Below, in pieces: positions 1-64,000 of a stretch of DNA of 64,000 nucleotides (the stretch's first letter is position 1; the number at the start of each line of letters is the position of its first letter). The notes beneath the pieces are model-generated. The model had not been told where the DNA came from. It did not search any database and worked only from the letters and a program-made list of their open reading frames with translations. The stretch is from assembly GCF_002156705.1 (NCBI RefSeq), contig NZ_CP019893.1, positions 1,116,001 to 1,180,000 of the forward strand. The letters run 5' to 3'. A program made the position numbers and the translations under genes. The stretch comes from Natrarchaeobaculum aegyptiacum. GTDB taxonomy: Archaea; Halobacteriota; Halobacteria; Halobacteriales; Natrialbaceae.

Positions 1-391
1 GCTCGGCGAAACTCGGCGACGCCGTCGACTCCTGCTGGACGATCTCCCCGTCGCCCGCGAGATTCGCCTCGGCCTGATCGGAGAGGCCGTCGATATCATC
101 TACCTCGAGGCCAGCGAACTGGACGAGATACTGGTTTTCCGCCTGCGTCGACTGGATGCTGTCGGGTTCGACGTCGAAGGCTTGCTGAATCTCCGCCTCC
201 GAGGAGGTCGTCTCGATCGTCAGCTCCGCGCCGCCGGCGAAGTCCATCCCGAGTTCGACCGGCGACCCGGTGACCAGGAAGGTCCCGGTCAACACGAGCA
301 ACGCGACCGCAAGCACCGCCAGCGGAATCGCCGCGAGCTGGCGGTTGCTGTACCGGGTGTATTCTACCTCCGGTACGTCGAAATAACCCAT
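1..391 (-). CDS. secF: Protein-export membrane protein SecF (N-terminal part, cut by window edge)
   Basis: This is the first 130 residues of SecF, which with SecD assists the Sec translocon in moving proteins across the membrane. The protein starts MGYFDVPEVEYTRYSNRQ, followed by one hydrophobic segment at about residues 20-43 and then the conserved stretch GMDFAGGAELTIET at about residue 50, which opens the first extracytoplasmic domain. The start is the ATG at 389-391. The remaining transmembrane segments, and secD if it follows as usual, lie beyond the left edge. The identification rests on the N-terminal pattern typical of haloarchaeal SecF. Confidence 0.88.
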   Translation of the reverse strand, partial: MGYFDVPEVEYTRYSNRQLAAIPLAVLAVALLVLTGTFLVTGSPVELGMDFAGGAELTIETTSSEAEIQQAFDVEPDSIQSTQAENQYLVQFAGLEVDDIDGLSDQAEANLAGDGEIVQQESTASPSFAE

Positions 392-560
392 ATGCCGGAT
401 CACAGGAAGGCACCCCAAGTAAGCCTTCTCAATTTCTACAGCATTGCGCGAACAGAACGATTCGGTGGCGGCGTCGATTTCGCGGGTCTGGAGAGCAACG
501 AACCGGATACGAGATACGGCGGGCGACCGGCATCGAGTGGGCAGGCACCCGTTCTCGGGT

Positions 561-1034
561 TCAATCGGGCAGATACCGGATACTCAGGATACCGGCGTCG
601 GCCGACCGGCGCACCTCGACGCGAACCGCCTCGAGCCGTGCGGCACGGCAGACCGTCTCTTCGTCCTCGAGGACGTCTCGTGCGGCCGATTCGACCTCGC
701 TCTCGGGCAACGAGAGGACGTGAATCTCGCCCGTGCCGGCCCGCGGTTCGGTGACGAGGTCGCCGACGGCGGCGTCGGCTGCCAGTTCCTTCGCGTGCTG
801 GGTCGGCTCGAGGTCGCTGTCGACGAGGTCCACCCGTCGCCGCCCGCCGACCTCGACGACCTGCCAGGTGACCTCGAGCGGCGGGTCGGGTGCGACGGTC
901 GCCTCGAGAACGTCGTGGATCTCGAGGCCGGGATTCGACGCGAGCGTGTGGACCTGTGCGGTCTCGACGTCGCGGACGACGGCCGACTCGCTCTCGGCGT
1001 GCGTGACGACGAACGTGCCCGTCTTCTCGGTCAT
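561..1034 (-). CDS. DUF5812-type conserved haloarchaeal protein
   Basis: A 157-residue acidic soluble protein with no signal peptide or membrane segment. It starts MTEKTGTFVVTHAESESA and reads like a small beta-rich fold, with alternating hydrophobic strands such as DVLEATVAPDPPLEVTW. It resembles the haloarchaeal family DUF5812, whose function is unknown. The ATG at 1032-1034 is preferred over the longer reading because the upstream residues look like non-coding sequence. It lies between secF and a receiver-domain gene, all on the minus strand but with gaps of 70-170 bases, so a shared transcript is not evident. Confidence 0.7.
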   Translation of the reverse strand: MTEKTGTFVVTHAESESAVVRDVETAQVHTLASNPGLEIHDVLEATVAPDPPLEVTWQVVEVGGRRRVDLVDSDLEPTQHAKELAADAAVGDLVTEPRAGTGEIHVLSLPESEVESAARDVLEDEETVCRAARLEAVRVEVRRSADAGILSIRYLPD

Positions 1035-1105
1035 AGGCGAGCGTAGGACGCGAACGGCTTTCGGGGTTTCGACTCTCGGCGCGCCCGGCGGTACGCCTCC
1101 CCGAC

Positions 1106-1558
1106 TCACGCCGGCGTGGGTGGATGCTGAACGGCGTCGATCCAGAACTCCTCGATGGCCTGTGCGAGCGCGTCGAACTCGTCCGGATGGTCGGGCTTGG
1201 TCAGGTAAGCGTTGGCCGCCCGATCGTAACTCTCGAGAACGTCCTCGTGGGCCGCCGAACTCGAGAGGACGAGGATCGGCGGCGGCGGGTACTCGAGTTC
1301 CGACCGGAGCAACTCGAGGATCGTGAAGCCATCCATGCGCGGGAGGTTCAGGTCGAGCAAGACGAGGTCGGGGCTGGGCGTTTTCGCCTCGCTCTCACAG
1401 AGGTCGAAGTACTCCGTAGCCGCCTTCCCGTCCATGACGGTGTGGAACTCGACCTTCGCGTCGATCGACTTGAACGCCTCCTTCGTCAGTCGAACGTCAC
1501 CCGGGTTGTCCTCGACGAGGAGGATGTCGACGGGTTCGGTGGGTCTATGATCGGACAT
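1106..1558 (-). CDS. Single-domain response regulator (Rcp1-like receiver)
   Basis: A 150-residue stand-alone receiver domain with no output domain. The acidic pair is in DILLVEDNPGD (residues 11-21), the phospho-accepting Asp is D69 in LVLLDLNLP, the switch Ser/Thr region is LVLSSSAA near 97-103, and the conserved Lys is K121 in YLTKPD. All key residues are present, so it should accept phosphate from a histidine kinase, which is not encoded nearby. The Rcp1-like insertion between beta-3 and alpha-3 is common in haloarchaeal receivers. It is divergent from pgi. The ATG at 1556-1558 removes an implausible 63-residue extension. Confidence 0.88.
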   Translation of the reverse strand: MSDHRPTEPVDILLVEDNPGDVRLTKEAFKSIDAKVEFHTVMDGKAATEYFDLCESEAKTPSPDLVLLDLNLPRMDGFTILELLRSELEYPPPPILVLSSSAAHEDVLESYDRAANAYLTKPDHPDEFDALAQAIEEFWIDAVQHPPTPA

Positions 1559-1786
1559 GGCGTGGTCTCTGACAACTCTAGTCCTTCCGGGGGTGTAAGG
1601 GTAGTTCCTACACACGGTGGGGGTGGGGGAAAACCGAGGTTCGGGAATCCACAGCGTGATCGTGCTGTAAGTGTGGAGACAACAACGTTCGCGAGTGATA
1701 CTGTGGTGGGAGCGAGTCGGGACGACCGGTGGATCACCCCGACCCATCGCGGAACGCCTTTGCCCCCCGCCGTCACCTGCTGTAAT

Positions 1787-3085
1787 ATGGACGTCGACAT
1801 CGGCAACGCGCTCGCGTCGGTCGCCTCACCGGGCGTCTCGAGAGCGAGCCTCGAGCGACTCGACGAGCAGGTTGCCGCGGCTCACGGACGTATCGAACGG
1901 GGGATGGCAGACGGCGTACACGGCTACGAGGCGCTGAACCTCCCGGGGCGAACCGATCCCGACGAGATCCGGGCGGCCGTCGCGCCGGTGGCCGACTGTG
2001 ACGCGCTCGTGACCGTCGGCATCGGCGGCAGCGCGCTGGGCGCGGCGACGCTCGTCGACGCTCTCGAGGGCGACGGCACCGAGACGGTCTTCCTCGACAA
2101 CGTCGATCCCGACTGGGTAACGGGCCACCTCGAGGCCCTGCCACTCGAGTCGACGGCGATCAACGTCGTCTCGCGCTCGGGGACGACCGCCGAAACGCTG
2201 GCGAACTTCCTCGTCGTCCGCGAGGCCTTCGAATCGGCAGGTGTCGACTGGACCGAGCGAACGATCGTCACGACCGGCGAGTCCGGCCCGCTCCGTGATC
2301 TGGCCGACCGACACGACCTGCCTTCCCTGCGGGTCCCCGACGGCGTCCCCGGCCGCTACTCCGCGCTGTCGGCCGTTGGACTCGTCGCCGCCGCAGCCTG
2401 CAACCTCGACCTCGAGGCGATCCTCGAGGGGGCGGCCGCCGAACGCGAGACGCTGACGGGATCGCTCTTCGAGTGTCCCGCCTACGCCTACGGCGCGACG
2501 AGTTACGCGCTCGACCAGCGCGGAGCCGGCGTGAACGCGATGATGCCTTACGCCGAATCGCTCGAGACCTACGCCGAGTGGTTCGCCCAGCTGTGGGCCG
2601 AGAGTCTCGGCAAGGACGACCTCGGGCAGACCCCGGTGCGCGCGCTCGGGGCGACCGACCAGCACTCCCAGCTCCAGCTCTACCGCGCAGGACCGAGCGA
2701 CAAGCTCGTCACGTTCGTCACCCCTCGCGAACGAGAGGATCGCCCGATTCCGTCGACGGAGGTCGAAGACCTCGCCTACCTCGGCGACGCGACCCTCGGC
2801 GAGTTGCTCGAGGCCGAGTTCGAGGCCACCGAGGCCAGCCTCGCCGCCGCCGGCCAGCCGAACGTCCGGATCGAACTCGAGCGCGTCGACGCCCACGAAC
2901 TCGGAGGGCTCCTCTACGGGATGGAAGCCGCCTGCGTGCTCGCGGGAGAACTCTACGGCGTGAACACGTTCGAACAGCCGGCCGTCGAGTGGGCCAAAAA
3001 GGCCACCCGCGGCCTGCTGGGCGGAGGTGACTTCGAGGAGGCCGACGCCGTCGCCGAGAAGACCGAACTGCGAATCGAGCGGTAG
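1787..3085 (+). CDS. pgi: Glucose-6-phosphate isomerase
   Basis: A 432-residue enzyme that interconverts glucose 6-phosphate and fructose 6-phosphate in the cytoplasm. It has the SIS-type sugar-phosphate fold: GIGGSALGAATL near residue 80, the phosphate-binding SRSGTTAET near 127, the family signature region around YAEWFAQLWAESLGK near 262, and the late motif ending in EWAKKATRGLL. The start is the ATG at 1787, which begins MDVDIGNALASV; the open frame extends much further upstream but that part is antisense to the receiver gene. Its length is typical of short archaeal/bacterial PGI forms. Confidence 0.93.
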   Translation: MDVDIGNALASVASPGVSRASLERLDEQVAAAHGRIERGMADGVHGYEALNLPGRTDPDEIRAAVAPVADCDALVTVGIGGSALGAATLVDALEGDGTETVFLDNVDPDWVTGHLEALPLESTAINVVSRSGTTAETLANFLVVREAFESAGVDWTERTIVTTGESGPLRDLADRHDLPSLRVPDGVPGRYSALSAVGLVAAAACNLDLEAILEGAAAERETLTGSLFECPAYAYGATSYALDQRGAGVNAMMPYAESLETYAEWFAQLWAESLGKDDLGQTPVRALGATDQHSQLQLYRAGPSDKLVTFVTPREREDRPIPSTEVEDLAYLGDATLGELLEAEFEATEASLAAAGQPNVRIELERVDAHELGGLLYGMEAACVLAGELYGVNTFEQPAVEWAKKATRGLLGGGDFEEADAVAEKTELRIER

Positions 3086-3218
3086 CAGGTCGGACTCGAG
3101 GGGCCGATCCCCCGGCGTCGGCGGCCCAGCGTCGGACGTTTCGGACCGTAAGATCGGGGATCACGCACTGGGGTCCTGGAACGGTGTCCCTTTCACTACC
3201 GAGCCGAATCGGTAGACA

Positions 3219-4382
3219 ATGACCGAGACGACCGGCACGGGCGACGACCCCGCTGCCGACCCGGAGACGACGGTCGGCTCGAGTGACGCGGGCGTGGTCC
3301 AGTTGCTCGGGCTCGTCGTCGCTACGCTGACGCTCGTCACCGCTGCGGTCCCGCTCGGACAGGGAATGGAGCCGGGAGCGGACATCGACGCACTCGCGGT
3401 GGTCGCCACCACGCTGGCGGCTCTCTTCGCGACGGTGGCATTCCTCGGTCGCCGGTTCGCCCTGCTTCGGGGTCGCACCAGCGGTCCGCTTGCTGCCGGC
3501 TCGGGGCTGGTGACGCTCCTGCTCTCGGGATACGCGATCAACCGGGGCGCCACCGGCGCAGTCGACCTCCCGGTGCCCGGGCTCGAGCCGATCCCGTCGA
3601 TGGCCGCTACGTTCGTTCTCGGGGCGGCAGTCGTCGGCCTCGGCGTCGCCGACGCCGCCTCCCTCTCTGCTCACGAAGTGAAACGCCGGACGCTCCGGCT
3701 GGTCGAAGCGATCGCTGTCGGCGTACTCGGCCTGCTCGCGATCGCTATCGCGATGAACCTGCTCGCGGTTCCCGCGTTCGCCCTTCTCGGTGACCTCTCC
3801 GAACTGCAACTACAGCTGCTGTCGTACCTCGCCTTCGCGGTCGGCCTCGGAAGCGTCGCCGCCGGCTATCTCGCCTGGTACGACCGCGACCGATCGTTTC
3901 TGGATCTGGCGGTGCCGACGCTCCGTGACGCCGGGTGGACCATCGCCGGGCTGATCGTCCTCTTCGTCGTCTTGCTGGCCGGGTCGTGGGTCATGTCCGC
4001 GACCGGGATGGAGGCGGCCGACCACGGAACCATCCTCGCAGTCGAGGAAAATCCCGAGTTGCTGTGGGTGATCCTGCCAGCGATGTTCCTCGTGGTCGGG
4101 CCGTTCGAGGAACTGCTGTACCGGAACGTCGTCCAGAAATCCCTCTACGAGACGTTCTCGCGGTACGGTGCGGTCGTCGTCACGAGCGTCGCCTTCGCAC
4201 TCGTCCACGCCCAGGCGTACGCGACGGCGGGTGCTGGACTCCTGCTGGCGAGCCTCGCGATGGTGTTCGGCCTGTCGCTCGTGCTCGGGACGATCTACGA
4301 ACGGACGGAAAACCTGCTCGTGCCCGCGATCGCTCACGGGGCGTTCAACGCCGTCCAGTTTACCATGGTCGTCCTCTGGTGA
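3219..4382 (+). CDS. CPBP-family intramembrane metalloprotease
   Basis: A 387-residue polytopic membrane protein with about eight to ten hydrophobic segments. The C-terminal half carries the three CPBP (Abi/Rce1-like) motifs: EELLYR within GPFEELLYRNVV, FALVH, and HGAFN within AHGAFNAVQF near the end. These supply the glutamates and histidines that bind zinc in the membrane. The first about 40 residues are a polar, acidic cytoplasmic lead. Substrates are unknown; relatives process prenylated proteins, bacteriocins or anti-sigma factors. It sits between pgi and nob1 and is convergent with nob1. Confidence 0.87.
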   Translation: MTETTGTGDDPAADPETTVGSSDAGVVQLLGLVVATLTLVTAAVPLGQGMEPGADIDALAVVATTLAALFATVAFLGRRFALLRGRTSGPLAAGSGLVTLLLSGYAINRGATGAVDLPVPGLEPIPSMAATFVLGAAVVGLGVADAASLSAHEVKRRTLRLVEAIAVGVLGLLAIAIAMNLLAVPAFALLGDLSELQLQLLSYLAFAVGLGSVAAGYLAWYDRDRSFLDLAVPTLRDAGWTIAGLIVLFVVLLAGSWVMSATGMEAADHGTILAVEENPELLWVILPAMFLVVGPFEELLYRNVVQKSLYETFSRYGAVVVTSVAFALVHAQAYATAGAGLLLASLAMVFGLSLVLGTIYERTENLLVPAIAHGAFNAVQFTMVVLW

Positions 4383-4443
4383 GCCCTGTCACGGGTGCCG
4401 TTCCCTGCCGTGAGACACCCGGCAGCAACAGACGAGTGGCGCA

Positions 4444-4902
4444 CTACTGTGGATTCTTCCGTGCCAGATCGCTCCCACAGATCGGGCAGCGATCCTTCTG
4501 CTCGTCGAACTCCCGGCCACAGCCCTGACACTGGTAGTGCCAGTGGCGCTGTTCGTCGATGCCTTCGCGGGCGATCACCTCCACCTCGACGTTCAGCTTC
4601 TCCGCGACGTTCTGCATCGCGTAGTCGTCCGTGACGAGCGTCGCGTCGAGTTCGAAACTGGCCGCGACGAGCCGAACGTCGGTGTCGGAGAGGACCTCGA
4701 GGTCGCCGGATTCCCGCGCCGCGCGGCGAACCTTCTCGGTGGTGTCCTCGTTGGGAATGTGGATGTGCATCCCGGAGCCTTCCATCGCGTCGAAGCGATA
4801 GGCGCTCTCGTCCTCGAGTTCCTCGCGGACGAGCGGGATGGTCGCTGTCTGTTCGGTCGTGTGAAAATCGTGAATAAAAGCCGACGAGTCGAGAACGTAC
4901 AT
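4444..4902 (-). CDS. nob1: Archaeal Nob1-type endoribonuclease (PIN domain plus zinc ribbon)
   Basis: A 152-residue protein with an N-terminal PIN domain (MYVLDSSAFIHDF, with later acidic residues in DTDVRLVAA and LVTDDYAMQNVA) and a C-terminal zinc ribbon with CQGCGREFD and CPICGSD. This is the architecture of Nob1, which matures the 3' end of 16S rRNA in the small-subunit precursor. It is four bases downstream of the PRC-barrel gene and surely shares its transcript. The start is the ATG at 4900-4902. The next gene over is infB on the other strand, an arrangement fitting a translation-related locus. Confidence 0.9.
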   Translation of the reverse strand: MYVLDSSAFIHDFHTTEQTATIPLVREELEDESAYRFDAMEGSGMHIHIPNEDTTEKVRRAARESGDLEVLSDTDVRLVAASFELDATLVTDDYAMQNVAEKLNVEVEVIAREGIDEQRHWHYQCQGCGREFDEQKDRCPICGSDLARKNPQ

Positions 4903-4906
4903 ACCG

Positions 4907-5152
4907 TTAGCGTTTGACGACGATGTAGTCTTTCACCGCCTGAACGCGGTTGACGGGGACGCGAAAGCGACCCTCCTCGTCGACCTCGAAGTCGATCGAG
5001 TGGGCCGGCACGTCTTCGTCCGGGTCGACGATCAGGTCGTGGAGTCGCCCCGTGGTGAGGTCCATCGTGATGTTGTGGAGGCCGCCGAGCTCGGTGCCGT
5101 CCGAACCCATGACCGCCTTGTCCGAGAGGTTCTCCGCGAGTACGTTGCTCAT
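4907..5152 (-). CDS. PRC-barrel domain protein
   Basis: An 81-residue single PRC-barrel domain: ALSDKAVMGSDGTELGGL-type opening near residue 8, then LTTGRLHDLIVDPDE and a C-terminal VNRVQAVKDYIVVKR. PRC-barrels bind RNA or protein partners; in the RimM family the domain contacts the small ribosomal subunit, and archaeal stand-alone versions are thought to serve RNA or ribosome work or cell division (CdpB-like proteins). It is the first gene of a two-gene unit with nob1. A TATA-like element lies about 25-35 bases upstream, so the message is probably nearly leaderless. Confidence 0.83.
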   Translation of the reverse strand: MSNVLAENLSDKAVMGSDGTELGGLHNITMDLTTGRLHDLIVDPDEDVPAHSIDFEVDEEGRFRVPVNRVQAVKDYIVVKR

Positions 5153-5173
5153 GCTACCCCGTACTGACTAGTC

Positions 5174-5186
5174 GGTATTAAAAACC
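5174..5186 (-). promoter_or_regulatory. TATA-like promoter of the PRC-barrel/nob1 unit
   Basis: On the minus strand this reads GGTTTTTAATACC, an AT-rich box within GC-rich DNA, centred about 28 bases upstream of the PRC-barrel ATG. This is the expected distance for a leaderless archaeal transcript. Confidence 0.5.
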
Positions 5187-5332
5187 ACGGGGCAGGCTCG
5201 AGCGAGACCCGGGAGCGACGCTGGAGTCGAAACGCGAGTGCGTTCGTCGACACTGCCGAAAGAGCCCGCATGACGATGGGTTTAACTACCGCCCGAGGGA
5301 CGCACTAGGTAAGACCTTTTGGGTGGTTCATC

Positions 5333-7138
5333 ATGTCGGACACTGATACGGATACGCGCGACCCCACGTCTCTCAGGACCCCGATCGTCGCCGTCCTCGG
5401 ACACGTCGATCACGGTAAGACGAGTCTCCTCGACAAGATCCGCGGCTCCGCGGTCATCGAGGGTGAAGCAGGTGCGATTACCCAGCACATCGGCGCGACA
5501 GCCGTGCCGCTCGACGTCGTCTCCTCGATTGCCGGTGACCTCGTCAATCCGGACGACTTCGACCTCCCCGGCCTGCTGTTTATCGACACGCCGGGTCACC
5601 ACTCCTTTACGACACTTCGCTCACGCGGGGGCGCGCTCGCCGACATCGCCATCCTCGTCGTCGACGTCAACGACGGCTTCCAGCCACAGACGCTCGAGGC
5701 CCTGGACATCCTCAAGCGCTCCCAGACGCCGTTTATCGTCGCGGCGAACAAGATCGACACCGTCCCCGGCTGGAACGCGAACGAGGATACGCCGATCAAC
5801 GCGACCTACGAGTCCCAGACCGACCGCGTGACCTCCCGGCTCGACGAAAGTCTCTACAAGATCATCGGTAATCTCTCCGACGAGGGCTTCTCCGCCGACC
5901 TCTACTGGCGGGTGCAGAACTTCCAGCGCAACGTCGGCGTCGTGCCCGTTTCCGCGATGACCGGTGAGGGCGTCCCGGACCTCCTCGCCGTCATGATGGG
6001 ACTCTCCCAGCGATACATGAAAGAGGAGATGGAGATCGACGTTCAGGGACCGGGCGTCGGCACCGTCCTCGAGGTCAAAGAGGAGAAAGGCTTCGGGACG
6101 ACGGTCGACATCGTCCTCTACGACGGCACGATCCGCGCGGACGACACGATCGTCGTCGGCGGGCAGAACGACCCGATCGTCACCGACGTTCGCGCGTTGC
6201 TCCAGCCCCGCCCGCTCGCGGAAATCCGCACCGAAAGCCGGTTCGAACAGGTCGACGAGGTCGGTGCCGCCGCCGGGATCAAGGTCGCCGCACCCGACCT
6301 CGGAGACGCGATGGCCGGCGCGCCCGTCCGCGTCGTCCGGAACCGGGACGTAGAGACCGTCGAGACGGAGGTGCAGGCCGAACTCGCAGACATCGCCGTC
6401 GACACCGAAGAACAGGGCGTCGTCGTCAAGGCCGACACGCTCGGCAGTCTCGAGGCGATGGCCGACGCACTCGAGGAAGCGGAGGTACCGATCGTCCGCG
6501 CGGAAGTCGGCGACGTCGCCCCGCGTGACGTCTCGGTCGCCTCGACCGCCGAGGACCCGAAACAGCAGGTGATCCTCGGGTTCAACGTCGACGTACTCGA
6601 CGACGCCGCCCACCGCGCGGAGGTCGACGACGTGACGATCTTCACCGACGCCGTCATCTACCAGGTGATCGAGGAGTACGAGGAGTTCGTCGAGGAGATC
6701 GAACGCGCCCAGCAGGACACCATCCTCGAGAACATCACCCGACCCGCCCGGTTCCGGATCCTCCCCGACCATACCTTCCGGCAGAACGACCCCGCGGTCG
6801 TCGGCGTCGAAGTCTACAGCGGCACCCTCCAGAACAACACGAACGTCGTCAAGTTCGAGGGCAACGAGCCAGACCGCGTCGGGCAGGTCAAGGGGATTCA
6901 GGACCAGGGCGAAGACGTCGACGAAGCGCGGGCCGGCGACCGCGTCTCCGTCGCCATCGACGGCCCGACAGTCGGTCGCCAGATCGAAGAAGACGACGTC
7001 CTCTGGACCGAACTCCCTGAAAAGCACGCCAAAATCTTAGAGCAGGAACTGACCGACGAGATCCCCGGCGACGAACTCGAGGCGCTGAACATGTATCTCG
7101 AGAAGTTGCGCAAGCGCGACCCGTTCTGGGGGAAGTAA
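5333..7138 (+). CDS. infB: Translation initiation factor IF-2 / aIF5B
   Basis: A 601-residue GTPase that promotes subunit joining and initiator tRNA placement. The G1 motif is GHVDHGKT at residues 23-30, G3 is DTPGHHSF near 84, and G4 is AANKID near 137. The length and lack of a long N-terminal extension match archaeal IF5B. Domains II to IV follow; domain IV contains ITRPARFRILPDHTFRQNDPA-type sequence near residue 465. No intein is seen. A TATA-like GGTTTAACTA lies about 50 bases upstream, and GGTGG lies 9 bases before the ATG at 5333. It ends exactly one base before the convergent VapB-like gene. Confidence 0.95.
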   Translation: MSDTDTDTRDPTSLRTPIVAVLGHVDHGKTSLLDKIRGSAVIEGEAGAITQHIGATAVPLDVVSSIAGDLVNPDDFDLPGLLFIDTPGHHSFTTLRSRGGALADIAILVVDVNDGFQPQTLEALDILKRSQTPFIVAANKIDTVPGWNANEDTPINATYESQTDRVTSRLDESLYKIIGNLSDEGFSADLYWRVQNFQRNVGVVPVSAMTGEGVPDLLAVMMGLSQRYMKEEMEIDVQGPGVGTVLEVKEEKGFGTTVDIVLYDGTIRADDTIVVGGQNDPIVTDVRALLQPRPLAEIRTESRFEQVDEVGAAAGIKVAAPDLGDAMAGAPVRVVRNRDVETVETEVQAELADIAVDTEEQGVVVKADTLGSLEAMADALEEAEVPIVRAEVGDVAPRDVSVASTAEDPKQQVILGFNVDVLDDAAHRAEVDDVTIFTDAVIYQVIEEYEEFVEEIERAQQDTILENITRPARFRILPDHTFRQNDPAVVGVEVYSGTLQNNTNVVKFEGNEPDRVGQVKGIQDQGEDVDEARAGDRVSVAIDGPTVGRQIEEDDVLWTELPEKHAKILEQELTDEIPGDELEALNMYLEKLRKRDPFWGK

Positions 7139-7345
7139 TCAGTTCTCGGGACGACCGTCCCGAAGCCCCGTGACGATCCGTTCGAGTTCTGCAGCGTCCG
7201 ACTCCGAGAGCGTCCCGAACCCGTCACGCCAGTCCCGAGATGATTCGTCGCACAGTCTGTCGACGACGTCACTGACGGTCTCGTCGTTCCGTTTGCTGCG
7301 TCGCAGCCGTTCGTACACGTCGTCCTCGAGGTCGATCGACTCCAT
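7139..7345 (-). CDS. VapB-like antitoxin-type small protein
   Basis: A 68-residue acidic protein, MESIDLEDDVYERLRRSKRN, with a short beta strand followed by helices (SVSDVVDRLCDE-like). This is the pattern of the haloarchaeal VapB/DUF7557 antitoxin-like families. No PIN-domain partner is adjacent, so it is either an orphan antitoxin or a small DNA-binding regulator. Its stop codon abuts that of infB on the other strand, leaving no intergenic space. Confidence 0.6.
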   Translation of the reverse strand: MESIDLEDDVYERLRRSKRNDETVSDVVDRLCDESSRDWRDGFGTLSESDAAELERIVTGLRDGRPEN

Positions 7346-7392
7346 CGTCGAGCCAGTATGCAGGTCGATTTTACAACGATTTCGGTGCTCAC

Positions 7393-7773
7393 CTAGTCGG
7401 ACTCGAGGACCTCGAGTCGAACCCGCGCCCCACCCTCGAGATCCGCGAGCGGATCGGTGTCCACGAGTTCGGCCACTACGGTGACCGGTGCCGCAGCCCG
7501 TGGTTCGTCCCCGACGCTGGCCGGTGTGGGCCCCCAGAACAGGCAGAGTTTCTCACCGGCTGGCCAGTAGGCGATCGTCCCGTCGGGGACGACCTCGCGG
7601 GCGTTCTCCGGCGGTGCCTCGAGTGAGAGGTCGACGTAGAGTTCGTCGCCCCAGCGGATCGCCTCCTCGGCGACCGGGAGCGCGTCTGCGAGCGCAGCGC
7701 GGGTTTCCGGCGCGCCGTCTGTCCAGATGGCCTCGAGTTCGCGACCGTCGACGGTGACGCGAATAGCAGTCAT
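7393..7773 (-). CDS. Cyclophilin-like fold protein (DUF3830/TM1367-like)
   Basis: A 126-residue protein starting [17 protein letters not shown]. It contains [22 protein letters not shown] and the segment [20 protein letters not shown], which is typical of the small cyclophilin-like beta-barrel family that includes TM1367. The TM1367 fold lacks obvious prolyl-isomerase residues and its function is unknown. The start is the ATG at 7771-7773; the longer reading would add 19 residues that look untranslated. It has no clear operon partner. Confidence 0.65.
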
Positions 7774-7909
7774 ACGAGGAAGCGCGGACTCGAGGTACTT
7801 CGCGCCGTCGACTCGGCACCCACTGATCACGGTTCTGACAGTCGATCAGTCGAGTGATAGCACCGACTCCGGCAGGGAACGAGTCACGAAGTGGACTCGA
7901 GCCGGAGCG

Positions 7910-7918
7910 TTTATACGT
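7910..7918 (+). promoter_or_regulatory. TATA box of the cold-shock gene
   Basis: TTTATACGT lies 25-33 bases upstream of the cold-shock ATG at 7943. A GGAGG follows at 7923-7927 and AGAGGCA directly precedes the ATG, so both a strong archaeal box and a possible ribosome site are present. Confidence 0.6.
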
Positions 7919-7942
7919 ATCCGGAGGTTCTATTCAGAGGCA

Positions 7943-8137
7943 ATGGCGAAAGGAACCGTTGATTTCTTCAACGACACTGGCGGCTACGGATTCATCGAGA
8001 CTGAGGACGCGGACGAGGACGTCTTCTTCCACATGGAAGACATCGGCGGCCCGGACTTAGAAGAAGGACAGGAACTCGAGTTCGAGATCGAGCAGGCCCC
8101 CAAGGGCCCGCGCGCGACGAACGTCGAGCGCCTGTAA
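7943..8137 (+). CDS. Cold-shock domain protein
   Basis: A 64-residue single cold-shock domain, the usual length. It contains RNP1-like GGYGFIET and RNP2-like DVFFHMEDI, the nucleic-acid-binding surfaces of the fold. It starts [14 protein letters not shown], where most bacterial relatives have KWFN in place of DFFN. It binds single-stranded RNA or DNA and acts as an RNA chaperone. It is monocistronic with its own TATA box. Confidence 0.92.
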
Positions 8138-8308
8138 CAGGAATTCGACACAGCGGTATCGGCTCTTGAGTGCAGTATTTTACATCCCCGAGCGACTGCG
8201 CTGGTCGGCGTCGTACAACCTGCTCGAGCGAAGGCAGCGGTGAGAGCCAGCGGAAGAGCTACGCCGAATCCACCCCCATTATACGGATTCACTGATTACG
8301 ACCGAGCA

Positions 8309-9481
8309 GTGAGCGAGTTTACTCCGCACGCGGACCCGAGGTGGACCCAGTACGGCGGTGACGCCAGTCACTCCCACGTCCGGGTCGAACGCGAAGGGCC
8401 CCGCGAGATCGAGGCGTCGTGGACGGTCGACCTCGCCGGCCCCGTCGGGACCCCTGTCTGTGGCCGGAACACGGTCTACGTGGGGACGAGCCACGGGAAT
8501 CTCTACGCGCTCGAGGCGGAGACGGGCCGAAGGCGGTTCACGATCGACACGACGCTCTCGACCGAGTGGGCACCGGTCTGGACCGACGAACGGCTGTACT
8601 TCGGGACCGCGGACGGGACGATTCACGCGGTCGATCCCGAGACGGGCGACTATCTGTGGGAGACGAAGCTTCCGGGCGAGCTGGCGGCCGCGCCGGCGTT
8701 CGCCGACGGTCTGCTGGTCGCCGGCCACGACGCCGGCATGTCGGCGCTCGAGCCCGCGACTGGCGAGGTCCTGTGGACCCACGAGACCGAAGGAGCAGTT
8801 GCGGGTGCGCCGGCCATCGCGGACCACCGCGAGTGGCCAGCCAGTCAGGTCTTCGTCGGTACGGACGAGGAGACGGTCCTCGCGCTCGAGGCCGAGACTG
8901 GCGAAGAGGCGTGGACGGTGCCGACCGGCGGCGTGATCGCGGGCGGGCCGACGGTGGTCGACGACCGGGTGTACGTCGCCGACGACGGCGGCACGCTGCT
9001 GGCGCTCGACGGCGAGACGGGCCAGTCGTGGTTCACGTACAGGAATCGGGAGGGCTTGACCTCGTCGGCGGCCGTCCTCGCAGGCGAGACGCTGTCGGTC
9101 GAGGAGGTGCCGACGGCCGACGCCGGCGACCTCGAGGAGGGGACCACCTTCGTCGGCGGTTCGGACGGCTACGTCCACGTCACGGATACGACGTTCGGTC
9201 GGCGGAAGGTCCGGGGGTGGCTGTTCTCGAAGAAGGGACTGGCCCTCGACGGAGAGGTCCACGCCACGCCGGTCGTCGTGGGCGGCGTCGTCTGCGTCGC
9301 GGACACGACGGGAGCGGTATACGGCATCGACGCCCACCGATACGATCACTGGTGGTACTACGCGACCGACGGCCCCGTCACGAACACGCCCGCAGTCGGC
9401 GATTCCCAGCTGTTCGTCCCCAGCGAGGACGACCGACTCCACTGTCTCGAGTGGACGCCCGGTGACCAGCCCGGGGTCTGA
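8309..9481 (+). CDS. PQQ-like beta-propeller repeat protein
   Basis: About 390 residues made of repeated blades of the form TVYVGTSHGNLYALEAETGRR, including LYFGTADGTIHAVDPETGDY, VFVGTDEETVLALEAETGEE and VYVADDGGTLLALDGETGQ. These are PQQ-type (BamB-like) propeller repeats, usually a protein-binding scaffold rather than a true PQQ enzyme; no dehydrogenase catalytic residues are evident. There is no signal peptide, so it is probably cytoplasmic. I favour the GTG at 8309 (MSEFTPHADPRW); an in-frame ATG at 8240 would add 23 residues of poor coding quality. Confidence 0.82.
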   Translation: MSEFTPHADPRWTQYGGDASHSHVRVEREGPREIEASWTVDLAGPVGTPVCGRNTVYVGTSHGNLYALEAETGRRRFTIDTTLSTEWAPVWTDERLYFGTADGTIHAVDPETGDYLWETKLPGELAAAPAFADGLLVAGHDAGMSALEPATGEVLWTHETEGAVAGAPAIADHREWPASQVFVGTDEETVLALEAETGEEAWTVPTGGVIAGGPTVVDDRVYVADDGGTLLALDGETGQSWFTYRNREGLTSSAAVLAGETLSVEEVPTADAGDLEEGTTFVGGSDGYVHVTDTTFGRRKVRGWLFSKKGLALDGEVHATPVVVGGVVCVADTTGAVYGIDAHRYDHWWYYATDGPVTNTPAVGDSQLFVPSEDDRLHCLEWTPGDQPGV

Positions 9482-9571
9482 GACTCGAGGGAGAACGGTC
9501 GCGTCCGGAGGTGCACAGAACGCGATCCCTGGGGGACAGGTTTACAACGACGGACTGTCTCCGGATAGCTA

Positions 9572-9814
9572 ATGCCGTCGGCGAACCCAGAACTCATCGC
9601 GGAATCGCTCGTCCTCGTCCTCTACACCCTCGTCGCAGCCGCGCTCACCATCGGCGGCGTCCTCGTGGAGTACACGAGTCTCCAGCACGTCGGCGCTGGC
9701 GACCTCACGGTGGGTCTCTGGCTCGCGGCCATCGGCGCGGTGATGCTCTATGCGGGCGTTTACGCCATCGGCTACCAGAAGCTGGTGAGCCGACTCGTCG
9801 CTTCCGGGCAGTAG
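9572..9814 (+). CDS. Small two-helix membrane protein
   Basis: An 80-residue protein with two long hydrophobic segments at about residues 13-30 and 48-66, joined by a short polar loop and ending in a charged tail. It has no recognised catalytic motif. A TTTACAAC box about 30 bases upstream of the ATG at 9572 supports expression. Similar small proteins are common and uncharacterised in haloarchaea. It is the last core-like gene before the accessory patch. Confidence 0.6.
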   Translation: MPSANPELIAESLVLVLYTLVAAALTIGGVLVEYTSLQHVGAGDLTVGLWLAAIGAVMLYAGVYAIGYQKLVSRLVASGQ

Positions 9815-9835
9815 TCGCCGGCCGACTGTCTCCGC

Positions 9836-9851
9836 GGCTCTGTTGAAATCC
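9836..9851 (+). repeat. IS6-family-like terminal sequence (solo)
   Basis: GGCTCTGTTGAAATCC resembles the terminal inverted repeats of IS6-family elements (IS26 ends in GGCACTGTTGCAAA). A near copy lies at 48411-48426, and a shorter reverse match, GAAACAAACAGAGCC, lies at 51452-51466. No transposase is attached, so this is best read as a relic end. Confidence 0.4.
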
Positions 9852-9876
9852 TCAAGTGATGATAGGTTTTGCGCGT

Positions 9877-9909
9877 CGTGCTGCATACAGAGCATGGATA
9901 CAGCATCAC
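9877..9909 (+). repeat. 30-bp dispersed repeat, diverged copy a
   Basis: It starts CGTGCTGCATACAGAGCATG and ends ACAGCATCAC. It matches the subtype also found at 10319-10348 and 49125-49154, with substitutions and about three extra bases. It follows the IS6-like end by 25 bases. Confidence 0.5.
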
Positions 9910-10013
9910 AACCCTATTTATTTCACACCGAAAGAAGTGAACTACCCACTCACTATATGTGCGACTGACGGATTCCCGCAAGACATTTACTTCAATCTTA
10001 TATCATTCGCTCT

Positions 10014-10199
10014 ATGGCCTCTGACAAAATTCTTGTCGGTATTCTTGGTCTACAAATAGCCGTTATTGCCGGAACAGTGGCAATTATTCAGGAATTAGCC
10101 CCTGCAGCAGATGGTGAGATGGTTATGTTGATGTGGGGAAGTATTCTAATTACGCTTTCAGGGTTTTTGATAGGCCGAGTTGATAACTTCTTTGAGTAG
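10014..10199 (+). CDS. Small membrane protein in repeat-bounded patch
   Basis: A 61-residue protein with two hydrophobic segments (ILVGILGLQIAVIAGTVAII and MVMLMWGSILITLSGFLIG) separated by a short polar stretch. The DNA is much richer in A and T than the flanking core. TTATAT lies about 14-19 bases before the ATG at 10014. The gene sits between degenerate 30-bp repeats on both sides, as would the cargo of a small decayed element. I do not recognise a family. Confidence 0.45.
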   Translation: MASDKILVGILGLQIAVIAGTVAIIQELAPAADGEMVMLMWGSILITLSGFLIGRVDNFFE

Positions 10200-10253
10200 G
10201 AAGGTAGTTTGCCTGCCTGACCGTTCACCACGTTCGTAGATCGGGCTGAACTG

Positions 10254-10283
10254 GTGCAACATTCGCGCCATCTATTCAGCACG
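10254..10283 (-). repeat. 30-bp dispersed repeat, copy b
   Basis: On the minus strand it reads GTGCTGAATAGATGGCGCGA and ends ATGTTGCAC, closely matching copies at 11001-11030, 48447-48476 and 49191-49220. Confidence 0.6.
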
Positions 10284-10318
10284 CGTCGCTCGATCTATCT
10301 TGCAGTTGGCAGAAGAAG

Positions 10319-10348
10319 CGTGCAACATCCAGAGCGTGTATGCAGCAC
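10319..10348 (-). repeat. 30-bp dispersed repeat, copy c
   Basis: On the minus strand it reads GTGCTGCATACACGCTCTGG and ends ATGTTGCACG, nearly identical to the copy at 49125-49154. Confidence 0.6.
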
Positions 10349-10416
10349 AGGTGGTTCGTTGCTTCTGACCTATCAGTGGTGAATCAACTGGTCGCTGAAG
10401 AGTGCGAATCGAGCAG

Positions 10417-10899
10417 TTAGGACAGTTGTTTCGTCAGTTCGATACTCGGTATCTCCGGTGTTTCGGGGCCACCTGCATCGATTTCACGCTGTTTTTCGTA
10501 TCCGAGTGTTTCGTAGAAGCCAACAGCGTTTAGCGACGCAGGAACGATCAGCTCCTCTACGCCTTCCTGTCGAGCGAGTGTTTCGAGTTCTTCGACGATT
10601 GTGCGCCCGATTCCTTGTCCCGTGTAGTCGGGATCAACAAATGTTGCAGCCAGCACGTTCTCTTTGAGATGGATGCTTCCCCAGCCAACGGTCTCTCCAT
10701 CCAACTCAGCAATAATTGGACGACACGAATCGTCGGTAAACTCATCCTCAGGAATTGCCTCAGCATCTGGCTCAGCGGGTGCCAGAAGCGCAAGCTGTTC
10801 GTCCGTATAGTACTCTTCTCCGTTCTCTCGGAGCGACGCTGATTGAATACGCGCCATTACTGCTGCGTCTTCAGGAGACGCCTCTCGAAGAGAGACCAT
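10417..10899 (-). CDS. GNAT-family N-acetyltransferase
   Basis: A 160-residue acetyl-CoA-dependent transferase. The coenzyme-A binding motif is VDPDYTGQGIGRTIVEELE near residue 95, preceded by the strand AATF, and followed by the typical NAVGFYETLGYEKQ near 128. The substrate cannot be told from sequence. The start is the ATG at 10897-10899 (MVSLREASPED); upstream in-frame codons read into the 30-bp repeat region. It is an isolated gene within an accessory patch. Confidence 0.85.
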   Translation of the reverse strand: MVSLREASPEDAAVMARIQSASLRENGEEYYTDEQLALLAPAEPDAEAIPEDEFTDDSCRPIIAELDGETVGWGSIHLKENVLAATFVDPDYTGQGIGRTIVEELETLARQEGVEELIVPASLNAVGFYETLGYEKQREIDAGGPETPEIPSIELTKQLS

Positions 10900-11000
10900 T
10901 ATGTGAATGAGAAAATAGCTAGAATAATAATTTTCCTTCGATTGAGCAATCCTTCGTCTGTACTGACCGTTCACCAAGTTCGTAAATCAAGCCGAAGACC

Positions 11001-11030
11001 GTGCGACACTCGCGCTCTCTATTCAGCACG
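11001..11030 (-). repeat. 30-bp dispersed repeat, copy d
   Basis: On the minus strand it begins CGTGCTGAATAGAGAGCGCG and ends AGTGTCGCAC. It abuts the integrase fragment at 11042-11160. A CGTTCACCA-containing stretch also found near 10230 and 51436 lies just to its left. Confidence 0.6.
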
Positions 11031-11041
11031 TCTCTTTGAAA

Positions 11042-11160
11042 CTATCGGCATACACGCACGGACGCGTGTACTGGTAGACGATCGTCCGGCCACGAGTTAG
11101 ACTCAACCGATCGAGTTTCGTCGCAAACAGCAGCTTTCGGTCGTACTGATCAACGACGCC
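11042..11160 (-). pseudogene. Tyrosine integrase fragment
   Basis: This 119-base stretch on the minus strand encodes GVVDQYDRKLLFATKLDRLS followed by TRGRTIVYQYTRPCVY. It aligns without gaps to residues encoded by 53290-53408 of the intact integrase. Homology stops abruptly on both sides, with no catalytic HxxR or Tyr segment, so it is a decayed piece of a related integrase. It indicates an earlier integration or rearrangement event here. Confidence 0.75.
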
Positions 11161-11261
11161 TCTAGGCCAGACCAATCTTACTCGAGCGTCGGTCATCGGT
11201 CTGAATCTGGTCGTGGTCGGCAATCTGTTCGAAGATCACGTCGGCACCCTCGAGCACCCAA

Positions 11262-11275
11262 AAAATAACTCAATC
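11262..11275 (-). terminator. T-rich terminator after zinc-ribbon gene
   Basis: On the minus strand the sequence just after the stop codon reads GAGTTATTTTTTGG. A run of six T residues right after a gene end in GC-rich DNA is the usual archaeal termination signal. Confidence 0.45.
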
Positions 11276-11280
11276 TGCCC

Positions 11281-11460
11281 TCAGGGTCCCCGAATCGAGC
11301 GGATCCCGGGGAAGGGACTCGAGCCGTCGTGATCTCGCGGCAGTTCGACGATTCTCGCGGCGAACACGACGTCACAGTCGGGGCAGGTGACCGTGCCGTC
11401 GGCTGGTGCTGTCGGAATATCGGTGCCACAGTCGCAGTGGATAGTCGCTGGTGCTGGCAT
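11281..11460 (-). CDS. Zinc-ribbon microprotein (59 aa)
   Basis: An ATG at 11458-11460 opens a 59-residue frame ending at TGA 11281-11283. It begins MPAPATIHCDCGTDIPTA and contains CDC (Cys9, Cys11) and CPDC (Cys26, Cys29), giving four cysteines able to hold one zinc. The rest is short and basic/aromatic, ending IRSIRGP. A T-rich run (TTATTTTTTGGG) lies directly downstream on the minus strand and may terminate the transcript. Many such zinc microproteins exist in haloarchaea with few functions known. The Cys pattern and clean terminator support a real gene. Confidence 0.6.
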   Translation of the reverse strand: MPAPATIHCDCGTDIPTAPADGTVTCPDCDVVFAARIVELPRDHDGSSPFPGIRSIRGP

Positions 11461-11583
11461 GCGTCGTGATGATGGTCATCTCCGACGCAGCGAGTGCAAA
11501 TCGAACTCGAGGCCCGGACGGTGGTGATCGGGCTCGAGGTGACGTCGGCAGGTCTTTATTTCGCCGGTGTCAATCGTGATTTG

Positions 11584-11663
11584 CTCCCGCCACGCGGGAG
11601 TCGTGTTGAGCTGGGGTGCCCGCCTCCAAGCAAAGCACCCCGGCTCTGCGCACTTTCGTGCGC
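11584..11663 (+). ncRNA. Candidate structured RNA with three hairpins
   Basis: Three perfect hairpins follow one another: CTCCCGC/GCGGGAG (11584-11600, 3-base loop), CTGGGGTGC with GCACCCCGG (11611-11643, 15-base loop) and GCGCAC/GTGCGC (11648-11663, TTTC loop). A TATA-like CTTTATT lies at 11554-11560, about 25 bases before the first stem, which fits a transcript starting at the hairpins. No protein frame is convincing here. It does not fit tRNA, and I could not match it to a named RNA. The rest of 11461-11795 shows nothing else I recognise. Confidence 0.35.
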
Positions 11664-11795
11664 GTTTACTCGTTCGAAACCAACTGTAAAATACGTTAGG
11701 ATACTAATCAGTCGAACCTCGCGTTCCTGCCAGAGGTCATACGACACGTACCGCGTTACCCACTCGTACCACCTTCCTGGTCTGACACCGCACGA

Positions 11796-12752
11796 TCACT
11801 CGCCACTCGAGTCTCGTCTCGCGAGGACGTCCACGTGCCGGACGAACGCCGTCAGTTCACCGGCCTCGAGTTCGCGCTCCCGCCGGTCGCGCCACCGCTG
11901 GCGGGTCCGTTGTTCGACCGTCGACACAGGAACGTCAGCGAGCGCGTCGTCGATCGTCTCGAGCAGGTGGCCGAGGACGACCCGTTCGGCCGATGCGACC
12001 GTAGACGAGCGCTCGTGGGGCCGCAGGACCCAGTCCGACCCACCGACTGCGAGCACGCAGAACGGCTGGTCGTCGCGCTCGAGAGACCCCACGAGTCGCC
12101 TGCCGGCGCGGCTGCCCCCCGGCTCGTCGCGAATCTCGTCCATGTGGCGGTGGTAGAGCCGCTCGAGGCGGTCGTCGAGCGGGTCCACCGGTGCGAAGCC
12201 GGTCGCGCCGTCGTAGGTCAGCGGCGCGTAGCAGAGGCCACCCGGTTGCAGGGCCGACGCGAGCCACGGGAGCGCCCGCTCGAGGTCCACGAGGTCGAAA
12301 ACTGCCGAGACGATGACGGCGTCGGCCCCGGTCCCGTCGGTCGAGACGGTGAAGGCGTCGCCGACCTCGAGGATCACCTCGAGTTCCAGTCCGGGGGCCG
12401 AACCCGACGCCACAGATTGGGGGCGCGAGCGCGCCACCAGTCCGGTCGGCGTTCGCTCGACGGTACAGCCAGCCGCCTCGAGCCAGTCGGGGAGCACCTC
12501 TCGCGCCCGGTCGACGAGGGCCGCCTCGCGGTCGATCAGTCGGTACCGGACCGAACCAGCGAGGACGTTCCGCTCGACGAGGCGGGCGATCATCGTTCCG
12601 ATTCCACCACCGACCTCGACGATCCGAAGGGGCTCGTCGTCCCCCGCCGAGTGCGCTGCCAGCGCCGCCGCGAACTGCTCGAAGACGCGGTCGTCGAGGG
12701 CACGGTCGTCGACCGGCCGTCTGGCCTCGAGGTACGCCCCGAAGGTACTCAC
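11796..12752 (-). CDS. SAM-dependent methyltransferase
   Basis: A 318-residue class I methyltransferase with the SAM-binding loop IVEVGGGIGTMIARL near residue 44 and an acidic motif (YRLIDREAALV) about 25 residues later. Its start GTG (12750-12752) overlaps the stop of the upstream glycosyltransferase by four bases, so the two are translationally coupled. It is the last gene of a seven-gene minus-strand cluster. The substrate is unknown; the neighbours suggest a glycan, lipid or pterin-derived product. Confidence 0.75.
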   Translation of the reverse strand: MSTFGAYLEARRPVDDRALDDRVFEQFAAALAAHSAGDDEPLRIVEVGGGIGTMIARLVERNVLAGSVRYRLIDREAALVDRAREVLPDWLEAAGCTVERTPTGLVARSRPQSVASGSAPGLELEVILEVGDAFTVSTDGTGADAVIVSAVFDLVDLERALPWLASALQPGGLCYAPLTYDGATGFAPVDPLDDRLERLYHRHMDEIRDEPGGSRAGRRLVGSLERDDQPFCVLAVGGSDWVLRPHERSSTVASAERVVLGHLLETIDDALADVPVSTVEQRTRQRWRDRRERELEAGELTAFVRHVDVLARRDSSGE

Positions 12753-13930
12753 AGGCGATCACCGCCGGACGTGTGCCGCTCGAGGCCGCCGCCGGATGAT
12801 CCACGCTCGAGCCGTCCGTCCTTCGGCGTTCCGGACGCCCGATTCCGCTGGCTCCGAGTCACCTGCTGCTCGAGAAACTGCCGAACGGTCCCCATCGTCT
12901 CCTCCCACGTCGGGTGGCACGCCGCCGTCTCGAGGGCGGTCGCGCCCAGCGCCGCGAGGCGGTCGCGATCACTCGCCAGCCGCTCGACGATGGCGGTGAT
13001 TGCGCCCGGCGTGCCCGGTTCGACGAGGTAGCCGTTCCGCCCGTGGTCGACGAACTCGCGCGCCCCGCCGACCGCGCTCGCGATCGGGACGACGCCGTAC
13101 TCCATCGCCTCGAGATACGCCATCCCGAACCCCTCGTAGGTCGCGGGAACGGCGAGGACGTGCTGGCACTCGAGGATCGACGCGAGCCTCGCGTCGCTCA
13201 CCTCGCCGGCGAACGTGACGCGGTCGTCCAGCCCGGCCTCGGCGACCGTCGCGGACACCGACTCCGCGTGTCCGGAATCGGCCTCGAGGCATCCGACGAC
13301 GGTGAGTTCCCACGCGCAAGCCGCCCGGTCGAGGCCCTCGAGCAGCGTCGGGAGCCCCTTTCGCGGGATCACGTTCCCGAGGAAAGCCACCCGGAGCGGT
13401 CCGGCCGTCCGGGCACGCGCCTCGACCTGCTCGACGCCGAGTGCGACCCCCTCGACGCGTCCAGCGGGCGGTGCCACGAGCGTCGGCACGTCGGCGAGTT
13501 TCGCAACCCGATCGCGCGTATCACGGCTCGTACAGACTGCGGCGTCGACGCACCGGAGATAGCGACGCTCGACCGCGGCTTCCACGAGTCGTCGCGGATC
13601 GAGCCGGTGGCGGGACCGACTCGATGGGCCGGACCGCAGCAAGTGCACGAGCGAGACGATTGCTCCGGGACGCTCGAGCCGACCGGTATGGTGCCACAGC
13701 GACGGGTGACAGAGTTCGTCCTGCAGCAGCACGTCGAACGGGCGGTCGAGCCGTTCCCGGACCGACTGTGAGCCCCCATCGAGCAGGTGCCGTCCGTACG
13801 ACCGCCAGGGTAACGCGACGACCTCCACGTCGTCACCCTGTCGCTCGAGGTGGGCGACCAGCCGCCTGTCGTAGCGAAAGCCACCGGAGATTTCCTCGAG
13901 GCCGCCGTAGACGACGAGTCCGACGTGCAC
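12749..13930 (-). CDS. Glycosyltransferase family 4 protein
   Basis: A 393-residue GT-B transferase. The N-terminal acceptor domain starts MHVGLVVYGGLEEISGG. The nucleotide-sugar domain has LRVAFLGNVIPRKGLPTL near residue 199 and the EX7E signature in EGFGMAYLEAMEYG near 285. The last about 35 residues are polar and low in complexity. Start is a GTG at 13928-13930, four bases after the pterin-synthase-like gene. It transfers a sugar from an activated donor to an unknown acceptor within the clustered pathway. Confidence 0.85.
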   Translation of the reverse strand: MHVGLVVYGGLEEISGGFRYDRRLVAHLERQGDDVEVVALPWRSYGRHLLDGGSQSVRERLDRPFDVLLQDELCHPSLWHHTGRLERPGAIVSLVHLLRSGPSSRSRHRLDPRRLVEAAVERRYLRCVDAAVCTSRDTRDRVAKLADVPTLVAPPAGRVEGVALGVEQVEARARTAGPLRVAFLGNVIPRKGLPTLLEGLDRAACAWELTVVGCLEADSGHAESVSATVAEAGLDDRVTFAGEVSDARLASILECQHVLAVPATYEGFGMAYLEAMEYGVVPIASAVGGAREFVDHGRNGYLVEPGTPGAITAIVERLASDRDRLAALGATALETAACHPTWEETMGTVRQFLEQQVTRSQRNRASGTPKDGRLERGSSGGGLERHTSGGDRL

Positions 13931-13934
13931 GATC

Positions 13935-14366
13935 TCAGTCCGAGAGCGCCTCTTCGGTCAACTCTCGTTCGTAGCTTACCCGTGCGACGTCGTCTTCGTC
14001 GATGGCGACCCGGAGCGTCCGGACCCGATCGGACGATATTCGTGGGTCCGCCGCCAGCGAGTCGGCGACGACGCGGGCGAAGTGCTCGACGCTCGGATTC
14101 AGCCCGTCGAAGGCTGGGTGGTCGTTGAGCGTCTGGTCCCGGAACTCCTCGGCCACGTCGTCGACGGCGGCCGTCAGATGGTCGATGTCGACGACGTAGC
14201 CGTAGGCGTCGAGGTCCGGCGAGCCGACGGTCACCTCGAGCGTGTAGTGGTGGGAGTGACGGTCGCCTTCGGGGCCGGGGTCGGGCACCGTGAGGGAGTG
14301 CTGGGCGACGAACGACCGTGAGACCGACACGGTGTACATGCCCCTAGATACAGGCGAGTCGTCCAT
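13935..14366 (-). CDS. 6-pyruvoyl-tetrahydropterin synthase / QueD-like protein
   Basis: A 143-residue T-fold protein. Zinc-ligand histidines appear as FVAQHSL (H23) and HSHHY (H37, H39, H40). The Cys that usually lies a few residues before the HxH motif and serves as the catalytic nucleophile is absent; the sequence there is EGDRHSHH. A second conserved region, DGLNPSVEHFARVVADSL, is present. It may therefore run a different reaction from QueD or PTPS. The ATG at 14364-14366 gives this length; an internal ATG at 14339 (MYTVSVSRSF) is an equally plausible start. It is four bases upstream of the GT4 gene. Confidence 0.78.
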   Translation of the reverse strand: MDDSPVSRGMYTVSVSRSFVAQHSLTVPDPGPEGDRHSHHYTLEVTVGSPDLDAYGYVVDIDHLTAAVDDVAEEFRDQTLNDHPAFDGLNPSVEHFARVVADSLAADPRISSDRVRTLRVAIDEDDVARVSYERELTEEALSD

Positions 14367-14421
14367 AAACGGTCCCCTCGCTCTCAGGAGTTCGATCTCG
14401 GTCTCGGTTTCGATTTCGCTC

Positions 14422-15510
14422 TCACGAACTCTCTATCCCGCTACTCCCATCGTACGTTACCAACACCTGCAGCGTCTCTTCCGGACGCTCCTCGAGCAAG
14501 CGGTAGGCCTCGCCAGCGGACTCGACCGGAACGCGGTGGGTGACCAGCGGCTCCAGATCTAGCCGCTTCAGCCAGTTCCAGGCGATCTCGTGGCGGCGCT
14601 CGCGGTCGTATCGACCTCGGTGTCGGGGGGCGATCGTGCTCACCTGGCTCGAGCGCACGTCGATCCGGTCGCGGTGGAAGCGTCCGCCGAGGTCGACCGA
14701 GACGGGGGTGCGGCCGTACCACGAGCCGACGATCACCCGGCCGTCGTAGCCCGTCGCCGCGATCGCGTCGTCGAGGGCGTCGGGACAGCCCGTCAGTTCG
14801 TAGGTCAGGTCCGCCCGTTCGTCACCGGTCGACGTGAGAACCGCCGCCGGGTCCTCGGCTGGCGGGATCGCCCGGTCGGCCCCGAGCCGTTCGGAGAGGC
14901 GACGACGCTTCGCGTGCAGGTCGACGGTCACGAGCGAATCCAGCGGCGTCTGTGCGAGTATCCCCGTGGTCAACAGCCCGACGACGCCCTGGCCGAGGAC
15001 GACCGCCCGCTCTCCCAGCAGCGGTTCGCCGTCGAGGACGAACGTGACGGCCGACTCCACGTTGGCGAACAGGGCCGCGGTCTCCGTCGAGACGGTCTCG
15101 GGCACCGGGACGAGGTCGGCCGGGTCGGCGAGGAAGTGACTCTCGTGGGGATTGTACGCGAAGACCCGCCGGTCCAGCCACGACGCGGAGACCTCCGCGC
15201 CGACGGCCCGGACGCGACCGACGACGGCGTAACCGTAGGAAAGTGGGTACGACAGGTCTCCCTCGAGCGCGTCGATCGACTCGTCTGCCGGCAGCTCCGT
15301 CGGGGCCTCGTCGCGATAGAGAAGTCCCTCGGTGCCGGCGCTGATGGCCGAGACGGCGGCCTCGACGAGGACCTCGCCGGGACCGGGTTCGGGGACGGGG
15401 CCGCGCTCGACCACGGCGGTTCGTGGCCCGGTGAACGTGACCGTCCGCTGCTGTGGCTCGGCTTCCTCGTCGATGGCCGTCTCGGGGGCCGTTCGGTCGG
15501 AACTGTTCAC
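14422..15510 (-). CDS. Zinc-type alcohol dehydrogenase-like oxidoreductase
   Basis: A 362-residue MDR-superfamily protein. The N-terminal domain has GPGEVLVEAAVSAISAGTEG near 44, resembling BchC/threonine-dehydrogenase-like members without the classic GHE zinc site. The Rossmann domain has AVVLGQGVVGLLTTG near 170, which binds NAD(P). The start is taken as the GTG at 15508-15510 because the upstream frame is low quality. It belongs to the minus-strand cluster and probably performs a redox step on the same intermediate. Confidence 0.82.
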   Translation of the reverse strand: MNSSDRTAPETAIDEEAEPQQRTVTFTGPRTAVVERGPVPEPGPGEVLVEAAVSAISAGTEGLLYRDEAPTELPADESIDALEGDLSYPLSYGYAVVGRVRAVGAEVSASWLDRRVFAYNPHESHFLADPADLVPVPETVSTETAALFANVESAVTFVLDGEPLLGERAVVLGQGVVGLLTTGILAQTPLDSLVTVDLHAKRRRLSERLGADRAIPPAEDPAAVLTSTGDERADLTYELTGCPDALDDAIAATGYDGRVIVGSWYGRTPVSVDLGGRFHRDRIDVRSSQVSTIAPRHRGRYDRERRHEIAWNWLKRLDLEPLVTHRVPVESAGEAYRLLEERPEETLQVLVTYDGSSGIESS

Positions 15511-15661
15511 GCGAATGACTCGTCCACCCGGGACCACTTGGCTATTGTGCGGAGTCTCCCCAGACGCGACGGATATCGTGCGAGTTGCACCTGACGCGAC
15601 ACGGCTATCGTATGAACACCCAGACGCGACTCCCGTGGGACGCCCCAGACACGACTCGAGT

Positions 15662-16513
15662 TCACCGCGACACGCGCGTCGTGACCACGAGCCAGTCCCA
15701 CAGGAAATTCGCCAGAAACGGGACCGCGACGGCCGTGGTGAGCAAGACCGACTGCTCAGCGGTCGTGATCGGTGCGAGCGCGAGCCAGATCCCGAGGAGG
15801 ACGGCCGCCGACACTCCAGCCCGGACCCGACTCGAGGGCAGGTCGCGAACCGGACGCCCCTGTCGCCGTCGCCACCACAGGCTCCCGGCGTAGAGGTACC
15901 GGGCGGCCCCGACCGCGAGGACGGCGATCGATGCTGCTCCCAGCGCGACCACGGCGACGGTCCCCACGAGCGTCGTGAGTGCGTCGAGTTCGGTGTCGAG
16001 GCGCGCACCGAGGTCGGTTTCCGTGCTCGCTCGCCGTGCGACCGTCCCGTCGACGCCGTCGAGGAGCCCCGCCGCGGCGAAGAGCGCGGCAGGAAGCCAC
16101 CCCAGGGGCGCCGTTCCCGTGGCTACGCCGCCCCCCATGAGCATCTCGACGCCACTTCCCGGAGCAGTGGCGATACTCCCCAGTACCCCGACGAAACACG
16201 CGAGGATCGCTCCCCGTGCCAGCGTGATCCACGAGGCGATCGTGAGCGGTTCGGAGGCTCCCCCGCGAGCCGTCCGCTCGATGGTGACCCCCGCGACGAT
16301 CACCACGACGGCGACTGCGAAGCCGATCCAGCCGGCGAACGTGACCGTTCGAGCGGGCCGCCAGCCGATGGTGACCCCGCCAGCGACGAGTGCCGTGAGC
16401 ACGACGAGCACCGTCGCTGCCTCGAGCCAGCGACCGACCCAGGCGTCGATCCCGGATTCGGCCAGCCAGCGTCGCCCTTCGACGTCGTCGGCGGACCGCT
16501 CGTCAGGAGTCAC
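15662..16513 (-). CDS. CDP-alcohol phosphatidyltransferase family protein
   Basis: A 283-residue membrane protein with six or more hydrophobic segments. The family motif is complete at DGVDGTVARRASTETDLGAR followed by LDTELD: DG-x2-AR-x8-G-x3-D-x3-D. It transfers a phospho-alcohol group from a CDP-linked donor to a hydroxyl acceptor, as in phospholipid headgroup synthesis. Start is the GTG at 16511-16513, overlapping the upstream gene by four bases. In this cluster it may link the product to a lipid. Confidence 0.85.
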   Translation of the reverse strand: MTPDERSADDVEGRRWLAESGIDAWVGRWLEAATVLVVLTALVAGGVTIGWRPARTVTFAGWIGFAVAVVVIVAGVTIERTARGGASEPLTIASWITLARGAILACFVGVLGSIATAPGSGVEMLMGGGVATGTAPLGWLPAALFAAAGLLDGVDGTVARRASTETDLGARLDTELDALTTLVGTVAVVALGAASIAVLAVGAARYLYAGSLWWRRRQGRPVRDLPSSRVRAGVSAAVLLGIWLALAPITTAEQSVLLTTAVAVPFLANFLWDWLVVTTRVSR

Positions 16514-16884
16514 GGGGTACGGACCAGCAGAATTGCAAGCACGACGATCAGCGCGATCTGTACGACCTTGTCGACGGCCTCGAGCGGACCGACGTCGCCG
16601 ACGCCCGCCGGCTGAGCGATCACGAGCCAGGCGACGATCTGGGAACCGACGAACGGAATTCCGAGCGCGTAAAGCAGCCGGCGACGGACCTCGAGGGCGA
16701 AGAGCACGAGCGCGCCGGCGACGCCGAGCCCCGCGAGGACGAACGCCACGGCGATCGGGTCCGGGAGGAACGCGAGCCCGAGCACCACGTGGATACTCCC
16801 GGTGACCACGGCGAGACCCACGGCGACCCACTCGAGGCCCGACGCAGTTCCGGTCCTGGTCGAGACGCGTTCCCTGAGTCCCAT
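16510..16884 (-). CDS. Four-helix integral membrane protein (DUF7475-like)
   Basis: A 124-residue protein with four hydrophobic segments and short basic loops, starting MGLRERVSTRTG at the ATG 16882-16884. It contains VTGSIHVVLGLAFLPDP and GIPFVGSQIVAWLV, and resembles small haloarchaeal membrane proteins of unknown role. The four-base overlap with the CDP-alcohol transferase gene implies translational coupling, so it may be an accessory subunit of that enzyme. Confidence 0.65.
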   Translation of the reverse strand: MGLRERVSTRTGTASGLEWVAVGLAVVTGSIHVVLGLAFLPDPIAVAFVLAGLGVAGALVLFALEVRRRLLYALGIPFVGSQIVAWLVIAQPAGVGDVGPLEAVDKVVQIALIVVLAILLVRTP

Positions 16885-16991
16885 CGGCAACGCGTTCGAC
16901 GGCGTCCCAGAAGCCTCTTCGGGTCGTTCGCACGGCTCGTTGGTGTCGTGACGGTTCCTCGGTGCTCGTGACGGCTCGTCGTCACCGTCGA

Positions 16992-17858
16992 CTACGTGAT
17001 GGCCGACGTCGACGTGGGCTCGGCGATCCAGAAGTCATCCTGTACGGCAATTTCGTAGCCTGCGTCCGTCAGCAGTTCCCGACAGACGTCCGGCTCGGCC
17101 CCGTCGAGGCCGTCGCTGTGAGGCTCCAGCAGGATCGTCGGCCGGTGGCGCTCGAGGGTGTCCCGACCACCCCGGAGAACGGACGCAGCCTCGCCCTCGA
17201 CGTCGATCTTGATCACGTCCGGTGGAGCCGCCTCGGCGATGAGGTCGTCGAGTCGTTCGACGGGGACCGGCTCTACCGCCGCCACGTCGGCTTCCCAGCG
17301 GGTCGCACTCGCCCGGTCGAAGCCCGAGAGCTCCGTGTACGTCGAGACGCAGAAGTCACGCTCGCCCGACTCGGCGCCGAGGCCACAGCGTCGAACCGCG
17401 ATCCGATCGCCGAAGCCGTTCGCGCGGACGTTCGCCGAAAGCTGGTCGGCGACCACCGGTGCAGGTTCGACCGCGACGACGTGCCGATCCGGCTCACCGG
17501 CGGCGAGTGCGAGCGCGTAGACGCCGACGTTCGCGCCGACGTCGTAGACGACGCTCTCGGGACCGCAACGCGCCTCGAGTGCGGCGAGCATCTCGTCGCG
17601 TCCGTGGCGGTTGTAGAGTTCGTAACTGCGGACGGTCCCGCCGCGGGTCTGCTGGCGGGTCGCGAGCAGCTCCCGGTCGTAGTTCAGGTGGACCAGCCGG
17701 TAGTAGTTCCCGAGGGCCAGCCGTCGCAGCCGGACGTACAGGGCCCGGCGCACTGACGCGACCGACACGGCAGGGACGACGACAGCGTCCGGGTTGAGTG
17801 TTCCGCCGTTTACCAGTCTGGTCAGCCGGCCCGGCCAGCCAACTCGCTCACCAGTCAT
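16992..17858 (-). CDS. FkbM-family methyltransferase
   Basis: A 288-residue SAM-dependent methyltransferase. The SAM-binding motif is VVYDVGANVGVYALALA near residue 105; the FkbM-type segment DVIKIDVEGEAASVLRGG lies near 222 and ILLEPH after it. Such enzymes O-methylate sugars or polyketides. Start is the ATG at 17856-17858. It is the first gene of the minus-strand cluster and lies divergent from the phosphotransferase at 17941 across an 82-base gap. Confidence 0.83.
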   Translation of the reverse strand: MTGERVGWPGRLTRLVNGGTLNPDAVVVPAVSVASVRRALYVRLRRLALGNYYRLVHLNYDRELLATRQQTRGGTVRSYELYNRHGRDEMLAALEARCGPESVVYDVGANVGVYALALAAGEPDRHVVAVEPAPVVADQLSANVRANGFGDRIAVRRCGLGAESGERDFCVSTYTELSGFDRASATRWEADVAAVEPVPVERLDDLIAEAAPPDVIKIDVEGEAASVLRGGRDTLERHRPTILLEPHSDGLDGAEPDVCRELLTDAGYEIAVQDDFWIAEPTSTSAIT

Positions 17859-17940
17859 TGACACCCGCCTCGGACTCCCTTCCACAGACGAGGACACCGG
17901 TCCCAACGATTAGGGCCGACTACGTCGACCATCGACACGA

Positions 17941-18918
17941 ATGCGGACGAGCGACGCCGTCGATCACCTCCCCGAACACGTTCGTCGACTCGTGGCCGAG
18001 GTCCTCGAGACGTCCATCAACTCGTGGTGCCGGCCGACCACGGGGTCGGTGTCGGAGACCTACCTGCTCGAACTCGCGGGCGAACCGTCCCACGTCGTCT
18101 GTAAACTCGACGGGGCGAGCGTCTGGACGGGCGCGGTCGTCGAACCGGCCATTCGCCGACTCGTCGCCGAGGGGACGACGCTGCCGGTTCCCGCGGTTCT
18201 GGCGTCGGGACGATTCGCTCCACGTAACACCGATGGAGAGCTGGGGAGCCCAGCCGAGACGACCTCCCAGCGCTCCTGGGCGCTCTACGAGTTTGCCGCG
18301 GGAGAGACTCCGTCGGCGGAACGGGAGTTGCTGAGTCAGTCGACCCGGCGACGACTCGTCGCCGACGCCGGATCGACTCTCGGGCAGTTGCACGCCTGGT
18401 CGAGGGCCGAACTCGAGTTCGATCGAACCGGCGGGCTCGAGCGAGCCCCGGACCATCCAACGGGACTTCGCGTCTGCGACCCGACGCCACCGTCGGCCGT
18501 CGACGCGCTCGTCCCCGTCGTTCGAACGCTGTCGGGCCGCTCTGGGGGGCAGCCGGTGCTCTGTCATGGCGACTACCAGCCCGACAACCTTCTGGTCGAC
18601 CCCGACGGGTCGGTCACGGCGGTCCTCGACTGGGGGAACGCCCACGTCGCCCCCGCGGAGTACGCCGTGGCTCGAGCCGAAGTGCGGTTCGTCGAGAGCG
18701 ATCGCTCGCGCTCCGCGGACGAGCGCTCGCAACTCCGCGAGACGTTTCGCGAGGCCTACCGGGAAGAGACGCGACTCGAACCCGGATACGCAGACCGGGC
18801 GCCGCTGTACAGGGGGCTGTGGCTCGTGCAGTCGGGACTCAACCTCGCGACCGTCGCCCGGACGGCGCGTGGCAGGACGCAACTCCGCCGTCAGTTGTCG
18901 ACGTGGTGGGGGTCGTGA
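17941..18918 (+). CDS. Aminoglycoside phosphotransferase-like (APH-family) kinase
   Basis: A 325-residue protein-kinase-fold phosphotransferase. The catalytic loop is VLCHGDYQPDNLLVDPDG near residue 207 and the metal-binding segment is AVLDWGNAHVAP about 15 residues later. The N-lobe nucleotide-binding Lys is probably the one in HVVCKLDG. The family phosphorylates small molecules such as sugars, choline or antibiotics; no particular substrate is indicated. Divergent from the methyltransferase cluster. Confidence 0.82.
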   Translation: MRTSDAVDHLPEHVRRLVAEVLETSINSWCRPTTGSVSETYLLELAGEPSHVVCKLDGASVWTGAVVEPAIRRLVAEGTTLPVPAVLASGRFAPRNTDGELGSPAETTSQRSWALYEFAAGETPSAERELLSQSTRRRLVADAGSTLGQLHAWSRAELEFDRTGGLERAPDHPTGLRVCDPTPPSAVDALVPVVRTLSGRSGGQPVLCHGDYQPDNLLVDPDGSVTAVLDWGNAHVAPAEYAVARAEVRFVESDRSRSADERSQLRETFREAYREETRLEPGYADRAPLYRGLWLVQSGLNLATVARTARGRTQLRRQLSTWWGS

Positions 18919-19017
18919 CACACGAGACGGCGGTGAGGCCTGCGAGGGGCACGTCGGTACAGCGTCGAAGTTCGACCGACCTACGTTTCAGGCCGGTCTT
19001 CCCGTCGAACGTGGCCG

Positions 19018-19284
19018 TTACACCGGGTCGTCGGGGTTGTGCTCGTTGGCCATTCGCTCGACTTCGGTGGCGTATCGTTCTCGCAGGTCCGGGTCGTCGA
19101 CGGTCCCGAGGTCGGTCGGCGAGACTTCCTTGGCGGCGCGCACGGTGTCGAGCGCCTGCGATGCGACCTCGCGACGGAACACCCGCTCCCCGTCGGGCGT
19201 CGCGTACTCGAGAACGATGAGATCCCGGTTCGTGTACCCGCGCTCGACGAGCCATACACGTACGTCGTCCGATTCCGATGCCAT
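19018..19284 (-). CDS. Conserved haloarchaeal hypothetical protein
   Basis: An 88-residue acidic protein starting MASESDDVRVWLVERGYTNR. It has two predicted strands (LIVLEYATPDG, RVFRREVAS) followed by helical sequence ending in ANEHNPDDPV. No known domain is recognised. The codon use and amino-acid composition match the core genome, and the ATG at 19282-19284 is well placed. Confidence 0.55.
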   Translation of the reverse strand: MASESDDVRVWLVERGYTNRDLIVLEYATPDGERVFRREVASQALDTVRAAKEVSPTDLGTVDDPDLRERYATEVERMANEHNPDDPV

Positions 19285-19434
19285 GGCCTCACACACGGAC
19301 TGCTCGAGGGTAGTGTTTGGGCCGGACGCTCGCTTTGAACCCCGGGTGGACCGTCCGACTGTGCCCCGTCGGTGACCCGACGGTCACTGTGACGTCGTTC
19401 GATTCGCCCTCGAAACGGCTGCTCTCCACCGGAT

Positions 19435-19893
19435 TCAATCGTCCTGTGGCGAATTCTGGACGATCGCGAACCACAACCCCTCGATCTCCAGGACGAACTC
19501 GAGGAAATCCTCCGGTTCGACCGGCTTCTGGACGTAGTGATCCGCCTCGAGTCCCTGTGACTCGACGACGTCTTTGCCCAGCTCCGAACTCAGTAGCACC
19601 ACCACGGGAATCTCACGGAGGGCTGGTTCGTCGTTCAGTTCGGCAAGGACGTCCATTCCGTCCGTCCCGGGTAATTTCAGCTCGAGCAGGATGAGGTCGG
19701 GCCGTGGCTGGTCTGCGTGCTCACCGCGCTGGTGGACGAAATCGAGGGCGTCAGTACCGTTCGAGATGGTATACAGGGTGTTCTTGAGTTTCGCCTCGGT
19801 GAACGATTCCGTGAAGAGACGAGTATCGCCCGGATTCGGTTCGATCAGTAAAATGTTGGCCCGCGTTCCCTCCTGCTCGTCGTCTGGAGCCAT
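19435..19893 (-). CDS. Receiver-like protein with substituted phospho-acceptor (pseudo-receiver)
   Basis: A 152-residue receiver fold related to the protein at 1106-1558. The acidic pair region reads ILLIEPNPGD, with Pro where the second acidic residue normally sits. The phospho-acceptor Asp is replaced by Glu (E71 in LILLELKLPG). The Lys near the end (YVQKPVEPEDF) and the LLSS switch region are kept. It is therefore probably not phosphorylated in the usual way and may mimic the active state. Start is the ATG at 19891-19893. It has no kinase neighbour. Confidence 0.82.
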   Translation of the reverse strand: MAPDDEQEGTRANILLIEPNPGDTRLFTESFTEAKLKNTLYTISNGTDALDFVHQRGEHADQPRPDLILLELKLPGTDGMDVLAELNDEPALREIPVVVLLSSELGKDVVESQGLEADHYVQKPVEPEDFLEFVLEIEGLWFAIVQNSPQDD

Positions 19894-20140
19894 TACGAGA
19901 AGTAACCTGTGAGCGTATTTAACGGTGCGGGCGCTCGAACCGGTAAGACGACTCGCTGTCGCCTCGCGTTCGCACTCGCTGGCCGTCTCGTCGAGCGTCA
20001 GGGAGACGGCCCGTACAGTTACCTTCGGGGCTGATCCGGTGAGCAATCCCGCTGGCAAATCTCTCCGGCAGAGTCGTCGATCGGGTCGGTCGGTACGGAA
20101 CTGCGAGGGAAGTGCCCCTGCCTTTCGGGTGAGGAAGCCG

Positions 20141-20446
20141 TCACCCGTGTGCAGAACGCCCGAGTTCGTCTTCGACCGCCGCTACTCGATCCGTCGACTG
20201 CTGTTCCCGCCCCGGCTGGTGGTCGATCTCCAGAGACGTGATGACGCGGTCCTGATCGATGGCGTCGTGGGCTGGCGCTGCGGCCGCGAAGATCTCGTCT
20301 GCGTCGTCGGCTTCGATGACCGTATCCATCGGCGTGAGTTCGTAGGAGACGTCGAACTCGTCGAGTTCCTCGAGGGCGGCGGCGATCTGTTCTGACATTC
20401 GGTCGTCCGTCACCGGGATGATCTCGAATCTGGCGATTGCTGTCAT
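20141..20446 (-). CDS. MTH1187-family thiamine-binding-type protein
   Basis: A 101-residue protein with the ferredoxin-like fold of the MTH1187/YqgV family (DUF77): MTAIARFEIIPVTDDRMSEQ, then ALEELDEFDVSYELTPMDTV and a second helix. Members bind thiamine or similar small molecules and form tetramers. The typical length and the TPMDTVIEA segment support the call. It starts at the ATG 20444-20446. No thiamine transporter gene is adjacent. The 247 bases to its left hold no feature I can see. Confidence 0.75.
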   Translation of the reverse strand: MTAIARFEIIPVTDDRMSEQIAAALEELDEFDVSYELTPMDTVIEADDADEIFAAAAPAHDAIDQDRVITSLEIDHQPGREQQSTDRVAAVEDELGRSAHG

Positions 20447-20586
20447 TGTAACCCTCCGTCTGGGAACGGCGCCGCTCGCAGTTCCGGACTCCGTACGTCG
20501 ACCGCCGTGAAAGGTATTCGTGCGGCAGTTGCCGCCCCCGTGGAGTCGGCTCGCCACTGGGGCCCCGCCTGGAGCGCTTCGGAATC

Positions 20587-22029
20587 TTACGGCTCGTCTT
20601 CGTCGCCTCGCACGGTATCACTCTCGCCGTCTCCGTCGTCTTCGGTCGGCCCGCCAGCGATGGCGAGTTCGAGGACGAAACTCGAGGCCGAGACGATGTC
20701 GCCGATGCCGACCGTGCCGGCGGGGTCGTCGACGACCCGGTTGGGACGGGCGACGACCGTCGGCGTGGTGAGCGTGCCGTCGTCGGCGTCCGCCCCGAGG
20801 TGGTCGGCGAGGCGGTCGATCGCGTCTCGGCCGTCCGCGGAGGGCTCGTAGGCCAGCCCCGTCTCGAGGTCCTCGGGTGCGGTAATTTCACCTCGAGCGG
20901 CCTTGGTCGCGGCGGCGACGGCGGCGAACGAGAGGCCGCGTCCGACGGCGTCCGGCGACAGGTACGAGTCCATCACTGCGAGGTGGTACTCCATGGCGTG
21001 CAACCGGATACAGTCGACGCCGAGGTCCTCCCGGAGCGCCTCGAGCATCCGGTAGTGGGCCAGAATTTCGCGTGGCTCGAACGGCGACGCGTTCGTCGGC
21101 ACCTCTCCGATGCCTTCGAGGTCCACGTCGAGGTCGGCGTCGCCGAACAGGATCGCGAGTTCGTGGGCGTCGATGCCGACGACGTTGGCTTCCGGGAGGA
21201 TCCACTCGGCGATGCTGGCCCTGAGTTCCTCGTCGTGGGTCGTGACGTACTCGACGTGGACCTCGAGGTCACCGCCGGACCGGAGTCGCCGGAGGACGTC
21301 TCGGGCGTGGCGGTGTGTCGGGCCATAGCCCGCCTCGACGTGGTCGGGGGTGAGGTTGTGGTAGCCCGCGAGCAACGCCCCGTCGACGGCGTCGCCGATC
21401 TGGTCGATGGCCTCGTCGAGCTGGCCGGCGTGCAGGTCGAACGCCGGCGGCCGCGAGGCGGCGATAAAGCGCGTGTTGCCGGTCGCCTGGACGCCGAACA
21501 GTTCGTCACCCTCGCGGAACTCGAACACCCAGTTGATCTTCGTACGCTCCGCGTCGACGGCGTCTGCGAGCGGGACGGGTCGAACCTGTCCGTCCTCTAC
21601 CCGGGGGTACTGCACTGCATCCGGGTCGTCGAACTGCGAGAACTGGCGCTCGGAGAGCAGGTAGGTGTAGGTGATCGGTGACGCACCGAGCGCGGAGACG
21701 AGGTTGGTCATGATCCCTGCCTGCCCCCCCATCTGCTGGGCGTCGGCCTCGAGGGCTGCCTCGAGCGTGGCTGCGAGGTCGTCGGTCATCGCGGCCTCGT
21801 CCCCTCGCCCTGCGGCCATCGCGTGGGTGATCGCTCCTGCGAGGTCTCGCCTGGAGGCCAGCGGTGTCACCGGCGGATCGGTTCCCGGTTCGTCGGGATG
21901 CTCGAGGAACGCCTCGAGGTCGCTATCCACCCGGACGATCGCGTCCACGTTCGCGTTGTACGCGAGGAAGACCGAGACGTCCGTGAGTGCCCCGATTGCC
22001 TCCTCGAGTTGGACACCTGCAGGTTCCAT
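20587..22029 (-). CDS. ADP-dependent glucokinase/phosphofructokinase family sugar kinase
   Basis: A 480-residue ADP-dependent sugar kinase of the archaeal ribokinase-like group. Near the N-terminus FLAYNANVDAIVRV binds the sugar; near the C-terminus VGIGDIVSASSF carries the GxGD catalytic Asp. QQMGGQAGIMTN near 100 contributes to substrate binding. It phosphorylates glucose or fructose 6-phosphate using ADP; which one cannot be decided here. A TTTTAACC box lies just upstream of the ATG (22027-22029) on the minus strand. The C-terminal about 15 residues are a very acidic tail. Confidence 0.85.
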   Translation of the reverse strand: MEPAGVQLEEAIGALTDVSVFLAYNANVDAIVRVDSDLEAFLEHPDEPGTDPPVTPLASRRDLAGAITHAMAAGRGDEAAMTDDLAATLEAALEADAQQMGGQAGIMTNLVSALGASPITYTYLLSERQFSQFDDPDAVQYPRVEDGQVRPVPLADAVDAERTKINWVFEFREGDELFGVQATGNTRFIAASRPPAFDLHAGQLDEAIDQIGDAVDGALLAGYHNLTPDHVEAGYGPTHRHARDVLRRLRSGGDLEVHVEYVTTHDEELRASIAEWILPEANVVGIDAHELAILFGDADLDVDLEGIGEVPTNASPFEPREILAHYRMLEALREDLGVDCIRLHAMEYHLAVMDSYLSPDAVGRGLSFAAVAAATKAARGEITAPEDLETGLAYEPSADGRDAIDRLADHLGADADDGTLTTPTVVARPNRVVDDPAGTVGIGDIVSASSFVLELAIAGGPTEDDGDGESDTVRGDEDEP

Positions 22030-22310
22030 GGTACCCGTCTCCCAGATCCAGCGGGTTAAAACCGACCAGCGAGGTGCCCGGCGCTCAAGCGGTGCGCTGG
22101 CGATGACGTCCAACAATCCGTGTGAAAGGTTTACCACGGTGCTCGTTGGAGCCGACGCCGGGTCTTTTGAGAGATGTACCTGAGTCCCGACAGCACGCCA
22201 CCCGCGCGGCGGACGCCGTTCCGTCTGCGGGATTCGCGGGGGGCGGAACGACGCGAACGGTCGAATCGGCACCACAGCGGGAGACGGCGACCGGACAGGG
22301 AGGCGAGCGG

Positions 22311-23321
22311 ATGAAAGCCGTCGTTCTGGCCGGTGGGTTCGCCACGCGGCTCTGGCCGATCACGCGCCACCGGCCGAAGATGTTCCTTCCGCTCGGCGAG
22401 ACCACCGTCATCGATCGCCTCCTCGAGGATCTCGAGCGCGACGACCGGATCGAGGAGGTGTTCGTCAGCACGAACGAACGGTTCGCCCCCGACTTCGAGG
22501 CCCACGTGGTTGACGGGCCCTACGACAAGCCCCGACTGTCGGTCGAGCAAGCCCGCGCGGAAGACGAGAAGTTCGGCGTCGTCAGCGCGCTCGCCCAGTT
22601 GATCGACCGTGAAGGCGTCGACGACGACCTGCTCGTGATCGCCGGCGACAACGTCTTCGACTTCATGATCGAGACCTTCGTCGACCACTTCGAGCGCCAC
22701 GAGGCCCCGACGATCGCGGCCTACGACGTCGGGTCACGCGACCGGGCGACTGGCTACGGCGTGCTCGAACTCGAGGGCAATCGCGTGGTCGACTTTCGTG
22801 AGAAACCCGACGACCCACCGGGGACGATGGTCTCGGTCGCCTGTTACGCGTTTCCCCGGGAGACGCTCTCGCTGTTCGAGACCTACCTCGAGGCGGACAA
22901 CGATCCGGACGAACCCGGCTGGTTCGTCCAGTGGCTGCAGTCTCGCGAGCCGACCTACGCGTTCACGTTCGAGGGCACCTGGTTCGACGTCGGCACCCCC
23001 GAGAGCTACCTCGACGCGGTCGCCTGGCACCTCGGCGGTGACACACTCGTCGCCGAGTCGGCGACCCTCGAGAACGCGACCGTCGGCGAGAACGTCCACG
23101 TGATGGAGAACGCGAGGGTCGTCGACGCGACGCTCGAGCAGACGGTCGTCTTCCCGGACGTCGACCTCGAGTCGGCCACCGCTCGGCGGACGATCCTCGA
23201 CGAGGGGGCCTCGGTCGCCGGAATCGATCTCGAGGGCGCGACGATCGGTGCCTACACGACGATTCCGGGGCGTCCGGCGGGGGCTGAGTCGGAGTCGGAG
23301 CCGACGTCTGGGTCGGAGTAA
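22311..23321 (+). CDS. Sugar-phosphate nucleotidyltransferase
   Basis: A 336-residue enzyme making NDP-sugars from NTP and sugar 1-phosphate. The nucleotide-binding signature is MKAVVLAGGFATRLWPITRH at the very N-terminus with PKMFLPLG soon after. The metal-binding region is LVIAGDNVF near 106. The C-terminal third shows hexapeptide-like repeats (LENATVGENVHVMENARVVD), a left-handed beta helix. It is divergent from the ADP-dependent kinase, and its product may feed the TreT-like enzyme downstream. Start is the ATG at 22311. Confidence 0.87.
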   Translation: MKAVVLAGGFATRLWPITRHRPKMFLPLGETTVIDRLLEDLERDDRIEEVFVSTNERFAPDFEAHVVDGPYDKPRLSVEQARAEDEKFGVVSALAQLIDREGVDDDLLVIAGDNVFDFMIETFVDHFERHEAPTIAAYDVGSRDRATGYGVLELEGNRVVDFREKPDDPPGTMVSVACYAFPRETLSLFETYLEADNDPDEPGWFVQWLQSREPTYAFTFEGTWFDVGTPESYLDAVAWHLGGDTLVAESATLENATVGENVHVMENARVVDATLEQTVVFPDVDLESATARRTILDEGASVAGIDLEGATIGAYTTIPGRPAGAESESEPTSGSE

Positions 23322-23332
23322 CCGATCGATCC

Positions 23333-24229
23333 TCACGGGGCGTCGGCGCTCACCGGCACGCAAAACACCGGGACCGTGGCCTGCCGGACGACGTTCTCGG
23401 TGACGCTCCCGAGGAACCACTGGCCGACACCTGTCTGGCCGTGCGTTCCCATCACGATCAGGTCGACGTCCTCGTCGCTCGCGTGCTCGAGGATCGCGTC
23501 CGTCGCCGAGCCGGTCGTGACCGTTCCCGAGACGCTGACGTCTGCAGCCGCCGCTCGTTCGAGAATCGCGTCGACCGCCGCTTCCGAGCGCTGCTCGAGC
23601 GCCGCGAGTGCGTCGTCCGGACTCGTTACCTGGGCGATGGGGCCTGCGTCGACGGCCGAGAACGCGTGCAGCGTCGACTCGAGCGACCTCGCGAGGGCAA
23701 CCCCCCACTGGGTTGCGATCGCTGCGCCCTCGCTCCCGTCAGTCGGCAAGAGGAGCCGATCGAAGGAGACGTCCGCGGCCGACTCGACGTCGGCGTTGGG
23801 CGGTACGGCGAGGACTGGCACGTGTGCCGTCCGGAGGACGTTCTCGGTGACGCTCCCGAGGAGGACCTTCCCGAGTCCCGTCCGCCCCGTCGTTCCCATG
23901 GTGATGACGTCGATTTCGCGTCGATAGGCGTACTCCCGGATGGTCTGGAACGGCGTGCCCCGTTTGACGACGGTCGTGACCGTGACGTCGTCGTGGTCGC
24001 TGACGAGTTCTTCGATCGCCTCGACCGCCTCGGTGGCGTCTTCCTCGAGTGCCGCGACGACGTCGTCGTCGAAATTCCGCAACCAGTCGGGGTCGTCGAC
24101 GACCGCGAGGGCGTGGATCTGAACGTCGGCGTCGATCCGAGACGCGAGCGCCACGGCACAGTTCGCCCCGGCGAGGGCCCCGTCGCTGCCGTCGGTCGGG
24201 ATCAGTATCGAGTCGATAGGCCGGCTCAT
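23333..24229 (-). CDS. Tandem universal stress protein
   Basis: A 298-residue protein with two UspA domains. Each begins with an ILIPTDGS-type strand (residue 7 and about residue 156) and each has the ATP-binding motif: GTTGRTGLGKVLLGSVTENV and GTHGQTGVGQWFLGSVTENV. Both motifs are intact, so both domains may bind ATP. It is 99 bases downstream of the TreT-like gene on the same strand. Start is the ATG at 24227-24229. Confidence 0.88.
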   Translation of the reverse strand: MSRPIDSILIPTDGSDGALAGANCAVALASRIDADVQIHALAVVDDPDWLRNFDDDVVAALEEDATEAVEAIEELVSDHDDVTVTTVVKRGTPFQTIREYAYRREIDVITMGTTGRTGLGKVLLGSVTENVLRTAHVPVLAVPPNADVESAADVSFDRLLLPTDGSEGAAIATQWGVALARSLESTLHAFSAVDAGPIAQVTSPDDALAALEQRSEAAVDAILERAAAADVSVSGTVTTGSATDAILEHASDEDVDLIVMGTHGQTGVGQWFLGSVTENVVRQATVPVFCVPVSADAP

Positions 24230-24328
24230 GGGGTAGCGGTGATTCACCACCCCGGTGGATAACTGTGTGGGGGGTTGCCAGCCCGTCTCACCTACACAGG
24301 CTACACGCCAACCCCACCCGGCCACGAC

Positions 24329-25573
24329 TCACGGCTCGCGATCGAGGACCGCTGTGAAGATTTCGAGCAGTTCCTCGAGCTGTCTGGGAAGCAGGAACTG
24401 CTCTCTGACGTGTTCTCGTGCGTTCTCGCCGAACTCTGCCCGTCGCTCGTCGTCTGCGACCAGCGCGACGACGCGGTCCCCGGCGGCGTCGGTGTCGTCG
24501 GGATCGACCAGATAGCCGGTTCGCCCGTCGTCGATCTGCAGCGGGATACCGCCGACGGTCGACCCGACGACCGGCGTACGCTTCCAGAGCGCTTCCGAGA
24601 CGACCAGCCCAAATCCCTCGCGCAACGATTTCTGCATCACGACGTCCGATTCCCGTTGCAAGACGTTCACTGCCGTGTCCGAGCGGTCGGTGAGCACGTG
24701 CACGTTCGGGTCGTCCATCGCTTCCCTCGCGACGCGTTCGTACACCTCGAGTCCCTCCGGGTCGTCGCCGGCCATCCCGCCGACGAGCGCCAGCTGGAGG
24801 TCCGGACGTTCTTCTTTGGCGTGGCGATACGCCTCGAGCGTTCCGAACTGGTCTTTCCACGGATCGAACCGCGAGATCTGGGTGAGAACCGGCGCGTCGA
24901 ACGAGAGCGGATCCAGTCGGTCCCGCTCGGCGGCGATCGTCTCCGGCGCGAGTGACCGGTTCTTCTCGGTGAGTGGGTCGATCGACGGATAGACGACGCT
25001 CGTCGACGGCACGTCGATCCGGTCTTCGAACGCCGACCGGCTGACGATCCCGTGATCGACGCGCCGTGTGTAGCCGGTGACGAACTCGAGGGACGCCGGT
25101 TCGGGCTCCGTGAGGTCGATGTGACACCGCCAGACGACTGGCGCATCCGGCAACCGCTCGTCGAGCCGATCGAGCATGCCGAGTGGCTGGGGATCGTGGA
25201 TCACGACGAGGTCGTACTCGCCGTCGATCTCGGCGCCGTTCTCGTCGGTCACCGCCCGGTAGGTCGTTTTCATCGCTTCGGTCAGGGGCTGTCCGCTCCC
25301 CTGGAGCCCGTTGTGGATCGCCTTGGTCACCTCGAAGAAGTCGTCGTCGGCGTCCATGACGAGCCAGTCGGTGTCGATACCGAGATCCGTGCTGAGTGGC
25401 ACGATCGACCGGAGCAGTTCTGCGACGCCGCCGCCGGCCGCCGTCGAGTTCACGTGGAGAATCCGGACGTCCTCCAGCGCGTCCGCGAGCGAATGCAGTC
25501 GCTCGAGGCGGCCTGTAGGCGTCACGCGGTCGTACGCCGCGATCGATCGGTCCGGGAGTGATGGCTCGTGCAT
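24329..25573 (-). CDS. treT: Trehalose synthase TreT-like glycosyltransferase
   Basis: A 414-residue GT4-type glycosyltransferase of the trehalose glycosyltransferring synthase group. Diagnostic features are ILHVNSTAAGGGVAELLRS near residue 38, DFFEVTKAIHNGLQG near 78 and VIHDPQPLGML near 124. The EX7E motif lies in REGFGLVVSEALW near 317. In archaea TreT joins an NDP-glucose with glucose to give trehalose, a compatible solute. The neighbouring nucleotidyltransferase and sugar kinase could supply its substrates. The call is by motif, so a related maltosyl or other specificity remains possible. Confidence 0.8.
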   Translation of the reverse strand: MHEPSLPDRSIAAYDRVTPTGRLERLHSLADALEDVRILHVNSTAAGGGVAELLRSIVPLSTDLGIDTDWLVMDADDDFFEVTKAIHNGLQGSGQPLTEAMKTTYRAVTDENGAEIDGEYDLVVIHDPQPLGMLDRLDERLPDAPVVWRCHIDLTEPEPASLEFVTGYTRRVDHGIVSRSAFEDRIDVPSTSVVYPSIDPLTEKNRSLAPETIAAERDRLDPLSFDAPVLTQISRFDPWKDQFGTLEAYRHAKEERPDLQLALVGGMAGDDPEGLEVYERVAREAMDDPNVHVLTDRSDTAVNVLQRESDVVMQKSLREGFGLVVSEALWKRTPVVGSTVGGIPLQIDDGRTGYLVDPDDTDAAGDRVVALVADDERRAEFGENAREHVREQFLLPRQLEELLEIFTAVLDREP

Positions 25574-25658
25574 CGTCCGTCCGGGTCCCTACCACGATGC
25601 CAGTGGTATCTTTGTGGGGTGCTTTCAACTGCCGCCTCGGGTGACGAATGCGAGCCGC

Positions 25659-26573
25659 TCAGCCGGCGACAGTCACCAGGATAGCCCCGGCGACGATCAC
25701 CGTCGCGGCTCCGACCAGCCGTAGCGTCACGCGCTCGAGTCGTCGCAGGAAAATCGCCGACAGGACGATCACGATCAACGGGCTCGTCTGCATGATCGGG
25801 ACGACGATGCTGACGCGCGAGATCTCGAGTCCGGTATAGTATGCAAGCAAGAACCCCGTGTTGGCCAGCCCGGCCAGCACGTACCAGTGGAAGTGAGGTG
25901 TCTGCAGCGTCCTCACCGTCGGCAGCTGATTTCGCCACCGGAGAAAGACGGCGTAGGCGACGAACGCCGTGACCGTCTTGATCGCGAGGCCCACGAACAC
26001 GTCGGTCCCCTCCTCGAGCCCGACCGTAGCGAAGATCGGCTCGAGGCCGAAGAAGAACGCCGCTGCGAGAGGGAGCGCCAGCGCACTACGGGGAACGTGC
26101 GTCCCGCTGGCTCTGGCCGATAGCGACCCTTCCCACGAAACGAGCGCGATTCCAACCACGATCAGCAAGACGCCCGCCAGCTGTGGTCCCGAGACGTGCT
26201 CACCGAGGACGATGGCGGCAAGCACTGTCGCGTGTAACGGCATCGAGGCCTTGATCGGCTCGGCCCGGCTCGCACCGACGCGCTTGATTCCGGAGTAAAA
26301 CAGGAGCCGACCGAGAATCGTTCCGACGACACCAGCCGCGGTGAACGCCAGAACTGCGGTCGGAGTGACCGTGAGACTGTCCGCGAGCACCGGGACGACC
26401 GGGACGAGCACTACGACGTTGACCAGCATGACGACGAACAGCACGTCGGTGGTCGCCCCCTCCCTCGTCGCCAGACGGATCGAAAGCGACTGACACGCCA
26501 GTCCGAACGCCGCCAGCACCGCCAACACTACGCCCGCTAGGAGCAACATGCCACTGCCGAGACGATGACTCAT
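25659..26573 (-). CDS. EamA/DMT-family transporter
   Basis: A 304-residue polytopic protein with about ten hydrophobic segments in two homologous EamA halves (the second begins around ALALPLAAAFFFGLEPIF). Members export amino acids, nucleotides or other metabolites. Start is taken as the ATG at 26571-26573 (MSHRLGSGML). It is divergent from arsR with a 123-base shared intergenic region, but there is no direct evidence of an arsenic role. Confidence 0.83.
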   Translation of the reverse strand: MSHRLGSGMLLLAGVVLAVLAAFGLACQSLSIRLATREGATTDVLFVVMLVNVVVLVPVVPVLADSLTVTPTAVLAFTAAGVVGTILGRLLFYSGIKRVGASRAEPIKASMPLHATVLAAIVLGEHVSGPQLAGVLLIVVGIALVSWEGSLSARASGTHVPRSALALPLAAAFFFGLEPIFATVGLEEGTDVFVGLAIKTVTAFVAYAVFLRWRNQLPTVRTLQTPHFHWYVLAGLANTGFLLAYYTGLEISRVSIVVPIMQTSPLIVIVLSAIFLRRLERVTLRLVGAATVIVAGAILVTVAG

Positions 26574-26650
26574 CAAGTAATTCTCGAAACCGGACAGCTA
26601 CTCGTTCGTCTGTCGGGTAGGACAGTTCTGCTACAGTGACCGGTACCTGA

Positions 26651-26693
26651 TTCTTTTACCGACAACGGTATTTGAACGCCTGCACAACTGTTC
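26651..26693 (+). promoter_or_regulatory. Promoter and weak ArsR-type operator of arsR
   Basis: A TTCTTTTACC box lies about 36-46 bases upstream of the arsR ATG. It is followed by half-sites TTTGAAC (26671-26677) and TGTTCG (26689-26694) in inverted orientation, resembling a diverged version of the operator at 27179-27192. Confidence 0.35.
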
Positions 26694-26696
26694 GGC

Positions 26697-27086
26697 ATGT
26701 CCGAGACGAGCGACCGACTCCGTCGGTACCTGGCGGACGAACTCGGTGAGTGCCGTTCCGAAGACCTCGAGCGTCGCCGCGACGAACTCGATTCCCTCGA
26801 GGCGGGACTCGAAGCGGACGTCGTCTCGAAGGACGTCCAGACGCTTTCTGCGCTCGGGACTGAGACGCGATATCGGCTGGTGCGGCTGCTCGTCGAGGCC
26901 GACGAGGAACTGTGTGTCTGCGAGATCGTCCCCCTGATGGACGTCAGCGACAGCGCGGTGAGCCACGCGCTCTCGACGCTGGTCGACGCAGGACTCGTCC
27001 GAAAACGCAAGGACGGCCGCTGGCGGAAGTATCGCGCGACGGGTCGTGCACACGCGCTGCTCACGGTGCTCGACGGGGCGCGTTGA
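26697..27086 (+). CDS. arsR: ArsR-family metalloregulatory repressor
   Basis: A 129-residue winged-helix repressor. The metal-sensing ELCVCEIV motif near residue 67 supplies two cysteines in the recognition-helix region, as in arsenite sensors (ELCVCDLC). The DNA-binding helix is DSAVSHALSTLVDAGLV and the wing is RKRKDGRWRKY. An N-terminal helical extension of about 50 residues precedes the HTH. It probably releases its operators when As(III) or Sb(III) binds. It is upstream of the RidA-like and ACR3 genes. Confidence 0.88.
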   Translation: MSETSDRLRRYLADELGECRSEDLERRRDELDSLEAGLEADVVSKDVQTLSALGTETRYRLVRLLVEADEELCVCEIVPLMDVSDSAVSHALSTLVDAGLVRKRKDGRWRKYRATGRAHALLTVLDGAR

Positions 27087-27178
27087 CCGGAGTATCGGGC
27101 ACCATATCCACCGGACCTGCCACGGTTGGCCGTCGCTCGGCCGGCGCGCGGGTGCGAAGAGATGGATAGGCTTTTGCC

Positions 27179-27192
27179 TGAACAGATGTTCA
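27179..27192. promoter_or_regulatory. ArsR/SmtB-type operator
   Basis: TGAACAGATGTTCA is a perfect inverted repeat (TGAACA-N2-TGTTCA), the core of the well-known SmtB/ArsR 12-2-12 operator. It lies 9-22 bases upstream of the ATG at 27201, so bound repressor would sit over or just beyond the TATA region and block the downstream genes. Confidence 0.7.
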
Positions 27193-27200
27193 AACAACCC

Positions 27201-27623
27201 ATGGCTAAAGATGTCGGGCGCACTTCGGCCGAAGTCACGAGGTTGAGCAGCGAGAGCAGACGTCAGCGCGAGGGATCGAGCAACGTCGGCGCGTTCGGCA
27301 GCCGAACGGGCGACTCGGATCTCGTCTTCCTCGAAGGAATCCTCCCCGAGTCGAACGGGACGATGATGAGCGATCGTTCAATCGACGAGCAGACGGTTCA
27401 CTGTTTCGACAGGCTCGAGGAGATCCTCGCTGCGCGGGGACTGGACCGCTCGAGCGTGGTGAAGGTGACGGTTCAGGTGACCGACCCGGTGGACCTTTCC
27501 GCCGTGAACGACGTCTACCGGGAGCGATTCGACGGCGCGTATCCGCCGCGAACGACGGTCGGCGTCTCGTGGCTCCCGGGCGATGCCGGCGTCCAGTTCG
27601 ACGTGATCGCTGCAGCGGAGTAA
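27201..27623 (+). CDS. RidA-family protein in arsenic locus
   Basis: A 140-residue protein whose C-terminal two thirds match the RidA (YjgF/YER057c) trimeric fold: VHCFDRLEEILAARGL, VVKVTVQVTDPVDLSAVNDV and YPPRTTVGVSWLPG, including the substrate-carboxylate Arg. The closing strand reads VQFDVIAA where RidA proteins usually have a Glu (as in VEIEAIA). The first 40 residues are polar and diverged. Classic RidA enzymes hydrolyse reactive imines; this one may have another role. The ArsR operator directly upstream suggests arsenite control. Confidence 0.72.
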   Translation: MAKDVGRTSAEVTRLSSESRRQREGSSNVGAFGSRTGDSDLVFLEGILPESNGTMMSDRSIDEQTVHCFDRLEEILAARGLDRSSVVKVTVQVTDPVDLSAVNDVYRERFDGAYPPRTTVGVSWLPGDAGVQFDVIAAAE

Positions 27624-27713
27624 CTGACTGACACTCGCCATGACCGCTGACACATTCCCGGACGGTCCTCGACGTATCGTGAGCCAGCCGCTCCCTCGAG
27701 ACGGTGATCGCTG

Positions 27714-28895
27714 ATGGGGGGACTCGAGCACGACCACGGTCCCGACTGTGGCTGTCCGGACTGTGGCGACCCGCGATCGATGGACTTCCTAGACAAGTAC
27801 CTGACCGTCTGGATCTTCCTCGCGATGGGGGTCGGCGTCGGTCTCGGCACCGTTGCTCCCGGTATCGTCGAGCCGATCCAGCGGTACCACCTCGTCGAGA
27901 TCGGGCTGATCGCGATGATGTACCCGCCGCTGGCGAAGGTCAACTACGGACAACTGCCGCGGGTGTTCCGCGCCTGGCGCGTCCTCAGCCTGAGCCTGAT
28001 CCAGAACTGGCTGATCGGACCGACGCTGATGTTCGCCCTCGCAGTAGTCTTCTTCAGCGGGCTCGTCCCACCGTTTCCGGCCCATCCCGAGTACTTCCTC
28101 GGGCTGATCTTCATCGGGATGGCTCGCTGTATCGCGATGGTGCTCGTCTGGAACGACCTCGCCGACGGCTCCTCGGAGTACGCCGCCGGACTGGTCGCGT
28201 TCAACAGCGTCTTCCAGATCGTCACCTACGGGGTGTACGTCTGGTTCTTCGCGCTGTTCTTGCCCCCGCTGCTGGGGATGGACGCGCTGGTCGCTGGCAT
28301 CGGCGCGTTCGAGATCACCGTCGGGCAGGTGTTCTGGGCGATCGCTATCTTCCTCGGCATCCCCTTCGCCGGCGGCATCCTCACCCGCCTCGGCGGCGTC
28401 CGCGCGAAAGGCGAGGAGTGGTACGAAGAGCAGTTCGTCCCTCGTATCAGCCCCGTCACGCTGCTCGCCCTCCTCTTTACGGTGATCGTGATGTTCGCCA
28501 CGCAGGGCGAGGCCATCCTCGCCCAGCCGACCGACGTGCTCTGGATCGCCGTCCCGCTGACGATCTACTTCGTCGTGATGTTCCTCGTCAGCTTCGCGAT
28601 GGGGCGGGCGGTTGGTGCGGACTACTCGACGACGACCGCCATCGGCTTCACCGCCGCCTCGAACAACTTCGAACTCGCCATCGCCGTCGCGGTCGCCGTC
28701 TTCGGCGTCGGCTCCGGCGTCGCCTTCGCCACCGTCGTCGGCCCACTCATCGAAGTCCCGGTCCTGCTCGCACTGGTCAACGTGGCTATCTACTTCCAGC
28801 AGCAATTCGACTGGACTGGCTTCGACACCGACCAGCTCGAGTCGACCACCGCCCCTGCCGACGAATCGACCACGACCGACCTGAACGACGACTGA
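27714..28895 (+). CDS. acr3: ACR3-family arsenite efflux permease
   Basis: A 393-residue membrane protein with about ten transmembrane segments. The key Cys is in ARCIAMVLVWN (about residue 142) and a conserved Glu is in GPLIEVPVLLAL near 345, both hallmarks of ACR3 As(III)/H+ antiporters. An unusual N-terminal extension, MGGLEHDHGPDCGCPDCGDP, is rich in His and Cys and could bind metalloid. It is 90 bases after the RidA-like gene and 12 bases before a Usp gene on the same strand. Confidence 0.9.
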   Translation: MGGLEHDHGPDCGCPDCGDPRSMDFLDKYLTVWIFLAMGVGVGLGTVAPGIVEPIQRYHLVEIGLIAMMYPPLAKVNYGQLPRVFRAWRVLSLSLIQNWLIGPTLMFALAVVFFSGLVPPFPAHPEYFLGLIFIGMARCIAMVLVWNDLADGSSEYAAGLVAFNSVFQIVTYGVYVWFFALFLPPLLGMDALVAGIGAFEITVGQVFWAIAIFLGIPFAGGILTRLGGVRAKGEEWYEEQFVPRISPVTLLALLFTVIVMFATQGEAILAQPTDVLWIAVPLTIYFVVMFLVSFAMGRAVGADYSTTTAIGFTAASNNFELAIAVAVAVFGVGSGVAFATVVGPLIEVPVLLALVNVAIYFQQQFDWTGFDTDQLESTTAPADESTTTDLNDD

Positions 28896-28907
28896 TACCA
28901 CCACACC

Positions 28908-29816
28908 ATGACACTCGAGTTCGAGACACTGCTGATACCAACCGACGGAAGCGAGCGGGCCGAAGACGCTGCCAGACGGGGGTTCGACCTCGTGGCGGCC
29001 CTCGAGGCCGACGTCGCCGTCTGCTCGGTCGCGGACAGTTCGATCGCCACCGGAACGGGCTACTCGGGCGACTCCGAGTCGATCCGAACACGACTCCGTG
29101 GACGCGCCACCGACCGGGCCACGCGCCTCCGCGACGAGGCCGACGACCGCGGGCTCGAGGCCGAGGCCGTCGTCCGTGAGGGGATTCCGGCGACCGAGAT
29201 CCTCGACGTCGCCGACGAACTGGGCGTCGACGGGATCGTGATCGGGACCAGCGGTCGCGGCGGCGTCGCCCGCGCCCTGATCGGCAGCGTCGCCGACCGG
29301 GTCCTCCGGCGGGCCGACGTCCCCGTCGTCACGATCACGGCCGACGCTGCGACCCACTCGCCGGCCGAGACCGGATTCGAGGACATCCTCCTGCCGACCG
29401 ACGGCAGCGACGCCGCCACCGCGGCCCACGACGCCGCGTTCACGCTCGCCTCCCGTCTCGAGGCAACGCTCCACGCGCTCGCGGTCGTCGATAGCCGGGT
29501 GACGGCGACGCTCGAGGCTATCACCGACGAGGACCCCGAGCGAGCGCTCCGGGACCGTGCCGACGCGACCCTCGAGTCCGTCGCGAGCGACGCCCGTGGC
29601 CGGGGACTCGAGGTCCTCACGGCGACCGAGACCGGTCGTCCTGCGTCGGCGATCTGCGAGTACGCGAGCGACGAGGCCGTCGACCTGATCGTGATGGGAA
29701 CTGCCGGCCGCGGTGGTGTCGAACGAGCGCTGGTCGGCAGCGTCGCAGACCGGGTCGTCAGGACGGCACCGGTTCCCGTCGTGACGGTCCGCCCCGCAGC
29801 TGGTGCCAGTGAGTGA
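28908..29816 (+). CDS. Tandem universal stress protein in arsenic locus
   Basis: A 302-residue protein with two UspA domains, each with an LLIPTDGS/ILLPTDGS first strand. The ATP-binding motifs are GTSGRGGVARALIGSVADRV and GTAGRGGVERALVGSVADRV, both intact. It begins 12 bases after acr3, so it is surely co-transcribed with the arsenite pump. It is related to but clearly distinct from the Usp protein at 23333-24229. Confidence 0.87.
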   Translation: MTLEFETLLIPTDGSERAEDAARRGFDLVAALEADVAVCSVADSSIATGTGYSGDSESIRTRLRGRATDRATRLRDEADDRGLEAEAVVREGIPATEILDVADELGVDGIVIGTSGRGGVARALIGSVADRVLRRADVPVVTITADAATHSPAETGFEDILLPTDGSDAATAAHDAAFTLASRLEATLHALAVVDSRVTATLEAITDEDPERALRDRADATLESVASDARGRGLEVLTATETGRPASAICEYASDEAVDLIVMGTAGRGGVERALVGSVADRVVRTAPVPVVTVRPAAGASE

Positions 29817-30033
29817 CGAGACGGGGACACGGATGTGGGCACGGAACGGCGTCGACGGGGTCTGATCTCTGACCCGCTCGCGTGAGCGCCGGTATCGACT
29901 GGCGGTTCGACAGGTCCGTACTCCTCGTCAGAGTCACTCGAGGCGCGGGGCGGCCCTTCGAACCATCCGACAGCCTTCGTCGCCGCCACACATCGTTGGC
30001 ATCGGGTTTTTCACGGTCGGGTGAAATATCTGG

Positions 30034-30918
30034 ATGATGATCCAGTTTCAGTTTCAGCTGCAGTTTCTGCTCCAGACCGATCCACCGGCGGCGGCCACGC
30101 TCGACCTCTGGGGGATCGGGACCTCGATTCTGCTGTTCGCCGTGGGGTTTCTCGCAGTTCTGGCTCTCGGGAAGACCATCCTCGTCCCGGCCGTCGACCG
30201 AGCGTTACGCTCGCGGGAGTTCGACGAGGTGGTCCACAACCTCGCGACGAGCGGCGCGAACCTGGTCGTCTGGGTCGGTGCGGTCGTCGTCGCGTTGACC
30301 GTCGCCGGCTACGGCGCGTTTCTCTCCGCGTTTGCGATCTTCGGCGGTGCGATCGGGCTGGCCGTCGGCTTCGCCGCACAGGACCTCGTCGGGAACTTCG
30401 TCGCCGGCATCTTCATCTTGCAGGACCGGCCGTTCGAGGTCGGCGACTGGATCGAGTGGGAGGACCGCTCGGGCCGCGTCGAAGAGATCGACCTCCGCGT
30501 GACCCGCGTCCGCACCTTCGACAACGAACGGATCACGGTCCCGAACAGCGAACTCGCGAACAACGCCGTGACGAACCCGGTCGCCTACGACACGCTCCGC
30601 CAGAAGTTCGTCTTCGGTATCGGCTACGACGACGACGTCGACGAGGCCACCGACATCATCCTCGAGGCGGCAGCCGACCATCCGGACATCCTCGATGACC
30701 CGGCCCCGTCGGTCCGACTCGTCGAACTCGGCGATTCGGACGTTGGGCTTCAGGCGCGCTGGTGGATCGCGAATCCCGAGCGTTCGAACTTCGTCGGCGT
30801 CCGTTCGGAGTACGTCCAGACGGTCAAGGAAGCGTTCGACGATGCCGGGATCGATATCCCGTACGTTCACCGGGAACTGACCGGCAGTGTGGAAGTCGTC
30901 GAACAGCAGCTCCAGTAG
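30034..30918 (+). CDS. MscS-family mechanosensitive channel
   Basis: A 294-residue membrane protein with three transmembrane segments; the pore-lining TM3 is Gly/Ala-rich (GGAIGLAVGFAAQDLVGNFVAG). The MscS beta domain follows with FILQDRPFEVGDWIEWEDRS and the conserved FDNERITVPNSELANNAV. It releases osmolytes upon hypo-osmotic shock. The N-terminus is a run of alternating Gln and Phe (MMIQFQFQLQFLL). The 217 bases upstream hold no other gene. Confidence 0.9.
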   Translation: MMIQFQFQLQFLLQTDPPAAATLDLWGIGTSILLFAVGFLAVLALGKTILVPAVDRALRSREFDEVVHNLATSGANLVVWVGAVVVALTVAGYGAFLSAFAIFGGAIGLAVGFAAQDLVGNFVAGIFILQDRPFEVGDWIEWEDRSGRVEEIDLRVTRVRTFDNERITVPNSELANNAVTNPVAYDTLRQKFVFGIGYDDDVDEATDIILEAAADHPDILDDPAPSVRLVELGDSDVGLQARWWIANPERSNFVGVRSEYVQTVKEAFDDAGIDIPYVHRELTGSVEVVEQQLQ

Positions 30919-31024
30919 CCCGGCTGGACGCGGTTTCACCACCCGCTTGCCACGTCGTCGATGCACCGATTCTGACCGTCGAACACGGGCAGAATTTATC
31001 CCGCTCGAGCACCTACTACCTGCT

Positions 31025-31444
31025 ATGCGAGGAAACCCGTTCGACGATCTCGAGGAACTGATGGACCGAATCGGTCGACAGGTCGAAGAGGGAATGGTCG
31101 GCGGCGGCCTCCAGGTCCCCGGCGGCGTTCCCGTCGACGTCGTCGACGCCGGCGACGAGTTCGAGGTCACAGCGGAGTTGCCGGGCTACGAGACCGACGA
31201 CATCGACCTCACCCTCTCGGAGGGGACGCTGCGACTCGAGGCGAGTCGAACGGACGAATCGTCCTACACCGAGGGGCAGTACCTCCGCCGGGAGCGCTCC
31301 CAGAAGGCGACGAGCCGGCGGATTCGGCTGCCCGAGCCGGTCGACGAGGACGAGGTGTCGGCGGGTTACGAACAGGGCGTCCTGACGGTTCGACTGCCAA
31401 AAGTCCACGGCGAGGACGAGTCGAAGTCGATCGACATCGAATAG
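31025..31444 (+). CDS. Hsp20/alpha-crystallin small heat-shock protein
   Basis: A 139-residue small heat-shock protein. The alpha-crystallin domain runs from about residue 38, VPVDVVDAGDEFEVTAELPG, through LRRERSQKATSRRIRLPEPV to the terminal GVLTVRLPK strand. The C-terminal I-x-I-type tail reads KSIDIE. It holds unfolding proteins for refolding by other chaperones. Start is the ATG at 31025 (MRGNPFDDLEELMD). Confidence 0.9.
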   Translation: MRGNPFDDLEELMDRIGRQVEEGMVGGGLQVPGGVPVDVVDAGDEFEVTAELPGYETDDIDLTLSEGTLRLEASRTDESSYTEGQYLRRERSQKATSRRIRLPEPVDEDEVSAGYEQGVLTVRLPKVHGEDESKSIDIE

Positions 31445-31567
31445 CCCAGCCGATCCATTTTCGTCGCCGAAAGCCCACGTGAGCGGGGCTGATCGCAGCA
31501 ACCAGCTACTCGAGAGCGAGTCGATGGAAAGGTATAGGGAGGGCTCTCTCGCATTCGTAGACAACAG

Positions 31568-34228
31568 ATGAGCGACGCGGGATACGACCACGCGGCGGTC
31601 GAACGGCGCTGGCAAGAGGCGTGGGCGGACGCTGACGTCTACCGGACGCCCGACGACGTTTCCGACCCGACCTACGTCCTCGGGATGTACCCGTATCCGT
31701 CGGGCAAACTCCACATGGGACACGTCCGGAACTACACGATCACGGACGCCTACGCCCGGTACCGACGGATGCGCGGCGACGAGGTCCTCCACCCGATGGG
31801 CTGGGACGCCTTCGGACTGCCCGCAGAGAACGCGGCCAAAGAACGCGACACCAACCCTCGCGACTGGACGTTCGACTGCATCGAGACGATGCGCGACCAG
31901 ATGAAGGCGATGGGCTTTGGCTACGACTGGGACCGGGAGATAACTACCTGTACCCCCGACTACTACAAGTGGAACCAGTGGCTGTTCACCCGCTTCCACG
32001 AGGAGGGACTGGTCGAACGCCGCGACGCCGAGGTCAACTGGTGTCCGGAGTGTGAGACCGTCCTCGCCGACGAACAGGTCGAAGGCGAGGCCGAACTCTG
32101 CTGGCGCTGTGACACGCCCGTCGAGACGCGCGAACTCGAGCAGTGGTTCCTGCGGATCACGGAGTACGCAGACGAGTTGCTCGAGGCTATCGACGACCTC
32201 GAGGGGTGGCCCAATTCGGTGCGACAGATGCAGCGTAACTGGATCGGCCGTCAGTACGGGTCGGAGGTTGACTTCGAAATCGAAGACCACGGCCCCGTCA
32301 CGGCTTTCACGACCCGTATCGACACCATCTTCGGCGCGACGTTCTTCGCGCTCGCGCCGGATCACCCGATCAGCGAAGCGGTCGCCGCCGAGGACGACGA
32401 CGTTCGCCACTTCATCGAGCACGAGGCCGATCCCGACGGCGACGAACCCAACGGCGTTGCGACCGGCCTGACCGCGACCAACCCCGCCACCGGCGAGGAG
32501 ATTCCGGTCTACGTCGCCGACTTCGTCCTCTCGGACGTCGGGACGGGCGCGCTGATGGCCGTCCCCGGCCACGACGAGCGCGACCACGCGTTCGCGACGA
32601 AACACGACATCGACATCGTCCCCGTCGTCGCCCCCGAGCCCGACGACTGGGACGGTGAGACGGTCCCCGAGGCCCCCGACGTCAGCGAGGAGGCGTTCAC
32701 CGACGACGGCGTCCTCGTCGACTCCGGGGAGTACTCCGGCCTCGAGAGCGAGGCCGCCCGCGAGCGCCTGACCGCAGACCTCGAGAGCGCTCAGGAAACG
32801 ACGCAGTACCAGCTGCGCGACTGGGGGATCTCCCGCCAGCGATACTGGGGCACCCCGATCCCGGTCGTCCACTGTCACGACGACTGCGGAACCGTGATGG
32901 TCCCAGAGGAGGACCTCCCAGTCGAACTCCCCGAGTTCATCAACACCACCGGCAACCCACTCGACGCCGCCGAGGAGTGGAAACAGACGACCTGTCCCGA
33001 GTGTGGCGGCGACGCGACCCGCGAGACCGACACGATGGACACCTTCGTCGACTCCTCGTGGTACCCGCTGCGATTCGTCTCGCCCGGCCTCGAGGAGGCT
33101 CCCTTCGACGTCGAGCAGGCCAACGACTGGATGCCGGTCGACCAGTACGTCGGCGGCATCGAACACGCCGTGATGCACCTGCTCTACTCGCGCTTTTTCA
33201 CCAAGGTGCTCGCCGACCACGAGGGACTCGAGCATCGGGAACCCTTCACGAACCTGCTGGCACAGGGGATGGTCCAGCTCGAGGGCGAGAAGATGTCCAA
33301 GTCGAAGGGCAACGTCGTCAGCCCCCAGCGGATCGTCGAGGAGTACGGCGCTGACACCGCGCGGCTGTTCATGATGCAGGCCGCCCAGCCCGAGCGCGAC
33401 TTCGACTGGAGCGAGGAGGGCGTCCGCTCGACGTACGCCTACCTGACGCGGCTGACGGAACTGGTCGAGGGGTTCGTTTCCGACCGTCCCGACGGTGACG
33501 ACGACGCCATCGCCAGCTACGTCGACGCGGAAATCGACGCCACGATCGCCATCGCCACCGCCGAGTACGACGACCTGACGTTCAACACCGCGCTGCGTGA
33601 GACCCAGGACCTCACGCGGACGCTCCGGCAGTACGCAGAGTACACCGAACCCCACGCCGAGACGCTCGAGCGCGGCCTCTCTGCAGTCGTTCGCCTGCTG
33701 GCTCCCGTCGCGCCACACGTCGCCGAGGAACTGTCTGAGACGCTCGGCTACGACGGCTTCGTCGTCGACGCCGACTGGCCCGCGGCGAAGATCGACCGCG
33801 ACGCCGTCGAAAAGCGACGCAAACTGGTCGAGAACACCCGCGAGGACGTCCGCGACATCGTCGACGTCGCCGGCATCGACGACCCGAAGGCGATCGACGT
33901 CGTCGTTGCCCCCGAGTGGAAGTACGACGCCCTCGAGATCGCGATCGAAAGCGACGCCGACAACCTGATCGGCGAACTCATGCAGCAGTCACACATCCGC
34001 GAACAGGGCGACGCCGCCGCCAGCTACGGTCAGGACCTCCAGGCCGAACGCGAAGCCCTCGAGTTGACCCTCGGTCCCGACGCCGAACGCGAGGCCCTCG
34101 AGTCCGCGGCGTGGCTGCTCGAGCGCGAGTTCGACGCGCCGGTGTCTGTCCTGCCCGCCGACGAGGCCGACGCGGGCACGGTAAAGAAGGCCGAGCCGGG
34201 GCGGCCAGCGATCGAAATCGAGGACTGA
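31568..34228 (+). CDS. leuS: Leucyl-tRNA synthetase
   Basis: An 886-residue class I synthetase. HIGH motif is HMGH (residues 49-52 in YPSGKLHMGHVRNY) and KMSKS is at about residue 575 (EGEKMSKSKGN). A zinc-type CPECETVLADEQVEGEAELC segment lies near 160, and the editing CP1 domain covers roughly 220-400, with TRIDTIFGATFFALAPDHP. The organisation is bacterial-like, as in other haloarchaea that carry the shorter LeuS type. The overlapping open frame on the other strand is a GC-bias shadow. Confidence 0.96.
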   Translation: MSDAGYDHAAVERRWQEAWADADVYRTPDDVSDPTYVLGMYPYPSGKLHMGHVRNYTITDAYARYRRMRGDEVLHPMGWDAFGLPAENAAKERDTNPRDWTFDCIETMRDQMKAMGFGYDWDREITTCTPDYYKWNQWLFTRFHEEGLVERRDAEVNWCPECETVLADEQVEGEAELCWRCDTPVETRELEQWFLRITEYADELLEAIDDLEGWPNSVRQMQRNWIGRQYGSEVDFEIEDHGPVTAFTTRIDTIFGATFFALAPDHPISEAVAAEDDDVRHFIEHEADPDGDEPNGVATGLTATNPATGEEIPVYVADFVLSDVGTGALMAVPGHDERDHAFATKHDIDIVPVVAPEPDDWDGETVPEAPDVSEEAFTDDGVLVDSGEYSGLESEAARERLTADLESAQETTQYQLRDWGISRQRYWGTPIPVVHCHDDCGTVMVPEEDLPVELPEFINTTGNPLDAAEEWKQTTCPECGGDATRETDTMDTFVDSSWYPLRFVSPGLEEAPFDVEQANDWMPVDQYVGGIEHAVMHLLYSRFFTKVLADHEGLEHREPFTNLLAQGMVQLEGEKMSKSKGNVVSPQRIVEEYGADTARLFMMQAAQPERDFDWSEEGVRSTYAYLTRLTELVEGFVSDRPDGDDDAIASYVDAEIDATIAIATAEYDDLTFNTALRETQDLTRTLRQYAEYTEPHAETLERGLSAVVRLLAPVAPHVAEELSETLGYDGFVVDADWPAAKIDRDAVEKRRKLVENTREDVRDIVDVAGIDDPKAIDVVVAPEWKYDALEIAIESDADNLIGELMQQSHIREQGDAAASYGQDLQAEREALELTLGPDAEREALESAAWLLEREFDAPVSVLPADEADAGTVKKAEPGRPAIEIED

Positions 34229-34327
34229 GCGGGCTCTGTTCTCGAGGGCTGTACCCTCGAGCGTCGTCACGGGCTCGAATCGCGTTGGGACACTCGATTT
34301 TTATCGTGGGCGTGTAACTGCAGCACA

Positions 34328-34513
34328 ATGTGTGCGGAAATCGAGATCACCGACGGGACCGACGACGTCCTCGAGTCCCTGCAGGCGGATATTCGACGAG
34401 AGACGGGACGAGACGTGACGAAAGGGATGCTTCTGGAACGGATCGTCGCCAACGCCTCCGAATCTGACGACGTCGCATCGTTGTTCGACGAGAATCCGAA
34501 CGCTGACCAGTGA
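34328..34513 (+). CDS. Small ribbon-helix-helix-like protein
   Basis: A 61-residue acidic protein starting MCAEIEITDGTDDVLESLQA, with a single strand followed by helices (RRETGRDVTKGMLLERIVAN). The layout resembles stand-alone ribbon-helix-helix or VapB-like proteins. No toxin neighbour is seen. TTTTTAT lies about 28 bases upstream of the ATG, supporting a real transcript. Confidence 0.5.
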   Translation: MCAEIEITDGTDDVLESLQADIRRETGRDVTKGMLLERIVANASESDDVASLFDENPNADQ

Positions 34514-34579
34514 GTGAGGGACAGACCGGACGACCTGAACCGACTGCCAGCAGAAAAAACTCGTTCGAGACCGACGTGA

Positions 34580-36793
34580 TCAGTCCGCCGCGACCTCGAG
34601 TTTCGCCTCTTCCTCGGCGCCGATGGCCTCGACGATGAGTTCGGCGATGTCGACGATCTCGATGTCGTCTTCGAAGCCGCCGGTCTTGCGGCCGTCTTCG
34701 TACATCGTCATGCACATCGGGCAGGCGACGACGAACTTCTCGACGCCCGCGCCGGCGTCGGTGTCCTCGAGTGCCTCGCGGATGCGCTCTTCGCTGGGTT
34801 TGGGTTCTTCTTCGAAGTCCATCCAGAGGCCGCCACCGCCGCCACCACAGCAGAAGGCGTTGGCGCGGTTGCGTGGCATCTCGTCGAGTTCACAGCCGGT
34901 CGCACGGATGAGGTCGCGCGGTGCCTCGTACTCGTCGTTGTACCGCCCGAGGTGACACGGGTCGTGGTAGGTGACGGTGTAGTCGAGTTCGTCGCCGTTC
35001 AGGTCGAGTTTGCCCTCGGAGACGAGTTCCTCGACAGCCTGCGTCCAGTGGTAGACCTCGACCTCGCCGTCTGCGTTCCACTGTTCGTCGTAGTCGAACG
35101 GCATCAGTTCGTCGTCGGCGTGTTCGTCGAAGTTGACCTCGGGGTACTCGTTTTTGAACGTGTTGTACGAGTGGGGGTCCGTACAGACGATCTTCTCGAA
35201 CTCACAGTCTTCCCAGGTCTCGACGTGGTGACCGGCGAGTTCGACGTAGAGCAGTTCTTCGCCGACGCGGCGGATGTCGTTGCCGTCGTACTTTTCGTCC
35301 TCGAAGAGGATGCCGAAGCTGACGTCGGCTTCCTTGAGGATGGTCGCCAGCGAGCGGGCGACCTGCTTGTTGCGCTCGTCGTAGCTCGGGAAGTCACCGA
35401 CGTACCAGAGGTACTCGACTTCTTCCTCGCGGGCGTCTGCGACGTCGAACTCGAGTTCCTCGCTCCAGTCGCCACGAGAGCGCGGGGAGTCGCCGAACGT
35501 GTTGCCGTTTTGCATCACGTTCTGGAAGACGTCTTGCATGCTCGGGGCGATGTCGCCCTGGTCGGTCATCTGGCGGTTGAGTCGGGTAAAGGACTGCAGG
35601 TGTTCGATGTCGACCGGGCAGGCGTCCATGCAGGCCATACAGGCCATGCACGATTCCATCGTCTCGGTCTCGATGACGCCGCCGTCGGCGATGATCTCCT
35701 TCTCGTCGCCGCCGTTCTCGAGATGTTCGCGGTACTTCTTCAGGTCGAGGATGACGTTTCGCGGGTCCAGTGGGCGGTTCGAGGCCTTCGCAGGGCAGAC
35801 ACCGGAACAGCGGCCACACTTGGTACAGGCGTCCTGGTCGAGCAGTTCGGACCAGGTAAAGTCGTCGATGGATTCGGCGTTGGTCGCGTCGAGGTCCGCC
35901 GGGACGTTCGGGAGTCGACGGCCGGCCTTCTCGTCGGCGACGACGACGTTTGCGAACGACGAGAGCATGTGGAACGGCTTGGCGTAGGGGATCCAGGCGA
36001 CGAAGAACAGCGCCAGCAGGGAGTGGCTCCACCAGAGCAGCCAGTGGAGGCTCTCGGCGTTGTAGCCGAAGGAGGCGATCGCGGCGTAGTCGGTCCCCTC
36101 GAGCGTCGCTTCGACGGCGGCACCGGTGGTCGGGACGTCGATCGCCTGCAGGAGCATGGCGATGGCGTAGCCGACGAAACTGACGACCTCGTGGTCGGGC
36201 ATGCCGGTCGCGTAGATGCGTGCGCCCTCGAGCAGGAAGCCGCCAACGCCGAGCAAGAACAGGGTCCAGATGAAGATGTCGTCCTCGCGGGAGGTGTGAC
36301 GGCCCCAGAGGCGGTGGTTACGGACCCAGTAGCGACGGTACATCGCCATGCCGATGCCGACGACGAACAGCAGGCCCATCGCGTCGACGATGAACTGGTA
36401 GGCGAGGTAGAAGTCGCCCTCCCAGAAGACGAAGCCGAAGATGAGCTCGGTGGTGTACTGCTCGAACCCGATGATGAGGGTGGCGATCAGCAGTGTGAGG
36501 AACCCCCAGAGGATGAACGAGTGCATCAGCCCGCCGTAGAGGTCCCTGTTGAAGTTCTTCTCGTTCGTGATGACGGTCCTTGCTGCGCTGGCGATTCGTC
36601 CGCCGAGGTCGTTGAGTCGGTCGAACGGATCGTCGTCGCCCTGCGCGTAGCGGCTGAACCGCTGGTAAACGCCGTAGACGAGCACGGCGAGGGCGATCAC
36701 GACGAGGAGATAAAACAGCGCGTACTCGGTGTTGCTGATCCCGAGGTAGGTCTCCCTCCCGACGTCCGACTGTGCGACGACGTTCATACTCAT
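34580..36793 (-). CDS. Membrane-anchored HdrD/GlcF-like iron-sulfur oxidoreductase
   Basis: A 737-residue fusion. The N-terminal about 280 residues hold several membrane helices of NarI/cytochrome b type. Two 4Fe-4S sites follow: CTKCGRCSGVCPAKA and CMACMACMDACP. Then come two CCG (heterodisulfide-reductase-like) domains, with YHDPCHLGRYN, FCCGGGGGGLWMD and ACPMCMTMYEDG. It probably passes electrons between a quinone pool and a dehydrogenase or disulfide substrate. The partner is not adjacent. Such proteins are widespread in haloarchaea but poorly defined. Confidence 0.85.
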   Translation of the reverse strand: MSMNVVAQSDVGRETYLGISNTEYALFYLLVVIALAVLVYGVYQRFSRYAQGDDDPFDRLNDLGGRIASAARTVITNEKNFNRDLYGGLMHSFILWGFLTLLIATLIIGFEQYTTELIFGFVFWEGDFYLAYQFIVDAMGLLFVVGIGMAMYRRYWVRNHRLWGRHTSREDDIFIWTLFLLGVGGFLLEGARIYATGMPDHEVVSFVGYAIAMLLQAIDVPTTGAAVEATLEGTDYAAIASFGYNAESLHWLLWWSHSLLALFFVAWIPYAKPFHMLSSFANVVVADEKAGRRLPNVPADLDATNAESIDDFTWSELLDQDACTKCGRCSGVCPAKASNRPLDPRNVILDLKKYREHLENGGDEKEIIADGGVIETETMESCMACMACMDACPVDIEHLQSFTRLNRQMTDQGDIAPSMQDVFQNVMQNGNTFGDSPRSRGDWSEELEFDVADAREEEVEYLWYVGDFPSYDERNKQVARSLATILKEADVSFGILFEDEKYDGNDIRRVGEELLYVELAGHHVETWEDCEFEKIVCTDPHSYNTFKNEYPEVNFDEHADDELMPFDYDEQWNADGEVEVYHWTQAVEELVSEGKLDLNGDELDYTVTYHDPCHLGRYNDEYEAPRDLIRATGCELDEMPRNRANAFCCGGGGGGLWMDFEEEPKPSEERIREALEDTDAGAGVEKFVVACPMCMTMYEDGRKTGGFEDDIEIVDIAELIVEAIGAEEEAKLEVAAD

Positions 36794-36935
36794 GGTCGGG
36801 GGGTGATGTGACTTAATTCTTGTTACAGCGGGTCAGAGTCGACCCCGACGCCGTCTTGCGGAAATTATCCCAGCGCAGATCGTTTATAATAGTTGTCCAT
36901 GGTCGATTCCCCACGCCAACGCAATCTGGCAACAG

Positions 36936-36944
36936 GCTTAAATA
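36936..36944 (+). promoter_or_regulatory. TATA box of the Cmi4-like gene
   Basis: GCTTAAATA lies 25-33 bases upstream of the ATG at 36969, the canonical distance for a leaderless haloarchaeal transcript. A separate GTTTATAATAG further upstream (36887-36897) might serve the opposite direction. Confidence 0.55.
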
Positions 36945-36968
36945 GACGCCCGTCGGGAGTGTCCACCC

Positions 36969-37565
36969 ATGAACGACAAAACCGAGGAACTCCGGGACAT
37001 CTTCACGAACGTCACCGACGGTGCAGAGACGGTCACCGAGTCTCAGGAAGACACCCGCGGGACGCTCTCGTCGGCCGATCGGAGCGACGCAGAGCGCCTC
37101 GAGAACGTCATCACGCAGATGCGCGAGCGGTACGACTTCGAGACGCCGCTGGGGACGGAAGATCTGGTCGCCGTCGCCAGGGGGTTCTACGACGACGAGG
37201 ACGACGCCACTATCGCCGATGGCCTCGAGGCGGACGTGGACGGGGAGACGGTCTTCGAAGCCCGGATGTCGTTGCACCTGTTCGACGAGGGCGACGCAGA
37301 CGAGGTCGACCTCGCGGCGATCCGCGACCGCGAGGAAGACGACGCGACGCTGGCCGACGAGTACGACGTCACCGGGGACCAGATCCGTCGATACCGCCGC
37401 GTCGCAGCCGCAGAAGACGAGTCCCGGGCGGCGAACGACCGCTACCGCGACGAGTTCGACAGCATCCTCGCCGACGCCGACATCGCCGGTCGTATGACAG
37501 GCGACGTCCACGAGGACGGCCTCGAGGACGCCACGGAGGGCATGGAGACGAACGTCGACTTCTAG
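36969..37565 (+). CDS. Conditioned medium-induced protein 4-like (Cmi4)
   Basis: A 198-residue very acidic soluble protein beginning MNDKTEELRDIFTNVTDGAE. The middle is helical and the C-terminal half contains a helix-turn-helix-like stretch (ATLADEYDVTGDQIRRYRRV). It matches the haloarchaeal family named after a Cmi4 protein induced by conditioned medium; the biochemical role is unknown. The HTH-like segment suggests DNA binding, but that is inference. It has a good TATA box and stands alone. Confidence 0.72.
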   Translation: MNDKTEELRDIFTNVTDGAETVTESQEDTRGTLSSADRSDAERLENVITQMRERYDFETPLGTEDLVAVARGFYDDEDDATIADGLEADVDGETVFEARMSLHLFDEGDADEVDLAAIRDREEDDATLADEYDVTGDQIRRYRRVAAAEDESRAANDRYRDEFDSILADADIAGRMTGDVHEDGLEDATEGMETNVDF

Positions 37566-37577
37566 TTCGAAGCGCTC

Positions 37578-37802
37578 TCACTCCGGCTGTGATCCGTTTC
37601 CAGCGACCAGATCGGCGGGGTCGAAGATATCCTCGATCGCACAGTCGAAGTACGCCGCGAGTTCGAACGCCAGCTCGAGCGACGGGTCGTAGCGGTCCCG
37701 TTCGATGGCGTTGATCGTCTGGCGGGTGACGCCGACGGCCGCGGCCAGGTCTCCCTGGCTCAGGTCGGCTTTCTCCCGGCGTTCGCGAAGGTCGTTTTCC
37801 AT
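37578..37802 (-). CDS. XRE-family helix-turn-helix regulator
   Basis: A 74-residue single-domain regulator: REKADLSQGDLAAAVGVTRQ forms the first helices and QTINAIERDRYDPSLELAFEL the recognition helix and beyond. The start is the ATG at 37800-37802. It lies four bases downstream of the DUF2178 membrane gene, and the pair share one promoter that carries two copies of an inverted repeat, the likely autoregulatory sites. Confidence 0.85.
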   Translation of the reverse strand: MENDLRERREKADLSQGDLAAAVGVTRQTINAIERDRYDPSLELAFELAAYFDCAIEDIFDPADLVAGNGSQPE

Positions 37803-37806
37803 GGCG

Positions 37807-38214
37807 TCAGGCTCGGAGTCGGACGTACGTGTAGGTACCGCCCCAGAGCAGCCAGACGGCCGACCAGGCCCAGAAGACCGCCAGCAGTTCGCTCGACCAG
37901 GTGAACTGGCCGAGGATCGAGCGGACGAATAGCGAGACGAACACGACGAAACCGCCGAAGCCGATCCCCGTCAGGACGAGCTCGCTCGCGCGTGCAGCCA
38001 GTTGTTCGTCGCGTTCGTCGTAGACCGGCCTCGAGGTGGCGCTGGGAATCGCCACGCCGAGGGCGAATCCAGCGACGTAGGCCACGACGCCGAGCAACGG
38101 CTGGCCGAGGGCGAGTCCGGCAACGAGAGCGACGATCCCGACGACGTAGCTCGCGTTGGACGCTCTCCGGTACGTTCGTGGGCTGAATCGGTCGGTTGCG
38201 GTGGGTTCGATCAT
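37807..38214 (-). CDS. DUF2178 family membrane protein
   Basis: A 135-residue protein with four hydrophobic segments. Between TM2 and TM3 lies a cytoplasmic PVYDERDEQLAARAS segment, the DERxxxxxxRAS signature typical of DUF2178. Such proteins are almost always encoded next to an XRE-type regulator, as here. Function is unknown; it may sense a membrane or envelope signal for the regulator. Start is the ATG at 38212-38214. Confidence 0.8.
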   Translation of the reverse strand: MIEPTATDRFSPRTYRRASNASYVVGIVALVAGLALGQPLLGVVAYVAGFALGVAIPSATSRPVYDERDEQLAARASELVLTGIGFGGFVVFVSLFVRSILGQFTWSSELLAVFWAWSAVWLLWGGTYTYVRLRA

Positions 38215-38236
38215 CGGTGACACCGGGTGCCTGTGT

Positions 38237-38269
38237 GTAAAGCACCCTTTACAGTAAAGTGTACTTTAC
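38237..38269. promoter_or_regulatory. Tandem operator for the XRE/DUF2178 pair
   Basis: Two copies of a 16-base inverted repeat, GTAAAG-N4-CTTTAC, lie one base apart: GTAAAGCACCCTTTAC at 38237-38252 and GTAAAGTGTACTTTAC at 38254-38269. They start 23 bases upstream of the DUF2178 ATG and cover the expected TATA position, so a dimeric XRE repressor could shut off its own operon by cooperative binding. No other gene in the following 227 bases is seen. Confidence 0.7.
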
Positions 38270-38496
38270 ACACTGTGATAAAGCCTCGCACTGGTCGGGT
38301 CGACAACCTGTTTGGCGTTCTCATCGCCGACGAATCCTCCTCGAGACACTCGAGCGTACGACCGTCACGGAGTCTCGGGACGCTGTACTCGAAGGTCGAC
38401 GCTCAGGTGCGAGTGGCTGGGTTCTCGGCCAAGTAGGTGCCAGCGACTTTCGCGGTCGAAACGGCCGGGTGGCCGGTAACTCCGTCCACTGCCCTC

Positions 38497-39861
38497 TCAG
38501 ACGTTTGCCTTTGCTGCAGCGAGTGTCTCGTACAGCTCGGTAGCGAGTTCGGCCGCGCGCTCGCCGTCCCGAGCTTCCGCTGAGATGCGGACGAGCGGTT
38601 CCGTCCCGGAGGGACGTGCGAGCACCCAGGCGTCACCGTAGTCCAGCCGGTAGCCGTCGCGGGTGTTGAGTTCGGCGTCTGCGGAGTGAGCGTGGTTGGC
38701 CGCGGCGTCGAGCATCGCGTCGCGTTCGGCGGTCGACTCGTACTCGAGGTTTCGCCGGACGTTGGCGTAGCCGTCGTAGGGGGCGACGATCTCGCTGACC
38801 GGCTGGTCGGCGACGAGTTCGAGGAAGCGCGCGGCGGTGTAGGCGCCGTCACGGGCGAGCCGGTACTCCGGGAAGAAGATTCCGCCGTTGCCCTCGCCGG
38901 CGATGGGGACGCTCCGGCCGTCGGCCTCGAGTTCGCGGATGCGGGTGATGATGTTGGTCGAGCCGATGGGCGTCAACTCGAGGTCGGCGTCGGCCTCGTC
39001 GGCGACGTCGACCAGCCGCTGGGAGACGTTGACCGCGGAGACGACGGTGTCGCCGGCCTCGAGCTGGGCCGCGGCGAGGGCCGCGAGGGTGGCGTCGCCC
39101 TGGACGACCTGACCGTGTTCGTCGACGAAGATCGCGCGGTCCGCGTCGCCGTCGTGGGCGATACCGACGTCGGCCTCGGTCGCGCTGACGAGCCGTTCCA
39201 GGTCGCCGAGAGTGTCGGGGACGGGTTCGGGGTCGCGGCCGGGGAAGCGCCCGTCTGGCTGGGCGTTGACGGTGACGACGCGACAGCCGAGGTCCCGGAA
39301 GAACTGGGGGCTCGTGAGCGATCCCGCGCCGTGGCCGGGATCGAGTGCGACCGTGAGGTCGGCGTCGGCGATGCGCTCGCGGTCTGTCGCCGCGAGGAGG
39401 CCGTCGACGTAGTCGCGGCCGACGGCCTCGACGGACCGAACCCGGCCCGTTTCGTCCCACGGCGCGTGATCGTAGTCTTCGGCGAGGAGGGTCTCCTCGA
39501 TCGCCGAGAGGTCGGTGACGGCCAGTTCGACGCCGTCGGGGCCGACGAGCTTGATTCCGTTGTACTGGGGCGGGTTGTGCGAAGCCGTCACGACGACGAC
39601 CGGGACGCCCTCGCGTTCGGCGTAGAACTGTGCCGCCGGCGTGGGGACGACCCCGAGCCGGTCGACGTTCGTGCCGGTACTCGCGAGCCCGCTCGCGACG
39701 GCGTCGGCCAGCATCCGACCGGTTCGGCGCGTGTCGCGGGCGATGCCGGCCCGGTCGACCCCCCAGACCGTCCCCGCAGCTTTCGCCACGCGCAGGACGA
39801 ACGCGGGCGTCAGTTCTTCGTTGGCGACGCCCCGCGTCCCGCTGGATCCGAACACTTCCAT
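38497..39861 (-). CDS. glmM: Phosphoglucosamine mutase
   Basis: A 454-residue alpha-D-phosphohexomutase. The phospho-serine loop is VVTASHNPPQYNG near residue 97, the metal loop is GIAHDGDADRA near 235, the sugar-binding loop is IAGEGNGGIFF near 320 and the phosphate-binding loop is RPSGTEPLVRI near 420. It interconverts glucosamine 6- and 1-phosphate (or the glucose/mannose equivalents) for cell-surface glycan synthesis. Archaeal members often have mixed specificity. Start is the ATG at 39859-39861, directly at the haloarchaeal N-terminus MEVFGSSGTRGV. Confidence 0.9.
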   Translation of the reverse strand: MEVFGSSGTRGVANEELTPAFVLRVAKAAGTVWGVDRAGIARDTRRTGRMLADAVASGLASTGTNVDRLGVVPTPAAQFYAEREGVPVVVVTASHNPPQYNGIKLVGPDGVELAVTDLSAIEETLLAEDYDHAPWDETGRVRSVEAVGRDYVDGLLAATDRERIADADLTVALDPGHGAGSLTSPQFFRDLGCRVVTVNAQPDGRFPGRDPEPVPDTLGDLERLVSATEADVGIAHDGDADRAIFVDEHGQVVQGDATLAALAAAQLEAGDTVVSAVNVSQRLVDVADEADADLELTPIGSTNIITRIRELEADGRSVPIAGEGNGGIFFPEYRLARDGAYTAARFLELVADQPVSEIVAPYDGYANVRRNLEYESTAERDAMLDAAANHAHSADAELNTRDGYRLDYGDAWVLARPSGTEPLVRISAEARDGERAAELATELYETLAAAKANV

Positions 39862-40036
39862 CGCGTACTAGTCCGTCGGGCCGCCTCAAAGGGATTCCGA
39901 ACCCGGACGAACCCACACGGAGTGTAGCGCGGTCGAGACGAGCCGAGACGGTTCGCGACGGACCGGGCACGGACTGGTCGCCACGACCAGTATTGCAGAC
40001 GGAACGCTTTCGGCCGTCGCGCTCGAGCCCTTCGGT

Positions 40037-41071
40037 ATGCACTCCATCGAGGAGAAACGGGTCTACGGCGACCGGTCGGGTGCGACCCACGCCTACGTCG
40101 CGAGCGGGACGGGTGTCGTTCGCGTCCGGATCGCCGGCGATGCCGTCGGCGAGTTCTCCCTCCCCGTTCGCTGTGCGGCCCGCGACCTCGCGACGAGTCC
40201 AGACGGCCACCTGCTCGCGGTCGCGACCGACGAGGACGTCCTGTGCTGTCGCCTCGAGGCCGATGGCCGGTCCGATGGCGGCTCGAGCGATCCTGCCCAC
40301 GACGAGTCACTCGAGGTCGTAGAGACGGGCTTCGGGCCCGCAGTCGCCGTCGGCGTCGACGACGAAGACCTCGTCGCGGCGGGACCCGACGGTCGACTCG
40401 CCCGGTCGTCGGGAGAGATGTGCGACTCGATCGAGGACGACGAAACGGACCGGCGAGGAGCGGGTGACCGGGATCGGGAACCGGACTGGCAGTCGCTTTC
40501 GACCGACCGAATCGACGACGTTCGCGCCATCGACGGCGACCTCGTCGGCACCGACGATGGCGTCTACCGCCTTCGTGACGACCGCCTCGAGCACGCCGGC
40601 CTGACCGACGTCCGGGACGTCTCCGCGGCTGGTATTCCGCTCGCTGCCGCCGTCGACGGTCTCTACAAACTCGGGAACGGCTGGATGGAAATTCTCGAGG
40701 ACGAGACGGTCGACCGCGTCGCAGCCGACGCGGCGGCCGAGTTCGGGCGACTCGAGCGCGCCCACGCCGTCGCTGGCGAGACGCTGTTCGAACTGGGGCC
40801 CGACGACGAGTGGCGATCGGTTTCGTTGCCCGACTCGCTCGAGTCGCCGGACGATCGTATCGTCGGCGTCGCCTACGGCGAATCGGTCTACGCTGCGACC
40901 GAAAACGGCCGGGTACTGGCCCGACGCGACGGCGGCGGTGCAGCCGACGTAACCGACGTCGACGACGCGAACGCCACGACCGAAACGGCCGACCCAGACC
41001 AGTGGCGCGTCCACACGATCGGCGTCCAGAACGTGACCTCGATCGAGTGCGGACCCGACCGGACGCCGTAG
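40037..41071 (+). CDS. HVO_0234-type beta-propeller protein
   Basis: A 344-residue soluble protein starting MHSIEEKRVYGDRSGATHAY. Several short repeats of the form LVGTDDGVYRLRDDRLEHAG and VYAATENGRVLARRDG suggest propeller blades. It matches the haloarchaeal HVO_0234 family of beta-propeller-like proteins, whose role is unknown. It sits between glmM and prs, a context that recurs in haloarchaea as far as I recall. No signal peptide. Confidence 0.68.
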   Translation: MHSIEEKRVYGDRSGATHAYVASGTGVVRVRIAGDAVGEFSLPVRCAARDLATSPDGHLLAVATDEDVLCCRLEADGRSDGGSSDPAHDESLEVVETGFGPAVAVGVDDEDLVAAGPDGRLARSSGEMCDSIEDDETDRRGAGDRDREPDWQSLSTDRIDDVRAIDGDLVGTDDGVYRLRDDRLEHAGLTDVRDVSAAGIPLAAAVDGLYKLGNGWMEILEDETVDRVAADAAAEFGRLERAHAVAGETLFELGPDDEWRSVSLPDSLESPDDRIVGVAYGESVYAATENGRVLARRDGGGAADVTDVDDANATTETADPDQWRVHTIGVQNVTSIECGPDRTP

Positions 41072-41167
41072 TTCGACGGTCGCTCGCGGCTGTCCTCGCC
41101 CGTTCGAAACCGACCTGCAGCCACGGAGAACGAAAACGGGTTTACCCCGGGGACTGTCCCCTCGAGT

Positions 41168-42025
41168 ATGATCGTCAGCGGATCCGCCTCACAGTCGCTC
41201 GCGGCCGAACTCGCCCGCGAACTCGAGGAGCCACTCGCAGCCGTCGACTACGACCGGTTTCCAGACGGCGAACTGCTCGCGTCGATTCCCGATCCCGATC
41301 TCGAGGGGGCCGAGCGAGCGATCGTCGTCGCCTCGACCGTCTCGAGCGACGCTCACGTCGAACTGCTCCAGTTGCAGGACGCCCTTCGCGAGGCCGAGGT
41401 CGACGAGGTCGTCACGGTCCTGCCGTACATGGGCTACGCTCGTCAGGATCGAATCTTCGAGGCCGGCCAGCCGATCTCCTCGCGCGCGGTCGCCCGGGCC
41501 ATCTCGAGTGGCACCGACCGCGTGCTGACGGTCACCCCTCACGAGGCGGCCGTCTGTGACTTCTTCGAGCCGAGTGCGACGGCGGTCGACGCGGCGGGTC
41601 GGCTGGCCGAGCCGCTCCCCGAGGACCTCACCGACCCCGTCTTCCTCTCGCCGGACGCGGGTGCGATCGACCTCGCAGAGACCGTCCGCGACGCCTACGG
41701 CGACGGCGAGACCGACTACTTCGAGAAGGTTCGCCACTCGGGGACCGACGTCGAGATTACCCCGAGCGACGTCGACGTCGAGGGCCGGGACGTCGTCGTC
41801 ACCGACGACATCATCGCCACCGGCTCGACCATGAGCGAGGCCGTCGCCGTCCTCGGCGACCGCGGCGTCGGCGACGTCTACGTCACCTGCGTCCACGCCC
41901 TGCTCGTTCGCAACGCCTACGCGAAACTCGCTCGAGCCGGCGTCGAGGCGATCTACGGGACGGACACGCTCGAGGGGCCGACCAGCGCGGTCTCAGTCGC
42001 TCCGATCGTCGCTGAACACCTCTGA
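41168..42025 (+). CDS. prs: Ribose-phosphate pyrophosphokinase
   Basis: A 285-residue PRPP synthase. It contains LPYMGYARQDRIFEAGQPIS near residue 88 (ATP-binding flexible loop) and the PRPP signature VVVTDDIIATGSTMSEAV near 211. It makes phosphoribosyl pyrophosphate for purine, pyrimidine, His and NAD synthesis. The short length is typical of archaeal class enzymes. The catalytic KVRHSGTDVEI segment near 192 supports activity. Start is the ATG at 41168, shortly after a TTTACC box. Confidence 0.93.
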   Translation: MIVSGSASQSLAAELARELEEPLAAVDYDRFPDGELLASIPDPDLEGAERAIVVASTVSSDAHVELLQLQDALREAEVDEVVTVLPYMGYARQDRIFEAGQPISSRAVARAISSGTDRVLTVTPHEAAVCDFFEPSATAVDAAGRLAEPLPEDLTDPVFLSPDAGAIDLAETVRDAYGDGETDYFEKVRHSGTDVEITPSDVDVEGRDVVVTDDIIATGSTMSEAVAVLGDRGVGDVYVTCVHALLVRNAYAKLARAGVEAIYGTDTLEGPTSAVSVAPIVAEHL

Positions 42026-42181
42026 TCTGTTCTCGTCTCTGCGTTTCGACGCGGTTCCCGCTCACCCTCGAGCGACGAGCCCTCCTAAACGATTAAGTGG
42101 TCGCCGGTCGCGTCTGTTCCTAGACTGGTCGACTGAGCAACGAGTCACGAGAACTGATCCGTCGACACACCACACACTCCA

Positions 42182-42721
42182 ATGCACGGCATCGTCCACA
42201 AGACGCTCGAGGCGTACGTCGTCGATCGAACAGACGAGGAGACGTGGGACCAGCTCCTCGAACGCGCGGGCGTCGAGGCCGCGCTCTTCTTGCCGGTCAG
42301 TTACTACGACGACGCCGACCTCGAGGCGATCCTCGAGGCCGTCACCGACGCCGCAGTCCAGGACCGACGCCAGATCGAACGCGGCTTCGGGCGGCGACTC
42401 GCCCCGGAACTGCTGTCGACCTTCGGTGCACACGTTAGCGACGACTGGGACCTCCTCGCGTTGCTCGCCTCGCTCGAGTCGGTCGCCGAGAGCGTCGACG
42501 CATCGTCTACCGAGGCGACGCTGCCGGACGTCTCGGGCCGACGCGACGGGCAGGCGACCGTCGTCAGCTATCGGTCGCGACGCGATACCCAGTACTGCGG
42601 TCTCGCCCACGGCATCCTCGAGGGACTGGTCGACGCCGCCGACGAGTCGGCCACCGTCTCGAAACACGACTGTGTCGAGACGGGCGACGAGGCCTGTACG
42701 TTCCGCGTCGCACTCGAGTGA
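42182..42721 (+). CDS. H-NOX (heme NO-binding)-like domain protein lacking the usual heme His
   Basis: A 179-residue H-NOX/HNOB-like fold starting MHGIVHKTLEAYVVDRTDEE. The porphyrin-propionate motif YxSxR is present as Y130-R-S132-R-R134. However, where H-NOX proteins carry the proximal heme His (in a segment like LDEVHLQL) this protein has LESVAESV, with Ala102 at that place. It may thus be a heme-free scaffold or bind another ligand; the same fold lies in V4R-like sensors. Cys residues (C139, C164, C172) in the last third might bind metal. No kinase or cyclase partner is adjacent. Confidence 0.72.
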   Translation: MHGIVHKTLEAYVVDRTDEETWDQLLERAGVEAALFLPVSYYDDADLEAILEAVTDAAVQDRRQIERGFGRRLAPELLSTFGAHVSDDWDLLALLASLESVAESVDASSTEATLPDVSGRRDGQATVVSYRSRRDTQYCGLAHGILEGLVDAADESATVSKHDCVETGDEACTFRVALE

Positions 42722-42763
42722 TCGGCCGGACCCGACGTCGGGTCCGCGCCGAACGAGACCGTC

Positions 42764-44908
42764 CTACCGACGACCGCGACTGCCCTGTCCGAGCAGCGCA
42801 ACCGAGAGTCCGACCAGCAGCGCGACGAGCGCCCCGGCGACGCCGAACCCGGACACGCCGTCGACGCCCGGCACCGGCGAGTCCTCCACGACGACCGTCG
42901 CGGACCGATCGTCACTCTCTCCACCCTGCGTGCCAACGGCGACCTCGTATTCTCCTTCCCCGTCGAAGACGAGTTCCTGCTCGAGCGTCGTCGATTCACC
43001 GCCGGCGAGCAAGACCGGATGCTCGGCGACGACGCCCTCGTGGGTCCGGAACAGGACGATCGCCGCAGCCGGATCGTCGCCGACGTTCTCGAGCGTCGCC
43101 TGCGCCGTCACTGGCTCGCCGGGAGCAACCGTGGTGGGCTCGATCCCGAGCACGCTGCTCGTGACGCTCGCGCCCGACCGGACGAAGACCGTCACGCGCT
43201 CGTCGCCGACCCGGAGGTCGTAGACGCCCGGCTCGGTGGGCGTCCACTCGAGGGTCTCGGTCGTCTCTGCGCCCGCCTCGAGCGTTGGCTGGGCGTAGTC
43301 GACCACGCGGCCATCGACCGCGAGGGTGGCGTCTGCGGTCCCGTCGCGGTCGCCGACGTTCTGGACCGCCACGTCGACCGTCACCGACTCGTCGACCGGG
43401 ACCGCGGTGACGGCCTCGTTACCCTCGTCTTCGAGGAACTCCCAGGCTCGGCTCTCTCCCTCGAGGGCATCGCGCTCGAGTTCGTACGCGAAGGTCACTC
43501 CCTGCAGGTCGAACGCCTCGCCGTGTTCGTGCTGGCTCCACATCTCTGGCGTCGCGCTCGTCTCGACGTACCGTTCGGCGATCGCGCGGACGTCCTCGCC
43601 GCCAGCCTGCTCGAGCACCACCATGTAGGCCTCGCCGTCGAGCGTTCCCTCGCCGGCGTTGATTACGCGGAAGACGTCCTCGGCAGTTCGATCGCCGTGG
43701 GTCGAAAGCCTGAGCTGGCGGTCGATCTCACCGTAGACGAGTCGGCCTTTCGCGTACTCCGTGTACTCGTCGTCCCACGTATCTGGCTCTGTGAGGACCG
43801 CGTCGGAAAACGGCGCACGCTCGCCGACCGAGAGGAAGCGGCTGTACTCCTCGAAGTCGATCAGCCCCTTCTCGAAGGCGAGCGTGGCCGCGTAGTAGTC
43901 GGCCTGGGCTTCCACGAGCCACCGCGTTTCGTCCGTCACGCCGACGTCCTCGCCGCGGTAACCCTGCCGAACGTGGACGTACTCGTGGAGCCAGACGTTC
44001 CCTGCCTCGGCGAGCGCGTTGTCGGCACCCACCCAGACGTTTCCGTCGCCGTAGTGGACGCCCTGTGGCCCCCAGTCGTCGTGGGCCGGCACCGCCACCA
44101 CGAACACTTCGCCGCTGCGCTCGCCCACGTCGAGTCGCTGGCTGGCCCAGGCGAGCGTCTCGAGGATCTCTCCGGGATCGTCCACGAGGTCCTCTTCGGC
44201 AGCCTCGGGGACGACCAGTCGGATCGTCTCCCCGCCGACACTTCGCTCGTACTCGGTCACCGGCCCGAAGAAGGCGATATCGCCGCCGGTCGCCCCCGGC
44301 CCGTCGACGACGACGGTCTCCTCGAAGCCGACCGAGGAGGTCTGGCGCACCGAGACGCTGATTCCCGGCACCTGCACGACGGCCCACTCGCCGGTGTCGA
44401 GGAATGCGTAGCCGTCGTGGTCGCCGTGACCCCCGCCGACCCGGTCTGCCGGCATCCCGAACCGGATCGACGGCTCCTCGCTCTCCTCGTCCCAGCGGTA
44501 GGTCCCGTCGGCCGTCTCCTCGAAGCCGTCCAGCGCGACCACGTCGGCTCGAGAGCCGAGGTCGACCTCGAAGCCGACGACGGCACCGGGCACGTCGAAG
44601 GTCTTCTCGGTCTCGAACTCGCCCGGTCGGTCGGGCAGGTGTCTGAGCGTCGTCGTCCGGTGGAGGACGTCCTCGCTACTGCCAGTCGTCGTGCTCGCGA
44701 CCGGCACATCCGGGCCACGGAGGAGCGTCGGCTCGAGACCGGACCCGGAAGCGACGTGACTCGAGGCGATTCCCTCGGCGTGGACGCTACTCCCGGCGCG
44801 GTCGCCGGTCCCACCGTAACCGGGACCGACGCCAGCCGCGCTGGCCACACCAGCCGGCAGGCTGACGACCAGCAGTGCAACGAGAACGAACGGGACCAGC
44901 TGCTTCAT
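42764..44908 (-). CDS. Secreted gluzincin-like metalloprotease with CARDB-type domains
   Basis: A 714-residue exported protein. A Sec signal peptide spans about residues 1-25. A catalytic domain carries H308-E-Y-V-H312 and a downstream Glu in WLVEAQADYYA (E333), consistent with an M1/M61-like gluzincin site. Two CARDB-like beta domains follow (VTVDVAVQNVGDRDGTADAT near 530; VTAQATLENVGDDPAAAI near 615). The C-terminus is a GFGVAGALVALLVGLSVALL helix ending in RGRR, resembling a PGF-CTERM/archaeosortase sorting signal. It probably acts at the cell surface. Confidence 0.78.
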   Translation of the reverse strand: MKQLVPFVLVALLVVSLPAGVASAAGVGPGYGGTGDRAGSSVHAEGIASSHVASGSGLEPTLLRGPDVPVASTTTGSSEDVLHRTTTLRHLPDRPGEFETEKTFDVPGAVVGFEVDLGSRADVVALDGFEETADGTYRWDEESEEPSIRFGMPADRVGGGHGDHDGYAFLDTGEWAVVQVPGISVSVRQTSSVGFEETVVVDGPGATGGDIAFFGPVTEYERSVGGETIRLVVPEAAEEDLVDDPGEILETLAWASQRLDVGERSGEVFVVAVPAHDDWGPQGVHYGDGNVWVGADNALAEAGNVWLHEYVHVRQGYRGEDVGVTDETRWLVEAQADYYAATLAFEKGLIDFEEYSRFLSVGERAPFSDAVLTEPDTWDDEYTEYAKGRLVYGEIDRQLRLSTHGDRTAEDVFRVINAGEGTLDGEAYMVVLEQAGGEDVRAIAERYVETSATPEMWSQHEHGEAFDLQGVTFAYELERDALEGESRAWEFLEDEGNEAVTAVPVDESVTVDVAVQNVGDRDGTADATLAVDGRVVDYAQPTLEAGAETTETLEWTPTEPGVYDLRVGDERVTVFVRSGASVTSSVLGIEPTTVAPGEPVTAQATLENVGDDPAAAIVLFRTHEGVVAEHPVLLAGGESTTLEQELVFDGEGEYEVAVGTQGGESDDRSATVVVEDSPVPGVDGVSGFGVAGALVALLVGLSVALLGQGSRGRR

Positions 44909-44997
44909 CGGGAGTAGTCAGCCGGTCAGCCAGCATGACTGTTGCGCTCTCGAGAGAATCCACCAAACAGACGAACACTCGATTCGGTGCCCAGCGA

Positions 44998-47900
44998 TCA
45001 GTCCGACGCTTCCGCAGCCGCCACCGCCTCGATCGCAATCTCCATCGTCACGTCCTCGACCTCCCACTCCTTGCGGTGACCGTCCTCCACGGTTCGAAGT
45101 TCGTCGGCGCGAACTTCCTCGCGGATCAGGTCCTCGCGCTCTGCCACGAGGTCGGCGACGCGGTCGTCGTCGATCTCGAGATCGAGTGCGATCCGTTCCT
45201 CGACGTCGAGCTCGAGGTCTTTTCGCATCTCCTGAACGCGGCGGATGACCTCGCGGGCGTACCCCTCGCTCTCGATGTCGTCGGTGAGTTCGGTGTCGAC
45301 GTAGACGACGCCGAGGTCGTCGCCATCGTGACCGAAGGCGGTTCCAGCGACGCCCTCGGGCGTCTCGGTGACGAACGAGACCATTTCCTCCGTCAGCTCG
45401 TCCCCACCGTCAAGGACGTCGTCGACCGCCTCGGTGAGCGTCTCGAGGCTCGGCTCGTCGATCCGGGCCTCGTTGAGTGCGGTCATGACCTCGCCGGCGC
45501 GACCGCCGAAGGCCGGGCCGAGTTCACTCATGTCGGCCTCGGCGCTGTAGGCGAGTTCTTCCCACTGGTCTTCGGCCGAGACGAGTTCGATCTCGCGGGC
45601 GTTGAGCCGGTCCTCGAGCAGGGTGGTGTGTCGGGAAACGGCCTCGGCGACGCGGTCGTCGTCTGCCGCCACGACCACCCGCGGGACGGGCCAGCGCAGC
45701 TTCCGACCGGCCTGCTGGCGGGCGTTCGCACCGGCCTCCTCGATCGAACGCAGGTACGCGAGGTCGGTCTCGAGCTGGTCGTCGACCCAGTAGTCGTCGA
45801 CGGCGGGCCAGTCTTCCATGTGGACCGTCGGGTGACCCGCGTCGCCCGTGAGGTGGCCATAGATCTCCTCGCTGATGAACGGCGCGTAGGGTGCGAGCAG
45901 CGTGACCGATTCCCGGAGGACGTGGTAGATCGTCGCGTAGGCCGCCTCTTTCGAGGCGCTGTCCTCTTCTTCCCACATGCGCTCGCGGACCGCCTGCACG
46001 TAGAACCGGGAGACGTCCTCGACGACGAACTCGAGGAGTGCCTCGAGCGCGCGGTCGGGACGGAACTCCTCGAACGCGTCGGTCATCTCGGCTTTCGTCG
46101 ACTGCAGCCGGGCGAGGACCCACTCGTCGACCAGCTCGAGGTCTTCATCTACTGCGTCCAGGGTCGTCTCATGCGGGTCGAACTCGTCCAGGCGCATGTA
46201 CGGCAGCGGGAACCGGAAGACGTTCCAGAGCGTCCGGAGGTGGTTCTCCATCGTCTGCATGCCGTCCCAGGAGAAGCGCATGTCGTCGCCCTGCGGGTTG
46301 TTCGACAGCAGGAACATGCGCATGACGTCCCGGCCGTGGCGGTCGATGGCCTCGTGTGGGTCGACGAGGATGTCTTTGGACTTCGACATGGCGCGGCCGT
46401 CGGGCATCAGCGCGTGGCCGTGCATGAGGACTCGTTCGTAAGGGCTCTCGCCGAGTGCGGCGGTGGCCATCCCGAGCTGGGACCAGAACCAGCCGCGGGT
46501 CTGGTCGTGGGCCTCGAGGATGAGGTCGGCAGGCCAGAGTTCGTCGAATCGCTCCTCGTCTTCGGGGTAATCGAGGGTGCCCCACGTCGCCACCGAGGAG
46601 TCGAGCCAGACGTCGAAGACGTCGGGCACGCGGGTGTAGGTCGTGCCGTCTTCGGTGATCGTGAGGTCGTCGACCGTGTCCTTGTGGAGGTCGATCGTCT
46701 CGGGGTCGACGTCCTGGTCGACGCGCTCGGCGAGTTCCTCGCGCGTGCCGATCACGATGGCGTCGGCCATGTCGCCGTCCCAGCCTCCGGCGGCGTCGCC
46801 GCCTCCGTTCGCGGACGAGTCCGCGCCCCCCTCCGGAACCCAGATCGGCAACGGGATGCCCCAGTAGCGCTGTCGGGAGACGTTCCAGTCGGGAGCGTCC
46901 TCGACGAAATCCCGGAAGCGGTTGTCCCGTGCCCAGCCGGGATACCACTCGCTATCCTCGATGTTCTCGAGGAGTTCGTCCTTGACGTCCGTGATCGTGA
47001 TGAACCACTGGTCGGTGACGATCTGGATGATACCCGTGTCACAGCGCCAGCAGTGACCGTAGCTGTGGGTGATCGTCTCCTCGGCCACTAGATTCCCGTT
47101 CGTCTCGAGGTCTGCGGTGATCTCCGCGTCGGCGTCCTTGACGAACTGCCCCTCGTACTTCCCGGCCCCGTCGGTGTAGACGCCGTCGCCGCCCACCGGA
47201 CAGAAGATCGGGAACTCGAGTTCGGTGCCACGCTCGAAGTCCTCCTCACCGTGTCCGGGTGCGGAGTGGACGAGCCCCGTGCCGTCGCCGTGAGTGTCGA
47301 CGTAGTCGGCGGTGTAGACCTCGCAGGCCCCCTCGTGGTCCGGGTGTTCGGGCACCTCCTCGGCGAGCGGGTGCTCGTAGGACCAGCCGACCATGTCCGC
47401 GCCGGTCAGTTCCTCGACGATCTCGTAGTCGTCGTACCGGCCGGCAGAGAGGACGTCGTCGACTTTCGGTTCGGCGAGGTAGAGCAGTTCTTCCTCGCCG
47501 TCCTTCTCGGCGCGGACGCCGACGTACTCGCCGTCTTCGTCGACGGCGACGAAGGTGTTCGCGGGGATGGTCCACGGGGTGGTCGTCCAGATGACGATCG
47601 AACCCTCACGTCCCTCGAGGTCGAATTTGACGTAGACCGAGGGGTCTTCGACGTCGTCGTACTCGACCTCGTTGTTCGCGATTCCCGTCTCACACCGTGG
47701 ACACTGCGAGATCGACCGGTGACCCTGATCGACCAGCCCGCGGTCTGCGGCTCTCGAGAAGCCCCACCAGGCCGCTTCCATGTACTCCGGTGCGACCGTG
47801 CGGTAGGGGTCGTCCCAGTCCATCCAGACGCCGAAGTCCTGGAAGTCGGATTGCAGGCCCTCGAGTTGCTCGTCGGCGTACTCCTTGCAGGCCTCGATGA

Positions 47901-48252
47901 ACTCGTCCTCGCCGAACTCCTCGATGTCTTTCTTGTTCTCGAAGCCCAGTTTCTCCTCGACCCGGGTTTCGATCGGCAGGCCGTGCATGTCGTAGCCCGG
48001 CCGGTCGGTGACGTCGTACCCCTGCATCCGGAAGAAGCGCAGGAGAACGTCCTTCAGCGACTTGTTCCAGGTGGTCCCCATGTGGGCCGACCCCGAGGTG
48101 TACGGTGGCCCGTCGACGAAGAAGAAGGTCTCACCGTCCGAGCGATGCTCGACCGTCCGTTCGTAGGCGTCGACGTCGTCCCAGTACTCGAATACCCGGC
48201 GCTCGACCGCGTCCGGATCGTACTGGTCGTCGACCTCGCCGAACCTGCTCAT
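44998..48252 (-). CDS. ileS: Isoleucyl-tRNA synthetase
   Basis: A 1084-residue class I synthetase. HIGH motif is HMG at residues 57-59 (PPYTSGSAHMGTTWNKSLKD) and the KMSKS counterpart is MSKSK in GRAMSKSKDILVDPH. The editing domain contains VIWTTTPWTIPANTF. The anticodon-binding C-terminal half has the archaeal/eukaryotic layout. A short low-complexity insertion rich in Gly/Ala/Asp (ADSSANGGGDAAGG) follows PIWVPEGG and is not usual in the family. I place the start at the ATG 48250-48252 (MSRFGEVDDQYDP) rather than eight codons upstream. Confidence 0.95.
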   Translation of the reverse strand: MSRFGEVDDQYDPDAVERRVFEYWDDVDAYERTVEHRSDGETFFFVDGPPYTSGSAHMGTTWNKSLKDVLLRFFRMQGYDVTDRPGYDMHGLPIETRVEEKLGFENKKDIEEFGEDEFIEACKEYADEQLEGLQSDFQDFGVWMDWDDPYRTVAPEYMEAAWWGFSRAADRGLVDQGHRSISQCPRCETGIANNEVEYDDVEDPSVYVKFDLEGREGSIVIWTTTPWTIPANTFVAVDEDGEYVGVRAEKDGEEELLYLAEPKVDDVLSAGRYDDYEIVEELTGADMVGWSYEHPLAEEVPEHPDHEGACEVYTADYVDTHGDGTGLVHSAPGHGEEDFERGTELEFPIFCPVGGDGVYTDGAGKYEGQFVKDADAEITADLETNGNLVAEETITHSYGHCWRCDTGIIQIVTDQWFITITDVKDELLENIEDSEWYPGWARDNRFRDFVEDAPDWNVSRQRYWGIPLPIWVPEGGADSSANGGGDAAGGWDGDMADAIVIGTREELAERVDQDVDPETIDLHKDTVDDLTITEDGTTYTRVPDVFDVWLDSSVATWGTLDYPEDEERFDELWPADLILEAHDQTRGWFWSQLGMATAALGESPYERVLMHGHALMPDGRAMSKSKDILVDPHEAIDRHGRDVMRMFLLSNNPQGDDMRFSWDGMQTMENHLRTLWNVFRFPLPYMRLDEFDPHETTLDAVDEDLELVDEWVLARLQSTKAEMTDAFEEFRPDRALEALLEFVVEDVSRFYVQAVRERMWEEEDSASKEAAYATIYHVLRESVTLLAPYAPFISEEIYGHLTGDAGHPTVHMEDWPAVDDYWVDDQLETDLAYLRSIEEAGANARQQAGRKLRWPVPRVVVAADDDRVAEAVSRHTTLLEDRLNAREIELVSAEDQWEELAYSAEADMSELGPAFGGRAGEVMTALNEARIDEPSLETLTEAVDDVLDGGDELTEEMVSFVTETPEGVAGTAFGHDGDDLGVVYVDTELTDDIESEGYAREVIRRVQEMRKDLELDVEERIALDLEIDDDRVADLVAEREDLIREEVRADELRTVEDGHRKEWEVEDVTMEIAIEAVAAAEASD

Positions 48253-48410
48253 ACCAGACGTGATTCGCTCCGACATTAAAGGGGAATCGGTCCGGGGGGC
48301 GTGAGAGGGACTCGAGCGCTGGCGTCCGTTGTCCCGCCGACTGCGAAAGACGAGGCGGGCGAACGAGGCGTCTGAGGTGACCGATGAGAACGATGAGAAC
48401 GAGCGGAGAC

Positions 48411-48426
48411 GCCTCTGTTGAAATCC
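48411..48426 (+). repeat. IS6-family-like terminal sequence (solo)
   Basis: GCCTCTGTTGAAATCC matches the sequence at 9836-9851 at all but one base, and the similarity continues (TTCAGAGGTGATA versus CTCAAGTGATGATA). No transposase gene accompanies it. Confidence 0.4.
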
Positions 48427-48446
48427 TTCAGAGGTGATACGAACTG

Positions 48447-48476
48447 CCTGCTGAATACACAGCGCGAATGTCGCAC
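48447..48476 (+). repeat. 30-bp dispersed repeat, copy e
   Basis: It begins CCTGCTGAATACACAGCGCG and ends AATGTCGCAC, matching copies at 10254, 11001 and 49191. It lies 20 bases after the IS6-like end. Confidence 0.6.
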
Positions 48477-48583
48477 AAGATTCGACTCAATCTACGACGG
48501 TATTGATCGGTCAGTATAGGCCATCCAGTTACCAAAACTAAATAAAGAAGGTTTATACCCACCCTATATGACATGGTAATTTA

Positions 48584-49021
48584 ATGTCCCTGTCCCGGCG
48601 TGGAGTCCTCCAGCTCAGTGGTGCGATCTGTAGCACGAGTTTAGCTGGGTGTATTGATTTGTCTTGGTCTGATGAACAGGAAGCAAGGCTGACCAAGATA
48701 GAACTTCAGAATCATACTGAGTACGATCAGGTAGTGTTAGTGATCGTGGAAGATAACGGGGAACAGGTGTACGGTGAGACCACGGCAGTTCCGCCTGCTG
48801 AGGGTGATTCACCATCGGTTCGGGAGGTAGAAGACATACCCGACGAACCCGGAGTCTATGACGTTTATTTTAATCTTGCTCAGCGGCCTGAAGATATTGA
48901 AGGCGAGTTTTGGGCTAGGGCTGATAATACAGACATCACTTGCCGTGAATATCGCCTCAATATCAAGCCAGATGATGATAGAGAACCACAGTTTGGCATA
49001 TATCGTTCAGATGGTTGTTGA
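48584..49021 (+). CDS. Tat-exported lipoprotein of unknown function
   Basis: A 145-residue protein starting MSLSRRGVLQLSGAICSTSL: a twin-arginine SRRGVL motif, a hydrophobic stretch and a lipobox LAGC at about residues 20-23, all typical of haloarchaeal Tat lipoproteins. The mature part is small and beta-rich (LTKIELQNHTEYDQVVLVIV), resembling surface-anchored binding domains. It is bracketed by 30-bp repeats at 48447 and 49125-49220. Its DNA is less GC-rich than core genes, suggesting transfer. Confidence 0.72.
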   Translation: MSLSRRGVLQLSGAICSTSLAGCIDLSWSDEQEARLTKIELQNHTEYDQVVLVIVEDNGEQVYGETTAVPPAEGDSPSVREVEDIPDEPGVYDVYFNLAQRPEDIEGEFWARADNTDITCREYRLNIKPDDDREPQFGIYRSDGC

Positions 49022-49124
49022 ATCTCCGTGATGCATAGCCACACCCACTCGCTTTCACTATCCCTGTCTATCGTTCTACAGAACAGTTGATTCATTGGCT
49101 CCGTCGTGAAATAGATGTGGTCGT

Positions 49125-49154
49125 CGTGCTGCACTCACGCTCTGGATGTTGCAC
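49125..49154 (+). repeat. 30-bp dispersed repeat, copy f
   Basis: It begins CGTGCTGCACTCACGCTCTG and ends GATGTTGCAC, nearly identical to the minus-strand copy at 10319-10348. Confidence 0.6.
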
Positions 49155-49190
49155 GCGATCTCTATCAGACACTAGACAGATTGAACGAGA

Positions 49191-49220
49191 CGTGCTGAAT
49201 TGAGAGCGCGAATGTGGCAC
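49191..49220 (+). repeat. 30-bp dispersed repeat, copy g
   Basis: It begins CGTGCTGAATTGAGAGCGCG and ends AATGTGGCAC, matching copies at 10254, 11001 and 48447. Confidence 0.6.
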
Positions 49221-49537
49221 AGGCTGAGGAGCGATCAATGCGGAAGGTCGAATGCTCAGTATAGGGGAAGCAGTACCGGAGCAATCGTCGAATTCTTTAG
49301 TATCTGTCAAAAGTTGCCTGCTGACTATAGGGGATAGAGGATATATCGCCCAGCATTTCCTTCAGAGTCAGCCAGGTTGAAAGCACCAGGGTAGAGATAC
49401 TATTTGACATCCTTGACAGCAATGTAGATAGATTCTGCTACGAATCGGGTCTGAATATTGCGGCTATTCCATCATCAGCGGTGGACCAGCTGGGAGAACG
49501 GCTTTGCTACAGGACGAACTTCGACTGTGCGACCGAG

Positions 49538-49771
49538 TCAGGAGTGTTCTTCGAGATGAATCGATTCATCGCCGTTGATGGTGACTATATAGCCCTCGTA
49601 CGAGAACGTGACCGAAACTTCCGCGGCGGTACACAATGCATCGAGCGCGTCCGGATCGACAACGTCGTACAGCGGTCGCAACTCCTCGACGGGGATCCCC
49701 CTTCGCTGTGCGACGGCCATGACGACTGCAAGACTCACAGATTCAACTGATTCTATTGGATCTGTACACAC
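49538..49771 (-). CDS. HalOD1 output-domain protein
   Basis: A 77-residue stand-alone HalOD1 domain: SLAVVMAVAQRRGIPVEELR, then LYDVVDPDALDAL and the closing strands VSVTFSYEGYIVTING. HalOD1 is a haloarchaea-specific putative output domain, often fused to receivers; single-domain forms are common. The start is a GTG at 49769-49771. It lies three bases downstream of the 66-residue gene on the same strand, so they form a two-gene unit. Confidence 0.75.
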   Translation of the reverse strand: MCTDPIESVESVSLAVVMAVAQRRGIPVEELRPLYDVVDPDALDALCTAAEVSVTFSYEGYIVTINGDESIHLEEHS

Positions 49772-49774
49772 TGG

Positions 49775-49975
49775 TCATCCCTCTTCTTGATCGTCGTATC
49801 TGGCCAGTTCGATTATCTCTACTTCCCACTCGTGGGTTGACCCTCGCGTTCGAAACTCCCAGGCACCGCGCACGTCCACGTCAGCCTCGACGGCCTTCTC
49901 GACCACCTCGGCGAGGGCGGCCTCGAAGTCGTCGGCGCTGGTAATCGAACCGTCACCGGGGTGATCTCGTGTCAT
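49775..49975 (-). CDS. Small conserved haloarchaeal protein
   Basis: A 66-residue acidic protein starting MTRDHPGDGSITSADDFEAA, with a helix (LAEVVEKAVEADVDV) and two strands (AWEFRTRG, HEWEVEIIELARY). No domain is recognised. It is directly upstream of the HalOD1 gene, which suggests a joint role in signalling. Such helix-strand microproteins often occur next to HalOD1 genes, though that is a general impression. Confidence 0.6.
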   Translation of the reverse strand: MTRDHPGDGSITSADDFEAALAEVVEKAVEADVDVRGAWEFRTRGSTHEWEVEIIELARYDDQEEG

Positions 49976-50113
49976 GATGGGTGGGCCACGATCCTCAACC
50001 CGAAGATATGGAAGCTAACCCACGACCACATCCACACAACTGGGTCACACTTCGCGCAGGGCGTTCGGTCCATCCTCACCAAGGGACGCCACACCCATAT
50101 CTCTGCCGTTTTG

Positions 50114-50157
50114 CATGGTACACCATGCTATTTATTCAGAGTTGGTAGACCATGCTG
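50114..50157. promoter_or_regulatory. Palindromic operator flanking a TATA box
   Basis: GCATGGTACACCATGC (50114-50129) is a palindrome with 7-base arms and a 2-base spacer. Its right part, TGGTACACCATGCT, recurs as TGGTAGACCATGCT at 50144-50157, a spacing of 27 bases. Between the two lies the AT-rich box CTATTTATT. The HTH-10 gene starts at 50198. Paired sites on both sides of a TATA box suggest repression or autoregulation. Confidence 0.6.
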
Positions 50158-50197
50158 CCTATCTTTACCCGTCTCGAACTCCAACGCCTAGCAAGGA

Positions 50198-50884
50198 ATG
50201 GCAGTCATCGCGCATCTTCGGGTCCCAGCCGACTCATTTGAGCTCGGCCGGATCCTCGAACTGGAAGCAACCGGGACGATCGAACTCGAAAACATGGTCC
50301 CGCTGGGCGAGAAAGCCGTTCCGTTCTTCTCAGTGAGTGACGCAGTCCGAGAATCGTTCGAGCAAAACGTCGAGAATCACCCGTCGGTCGAACGCATCGT
50401 AGAAGTGACGCGCCACGACGACGAGCGTCTGTATTCGCTGGACTGGAACATCGGCCGCGACGTGTTCTTACAGGGGGTTATCGAACTGCAGGGACAGCTC
50501 CTGAGTGCTACTGGAACGGTCAATACGTGGGAGTTCGAGATCCGGTTTCCCACTCACGAGGCGCTCAGCGATTTTCAGGAATACTGCTCGAACGCCCACA
50601 TTCCCCTCGAAGTCGGACGTATCTACAATCCCGTCCGTCCGGGAACCGGCATGTGGTACGGAGTGACAGAACCCCAACGTGAAACGCTGATGCGCGCTGT
50701 TCAGGGTGGGTACTACTCCATTCCGCGGCGAATGTCCACGCAGGATCTGGCCGATGACCTCGGGATCTCCGACCAGGCCGTCACAGAACGACTGCGCCGG
50801 GCGATCGAAACGCTCACCGAAAACACGCTCATCGCAATGGAAGAGGAACTTGCCGAGGAGTTCGAACAGCCCCAAGAATCCTGA
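50198..50884 (+). CDS. HTH-10 (Bat-like) transcription regulator
   Basis: A 228-residue regulator. The N-terminal about 160 residues are a ligand- or partner-binding domain found with haloarchaeal HTH-10 proteins (AVIAHLRVPADSFELGRILE). The C-terminal HTH-10 has the canonical TEPQRETLMRAVQGGYYSIPRR followed by STQDLADDLGISDQAVTERL. It resembles the Bat (bacterioopsin activator) C-terminal type without a PAS or GAF sensor. It has a strong operator upstream (50114-50157), probably its own target. Confidence 0.85.
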   Translation: MAVIAHLRVPADSFELGRILELEATGTIELENMVPLGEKAVPFFSVSDAVRESFEQNVENHPSVERIVEVTRHDDERLYSLDWNIGRDVFLQGVIELQGQLLSATGTVNTWEFEIRFPTHEALSDFQEYCSNAHIPLEVGRIYNPVRPGTGMWYGVTEPQRETLMRAVQGGYYSIPRRMSTQDLADDLGISDQAVTERLRRAIETLTENTLIAMEEELAEEFEQPQES

Positions 50885-51008
50885 TCGCCACAACCCTCTC
50901 AACCCGAGCGAGAGGACTACTGATCCGGGTGTTACTGAATAACAACCTTGTCCACCATGCAGCGGAAGGAACCGTTTTGGACGCCTGTATAGGTATGTGA
51001 GACTACAC

Positions 51009-51311
51009 ATGGGGTTTGATGACATAACCGAAGCCCTCGGGGGCCGAGCACGGCGGCAGGTACTTGTGGAACTACTGGATCACAATCCAGTGGACCAACC
51101 AGAGGCGGTGACGAAGGATAATGCGCAAGAAGACGAGGTACGGGAGCTGCAGCTTACTCACACACATCTCCCCAAACTCGATGATATGGGCTACATCGTG
51201 TGGGATAGAGACCACAGGACTATCGTAAAGGGGCCAAATTGGGAAGAGATCGAACCGGTGGTTCGATTACTCAGCGACAATAGGGACCAAATCCCCAAGG
51301 ACACGTTCTAA
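51009..51311 (+). CDS. DUF7344-type winged-helix protein
   Basis: A 100-residue protein with an ArsR-like winged helix: ALGGRARRQVLVELLDHNPV, then LQLTHTHLPKLDDMGYIVWD and the wing DRDHRTIVKGPN. This matches the small DUF7344 family common among haloarchaeal regulators. Start is probably the ATG at 51009 (MGFDDITEAL); an upstream in-frame codon at 50997 is also possible. It is 125 bases after the HTH-10 gene. Confidence 0.72.
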   Translation: MGFDDITEALGGRARRQVLVELLDHNPVDQPEAVTKDNAQEDEVRELQLTHTHLPKLDDMGYIVWDRDHRTIVKGPNWEEIEPVVRLLSDNRDQIPKDTF

Positions 51312-51451
51312 CACTCTCAAAGATAACTATGTGTCTTCTGTGAACCCGCGCTGTGTATCATTGTATGGCCGAATACTTCATTCAGATTTGACAGAATTCA
51401 CAGCACTAACTACGCACGTGTAGTGAGCGAGTGGTTCACCAATTTCAGCGT

Positions 51452-51466
51452 GAAACAAACAGAGCC
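51452..51466 (-). repeat. IS6-like terminal sequence in inverse orientation
   Basis: On the minus strand it reads GGCTCTGTTTGTTTC, matching the first nine bases of the solo ends at 9836 and 48411. The opposite orientation is what would be expected for the other terminus of such an element. Confidence 0.35.
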
Positions 51467-51468
51467 GT

Positions 51469-51499
51469 CGTGCTGCACTAATCCTCTATATTCAGCAGG
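51469..51499 (+). repeat. 30-bp dispersed repeat, diverged copy h
   Basis: It begins CGTGCTGCACTAATCC and ends TATATTCAGCAGG. The left half matches the family; the right half is a reverse copy of the left-end type, making a small inverted repeat. Confidence 0.4.
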
Positions 51500-51638
51500 C
51501 GGCTTTTGACATATTTCAGACAGACCGATAGCTGCGTCGGTAACTACTTTCCCTATACTGACTGATTTGGGACACTGTATAGTGCCGGTCAGTCATCTCT
51601 GCGTGTGCACGTATGGAACTGAGGACTGGTCCGCCGAA

Positions 51639-52055
51639 TTAGAGCGTGTCAAACGATTTTATTACATCACTCGTTGAGTACGTATCGACTAGGTCCTGTG
51701 TATCGAAGTCAGAATCGTCGCTCCAAATAGCAGCATCGTTGGCGATCGCACACGCGAGGTACAACACATCGTCAGGGTCGGTGTCTCCGATTGCTTCGTC
51801 TGCCCTCTCGATAGCCGGGTAGAAGTCGTCGGCAGGAACGACCTCAATGTACTGGAACAGGAGGTCGATAAATTGTGCCACTCGGTCCGGTTCCATTCCG
51901 GATTTCTCTACGATCAGGCCTTCGTAGTTTTCGACTTCGTCGTGGACAAATGCGGGCGTCAGGAGATCTGGTTCGAGTGTCACAATGAGCTCCCGCGTCT
52001 TCGAATCAGCGATGAGTGCAGAAATAACGACGTTGGCGTCGATGACCAGCTTCAT
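51639..52055 (-). CDS. PIN-domain ribonuclease toxin (VapC-like)
   Basis: A 138-residue PIN-domain protein. Acidic active-site residues occur in VIDANVVISALIAD (Asp5), in the helix around DEVENYEGL, and in DTDPDDVLYLACAIANDAAI with SDDSDFDTQ. It is preceded by an RHH-type antitoxin gene ten bases upstream, the classic VapBC layout. VapC toxins cleave tRNA or rRNA. It lies close to the integrase, as toxin-antitoxin pairs often do in mobile islands. Confidence 0.83.
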   Translation of the reverse strand: MKLVIDANVVISALIADSKTRELIVTLEPDLLTPAFVHDEVENYEGLIVEKSGMEPDRVAQFIDLLFQYIEVVPADDFYPAIERADEAIGDTDPDDVLYLACAIANDAAIWSDDSDFDTQDLVDTYSTSDVIKSFDTL

Positions 52056-52064
52056 TCGTCGAGT

Positions 52065-52295
52065 CTACGCCGATTCTTCGTCGACGCGCTTGCGTCCACG
52101 TTCGTTGATCTTGTCGGCGATTTCCTGCACGTCGCGCCCGGAGAGTTCGCTCTCGCTGGTGAGTTCGTCCATCATCTCAAGCGCCTCTATCTTCTCCTGG
52201 ATGGCCTGTCGCGTGACCTCGCTCCAGTTGATCTCCGGGTGCTGTTCCATCCGCTCTTTGAGGGCGTCGTCCACGTTAACCGTGATACTGGGCAT
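52065..52295 (-). CDS. Ribbon-helix-helix antitoxin (VapB-like)
   Basis: A 76-residue protein, MPSITVNVDDALKERMEQHP, with an N-terminal strand and two helices (EINWSEVTRQAIQEKIEAL) of ribbon-helix-helix type, followed by a C-terminal toxin-binding helix (GRDVQEIADKINERGRKR). It precedes the PIN-domain gene and probably neutralises it and represses the shared promoter. Start is the ATG at 52293-52295. Confidence 0.8.
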   Translation of the reverse strand: MPSITVNVDDALKERMEQHPEINWSEVTRQAIQEKIEALEMMDELTSESELSGRDVQEIADKINERGRKRVDEESA

Positions 52296-52644
52296 ACAGG
52301 AATCTATGTGGACACAGAATACTGTGTCTTTCGGTGCATCCCGTGTTAAGCGACATTGAGTTCCTCGCACTAGATAGGACGGGAAAGGTCGAGTCGATAG
52401 ACCTACAGAGTGTCAAATTCCACTGGCTCAGAACCCTGCACATTCTGGATGATCCCCTCACCCGGAAATAAGTTAAGTGGCAAATTTAGACGGTTCAGTA
52501 CCCAAGGGCCGATTTTACGGGTGCCATGGGCCCTGACGGGGAACGTCCAGAATCTTCCGGGCTCTCAGCCAGCTGTTAGTGCACGCGAGAAACGGTCAAA
52601 CAGGCGTTTAGAACTCGCTGTCTTCGGCCTTCAGTGAGAGAACC
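52296..52644. other. Intergenic region between antitoxin and integrase
   Basis: I see no gene. It holds the divergent promoters of the VapBC-like pair and the integrase, with AT-rich AAATAAGTTAAGTGGCAAAT (52468-52487). An attachment site would be expected near here, but no tRNA gene or clear direct repeat could be recognised. Confidence 0.45.
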
Positions 52645-53658
52645 ATGACAGACCACCTCGAACCCCTCGCACCAGCTGAGGCAATGCAGATGTACCTCGA
52701 CGAACGGAGTCACGAACTCGCGGACGCGACGATCCAATCCCATCGGTATCGTCTCAAGCAGTTCGTCCAGTGGTGTGAACAGGACGGCATCGACAATCTC
52801 AACGACTTTAGCGGGCGAGACATCCATCGCTTTCGCGTCAAACGCAGGAACGAAGACGAGCTCGCAACTGCCAGCATGAAGGGCCAGCTGGCAACCCTGA
52901 GAATGTTCCTCCGCTTCTGTGCGACGATCGATGCAGTCGAACCAGGACTCGACGAGAAAATCATCCTTCCGACGACGACCGAAGACGATGCTCGATCCGA
53001 GTTACTGAATCCGGATCGCGCTCAGCAGGTACTCAAATTCCTCGACCAATATCGCTACGCGCGCCTGGAGCACGCGTTGGTAGAAGTTCTCTGGCACACG
53101 GGGCTTCGTATCGGCGCAGCGATTGGGCTCGACATTGAGGACTACAACAACGACGAGCAGTACCTCACGCTCGCCCACCGACCCGAGGAAGGAACCTCGC
53201 TCAAGAATGGACGGAAGAGTGAACGGCTCGTCGCACTGAGTGACTCTGTCTGTGAGGTGTTAGATGACTGGCTGTCAGTCAATCATCCGGGAGTCGTTGA
53301 TCAGCATGACCGTGAGCCGCTGTTTGCGACGAAAATCGATCGATTGAGTCGAACCCGTGGCCGGACGATCGTCTACCAGTACACGCGCCCGTGCGTCTAC
53401 ACTGATAGCTGCCCTCATGAGCGGGATCTGGATAATTGTGACGCGCTACCCACCGAACGCTCGCATGCGTGTCCCTCCTCGTTGAGTCCCCACCCAGTTC
53501 GACGTGGTGCGATCACGCATTTTCTCAAATCTAACGTTCCCGAGAACGTCGTGAGCGATCGGATGGATTGCAGCGAGGCAGTCCTTGACCGCCACTACGA
53601 TCAACGGTCGGAACGTGAAAAACTTCGGCAGCGGAGACGCTACCTCCCCGGCAATTAA
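52645..53658 (+). CDS. Tyrosine-type recombinase/integrase
   Basis: A 337-residue XerC/D-like recombinase. The N-terminal SAM-like DNA-binding domain covers about 1-100 (DATIQSHRYRLKQFVQWCEQ). The catalytic domain has the first Arg in WHTGLRIGAAIGLD, the HxxR box in HPVRRGAITHFL and the nucleophile Tyr in LDRHYDQRSEREK near 318. All look intact. Pieces of a close relative are at 11042-11160 and 59014-59173. It faces the three-gene operon tail to tail and probably mobilised the island. Confidence 0.9.
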   Translation: MTDHLEPLAPAEAMQMYLDERSHELADATIQSHRYRLKQFVQWCEQDGIDNLNDFSGRDIHRFRVKRRNEDELATASMKGQLATLRMFLRFCATIDAVEPGLDEKIILPTTTEDDARSELLNPDRAQQVLKFLDQYRYARLEHALVEVLWHTGLRIGAAIGLDIEDYNNDEQYLTLAHRPEEGTSLKNGRKSERLVALSDSVCEVLDDWLSVNHPGVVDQHDREPLFATKIDRLSRTRGRTIVYQYTRPCVYTDSCPHERDLDNCDALPTERSHACPSSLSPHPVRRGAITHFLKSNVPENVVSDRMDCSEAVLDRHYDQRSEREKLRQRRRYLPGN

Positions 53659-53755
53659 GGCAGAACCGAGTCAATAATTATAATCACGGTTAAATTTTCC
53701 CTACGTATGATGATGTAAAACTCGCCAGACCAAATATAAAATTCTCAAACGAGAG

Positions 53756-54445
53756 TTAGAATCCAGCGACATTAGGGACTCGGCGGAAATGTACGGACGT
53801 TGGATGGCGAGCTGTGCTCTTCTTGTGTGGGTTTTCGTCTGTAGTGACTGCAACGGCGGGAATAACGATTCGGGATGCATATAATGGAAATGTCTCAGAG
53901 AACCTATCCCCGACATCAACGATGAAGGGAATCTGAGTTTTAAATTGGTGCCCATACATAGAAAAAGAGAGTTGCCACCAGACAATTCGCGTCTCGTGGA
54001 GAAGTGTAATCCGAGCAGATGTATGAAACGAGGATTCATTTTCTTGAACCCAGTTTCGAATCGCATCGTGAAATTCAGATTCAGTTAGACCGCTAGTAGA
54101 AGAATTTGTCAAGAGTCGGTGTCCAACCGCAGCGATATCATAGGTTGTCGACAATTCGAGTTCATTTGTGGTGGTTTCTAGAGAAACCAGATCGAGATGA
54201 TGCTGATAAGGCTCATCTTTGGAACTGCGTCGGGCAAATTTTCTGAAATCGTCCACATTTGACAGACATCCTTCAAGTTCGATGAGAATCGGAAACATAC
54301 GAGGTGCGGAGATTTCTGTTGGCTCAATCCAAATAACCGAATCAGGTACCCCCCTTTCATTTCCGAATCCACGTGGGATCGTTTTGAGTGTGACATCTGA
54401 ACTAGCCAAGTGGTCCCGGAGATGTACCGCCTCTTCACGACTCAT
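53756..54445 (-). CDS. PD-(D/E)xK-like protein of a three-gene putative defence operon
   Basis: A 229-residue soluble protein, third gene of the operon; its ATG overlaps the stop of the middle gene by four bases. A stretch beginning GVPDSVIWIEP (Pro34-Asp35) and ending FPILIELEGC (Glu56-x-Glu58) has the spacing of a PD-(D/E)xK nuclease core, but Glu stands where the catalytic Lys is normal. Later strands (RITLLHETRIVWWQLSF) could complete an alpha/beta fold. The DNA is AT-rich. I do not recognise a family; nuclease function is inference. Confidence 0.65.
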   Translation of the reverse strand: MSREEAVHLRDHLASSDVTLKTIPRGFGNERGVPDSVIWIEPTEISAPRMFPILIELEGCLSNVDDFRKFARRSSKDEPYQHHLDLVSLETTTNELELSTTYDIAAVGHRLLTNSSTSGLTESEFHDAIRNWVQENESSFHTSARITLLHETRIVWWQLSFSMYGHQFKTQIPFIVDVGDRFSETFPLYASRIVIPAVAVTTDENPHKKSTARHPTSVHFRRVPNVAGF

Positions 54446-55827
54446 TGCTGCAGTTGAATAACGATGGGGACTGTCTCCCGTAATTCTCTGAGCGCATCGA
54501 AATCAACAGATGATAACAGAATTGTATCTTCAGTGTGTAAGCGTTCGAATAACTCGCTAACTTCTTTGCCAGTAAACTCATCAGATAGATCATCAAATGC
54601 TGTATCGACCCACTCACGATATTCAGTAATTGTCTCAAATGCTTTCTCAGGGTGCTCCCGAATCGCCGTCCGCTTGAACCCAGAGAGGGATTCACTCGGC
54701 ACTGGTGATTCAAGATCTTGTGTATTGTTCCCTTCTGCAATCTGCGAACACATCGTATCAAGCATTTCTAACTCCGCTACAATCTTATCGACAAAGTTCT
54801 CGTATTCCTTTTCGACCGTGCTTGCGGCTCCTAATAACTCACCTACGGAATTATATTTTCCAGAGTGGAATTCTTCCAACTCAGTGCTCAAGTTGACACT
54901 CGCTGATCTCAGGGAGTCTGGAACTGAAGCCATACTCGTGACACTGTCGATCTCAAGGAGCGTATCCTCAACGTTCGCCGAGAACGTTCCCAGCTTAGTT
55001 GCGACTGTATTCAGTTCTGATTGGAACTCTGAGAGTGCAACTCCATCCAATCGGGCTTCGACATCGTTCTCCACCACAGCAACAACACCGATCGAAATCT
55101 CAATATTGTTAACCGCTTCATCGATCGCCTCTATCTCGGTTTTAATAGATTCAATCGCCACAGTACTGTCGGGATCACTGTAGTAGGATTCTGTTTCCTG
55201 GAGAGTACACAGTCCGTCGGGCACCCACTCCCCAGCTGAAGCAAATATTTCTTCGAGGTTTTCAAGAGCCTCGCGCCGATTTTTTATATTTCCAATGAGG
55301 GGCGTCAATTCTCTAGTCGGACTAATTAAGTAGCGTGAGCTATCCGTGTCAACCCTTGAAGATATGAGATTAACAGTGAAGTTAGTCTCATCCTGTAACA
55401 TCGTCACCGCATGTTGGTACCCTTGTGCATCCTCCTGAAGGTCGCTCGGGGTTCGGCTTCGAACACTTTCACGTAGCTCATCAATACGGCTTCTGGGGAG
55501 TTCTATCTCAAGTATGTCTACCGTCTCTTCAAGACCCCGGAGGGCGGATTGTTCGACAGGTTTTGAAAATGAATCTTTGAACTGTTCTCCAAATTCAATA
55601 AGGTCTTCAGGAGTGTCAAGAATGCGTAACTGACCCTTGAGTTCGCTCGCTTGTTTTTTAACTGCTGCTCTATCTTGTGCATTCATCGCTTCCAGATCTG
55701 CACTCGCTGTCTCTGTCCACCCTGAGAGAGCCGAGATCTCTGTCTCTGTAGATTCTAAGTCTTCGATCGCGGTTTCAAGCTCAGCTGTAAGGTCATCAAG
55801 TGAAGTCGTAGTCTTTTGATCCGTCAT
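54442..55827 (-). CDS. Helical/coiled-coil protein of a three-gene putative defence operon
   Basis: A 461-residue, very acidic and almost wholly helical protein, second in the operon and overlapping both neighbours by four bases. It starts MTDQKTTTSLDDLTAELETA, and heptad-like patterns occur at about 8-75 (ELETAIEDLESTETEISALS) and again around 215-300. No catalytic motif or membrane segment is seen. It probably bridges or oligomerises with the NTPase, in the way non-SMC partners or scaffolds do in multi-subunit defence complexes. No family recognised. Confidence 0.7.
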   Translation of the reverse strand: MTDQKTTTSLDDLTAELETAIEDLESTETEISALSGWTETASADLEAMNAQDRAAVKKQASELKGQLRILDTPEDLIEFGEQFKDSFSKPVEQSALRGLEETVDILEIELPRSRIDELRESVRSRTPSDLQEDAQGYQHAVTMLQDETNFTVNLISSRVDTDSSRYLISPTRELTPLIGNIKNRREALENLEEIFASAGEWVPDGLCTLQETESYYSDPDSTVAIESIKTEIEAIDEAVNNIEISIGVVAVVENDVEARLDGVALSEFQSELNTVATKLGTFSANVEDTLLEIDSVTSMASVPDSLRSASVNLSTELEEFHSGKYNSVGELLGAASTVEKEYENFVDKIVAELEMLDTMCSQIAEGNNTQDLESPVPSESLSGFKRTAIREHPEKAFETITEYREWVDTAFDDLSDEFTGKEVSELFERLHTEDTILLSSVDFDALRELRETVPIVIQLQQ

Positions 55828-58800
55828 GCTGTGGCCTCCTGATCCTCGACAGCGTGTTGTAGAAGTTCACGAAGATCGACTTTGAGATCCTCTGCCGCGC
55901 TATCGACAGCCTGTTGCTGGCTGTGCAACAGTTCGACAAGTTCTCGAATGTCTTCAACTTCTTCAACGTATTTTTGAGAGCTTCTATCAATCGTACTCAG
56001 TTGATCAATGTGGCTTGGAAGGGGAATATTGCTCATACTATCGAAATTGAAAATGTCGTTTCCAACACCTTCAAGCTGGGCTAGGAGCTTATTTTCTGAA
56101 CCAAAATTTTGAACAATGACATCAGATCCTTCAACTGCTTGATAAAGATCTGTGTAGGTTGCTTTAAGGAGTTTGACATTACCGAGGGTGACCGAATTGA
56201 GTTCCATCTCATACTTATCTACTACATCAGAAATTTGATCAACGAACTCTCGCAACATAAGCAGGTATACCCACGCATATGGACTGATTCCACGATTGAG
56301 TTCACACTGTTCACGAAGATCATCAACGCCTTTCGAGAGGTTTCCGAGTGTCTGTTTGTATGCTAGATATTTGTTTGAGTCTAGATTCGGCCAGTTGCCA
56401 ACATCTGCACAGGATGGTTGAGTTAGAACATCATCGTGCGCATCAATTGTGTCCAAGTGAGCATCGAAATCCGATTTGTATACTTCCAGTTTGTTGCCAA
56501 GATCTCGGAGCTCGCCTGCCAAGTTGAACACTTCCCCACCATCTGTGGCAATCTTGCTCATCAATAGCGCTCGGAGGAAGGCTAGTGCATTTTCTGGCAC
56601 GTTGATATCAAGGACGGTGATGTCGCCACTCTCAGCAGTTGCATCAAGATCATTGAGCGCGTTCGTCGTTGTTTCTATATTGAATTCCATCGCCAATCTA
56701 AACAGTGCATTTTGGGTATTCCGAACCCCGTCAACCAACCGACCCTCATCAAAATAGTGATTTCGCTCAGTAGTCAACGTTCCAGAGAATCCGGATTCAC
56801 TGTAGAGTTCGCTGAGAAATTCCGTGTACGGAAACGCCTTTCCGCCAGAGATTAAATCTTCGTCAATTGCTGCTTGGACTGTTGTGTGGAGATTTCCGTA
56901 GGGGCGACTGAACTCAGGGAGGTCTGAAAGGACGAGTAGATATGCCTGTGTCCGTGTTAGTTCACGGATTGTGCCAGACGTCCAGAAGGGACTGTCATCT
57001 TGGAACCGTGCATTTTCCCAAAGCAAGGTTGACTCATTGGGTAGCGAGTAACGGTTTATATATTCTTGTGTGGCCTTTGTTGCTTCTTCAGTGGCTACTC
57101 TATATAATTGATCAAAAAGGGTATCTATCGTATTTCGAGCGTCACGAGTATCAACTGCTTCCAGTAGCTGTTGGCGGGACGCTTCGTTGACTGCCTGATC
57201 TGGATTAAGCCCCTGTTCTTCAAGTGCGCCCCGAAGATTGATCACGAAATCCCAAAGCATGCTCGATTCGTTCGAGGCGATGGTGAGCAAGTCGAGTTGT
57301 CGAAATGTATTATACTCCTCTGAGATGTTTTCTGTAAGTTCTTCCGGCGCAATCACCACATTTGGAGACGTAATATCGTACTCGTTCTTCACCACTCGGA
57401 GCTGGTGATTCAAGACATCTTCAGTCGGGCAAAAGTAGACGCTCATGTCGGAATGAGCAGCCTTCGAATCAAATTCTAATGCAAACTCCATCGACTCCCG
57501 GAGCGATTCTGTGCTTTCAGTTGTGACAAGGTCTGGATTAAGTGCAATCGGTTGAAAGGCATTATCAAGTATGGAAAGCTTCGGAGAAAGACAGTCGCCT
57601 TCGATCGGTGTTTTTGAATCTTCGAGAGTATAGAACTCGGTGTTGAACTCATCAGGAGATACGTCGAGTGCTTCGATAGCAGTCCTGCGAGTAGGACCTT
57701 TCGGCTCAAACGTAAGAATCTGGTCCTCAATCAGCGAAAAAAGACCTTCAACTTCCTCATTCTCGAACATTAGACCTTTATACGGGAAGGTTGGCTGGGC
57801 TGGTCGAGTGACAGCATCGAATACACGCTCAACGTTTCGTCTGATAATCCGCTTCACAGTTCTGTCTTGATCTATATCTGCAAAATCAGCTGTCTCGAAG
57901 ATGACATTAGTCACAAGATTACTCATCGTTTCCGCAGAGTAGCCTTGAGTGTCTTGCATGAGCCACTCCTCGTAGCCACGTTGGAAGGCAAGCGTCTGAC
58001 AGGCTGTTTCCCAATGTTCAGACTTGAGATTGGCCCAGATATCGTTAATTATGGCTGTTCCCTGAGACTCAGTATCAGCCATCGACTGTACCCACTCAGC
58101 AAGATTCTCGTTGATATCGCTCGGGAGTTCATCGATGAGTTTGATAATGAGACCTGTACGTCCCCTTCCCATCCACCAGATAATGTTTGCTAAATGAGTC
58201 GGCGACTCATCGTGCTCTTCAAGTCGATTAGTTATTTCTGTGATGTCAAGGGGTGGGACACGGAGTTCTTTTAGGCGCCGCCAGTCTGCTTCGCCGAGGA
58301 ACTCGTATGCCGATAGCATTCCGAAGCTCCATACTTTGAGCGTGTTTGGTACTTCGTCGTTGATTACACGGAGTGGATTATTATCGTCTGTTTCAATGGC
58401 TGCGAGGAAGTCTTCGTAGTGTTGCTCAACTTCGTCGACAAGAATAGTGTATTTTGTAATATCGGTTGGATCGTCGATGGTAACCATCGTTTCCAGCCAA
58501 TCACGTTTTTGTTCGGGCTCTGTGTTCGGGAACCACGTAACATCCTCCGGATCACCTCTAACGTAGTATTCGATTTCTTCCTGAATTCGATCTTCAAGCC
58601 AGACTTCAATTTTTGACTCGGCTGAATTCTCAAATTCGGATAAAAGTTTTCCCGGGTCACCAATATAAACGGCGCCGATATTGCGCTCCCATGCCTCACG
58701 GAAGATTTGGTACATCAACTGGGTTTTTCCAGATCCGTACGCACCAACGACAGCTAATGGATCGGGTGAATCTCCTCCTGTTAACTTTTCAAAAGATTTT

Positions 58801-58880
58801 CGATAATCCACAATCACATCTTCATGAGCAGTTGTGATATCCACCCATTCTCGATGAAGATCTGCGTTCCGTGAAACCAT
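55824..58880 (-). CDS. Large P-loop NTPase of a three-gene putative defence operon
   Basis: A 1018-residue protein. Near the N-terminus lies the Walker A motif AVVGAYGSGKT (about residues 43-53 from the ATG at 58880), and about 95 residues later comes the Walker B YTILVDEVEQHYED. The remaining 800 residues are mainly helical with no recognised domain. The layout resembles large AAA/STAND-like defence ATPases such as BREX BrxC or BrxD, but I see no real similarity to either. A TTG 24 bases further upstream is an alternative start. GGAGG directly precedes the ATG, and a TTTAAT box lies 24-29 bases upstream. Confidence 0.75.
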   Translation of the reverse strand: MVSRNADLHREWVDITTAHEDVIVDYRKSFEKLTGGDSPDPLAVVGAYGSGKTQLMYQIFREAWERNIGAVYIGDPGKLLSEFENSAESKIEVWLEDRIQEEIEYYVRGDPEDVTWFPNTEPEQKRDWLETMVTIDDPTDITKYTILVDEVEQHYEDFLAAIETDDNNPLRVINDEVPNTLKVWSFGMLSAYEFLGEADWRRLKELRVPPLDITEITNRLEEHDESPTHLANIIWWMGRGRTGLIIKLIDELPSDINENLAEWVQSMADTESQGTAIINDIWANLKSEHWETACQTLAFQRGYEEWLMQDTQGYSAETMSNLVTNVIFETADFADIDQDRTVKRIIRRNVERVFDAVTRPAQPTFPYKGLMFENEEVEGLFSLIEDQILTFEPKGPTRRTAIEALDVSPDEFNTEFYTLEDSKTPIEGDCLSPKLSILDNAFQPIALNPDLVTTESTESLRESMEFALEFDSKAAHSDMSVYFCPTEDVLNHQLRVVKNEYDITSPNVVIAPEELTENISEEYNTFRQLDLLTIASNESSMLWDFVINLRGALEEQGLNPDQAVNEASRQQLLEAVDTRDARNTIDTLFDQLYRVATEEATKATQEYINRYSLPNESTLLWENARFQDDSPFWTSGTIRELTRTQAYLLVLSDLPEFSRPYGNLHTTVQAAIDEDLISGGKAFPYTEFLSELYSESGFSGTLTTERNHYFDEGRLVDGVRNTQNALFRLAMEFNIETTTNALNDLDATAESGDITVLDINVPENALAFLRALLMSKIATDGGEVFNLAGELRDLGNKLEVYKSDFDAHLDTIDAHDDVLTQPSCADVGNWPNLDSNKYLAYKQTLGNLSKGVDDLREQCELNRGISPYAWVYLLMLREFVDQISDVVDKYEMELNSVTLGNVKLLKATYTDLYQAVEGSDVIVQNFGSENKLLAQLEGVGNDIFNFDSMSNIPLPSHIDQLSTIDRSSQKYVEEVEDIRELVELLHSQQQAVDSAAEDLKVDLRELLQHAVEDQEATA

Positions 58881-59013
58881 ACCTCCATCAATACCTGTTA
58901 TCAAATTAAACCTACTGGCTCAACATATATTTGGTACTTCCCGAACGTCGCTTTGTGAGCTGTGCTGAGTCATAGACATCCGGAGTGAACGCTGGTACAG
59001 TAATTAAGTGAGG

Positions 59014-59173
59014 GAACCAGCACTTGACGAGAAGATCATCCTCCCAACCACAACCGAAGACGATGCTCGAACCGAATTATTGAACCCGGAGCGCGCTTGG
59101 CAAATTCTAACATTCTTCGATCAATATCGCTACGCGCGCTTAGAACAATAGTTGCCCTCATGAGCGGGATCTG
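59014..59173 (+). pseudogene. Integrase remnant with internal deletion
   Basis: Bases 59014-59146 align to 52939-53074 of the intact integrase (both encode the stretch with KIILPTTTEDDAR and LEQYRYARL-like sequence). Bases 59153-59173 then match 53410-53430 exactly (TGCCCTCATGAGCGGGATCTG), so about 335 bases between have been lost. Both copies point the same way and enclose the three-gene operon. It cannot encode a working enzyme. Confidence 0.8.
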
Positions 59174-59180
59174 TGTTCCT

Positions 59181-59190
59181 GATATATATC
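59181..59190. promoter_or_regulatory. AT-rich palindrome upstream of the SIR2-like gene
   Basis: GATATATATC, flanked by CCT and GGG to give a near-palindrome, lies 36-45 bases upstream of the ATG at 59226. It could be a TATA box or a regulator site. Confidence 0.4.
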
Positions 59191-59225
59191 GGGAAAGATT
59201 TAGTCAAATAGTGTGAACTAGGGGT

Positions 59226-60695
59226 ATGGAAGATATTGAGGAGTATCAATTAGAGATAACTGAGGATATCCGGGAGACGGTCGGATCAAAGCCAGTTCAA
59301 CCAATCTTATTCGTCGGTTCAGGCCTGTCAAAAAGATATTTCTCAGGACCAAGTTGGGACGGCTTATTGTCTAATCTCGCGGCCAGCTGTCCAAAGCTTG
59401 AATACAATTATGGGTATTATCGGCAAAGCCGCGATCCACCTGAGATGGGTAGTCTACTTGCTGACCGCTTTTCACAGTGGGCCTGGGATCAAAATGAGCG
59501 AAAATTTTCCGATATGAAACCTGACTACGAACAGAACCCAGACATATTTCTGAAAAAAGAGATTTCAGACCGCTTTAAAGAGCTTACACCAGAAACTGTT
59601 GATGAACTCACGGAAGAAAAGCTTGATGAGGATTTAACTATAGAAGATGCAGCTAACGAAATTGATCTATTGAGGGATATACAACCGCATGCTGTAATAA
59701 CAACTAATTATGATACGTTTTTAGAGACGATATTTAACAATGATGGCAAAGAAGACGAAAAATATGATGTTATCGTTGGTGAGAAAATACTGAGAGCACC
59801 CCACAAGAGTGTTGGAGAAATACTGAAAATTCATGGATCCGTGACTCAACCAGAGTCATTAATTTTGACATCTGAAGATTATGATGAATTTGTCAACAGA
59901 AAAAGATACCTTAGTTCAAAAATGCTCACCTATTTTGCTGAACACCCACTTCTAATTGTTGGGTACAGCGCCACTGATCCAAATGTTCGTTCTATCTTGT
60001 CTTGGGTAAATCAGCTGTTGCCCGGAGATGAGATGGTTGCTGAGGACATCTATTTCCTTAACTTTTGCCGTAATATTGAGGAGTTAGACGAATATTCGCT
60101 GAGAAAACGAATTCCACTCGGTGAAGAACGATATATTTCTGTAAAACAGATCATGGCGAAAGACTTCGGATGGGTCTTCGAAGCGTTTGCGAGCGGCGAA
60201 GGATTCGAAGTTGACATCCGTTACCTCCGGAAACTATTGGCAAATACCTACGAGGTGGTGCGGTCTAAATCCTCTCGCGAACGCGTTGTTGATCACCAGC
60301 GCTTGGAGGAGGTTGCAGAAGACCAAGGAGAACTGGCAACGGTACTTGGTATCTCAGCAGAAGAACGAGATCGAGGGTTCCTATTTGACCATGATCTTTC
60401 ACCAAGCGATCTCTACGATGAAACCGGACTCGGATCAGCACACAAATTCAAAGAGAAAGTGCTTGTTCCGATTTATCAAGATAGCGGAGTTAACATCACC
60501 GGATTCAAGAATTCCTATCATATCGCCTTCTGGAATGAAGGTGAGAGTCCTGACTACCGACGATATTCTAGTGCAGCAGTTGGTCTATGTAACCGGGTTA
60601 TGGAAGGCGAAGAATATAATTTGAACATCCCAGAAAGCCGAATAAATGAGGATCATATGGAACGTGGTTTAGACCTGAGTCCATTTATTGATTGA
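59226..60695 (+). CDS. SIR2-family NADase-like protein, probable defence effector
   Basis: A 489-residue protein. The N-terminal about 290 residues are a SIR2 domain: ILFVGSGLSKRYF (residues 28-40) binds NAD, ITTNYDTFLE (158-167) and KIHGSV with the catalytic His203 follow, and VGYSATDPNV (245-254) closes the site. Such SIR2 domains in defence proteins (for example ThsA, DSR and SIR2-containing Argonaute systems) cleave NAD to stop phage growth. The C-terminal 200 residues are unassigned and may sense the trigger. It is divergent from the three-gene operon. The GC content is low. Confidence 0.85.
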   Translation: MEDIEEYQLEITEDIRETVGSKPVQPILFVGSGLSKRYFSGPSWDGLLSNLAASCPKLEYNYGYYRQSRDPPEMGSLLADRFSQWAWDQNERKFSDMKPDYEQNPDIFLKKEISDRFKELTPETVDELTEEKLDEDLTIEDAANEIDLLRDIQPHAVITTNYDTFLETIFNNDGKEDEKYDVIVGEKILRAPHKSVGEILKIHGSVTQPESLILTSEDYDEFVNRKRYLSSKMLTYFAEHPLLIVGYSATDPNVRSILSWVNQLLPGDEMVAEDIYFLNFCRNIEELDEYSLRKRIPLGEERYISVKQIMAKDFGWVFEAFASGEGFEVDIRYLRKLLANTYEVVRSKSSRERVVDHQRLEEVAEDQGELATVLGISAEERDRGFLFDHDLSPSDLYDETGLGSAHKFKEKVLVPIYQDSGVNITGFKNSYHIAFWNEGESPDYRRYSSAAVGLCNRVMEGEEYNLNIPESRINEDHMERGLDLSPFID

Positions 60696-60907
60696 TATTC
60701 TCTATCGATTAACATAGGTCCCTTGTCTTCCTGATTATCGTAGCTTAGTGGGAACTTTGTTCATTGACTACAAGCTTTTCTGATCATAGATTTTCAGGGA
60801 GTAACACCGAGAATGGGTTTCAGCGCACTGTGTCTGTTTTCTATAGGATTTTTGGATAGCGGACGCGACCGTAATGGTCAGGACTCTAGCGTTTGTATTC
60901 GTGAGCA
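60696..60907. other. Intergenic region before the interrupted small gene
   Basis: I see no gene. The segment is AT-rich and contains the downstream end of the SIR2-like gene and the presumed promoter of the interrupted gene. Nothing else is recognised. Confidence 0.4.
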
Positions 60908-60981
60908 ATGCGACGATTCGAGGTAGGAGACCGCGTACGTATTGATATCCCGGATACAGCTGATCCAGACCATGACCGATT

Positions 60982-60991
60982 ACATGACTTG
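60982..60991. repeat. Target-site duplication, left copy
   Basis: ACATGACTTG occurs here and again at 62621-62630, exactly flanking the IS. Ten-base duplications are typical of ISH8-type IS4 elements. Confidence 0.85.
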
Positions 60992-62620
60992 CATCCGTTC
61001 TAGCTTAGCGACTAACTGAGACGGTGATCACGCCGAAAATGCGTCGAGTCTCACCGCAATCATACCGAGATAGCTGCTGCTCAAGCAAACCAGCCGGTTC
61101 TTGGTCATGTCTCCCGTCGAAGGCGGCGCACTCGCAGTCGTGAGTGCGCCGCCGTTCCAGAGCCGTCGCTGACCAGCCTGGGCGATCCAGCCCGTCTCGT
61201 CAGGCGAGTTCGTTACCAGAACTCGCCTGACTCCACCTGTTCACGTAACCTCGGACGGTGTGGATTTGGATCTCGTGACGACCACAGCAACAACGAATCG
61301 AGATCCGGTAGCTCGTACCCCAGATCCAACATCAGGTACAACTGGATCAGATGAGCGTGGCGTTCGACAGCGTGTGAACATCGTCGTCGAGGAAGCCGCG
61401 TCGACGACGCCGCGGCGTCGTCGGCGCAGTCTCGCTGCTTTGCGTCCAGTTTCTGGAGTTCGTCGACGATAACCCGGCTCATCAGCAGCGAGAGTGCTGC
61501 CATGATGATCAGCGCCTCGATGATGTAGGCGTCGGTCGTGTTGATCTCGTCCAGACCGAACCGTGATTTGAGTTCTTTGAACAGCAGTTCGATCTCCCAG
61601 CGCGCCCGATAGAGCTGTGCGATATCGGGCGCGCGGTAGTCGTCTCTCTCCAGATTCGTCAGGTACAGATGATACTCGCCGCTGTCATCGTTGCGAACGC
61701 CGACTAATCGGAAGGTTCGGGTCGCGCTGGCGCCCGACCCTCGTTTGCGGTCGAACGAGAGCGTGATCTGTACGTCAATTTCCTGTCGCTTCAGGTCGTC
61801 GAGGACGGCCTGCAGCGACTGGCCTTCTAGCGGAATGCTGTTCCCTCGCCACGTCCGGAGTTCTTCGACGATTTCGAAGTCTGCGTTTTCTTTGACGCGA
61901 GAGACGAACCAGCCATCATTGGCGTCAATGCGGTCGAACAGCCAGAAATCGTAGTAGCCGAGATCGAACAGAATGAGGGCGCCAGCTACCCACTCGCCGG
62001 TGGGTAGCTGGCTCCGTTCATGGGTGCTCGCGTCGGTCGTCCGAAATCGCGTTGGAAGTCCCGTTGAGAGCGATTCGGTGAGATGGAGTTTCGCCCCGGC
62101 TCGGTCATCATCGAGTGCGTAGACATCTTTGGCGTCTTGGTAGAGCGAGATGATCGTCGCGTCGACGATGAGGACGTCTCGAAATCGTTCGAGACGTCCG
62201 CTCAGCTCGGTTTGGCCGGTGTCGAGATTCTCGATGGCCTCATCGAGAATCTCTCGAAGGAGTGCGACGAACCCTGGTTTGAACCAGCCGTGAAACGTCG
62301 CATACGAGAGTTCGTCGCAGTCAGCCATCTCGACGTAGCGTTCGAGAAACGCCTGAATGGATCGATCAGAACCAGCGGCAAAGCCGAGGGAGAGCGTGTA
62401 AAACAACGCGACGACGTCGAGTTTCCGCTCTCGCTGGATAAGATTCGTTGCGCGAGCACGCTCGCGCAACTCATCGGATGGAAACGCTCTTTGAATTCGG
62501 TTCACAACTACTGAATCCGGTGGTTTGTACACACTTCCCACCGGATTCTCACATTCCTAGTTACTGACGATTCTAGCTTGGCGTCTCTGGATACCCCGAC
62601 CTGTTAAACTAGAACGGATG
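60992..62620 (-). mobile_element. Complete IS4-family (ISH8-type) insertion sequence
   Basis: A 1629-base element bounded by inverted repeats CATCCGTTCTAG (60992-61003) and CTAGAACGGATG (62609-62620), perfect over 12 bases. It is flanked by a 10-base target duplication and carries one intact transposase on the minus strand. The perfect ends, duplication and open frame suggest a recent insertion. Confidence 0.92.
61213..62541 (-). CDS. IS4-family (ISH8-type) transposase
   Basis: A 442-residue DDE transposase. The first Asp is in LIVDATIISLYQ near 127, the second in LILFDLGYYDFWLFDRI near 194, and the YREK-like signature is YRARWEIELLFKELKSRFGL near 322. The C-terminal block with SSRLPRRRC-like sequence (STRLPRRRCSHAVERHA) is characteristic of ISH8-group haloarchaeal transposases. 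Start is the GTG at 62539-62541. No frameshift or premature stop, so it should be active. Confidence 0.92.
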   Translation of the reverse strand: MGSVYKPPDSVVVNRIQRAFPSDELRERARATNLIQRERKLDVVALFYTLSLGFAAGSDRSIQAFLERYVEMADCDELSYATFHGWFKPGFVALLREILDEAIENLDTGQTELSGRLERFRDVLIVDATIISLYQDAKDVYALDDDRAGAKLHLTESLSTGLPTRFRTTDASTHERSQLPTGEWVAGALILFDLGYYDFWLFDRIDANDGWFVSRVKENADFEIVEELRTWRGNSIPLEGQSLQAVLDDLKRQEIDVQITLSFDRKRGSGASATRTFRLVGVRNDDSGEYHLYLTNLERDDYRAPDIAQLYRARWEIELLFKELKSRFGLDEINTTDAYIIEALIIMAALSLLMSRVIVDELQKLDAKQRDCADDAAASSTRLPRRRCSHAVERHAHLIQLYLMLDLGYELPDLDSLLLWSSRDPNPHRPRLREQVESGEFW

Positions 62621-62630
62621 ACATGACTTG
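62621..62630. repeat. Target-site duplication, right copy
   Basis: ACATGACTTG, identical to 60982-60991. Confidence 0.85.
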
Positions 62631-62846
62631 AATGGGATCATAGTAGACATCATTGAGGACGACGCTGGTCAGGAGACCAATGATCCAAGAGATTCCTACA
62701 TTTTCTGCGTGGAAACTACGGATGGCAATGTCGCTCACCTACGCTGGCGGGATCTTCGTCCTGCCCCTGAATAATAGTTCGACCGGCTGTCGTTCGACGG
62801 ACTCTCCGCACCACTTAAGAATACTCAATGAACACATCTCTCGTAG

Positions 62847-64000
62847 ATGGTCGAGAACTTTAGAGAGAAGGCTGATTTCATTTGGTCTATCGCAGACCTT
62901 CTCCGTGGGGATTACAAGCAGTCCGAGTATCAAAAAGTCATTCTGCCGCTGACGGTACTTCGTCGCCTCGACTGCGTGACGCAGCGCAACAAGGAAGACG
63001 TTTTAGAGCGCTACGAACAGCTCCAAGAGCAGGGCATCGAGAACGTCGCACCCGCACTAAAGAAGGCGTCTGGTGAGAAGGTGTACAACATCAGCGAGTA
63101 CACTTTCAAGTCGCTGTGTAACGACCCCGACCAGATTGCGAGCAACCTCCAGTACTATATCAACTCGTACGACGAGGAGACGAAGGAAATCTTCGATAAG
63201 TTCGATTTCAACCACCAAATTCAGCGCCTCGATGAGGCGGACCTCCTGTACCAGGTCATGGAGGAGTTCAAGGAGATCGACCTGCATCCAAATGAGGTCC
63301 CCAACGAGGAGATGGGGTACATCTACGAAGAACTCATCCGGAAGTTCAATGAGCTCAGCAACGAGACCGCCGGGGAGCACTTCACGCCCCGAGAGGTCAT
63401 CGAGCTGATGGTGAACCTCATTTTCGACGAGGACGACGAGGTACTGACCGAAGAGGGCGCAGTCCGCACGGTCTACGACCCCGCCTGTGGGACTGGTGGG
63501 ATGCTCAGCGTGGCGGAAGACCACGTACGAAGCTTCAATGAGGAAGCAAACCTCCACGTCTTCGGCCAGGAGTTAAATCCGGAGAGTTACGCTGTCTGCA
63601 ACTCAGACATGCTGATCAAAGGTCAGGAGCCCGATAATATTGTCTACGGTAATTCTTTTACTGATGATGGCTTCTCTGGCAAAAAATTCGACTACATGCT
63701 GTCAAACCCGCCGTTCGGTGTTTCCTGGAAGAAAGTCAGAGATGAGGTTGAGCGAGAGCACGAAGAACAGGGGTTCGCTGGCCGGTTCGGTGCTGGTACG
63801 CCGCGCGTTAGCGACGGTGCTCTTCTGTTTCTCCAACATATGATCAGTAAGATGAAGCCGCCTGAAGAGGGTGGGTCGCGGACAGCAATTGTGTTTAATG
63901 GATCACCTCTGTTCACGGGTGGTCCGAACAGTGGTGAATCCGCTATTCGCCGATGGATCATCGAAAATGATTGGCTAGAATGTATTGTGGGGCTCCCTGA
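62847..64000 (+). CDS. hsdM: Type I restriction-modification methyltransferase HsdM (N-terminal part, cut by window edge)
   Basis: The first 384 residues of a HsdM N6-adenine methyltransferase. An N-terminal helical domain (FIWSIADLLRGDYKQSEYQK) is followed by AGEHFTPREVIELMV near 175, the SAM-binding DPACGTGGML (211-220) and the catalytic NPPF motif (287-290 in DYMLSNPPFGVSW). HsdM works with HsdS to methylate, and with HsdR to cut, DNA; those genes would lie to the right of the window. Start is the ATG at 62847, 72 bases after the interrupted small gene. Confidence 0.92.
   Translation, partial: MVENFREKADFIWSIADLLRGDYKQSEYQKVILPLTVLRRLDCVTQRNKEDVLERYEQLQEQGIENVAPALKKASGEKVYNISEYTFKSLCNDPDQIASNLQYYINSYDEETKEIFDKFDFNHQIQRLDEADLLYQVMEEFKEIDLHPNEVPNEEMGYIYEELIRKFNELSNETAGEHFTPREVIELMVNLIFDEDDEVLTEEGAVRTVYDPACGTGGMLSVAEDHVRSFNEEANLHVFGQELNPESYAVCNSDMLIKGQEPDNIVYGNSFTDDGFSGKKFDYMLSNPPFGVSWKKVRDEVEREHEEQGFAGRFGAGTPRVSDGALLFLQHMISKMKPPEEGGSRTAIVFNGSPLFTGGPNSGESAIRRWIIENDWLECIVGLP

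Follow-up and report, generated by a model that had tools for sequence, protein, structure and literature searches.

QueD (PTPS-I) and the mammalian-type PTPS (PTPS-II) are T-fold enzymes with zinc histidines and a conserved Glu near the C-terminus. These features are also present in a small protein encoded in the window, the stretch of 64,000 nucleotides of Natrarchaeobaculum aegyptiacum DNA analysed here, but this protein has neither the Cys nor the Asp-His pair of QueD and PTPS-II. Two further subfamilies are described by their motifs, PTPS-III by ExxHGH, as given in a passage of a 2016 review (PMC5041015), and PTPS-IV by the signature FGPAQ, with a genomic neighbourhood that includes GCH II (PF00925) and RibD_C (PF01872) (PMC5445326). 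PTPS-IV is a subfamily of COG0720 to which SCO6650 (PDB 3D7J) of Streptomyces coelicolor belongs. The catalytic Cys is absent from SCO6650 and PTPS-IV as it is from the haloarchaeal T-fold branch, and PTPS-IV clusters, at loci other than that of S. coelicolor itself, have MDR, GT4, methyltransferase and CDP-alcohol neighbours in common with the window. The ArfA-ArfB-ArfC route, by which archaea enter riboflavin and F420 synthesis and which consists of GCH III, a FAPy deformylase and a reductase, resembles the bacterial clusters in so far as GCH II, a creatininase and RibD-C are often present in these. Unlike this route, however, the cluster adds MDR, T-fold, GT4, methyltransferase and CDP-alcohol enzymes, and its creatininases are not ArfB according to the family model. 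The initial annotation of the DNA knew of no assigned product, and none was found in a literature search either, with most subscription journals outside it, although the cluster is a conserved unit whose marker, the PTPS-like gene, occurs in the majority of the haloarchaea sampled (171/292 genomes) and extends to three or more bacterial phyla.

Layout and distribution of the gene cluster

The seven genes (Table 1) are open throughout. They run in one direction and belong to the families stated in the initial annotation, and the several four-base overlaps or gaps noted there correspond to three tight junctions out of six, namely overlaps of 4 nt between the DUF7475 and CDP-alcohol genes and between GT4 and the methyltransferase, and a gap of 4 nt between the PTPS-like gene and GT4. 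The remaining gaps are 101 nt (FkbM/DUF7475), 151 nt (CDP-alcohol gene/MDR) and 55 nt (MDR/PTPS-like gene). The DUF7475 gene starts with TTG, or with an ATG nearby, and the likelier start of the PTPS-like gene is at about 14339 rather than 14366. Scans for sigma-70 promoters and terminators gave nothing usable for an archaeon, and neither Rfam matches nor tRNAs were found in the window.

Table 1. Genes of the cluster, with positions in the window
Feature	Position	Strand	Length	Family evidence
FkbM methyltransferase	16992-17858	-	288 aa	TIGR01444 1e-27, over cut-off
DUF7475 small membrane protein	16510-16890	-	126 aa	PF24287 1.6e-9, over cut-off
CDP-alcohol phosphotransferase	15662-16513	-	283 aa	PF01066 2.1e-12
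MDR dehydrogenase	14422-15510	-	362 aa	PF00107 2.8e-10
PTPS-like T-fold protein	13935-14366	-	143 aa	PF01242 2.1e-24
GT4 glycosyltransferase	12749-13930	-	393 aa	PF00534 4.6e-28
Class I SAM methyltransferase	11796-12752	-	318 aa	weak Methyltransf_12/25 matches below cut-off

The six genes from DUF7475 to the class I methyltransferase (11796-16890) form a single functional unit, and their families are the six most widespread ORF clusters when the window is taken together with the 40 homologous loci that were sampled. FkbM, which the initial annotation had counted among the seven cluster genes, is rejected as a core gene since it is present in only 2/40 haloarchaeal loci; it recurs as an accessory in bacteria (15/80 loci), and in Rhizobium and Peteryoungia its neighbour is the CDP-alcohol gene. 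Weak co-conservation had been named as the finding that would speak against the cluster, and co-conservation turned out to be very strong. When 30 haloarchaeal genomes with the PTPS-like gene (PTPS+) were compared with 30 without it (PTPS-), the MDR (E <= 1e-40) was present in 29/30 vs. 0/30 (Fisher p ~5e-16), the methyltransferase (E <= 1e-10) likewise in 29/30 vs. 0/30, and the CDP-alcohol enzyme (E <= 1e-10) in 26/30 vs. 0/30. In two genomes (G060 and G200) the PTPS gene is separated by tens of kb from the MDR, CDP-alcohol and methyltransferase genes, which stay grouped with one another. One PTPS+ genome (G076) is an exception that has none of these three, and three more (G004, G034 and G091) gave no match for the CDP-alcohol enzyme. 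DUF7475 is found in 26/40 haloarchaeal and 0/80 bacterial loci, and GT4 in 27/40 and 74/80, respectively; because GT4 was undetected in 13/40 haloarchaeal loci, the sugar may be dispensable or may be added by other enzymes. On plasmid pNG700 of Haloarcula marismortui a PTPS match in two pieces, missing from the gene table, lies between MDR and GT4.

In bacteria, 80 loci were kept from a search with the MDR. They contain PTPS (78), GT4 (74), a methyltransferase (71), the CDP-alcohol enzyme (62), RibD-C (54), a creatininase (39) and the GCH II RibA (38), and half of them (40/80) have a flippase-like LPG-TM neighbour. Many actinobacterial loci showed no RibD-C within 9 kb, and bacterial queries for RibD-C, creatininase and LPG-TM found none of these in the 40 haloarchaeal loci. 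The order of the window (CDP-OH, MDR, PTPS, GT4, MT) is largely that of the PTPS-IV-type gene set, which without DUF7475 is distributed over at least three bacterial phyla. All five genes are present on plasmids of Microbacterium, Rhizobium, Thiodictyon, Streptomyces and Peteryoungia, often with the CDP-alcohol gene on the opposite strand, and two Streptomyces plasmids (L075, L081) are exceptions that carry lone PTPS-IV genes without the set. An Arthrobacter locus (L084) has no annotation. The unit in the window is thus the archaeal branch of a cluster common with bacteria and no haloarchaeal peculiarity, and its genes almost certainly belong to one pathway.

The T-fold protein and the other cluster enzymes

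The PTPS-like protein matches PF01242 with 86.3 bits (gathering score 22.4) and is therefore a member of the PTPS superfamily. Its zinc histidines H23, H37 and H39 are all retained and the catalytic Cys is missing, just as the initial annotation had described it: Glu33 aligns with the catalytic Cys of E. coli QueD (3qn0), and in the same alignment the QueD Asp-His pair is replaced by Arg76-Asp77. A Cys contributed by another loop had been considered as well, but since the protein contains no cysteine at all, no other part of the chain can supply one. E33, H23 and H37 are present in 53/53 rows of the haloarchaeal alignment and H39 in 52/53; 22 of 52 distinct haloarchaeal relatives have a Cys somewhere, none of them at position 33. 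Glu124, which we take to be the pterin anchor, is kept in 52/53 haloarchaeal and 76/76 bacterial rows. The closest solved structure is SCO6650 (3d7j), both by sequence (5.3e-8) and by fold (TM 0.81/0.86), the predicted models having a pLDDT of 91.6 for the PTPS-like protein and 84.7 for the MDR.

The protein is not of the QueD/PTPS-I type, as it has ExxxHSH in place of CxxxHGH with the catalytic Cys and scores 43.5 bits with the QueD model TIGR03367, under the cut-off of 89.25. Compared with the PTPS-III motif, the Glu lies one residue earlier, at the Cys position, and instead of FGPAQ the protein reads DPGPEGDRHSH. The bacterial homologues of the cluster have G31 P32 A33 Q34 in 76/76 rows and, by these residues, are the published subfamily PTPS-IV. 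The haloarchaeal branch is thus characterized by GPExxxHSH with three zinc His and a Glu at the Cys position, whereas PTPS-IV reads FGPAQxxHGAT, with Ala instead of the third His (A39 in 76/76). Because of this lost zinc His the archaeal and bacterial proteins may differ in their exact chemistry. The plasmid records examined annotate the T-fold protein as 6-carboxytetrahydropterin synthase, which is contradicted by its predicted active site. A separate QueD gene with KCARPHGH is present elsewhere in the genome, and its neighbour resembles QueE by eye.

The CDP-alcohol phosphotransferase has the DxxDGxxAR...GxxxDxxxD motif of the CDP-alcohol phosphatidyltransferases in intact form, DGVDGTVARRASTETDLGARLDTELD (D152...D177), and the eight key residues are conserved to at least 95% in 30 haloarchaeal rows, including the window, and 60 bacterial rows. 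The MDR belongs to the polyol/BchC/threonine dehydrogenase branch, and threonine and sorbitol dehydrogenases are its nearest folds. It shares fold and NAD(P) domain with BchC and the polyol dehydrogenases, but remains below every equivalog cut-off listed (tdh, bchC and polyol-DH models) and, according to the alignment, carries Ser57 in place of the catalytic-zinc Cys of its zinc-dependent relatives. S57 is conserved to at least 95% (41 haloarchaeal and 73 bacterial rows), and with Ser in place of this Cys the enzyme does not group with the zinc-dependent MDR alcohol dehydrogenases. The GHE motif usual for MDR dehydrogenases is not seen, and YGY92-94 stands there (by eye). GT4 has the E-x7-E motif (E266...E274) in conserved columns, and the methyltransferase at 11796-12752 has no NCBIfam match and falls into no named subfamily.

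GTP cyclohydrolases associated with the cluster

GCH III (ArfA) homologues adjoin the cluster, near the PTPS gene, in 16/40 haloarchaeal loci, against a chance expectation for a single-copy gene of ~0.6% per locus; GCH III was not seen in 24/40 loci, and the cluster in the window contains no GTP cyclohydrolase. The published neighbourhood of GCH II and RibD_C is likewise not that of the window, and it is found in many bacterial loci (RibA 38, RibD 54 of 80). Haloarchaeal clusters, queried for GCH III and not for GCH II, pair with GCH III, whereas the bacterial ones pair with GCH II and RibD-C. Since the unrelated GCH II and GCH III each accompany the gene set, two GTP ring-opening enzymes mark one pathway. 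In the source genome GCH III, an ArfC-type reductase and a creatininase are each encoded once. Two GCH III matches were found in 40/292 genomes, and the PTPS-like gene is present in 34/40 of these vs. 137/252 others, as counted by hand among related species that are not independent. In a midpoint-rooted tree of 37 hand-picked GCH III rows, 10 rows form a separate paralogue clade (support 100/99) in which 9 are cluster-adjacent, and the remaining 27 rows include 12 further cluster-adjacent copies. A single origin of the cluster GCH III is therefore rejected. One row (L078) is a long branch of unsure placement.

In the bacterial clusters, RibA has Met or His at the position of E. coli Tyr105 in 22/42 cases; SCO6655 reportedly has Met at this position, for FAPy formation. 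A creatininase accompanies the non-Tyr RibA in 22/22 and the Tyr RibA in 14/20 cases (p 0.007), a link confounded by ancestry as all 22 non-Tyr rows are actinobacterial with closely similar creatininases. One actinobacterial locus (L142) has a Tyr RibA and no creatininase. Seven creatininases were scored, six bacterial and one from a haloarchaeal plasmid. They are MftE-like with 107-147 bits, under the cut-off of 172, and reach at most 37 bits with the ArfB model NF033501 (cut-off 180), to which the one of L110 gave no match. Because these scores are far below the ArfB cut-off the deformylase step is weak, and an ArfB-type FAPy deformylase function of the creatininases failed the model test and is kept as a mere possibility.

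Proposed route and alternatives

From the genes with their co-occurrence, linkage and motifs we infer the reactions of a route to a GTP-derived diaminopyrimidine or pterin-like head that is glycosylated, methylated and joined via a phosphodiester, probably to a lipid. First, the guanine ring would be opened by a GTP cyclohydrolase, here presumably the one housekeeping GCH III, whose gene lies away from the cluster on the chromosome; other haloarchaea would use an in-cluster GCH III and bacteria GCH II. Deformylation and reduction by a RibD-C/ArfC-type enzyme would lead to 2,5-diamino-6-ribitylamino-pyrimidinone phosphate. The zinc-less MDR could then oxidise or reduce the polyol side chain. 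The T-fold protein, with its putative pterin-anchoring Glu, its metal site and Glu for Cys, would bind the 2-amino-4-oxo heterocycle and reshape or close it without the retro-aldol reaction of QueD/PTPS. GT4 would add a sugar, the methyltransferase (and FkbM where present) would methylate, and the CDP-alcohol phosphotransferase would link an alcohol via a phosphodiester, most simply to archaeol from CDP-archaeol, leading to a membrane-bound conjugate. An origin of the product from GTP ring opening is very likely, and the T-fold protein probably acts on a GTP-derived heterocycle. Whether the product bears a phosphodiester and is membrane-linked is evenly balanced, and the full route from GTP to one product of the six core genes has about the same chance of being right as of being wrong; the MDR/T-fold chemistry exactly as proposed is rather doubtful. 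The outline of a glycosylated, methylated, lipid-linked compound, suggested by the initial annotation, fits the gene set and the flippase-like neighbour, apart from FkbM in the core. Its choice of a pterin or a sugar-derived precursor can be narrowed to a ring-opened GTP product, because GCH II/III, in bacteria also RibD-C, repeatedly accompany the cluster. With a GTP ring-opening entry and two unrelated cyclohydrolases beside the same genes, a loosely defined cluster becomes a concrete pathway that can be tested. It may lead to heterocycle-bearing membrane conjugates of a new class and resolve what PTPS-IV does.

A more specific version, which we regard as unlikely, is a GCH I-independent pterin route common to archaea and bacteria that ends in a pterin lipid. 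GCH II/III would open GTP, the RibD-C/ArfC enzyme would reduce the ribosyl chain and the MDR would re-oxidise C2', so that two redox steps give the same ketone as the Amadori rearrangement carried out by GCH I; the Glu/metal T-fold protein would close the pteridine ring, and GT4, the methyltransferases and the CDP-alcohol enzyme would make a glycosylated, methylated membrane lipid of it.

Among the alternatives to ring-opened GTP as precursor, a sugar or cyclitol phosphoglycolipid is improbable but survives best. Here a sugar or inositol phosphate would be the substrate that the MDR oxidises, the CDP-alcohol enzyme would make an archaetidyl-polyol, which GT4 and the methyltransferases decorate, the T-fold protein would have drifted to a non-pterin substrate and the GTP cyclohydrolase would be a neighbour for other reasons. 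This is consistent with polyol and scyllo-inosose dehydrogenases among the MDR relatives, with archaetidylinositol phosphate synthase as the top CDP-alcohol model (below cut-off), with a Gfo/Idh/MocA oxidoreductase in 10/40 haloarchaeal loci and with an inositol monophosphatase in Palleronia (L079) and in 1/80 bacterial loci, but it explains neither why the unrelated GCH II and GCH III as well as RibD-C repeatedly join the set nor the conservation of Glu124.

Less probable still is a pterin glycoside pathway that begins with ordinary dihydroneopterin, the product of GCH I or MptA, while GCH II/III serve something else. T-fold members handle pterins, SCO6650 reportedly keeps pterin-like binding residues, and GT4 and methyltransferases would suit a decorated pterin like the known pterin glycosides. 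However, it is GCH II and III that are linked to the clusters, in loci that were not queried for GCH I, the source genome has no GCH I, in a search that left MptA/FolE2 outside, and the catalytic residues of QueD/PTPS are lost.

It is highly improbable that PTPS-IV acts in F420 synthesis, as a passage of the 2016 review states from unpublished work and without data (PMC5041015). GCH III does feed F420 as well as riboflavin, but CofH-type matches, each scoring below the curated cut-off and 18 of them covering only part of the profile, are present in 30/30 PTPS- haloarchaeal genomes, Haloferax volcanii among them, and CofH (E <= 1e-20) is absent from 15/16 cluster-carrying proteobacterial genomes, whose completeness is not given. 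CofH is present in 4/4 actinobacterial cluster genomes tested and in Thauera (L120); altogether an F420 role is not supported by co-occurrence.

Finally, a generic surface-glycan or lipid island with loosely assorted members, clustered by chance or regionally, would agree with the unconserved FkbM and with the frequency of GT4, methyltransferases and CDP-alcohol enzymes in surface-polymer islands, but has next to no probability given profiles of 29/30 vs. 0/30, unlinked copies included, and the recurrence of the set across three bacterial phyla.

The haloarchaeal cluster and its conservation

The cluster in the window is the haloarchaeal branch of a well-conserved cluster that spans both domains, and this branch has an active site and a partner GTP cyclohydrolase (GCH) distinct from those of the bacterial branch. 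Its genes encode, in this order along the minus strand, FkbM, a DUF7475 membrane protein, a CDP-alcohol phosphotransferase, an MDR dehydrogenase, a PTPS-like T-fold protein, a GT4 and a methyltransferase. All seven reading frames are open, with successive intergenic distances of 101, -4, 151, 55, 4, and -4 nt, which agrees with the initial annotation of seven genes in one direction, several with four-base overlaps or gaps. The PTPS-like gene is present in 171 of the 292 genomes of the class, and 20-kb stretches around 40 of these genes were analyzed, hand-picked as best matches plus a spread of families and therefore non-random. When called ORFs of these loci and the window were clustered, the six genes other than FkbM were the most widespread families, and tblastn found MDR in 34 of the 40 loci, the methyltransferase in 30, the CDP-alcohol enzyme in 28, GT4 in 27, DUF7475 in 26, GCH III in 16 and Gfo/Idh in 10. 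Thus, the proposed cluster stands for this core of six, whereas FkbM, found in only two of the 40 loci, does not belong to the conserved part. RibD-C, creatininase and LPG_synthase_TM were found in none of the 40 loci by tblastn with bacterial queries (for creatininase from Streptomyces).

Co-conservation of the genes, the weakness of which had been named as a refuting outcome, was borne out by phylogenetic profiles of 60 genomes selected from the class-wide survey, half of them carrying the PTPS-like gene and half lacking it. The MDR (E <= 1e-40) and the methyltransferase (E <= 1e-10) are each present in 29 of 30 genomes with the gene versus 0 of 30 without, and the CDP-alcohol enzyme (E <= 1e-10) in 26 versus 0. 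In two genomes (G060, G200) the MDR, CDP-alcohol and methyltransferase genes are grouped tens of kb away from the PTPS gene and are still retained. Therefore, these four genes are strongly linked in function even when they are not adjacent. One genome (G076) has the PTPS-like gene without the rest of the set. In each of six genomes (G038, G145, G153, G201, G231, G256) the cluster-type PTPS protein matches twice, owing to second copies or split genes.

Directly upstream of the MDR start lie four copies of the 12-mer GTCGCGTCTGGG (gene strand), 83-100% alike and spaced by 30, 30 and 25 nt, possibly an operator array or a decayed repeat; by eye, no such array was seen in the matching stretch of Natronorubrum bangense. 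An APH-type kinase gene is divergent from the cluster, and none was seen adjoining it in the 40 sampled haloarchaeal loci.

Active site of the PTPS-like protein

The PTPS-like protein had been described as having the zinc histidines without the catalytic Cys, and indeed His23, His37, and His39 are present and the whole chain contains no cysteine, so that a Cys contributed by another loop is excluded for this protein. Aligned with QueD of E. coli, the protein has Glu33 opposite the QueD Cys and Arg76-Asp77 opposite the Asp-His. When 52 distinct haloarchaeal sequences are aligned with that of the window (53 rows), Glu33, His23, and His37 are invariant and His39 is present in 52 rows; a Cys occurs at some other position in 22 of the 52 relatives. 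The window protein is a paralog, since a separate QueD with the motif KCARPHGH is encoded elsewhere in the genome, adjoining a gene that by eye resembles QueE. The closest solved structure in both sequence and fold is SCO6650 of Streptomyces coelicolor. As the third zinc His is gone in all 76 bacterial T-fold proteins, the chemistry may differ between archaea and bacteria. The retained Glu124 is presumably the pterin anchor.

Bacterial counterparts and the GTP cyclohydrolase link

According to annotation, the five core genes other than DUF7475 are present in plasmids of Microbacterium, Rhizobium, Thiodictyon, Streptomyces fungicidicus, and Peteryoungia; Palleronia and one Rhodobacteraceae strain have a partial set and two Streptomyces plasmids the T-fold gene alone. 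A cytochrome b gene adjoins the cluster in the Rhizobium, Thiodictyon, and Peteryoungia plasmids (L076, L077, L083), which hints at a possibly redox-active product. A collection of genomes was scanned with an alignment of MDR sequences, and the best 80 of 582 loci (Proteobacteria, Actinomycetota, Gemmatimonadota) were scored within 9 kb of MDR, some contigs ending early. These contain PTPS (78), GT4 (74), methyltransferase (71), CDP-alcohol enzyme (62), RibD-C (54), the flippase-like LPG_synthase_TM (40), creatininase (39), GCH II (38), FkbM (15), and cytochrome b (6), and DUF7475 in none. Among the columns conserved to at least 95% in archaeal and bacterial rows alike are 38 positions of MDR, the E-x7-E pair of GT4, and the motif of the CDP-alcohol enzyme. 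Five RibD-like proteins scored matched only in the reductase part, without a deaminase domain. On plasmid pNG700 of Haloarcula marismortui, an MftE-like creatininase (L187 2223-2981) lies near the CDP-alcohol gene of the haloarchaeal cluster, as in bacteria.

Whereas the bacterial partner is GCH II, the haloarchaeal loci carry the unrelated GCH III, and its occurrence in 16 of 40 compares with a chance expectation of about 0.6% per locus for a single-copy gene. A tree of 37 hand-picked GCH III proteins contains a separate clade of 10 (100/99), nine of them cluster-adjacent, with 12 more adjacent copies among the other 27. Two GCH III matches were obtained in 40 of 292 genomes, 34 of which have the PTPS-like gene (hand count; p 2e-4, species not being independent). 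In the genome of the window GCH III, an ArfC-type reductase and a creatininase are each encoded once, and GCH I is absent. GCH III stops at FAPy, a ring-opened GTP product. In the GCH II of the S. fungicidicus cluster the residue that corresponds to E. coli Tyr105 is Met; in SCO6655, which we take to be the GCH II of the same cluster in S. coelicolor, Met at this position reportedly makes the enzyme stop at FAPy. The 92 loci examined contain 42 cluster GCH II proteins; at this position 22 carry Met or His, all 22 with a creatininase nearby, and 20 carry Tyr, 14 of them with a creatininase nearby. Deletion of GCH III in Haloferax volcanii is described in a passage of PMC8305020 as leading to riboflavin auxotrophy.

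Proposed pathway and further features of the window

No product of the cluster was found in the open-access literature searched. PMC5445326 names the FGPAQ group PTPS-IV and gives as its neighbors RibD-C and PF00925, the latter under the name FolE2, and a statement in PMC5041015 assigns PTPS-IV to F420 synthesis on unpublished work. This role is not supported by the distribution of the F420 synthesis enzyme CofH: CofH-type genes occur in 30 of 30 haloarchaea without the PTPS-like gene, each match scoring below the curated threshold, and of the cluster-bearing bacteria 15 of 16 proteobacteria lack CofH and four of four actinobacteria have it.

We propose that ring opening of GTP would give FAPy or APy, and that a reduction would then give a diamino-ribitylamino-pyrimidinone phosphate, the side chain of which would be changed by the MDR, which is related to polyol dehydrogenases but lacks their catalytic-zinc Cys. 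The T-fold protein would bind the 2-amino-4-oxo heterocycle via Glu124, in haloarchaea also with metal and Glu33, and GT4, methyltransferase and CDP-alcohol enzyme would finish a glycosylated, methylated phosphodiester, probably a lipid. In the most specific version, RibD-C and MDR might replace the Amadori rearrangement of GCH I by two redox steps, the chemistry of this replacement being inferred. Against this proposal speaks that no GTP cyclohydrolase is present in the window's own cluster and none was seen in 24 of the 40 sampled loci, that the creatininases are by score MftE-like and not ArfB (the FAPy deformylase), that RibD-C was not seen in many of the actinobacterial loci among the best 80 nor GT4 in 13 of 40 haloarchaeal loci, as well as the missing third zinc His in bacteria.

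Elsewhere in the window, a GNAT acetyltransferase gene lies in a lower-GC stretch between two diverged direct repeats, and a long low-GC stretch is likely a mobile or defence island.

Features of the window with their positions
Feature	Position	Strand	Remark
Direct repeat copies, ~83 nt	10217-10299 and 10963-11046		flank the GNAT gene
GNAT acetyltransferase	10417-10977	-	
Seven-gene cluster	17858 down to 11796	-	
12-mer array	15559-15655		
APH-type kinase	17941-18918		
Low-GC stretch	48000-64000		GC 0.44-0.54 versus 0.63-0.71 in nearly all remaining sequence
Tyrosine integrase	52645-53658	+	in low-GC stretch
Three overlapping genes	53756-58904	-	no Pfam or PADLOC match
SIR2_2 protein	59226-60695	+	resembles PADLOC candidate PDC-S25
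DDE transposase	61213-62541	-	in low-GC stretch

Follow-up and report, generated by a model that had tools for sequence, protein, structure and literature searches.

Three tightly linked genes, here designated A, B, and C, occupy a low-GC island in the genome of Natrarchaeobaculum aegyptiacum, and an earlier note based on the sequence of this DNA singled them out as its best candidate for an undescribed anti-phage or anti-plasmid system. The locus raises the question of what these genes encode and whether they amount to a defence system in their own right. In the current analysis, we describe the cassette within its window (the entire 64,000-nucleotide stretch of DNA that was analysed), trace its relatives in other archaea, and compare it with catalogued defence systems.

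The cassette and its island

Genes A (55824–58880; 1018 aa), B (54442–55827; 461 aa), and C (53756–54445; 229 aa) all lie on the minus strand and form a 5.1-kb cassette in which the three reading frames are intact. Gene A starts at the ATG at 58880, with a TTG at 58904 also open as a start. The junctions carry 4-bp ATGA overlaps on the minus strand at 55824–55827 (A/B) and 54442–54445 (B/C), exactly as had been reported. Comparison with the Haloquadratum copy (L002) gave mismatch counts over the three codon positions of 258/196/639 for A, 193/125/310 for B, and 75/42/155 for C, with pN values of 0.22, 0.35, and 0.26, respectively, against a pS of approximately 0.8; judged by this sequence comparison, all three genes encode proteins that have evolved under purifying selection.

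The GC content of the cassette (0.45–0.47, compared to 0.62–0.72 over the greater part of the window's first 48 kb) bears out the description of a low-GC operon, and both integrase features claimed for its flanks are real. Adjoining C is a XerC/D-like tyrosine integrase gene (52645–53658, plus strand; NCBIfam XerD E=7.6e-20, under the curated cut-off), while upstream of A lies an internally deleted remnant of a second, related integrase (59014–59173, plus strand), which blastn identified as the degraded version of an integrase like the one next to C: positions 59014–59147 match 52939–53072 with 82% identity over 134 bp, positions 59148–59173 match 53405–53430 at 25 of 26 bp, and 332 bp of the integrase gene are gone from between them. 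The predicted SIR2 gene and hsdM are likewise present on this side. The SIR2-domain gene (59226–60695, plus strand; SIR2_2; PADLOC candidate PDC-S25, E=1.7e-72) is context, outside the cassette; past it and an IS element, an hsdM-hsdS-hsdR operon begins approximately 4 kb from the A start codon. No methylase or helicase shares an operon with A-B-C in this genome.

Relatives and a split sister form

Orthologues of A were found in eight further genomes or contigs, giving nine loci from several haloarchaeal families at which A, B, and C follow the same order and the A/B and B/C frames abut or overlap without exception (9/9); the translational coupling originally read from one locus is thus conserved along with the gene order. 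At seven further archaeal loci there is a sister form whose A is divided between two proteins, A' (corresponding to residues ~1–452 of A; hhalign 99.9%) and A'' (residues ~520–1018; hhalign 96.9%), within a module A'-A''-B'(-C'). B orthologues accompany all full-length A genes and also occur in the split family, where B and B' align with an hhalign probability of 94% (E 1e-7).

Full-length A is rare, with seven copies in 394 class-wide genomes. It is absent from a genome of the same genus (G036) that does have the core gene from the flank, with 84% identity, and it shares 64% identity with the Haloquadratum copy, compared to 25–35% with the other full-length copies, those of its own family included. 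The cassette is real and old, and gene conservation, coupling, motifs, neighbourhoods, and a patchy cross-family distribution are all established for it.

An AAA+ ATPase and its partner

The N-terminal part of A contains both nucleotide-binding strings that had been recognized earlier, GAYGSGKTQ (Walker A) and ILVDE (Walker B), with their key residues invariant in all nine full-length sequences: G46, G51, and K52 in Walker A (residues 46–53, GAYGSGKT; 58722–58745, minus strand) and D149 and E150 in Walker B (residues 144–152; 58425–58451, minus strand). E152 and Q153 are invariant as well. A third motif, WW..RGR.G (RGR at residues 239–241; 58158–58166, minus strand), is invariant at W235, W236, R239, G240, and R241, appears as RGRPG in the split-family A', and possibly represents the AAA+ sensor-2 region. 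In the AlphaFold2 model (mean pLDDT 78.7), strands and helices follow in the order of an alpha-beta core, so that both Walker motifs and the core that define an AAA+ protein are found together. The best Foldseek matches of this model are mostly AAA+ folds, Orc/DnaA/RuvB types among them, all weak and none at E<=0.001. Pfam returned P-loop matches below cut-offs (E 0.004–0.12) to STAND, NB-ARC, and archaeal ATPase_2 families, and no significant match to a curated AAA+ or STAND family. A is an AAA+ ATPase whose C-terminal half is long and helical; the earlier statement that it holds no other nameable domain is refined by the AAA+ assignment and a weak PglY/BrxC-like similarity (see below).

Two sets of matches to the C-terminal half were set aside. 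An SMC match (5xg2, E 0.0024, residues 780–867) was read as coiled-coil composition only, and matches of the A4 profile in G029, G033, G143, G279, and G030 were discounted as coiled-coil noise, their coverage being confined to the final 130–230 positions. B is a soluble, probably helical partner, in which a search for hydrophobic segments found none.

A nuclease-like third protein

The PD...ELE pattern for which C was originally described as nuclease-like is conserved, also in the sister family, but not throughout. P34-D35 (54341–54346, minus strand) is invariant in nine proteins (five fused-form C and four split-form C'), as are E56 and E58 of the E56-L57-E58 (ExE) segment (54272–54280, minus strand). 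G-x-P-D...E-x-E is thus invariant in 9 of 13 C and C' proteins, comprising C from five of nine fused-form loci and C' from four split-form loci, with C' keeping the same set as C (R-G-PD-P.L.E.E-D), whereas the full motif is lost at four fused-form loci. The pattern matches the catalytic residues of the PD-(D/E)xK class in a variant form, with Glu in the place of Lys, an ExE arrangement known from BamHI.

The model of C (pLDDT 80.8, pTM 0.82) has an N-terminal helix and strands; D35 immediately precedes one strand, and E56/E58 fall within the following strand or at its end. This predicted order of elements fits a restriction-endonuclease-like alpha-beta-beta-beta-alpha-beta fold; Foldseek gave no significant or PD-(D/E)xK match for the model, only meaningless phosphatase matches (TM ~0.2), and Pfam matched none of the C proteins. 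In this genome, C is probably a nuclease of the PD-(D/E)xK type whose active site takes the ExE form. Because the motif is lost at four loci, this catalytic role is not universal, and the nuclease therefore cannot be the sole effector.

Neighbourhoods and a variable nuclease slot

A survey of the neighbourhoods of homologues, set beforehand as a test of the defence proposal, revealed recurrent defence context alongside the conserved gene order: 13 of 16 loci adjoin restriction, modification, or helicase genes, including AddAB, Pbe, DISARM, N4/N6 or C5 methylases, Mrr, and type I R-M. For example, A-B-C in G219 lies upstream of, and on the same strand as, PbeA, PbeC (1e-213), and small ORFs sized like PbeB and PbeD; this PbeA matches profile positions 246–668 only, and so is without its PLD domain. 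In G276 and G051 the cassette adjoins AddAB-like helicase-nucleases that are 51–54% identical to each other and belong to a family present in only 11 of 394 genomes, and in G276 they form a five-gene cluster, AddB-AddA-A-B-C. AddAB was rejected as an obligate partner, since nine other haloarchaeal AddAB loci lack A-B-C and the genes around them yielded nothing in profile searches. The split module lies downstream of DrmA-DrmB-DrmC in G232, with a DrmMII-type C5 methylase after the module, and accompanies a PLD gene, DrmMII-like C5 methylases, and a weak DrmE match in G229.

N4/N6 methylases occur within ~5 kb of the cassette at all four "type II" loci, in genomes with only 2–4 such methylase loci each, and a C5 methylase stands beside the module in all three split-module genomes that have one (the other three tested have none). 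Partner genes run in the transcriptional direction of the cassette in G083, G219, G232, and G276. In G122, G136, and G629 no recognized defence partner was found in the stretch examined, which in the case of G629 spans a contig of 4.9 kb. Given that defence genes cluster, proximity is no proof of cooperation. What occupies the slot of C varies: G232 and G229 have no C' and carry a PLD nuclease gene next door, and the four loci with motif-less C add a gene for a membrane protein with 2–3 hydrophobic segments.

A proposed defence module

Because A-B-C recurs as a unit beside defence and DNA-modification genes in distant relatives, it probably belongs to the immune arsenal of archaea as a component not described before. 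We consider it reasonably probable, with function inferred from the features above, that the cassette is a mobile haloarchaeal defence module, combining a motor and a nuclease, that works with diverse modification and helicase systems against foreign DNA. A and the helical adaptor B would probably constitute a DNA-engaging motor or switch, with C as the effector subunit of what may be a single complex. Self DNA would be marked by a neighbouring methylase, with hsdMSR as a candidate partner in this genome, and unmodified or invading DNA, either unmarked or opened by a helicase, would trigger the ATPase A, releasing or directing C, which would then cut DNA. The effector slot would be exchangeable among the PD-ExE protein, a DrmC-type PLD nuclease, and a degenerate C with a membrane protein. 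The proposal of an undescribed defence system thus holds as regards the absence of a named family and the recurrent defence neighbourhoods; the cassette is unlikely to be self-contained, given that it is paired at most loci with another modification or helicase system.

That last point bears directly on the reading, which we regard as rather unlikely, that A-B-C is self-sufficient in the manner of abortive infection, with A as a STAND/AAA+ sensor that directly recognizes some component of the virus and sets loose C, or at other loci the membrane protein, so that the infected cell dies or is arrested, the modification genes being mere island neighbours. The weak STAND/NB-ARC/ATPase_2 matches of A, the swap of C for a membrane protein (typical of such sensors), the three partnerless loci, and the separate operon of hsdMSR here all speak for it; the partners at 13 of 16 loci, several of them co-directional, and a non-random association with particular methylase types speak against it. 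It is improbable that the cassette instead serves integrative elements and plasmids as a maintenance or conflict module (for replication and segregation, or exclusion of competitors), adjoining defence genes because both ride mobile elements. Neither 50,697 phage records nor a pattern scan of IMG/VR yielded any relative, and 72,556 plasmids yielded only two, both split copies; several copies sit on large chromosomal contigs, and no partition or origin genes were recognized nearby. These observations weigh against such a role, whereas the integrase and the remnant of a second one on either side, the two plasmid copies themselves, and the Orc/DnaA/RuvB types in the Foldseek list would accord with it.

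Improbable, too, is a far-diverged BREX-like core in which A is a PglY/BrxC homologue and PglZ has been lost. Aligned with haloarchaeal BrxC and PglY profiles (hhalign), A scores E=2.7e-4 with Walker A in register and colinearity over profile columns 3–561, better than its reversed sequence (E=0.015) and AddA/AddB (0.27–0.28), but the match, with a probability of 42%, stays under any threshold usually accepted. PglZ, PglX, and BrxL were not seen among profile-annotated genes near A-B-C loci, the PADLOC and NCBIfam BREX/BrxC models miss A, and the DUF499 control (PF04465) was rejected at a probability of 0.2% (E 0.36), close to the reversed control. The profile similarity is no more than suggestive of a distant link between A and PglY/BrxC.

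If the preferred reading of a motor-nuclease module is true, one portable ATPase-adaptor-effector cassette underlies parts of haloarchaeal systems that have been catalogued separately (Pbe-like, DISARM-like, and solitary methylase loci), and could help to explain incomplete-looking Pbe- and DISARM-like loci, such as G219 with its truncated PbeA behind A-B-C. A broader version, which we offer tentatively and with some doubt, would see a so far unnamed core of archaeal defence, ancient in origin, whose AAA+ motor (either fused A or the pair A'+A''), adaptor B, and interchangeable effector plug into otherwise unrelated systems (AddAB, Pbe, DISARM, N4/N6 or C5 methylases) as an "engine" shared across defence classes. 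The effector swaps amount to a natural experiment in coupling an ATPase core to different killing or cutting outputs, and the cassette is small enough for transfer to Haloferax or Natrinema laboratory hosts, which have virus assays; Natrinema CJ7-F served as the host of virus SNJ1 in PMC6459918.

Comparison with known systems

A, B, and C are unclaimed by any Pfam, NCBIfam, PADLOC, or PDB sequence family, and no description of the cassette was found in open-access papers. The earlier view that the operon does not match BREX, Wadjet, DISARM, Gabija, Dnd, or Septu agrees with PADLOC, whose models (Wadjet, Gabija, Septu, Druantia, Zorya, and others) gave no match for A, B, or C at E<=1 except MADS mad8 (PDLC04140), matched by A (E 0.013) and A' (E 0.0045). 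This profile was rejected as unspecific; it finds ~20 proteins in every genome and matches all 14 controls, so the match means "P-loop ATPase" only.

A resembles BREX PglY/BrxC in its length class (1000–1250 aa), N-terminal P-loop G-S-G-K-[ST], long C-terminal half, and a weak colinear profile similarity that does not reach significance, whereas B and C match no BrxA or BrxB model. The AddAB/RecB-type helicase-nucleases that are immediate neighbours in G051 and G276 are unrelated to A-B-C in sequence. With class 2 DISARM (DrmA, DrmB, DrmC, DrmE, DrmMII), the likeness is one of position, the split module adjoining drm genes in G232 and G229; in contrast, A, B, and C match no Drm model and the cassette is found, too, where drm genes are lacking, a set of DrmA, DrmB, and DrmC or methylase being absent at the present locus and found only at the split G232 locus. 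There is a parallel in composition to PbeABCD and CxC-DndE, in which ATPases are combined with nucleases in haloarchaeal defence loci and paired with different modifications (PMC6459918; PMC10853773). A-B-C likewise joins an ATPase to a nuclease-like protein in defence loci and is paired with differing modifications, but A is an AAA+ protein and PbeC an ABC/SMC-like ATPase, and PADLOC gave no match of A, B, or C to Pbe or Dnd components. In G219, where the cassette precedes Pbe-like genes, it is as if A-B-C supplied the nuclease in place of the PLD part that PbeA lacks.

Genomic Setting of the Cassette

The three open reading frames of the cassette, encoding proteins A (1018 aa), B (461 aa) and C (229 aa) on the minus strand, lie where the earlier note had placed them, and each junction is a 4-bp ATGA overlap. 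The low GC content reported there for this region also holds (45–47%, vs. mostly 62–72% for core DNA within the window). Relative to the cassette of a Haloquadratum MAG (L002), A, B and C are 64, 47 and 62% identical; all three are functional coding genes, since mismatches are strongly concentrated at third codon positions and pN lies far below pS in each. In another genome of the same genus as the source (a 3.93-Mb haloarchaeal chromosome), the adjacent core gene is present (84% identity), A-B-C is absent and the integrase homologue sits at another place, as expected of an island. The integrase and integrase remnant described previously were both recovered, the intact one on the 3′ side and, 5′ of A, a copy of this integrase type with an internal deletion. 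Neighboring genes comprise a SIR2 gene (PADLOC candidate PDC-S25), then an IS element, and then hsdM-hsdS-hsdR.

The hsd genes are bracketed by two DDE_Tnp_1 IS elements (window 61213–62541; L013, a stretch of source-genome DNA, 17660–18988, i.e., about 1185660–1186988 of the genome) that point the same way and whose 442-aa transposases are identical, an arrangement in which the type I R-M system resembles the cargo of a composite transposon. Past the second copy lies a fragment (L013 19004–19489) judged by eye to be tyrosine-integrase-like, for which no Pfam match was obtained; the island seems to have been struck by several integration events. The same island also encodes a PIN_2-domain protein (window 51639–52370, minus strand) with a 101-aa upstream partner, forming a VapBC-like toxin-antitoxin pair.

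Protein Features

A, B and C gave no significant match to any curated family (Pfam, NCBIfam, PADLOC in its 2023 version) or PDB sequence. In A, a Walker A motif (G46-x-Y-x-x-G51-K52-T-Q54), a Walker B motif (D149-E150) and a W-W-x-x-R-G-R motif at 235–241 are conserved in nine orthologues. An AlphaFold2 model built from the nine-sequence alignment (mean pLDDT 78.7, pTM 0.53) places an alpha/beta P-loop domain at the N-terminus, followed by a long helical C-terminal half. Foldseek comparison against the PDB returned mostly AAA+ proteins (Sec18, p97, SSO1545, RuvB, Orc, DnaA), none below E = 0.001 and none covering the whole chain well. B, with low-complexity helical matches only and zero hydrophobic segments, is soluble and probably helical.

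The model of C (pLDDT 80.8) comprises a helix (3–15), three strands (18–24, 36–42, 51–57), a short helix (68–72) and a further strand (84–88), with D35 directly preceding the second strand and E56/E58 at the end of the third. A PD-(D/E)xK core whose active site is of the E-x-E type, as in the BamHI variant, would be expected to show these elements in this order, but Foldseek did not recognize the fold; C is thus labelled PD-(D/E)xK-like by motif.

Fused and Split Forms

Sixteen loci were surveyed, with one genome per species. The order A-B-C with A at full length is found in the source genome (G000), G002, G051, G056, G083, G219, G276, G388 and L002, with reading frames abutting or overlapping at every junction; in a class-wide sample, A-B-C was present in only 7 of 394 genomes. 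Seven further archaeal genomes (G122, G136, G229, G232, G343, G396, G629) carry a split form, in which A' aligns to residues about 1–452 of A (99.9%, E 5e-37), A'' to about 520–1018 (96.9%, E 1e-10) and B' to B (94%, E 1e-7). C' has only about 140 aa; R25, G32, P34, D35, P52, L54, E56, E58 and D66 are invariant residues common to C and C'. Hosts include a plasmid of H. walsbyi C23 (G136), a genome outside the haloarchaeal order (G629) and a member of the source genome's family (G122), in which the module lies on an 86,341-base contig equal in length and match position to the Natrialbaceae plasmid NZ_CP127176. Fused and split forms separate in a maximum-likelihood tree (support 100/100). Loci with the C motif intact (type I) form one clade (96/96), and those with it degenerate (type II; G002, G056, G083, G388) fall into two groups not joined as one resolved clade.

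Neighboring Genes and a Changing Putative Effector Slot

Restriction, modification or helicase genes stand beside the cassette at 13 of the 16 loci, according to profile annotation of selected genes, with some distances taken from mechanical ORF calls. For example, about 300 bp past A-B-C in G219, on the same strand, is a PbeA matching only the helicase part of its profile (246–668 of about 670), followed by a 59-aa ORF, PbeC (E 1e-213) and an ORF that, at 156 aa, has the size of PbeD/DndE; the locus also has a UvrD-like helicase, a ResIII helicase and two Dam-like methylase ORFs, of which Pfam confirmed one. An N-terminal PLD/HKD nuclease is a normal part of PbeA (PMC6459918; PMC10853773). 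At L034 4409–6079, PbeA lacks the PLD domain, whereas the PbeC next to it is intact; small ORFs with the sizes of PbeB and PbeD accompany them, and no DndC was noticed in the vicinity. This is possibly a natural PLD-less Pbe variant.

AddB- and AddA-like proteins adjoin A-B-C in G276 and G051 (codirectional in one, divergent in the other), and G051 also carries a Dam-type methylase. A survey of 394 haloarchaeal genomes showed AddAB-like helicase-nuclease pairs in 11, some beside Mre11-like genes (L106–L114); AddAB in this class therefore exists mostly without A-B-C. In L002, the sequence about 175 bp upstream of A encodes the C-terminus of an XPD/DinG-type helicase.

N4/N6 methylases lie within about 5 kb of all four type II cassettes. 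With about 12 such loci spread over the 15.8 Mb of these four genomes, random placement would put one within 10 kb with a chance of roughly 0.014–0.026 per genome (about 1e-7 for all four), a statistic that shows island residence and not by itself cooperation. A ~300-aa protein without a significant Pfam family, 67% identical between L010 (12046–12921) and L011 (16101–17015), adjoins an N4/N6 methylase pair near a type II cassette and is possibly its endonuclease.

Among split loci, G232 has the order drmA-drmB-drmC-A'-A''-B', accompanied by a C5 methylase of DrmMII type and a glycosylase resembling HhH-GPD; in G229, a PLD gene and DrmMII-like methylases occur together with a weak match to DrmE_C; G396 has a C5 methylase and HhH-GPD; and G343 has a Mrr_cat endonuclease. 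C5 methylases were found in only three of six split-module genomes tested, one adjoining the module in each. In G396, G232 and G229 (L038, L039, L067), the split module is accompanied by both C5 methylases and HhH-GPD-like glycosylases; the L038 and L039 methylases are 85% identical, and the glycosylases 61–65%. Vsr repairs deaminated methylcytosine, and by analogy the split-module glycosylase may do likewise.

The P-D...E-x-E motif is kept in type I and four split loci. C' is absent from G232 and G229, where instead a DrmC-like PLD nuclease gene adjoins the module (the two share 34% identity); G219 retains C beside the PbeA without its PLD part. In type II loci, C lacks an intact motif, and the gene before A encodes a protein of 215–255 aa that has 2–3 hydrophobic segments and whose C-terminal region is soluble. 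Non-homologous replacement of C would be expected if C is the machine's output domain.

Proposed Mechanism

ATP-bound A, together with B, would act as a motor or switch, and C would provide the nuclease output. Specificity would come from a partner, with methylation marking self and/or a helicase opening or translocating DNA; the nearest candidate partner in the source genome is hsdMSR. Possibly, A-B-C of the source genome instead acts independently of any partner.

Relation to Known Systems

No description of the cassette was found in the open-access literature searched, and one may exist elsewhere. The earlier statement that it matches none of Wadjet, DISARM, Gabija, Dnd and Septu is borne out by sequence; nor, on the same basis, are A, B and C members of Pbe. 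DUF499 membership was likewise rejected by sequence comparison. No PglZ was seen. Against haloarchaeal BrxC/PglY profiles, A scored E 2.7e-4 (probability 42%) with the P-loops in register, compared with 0.015 for reversed sequences and 0.27–0.28 for unrelated AddA/AddB, so that BrxC/PglY similarity offers a lead linking A to BREX, as distinct from membership.
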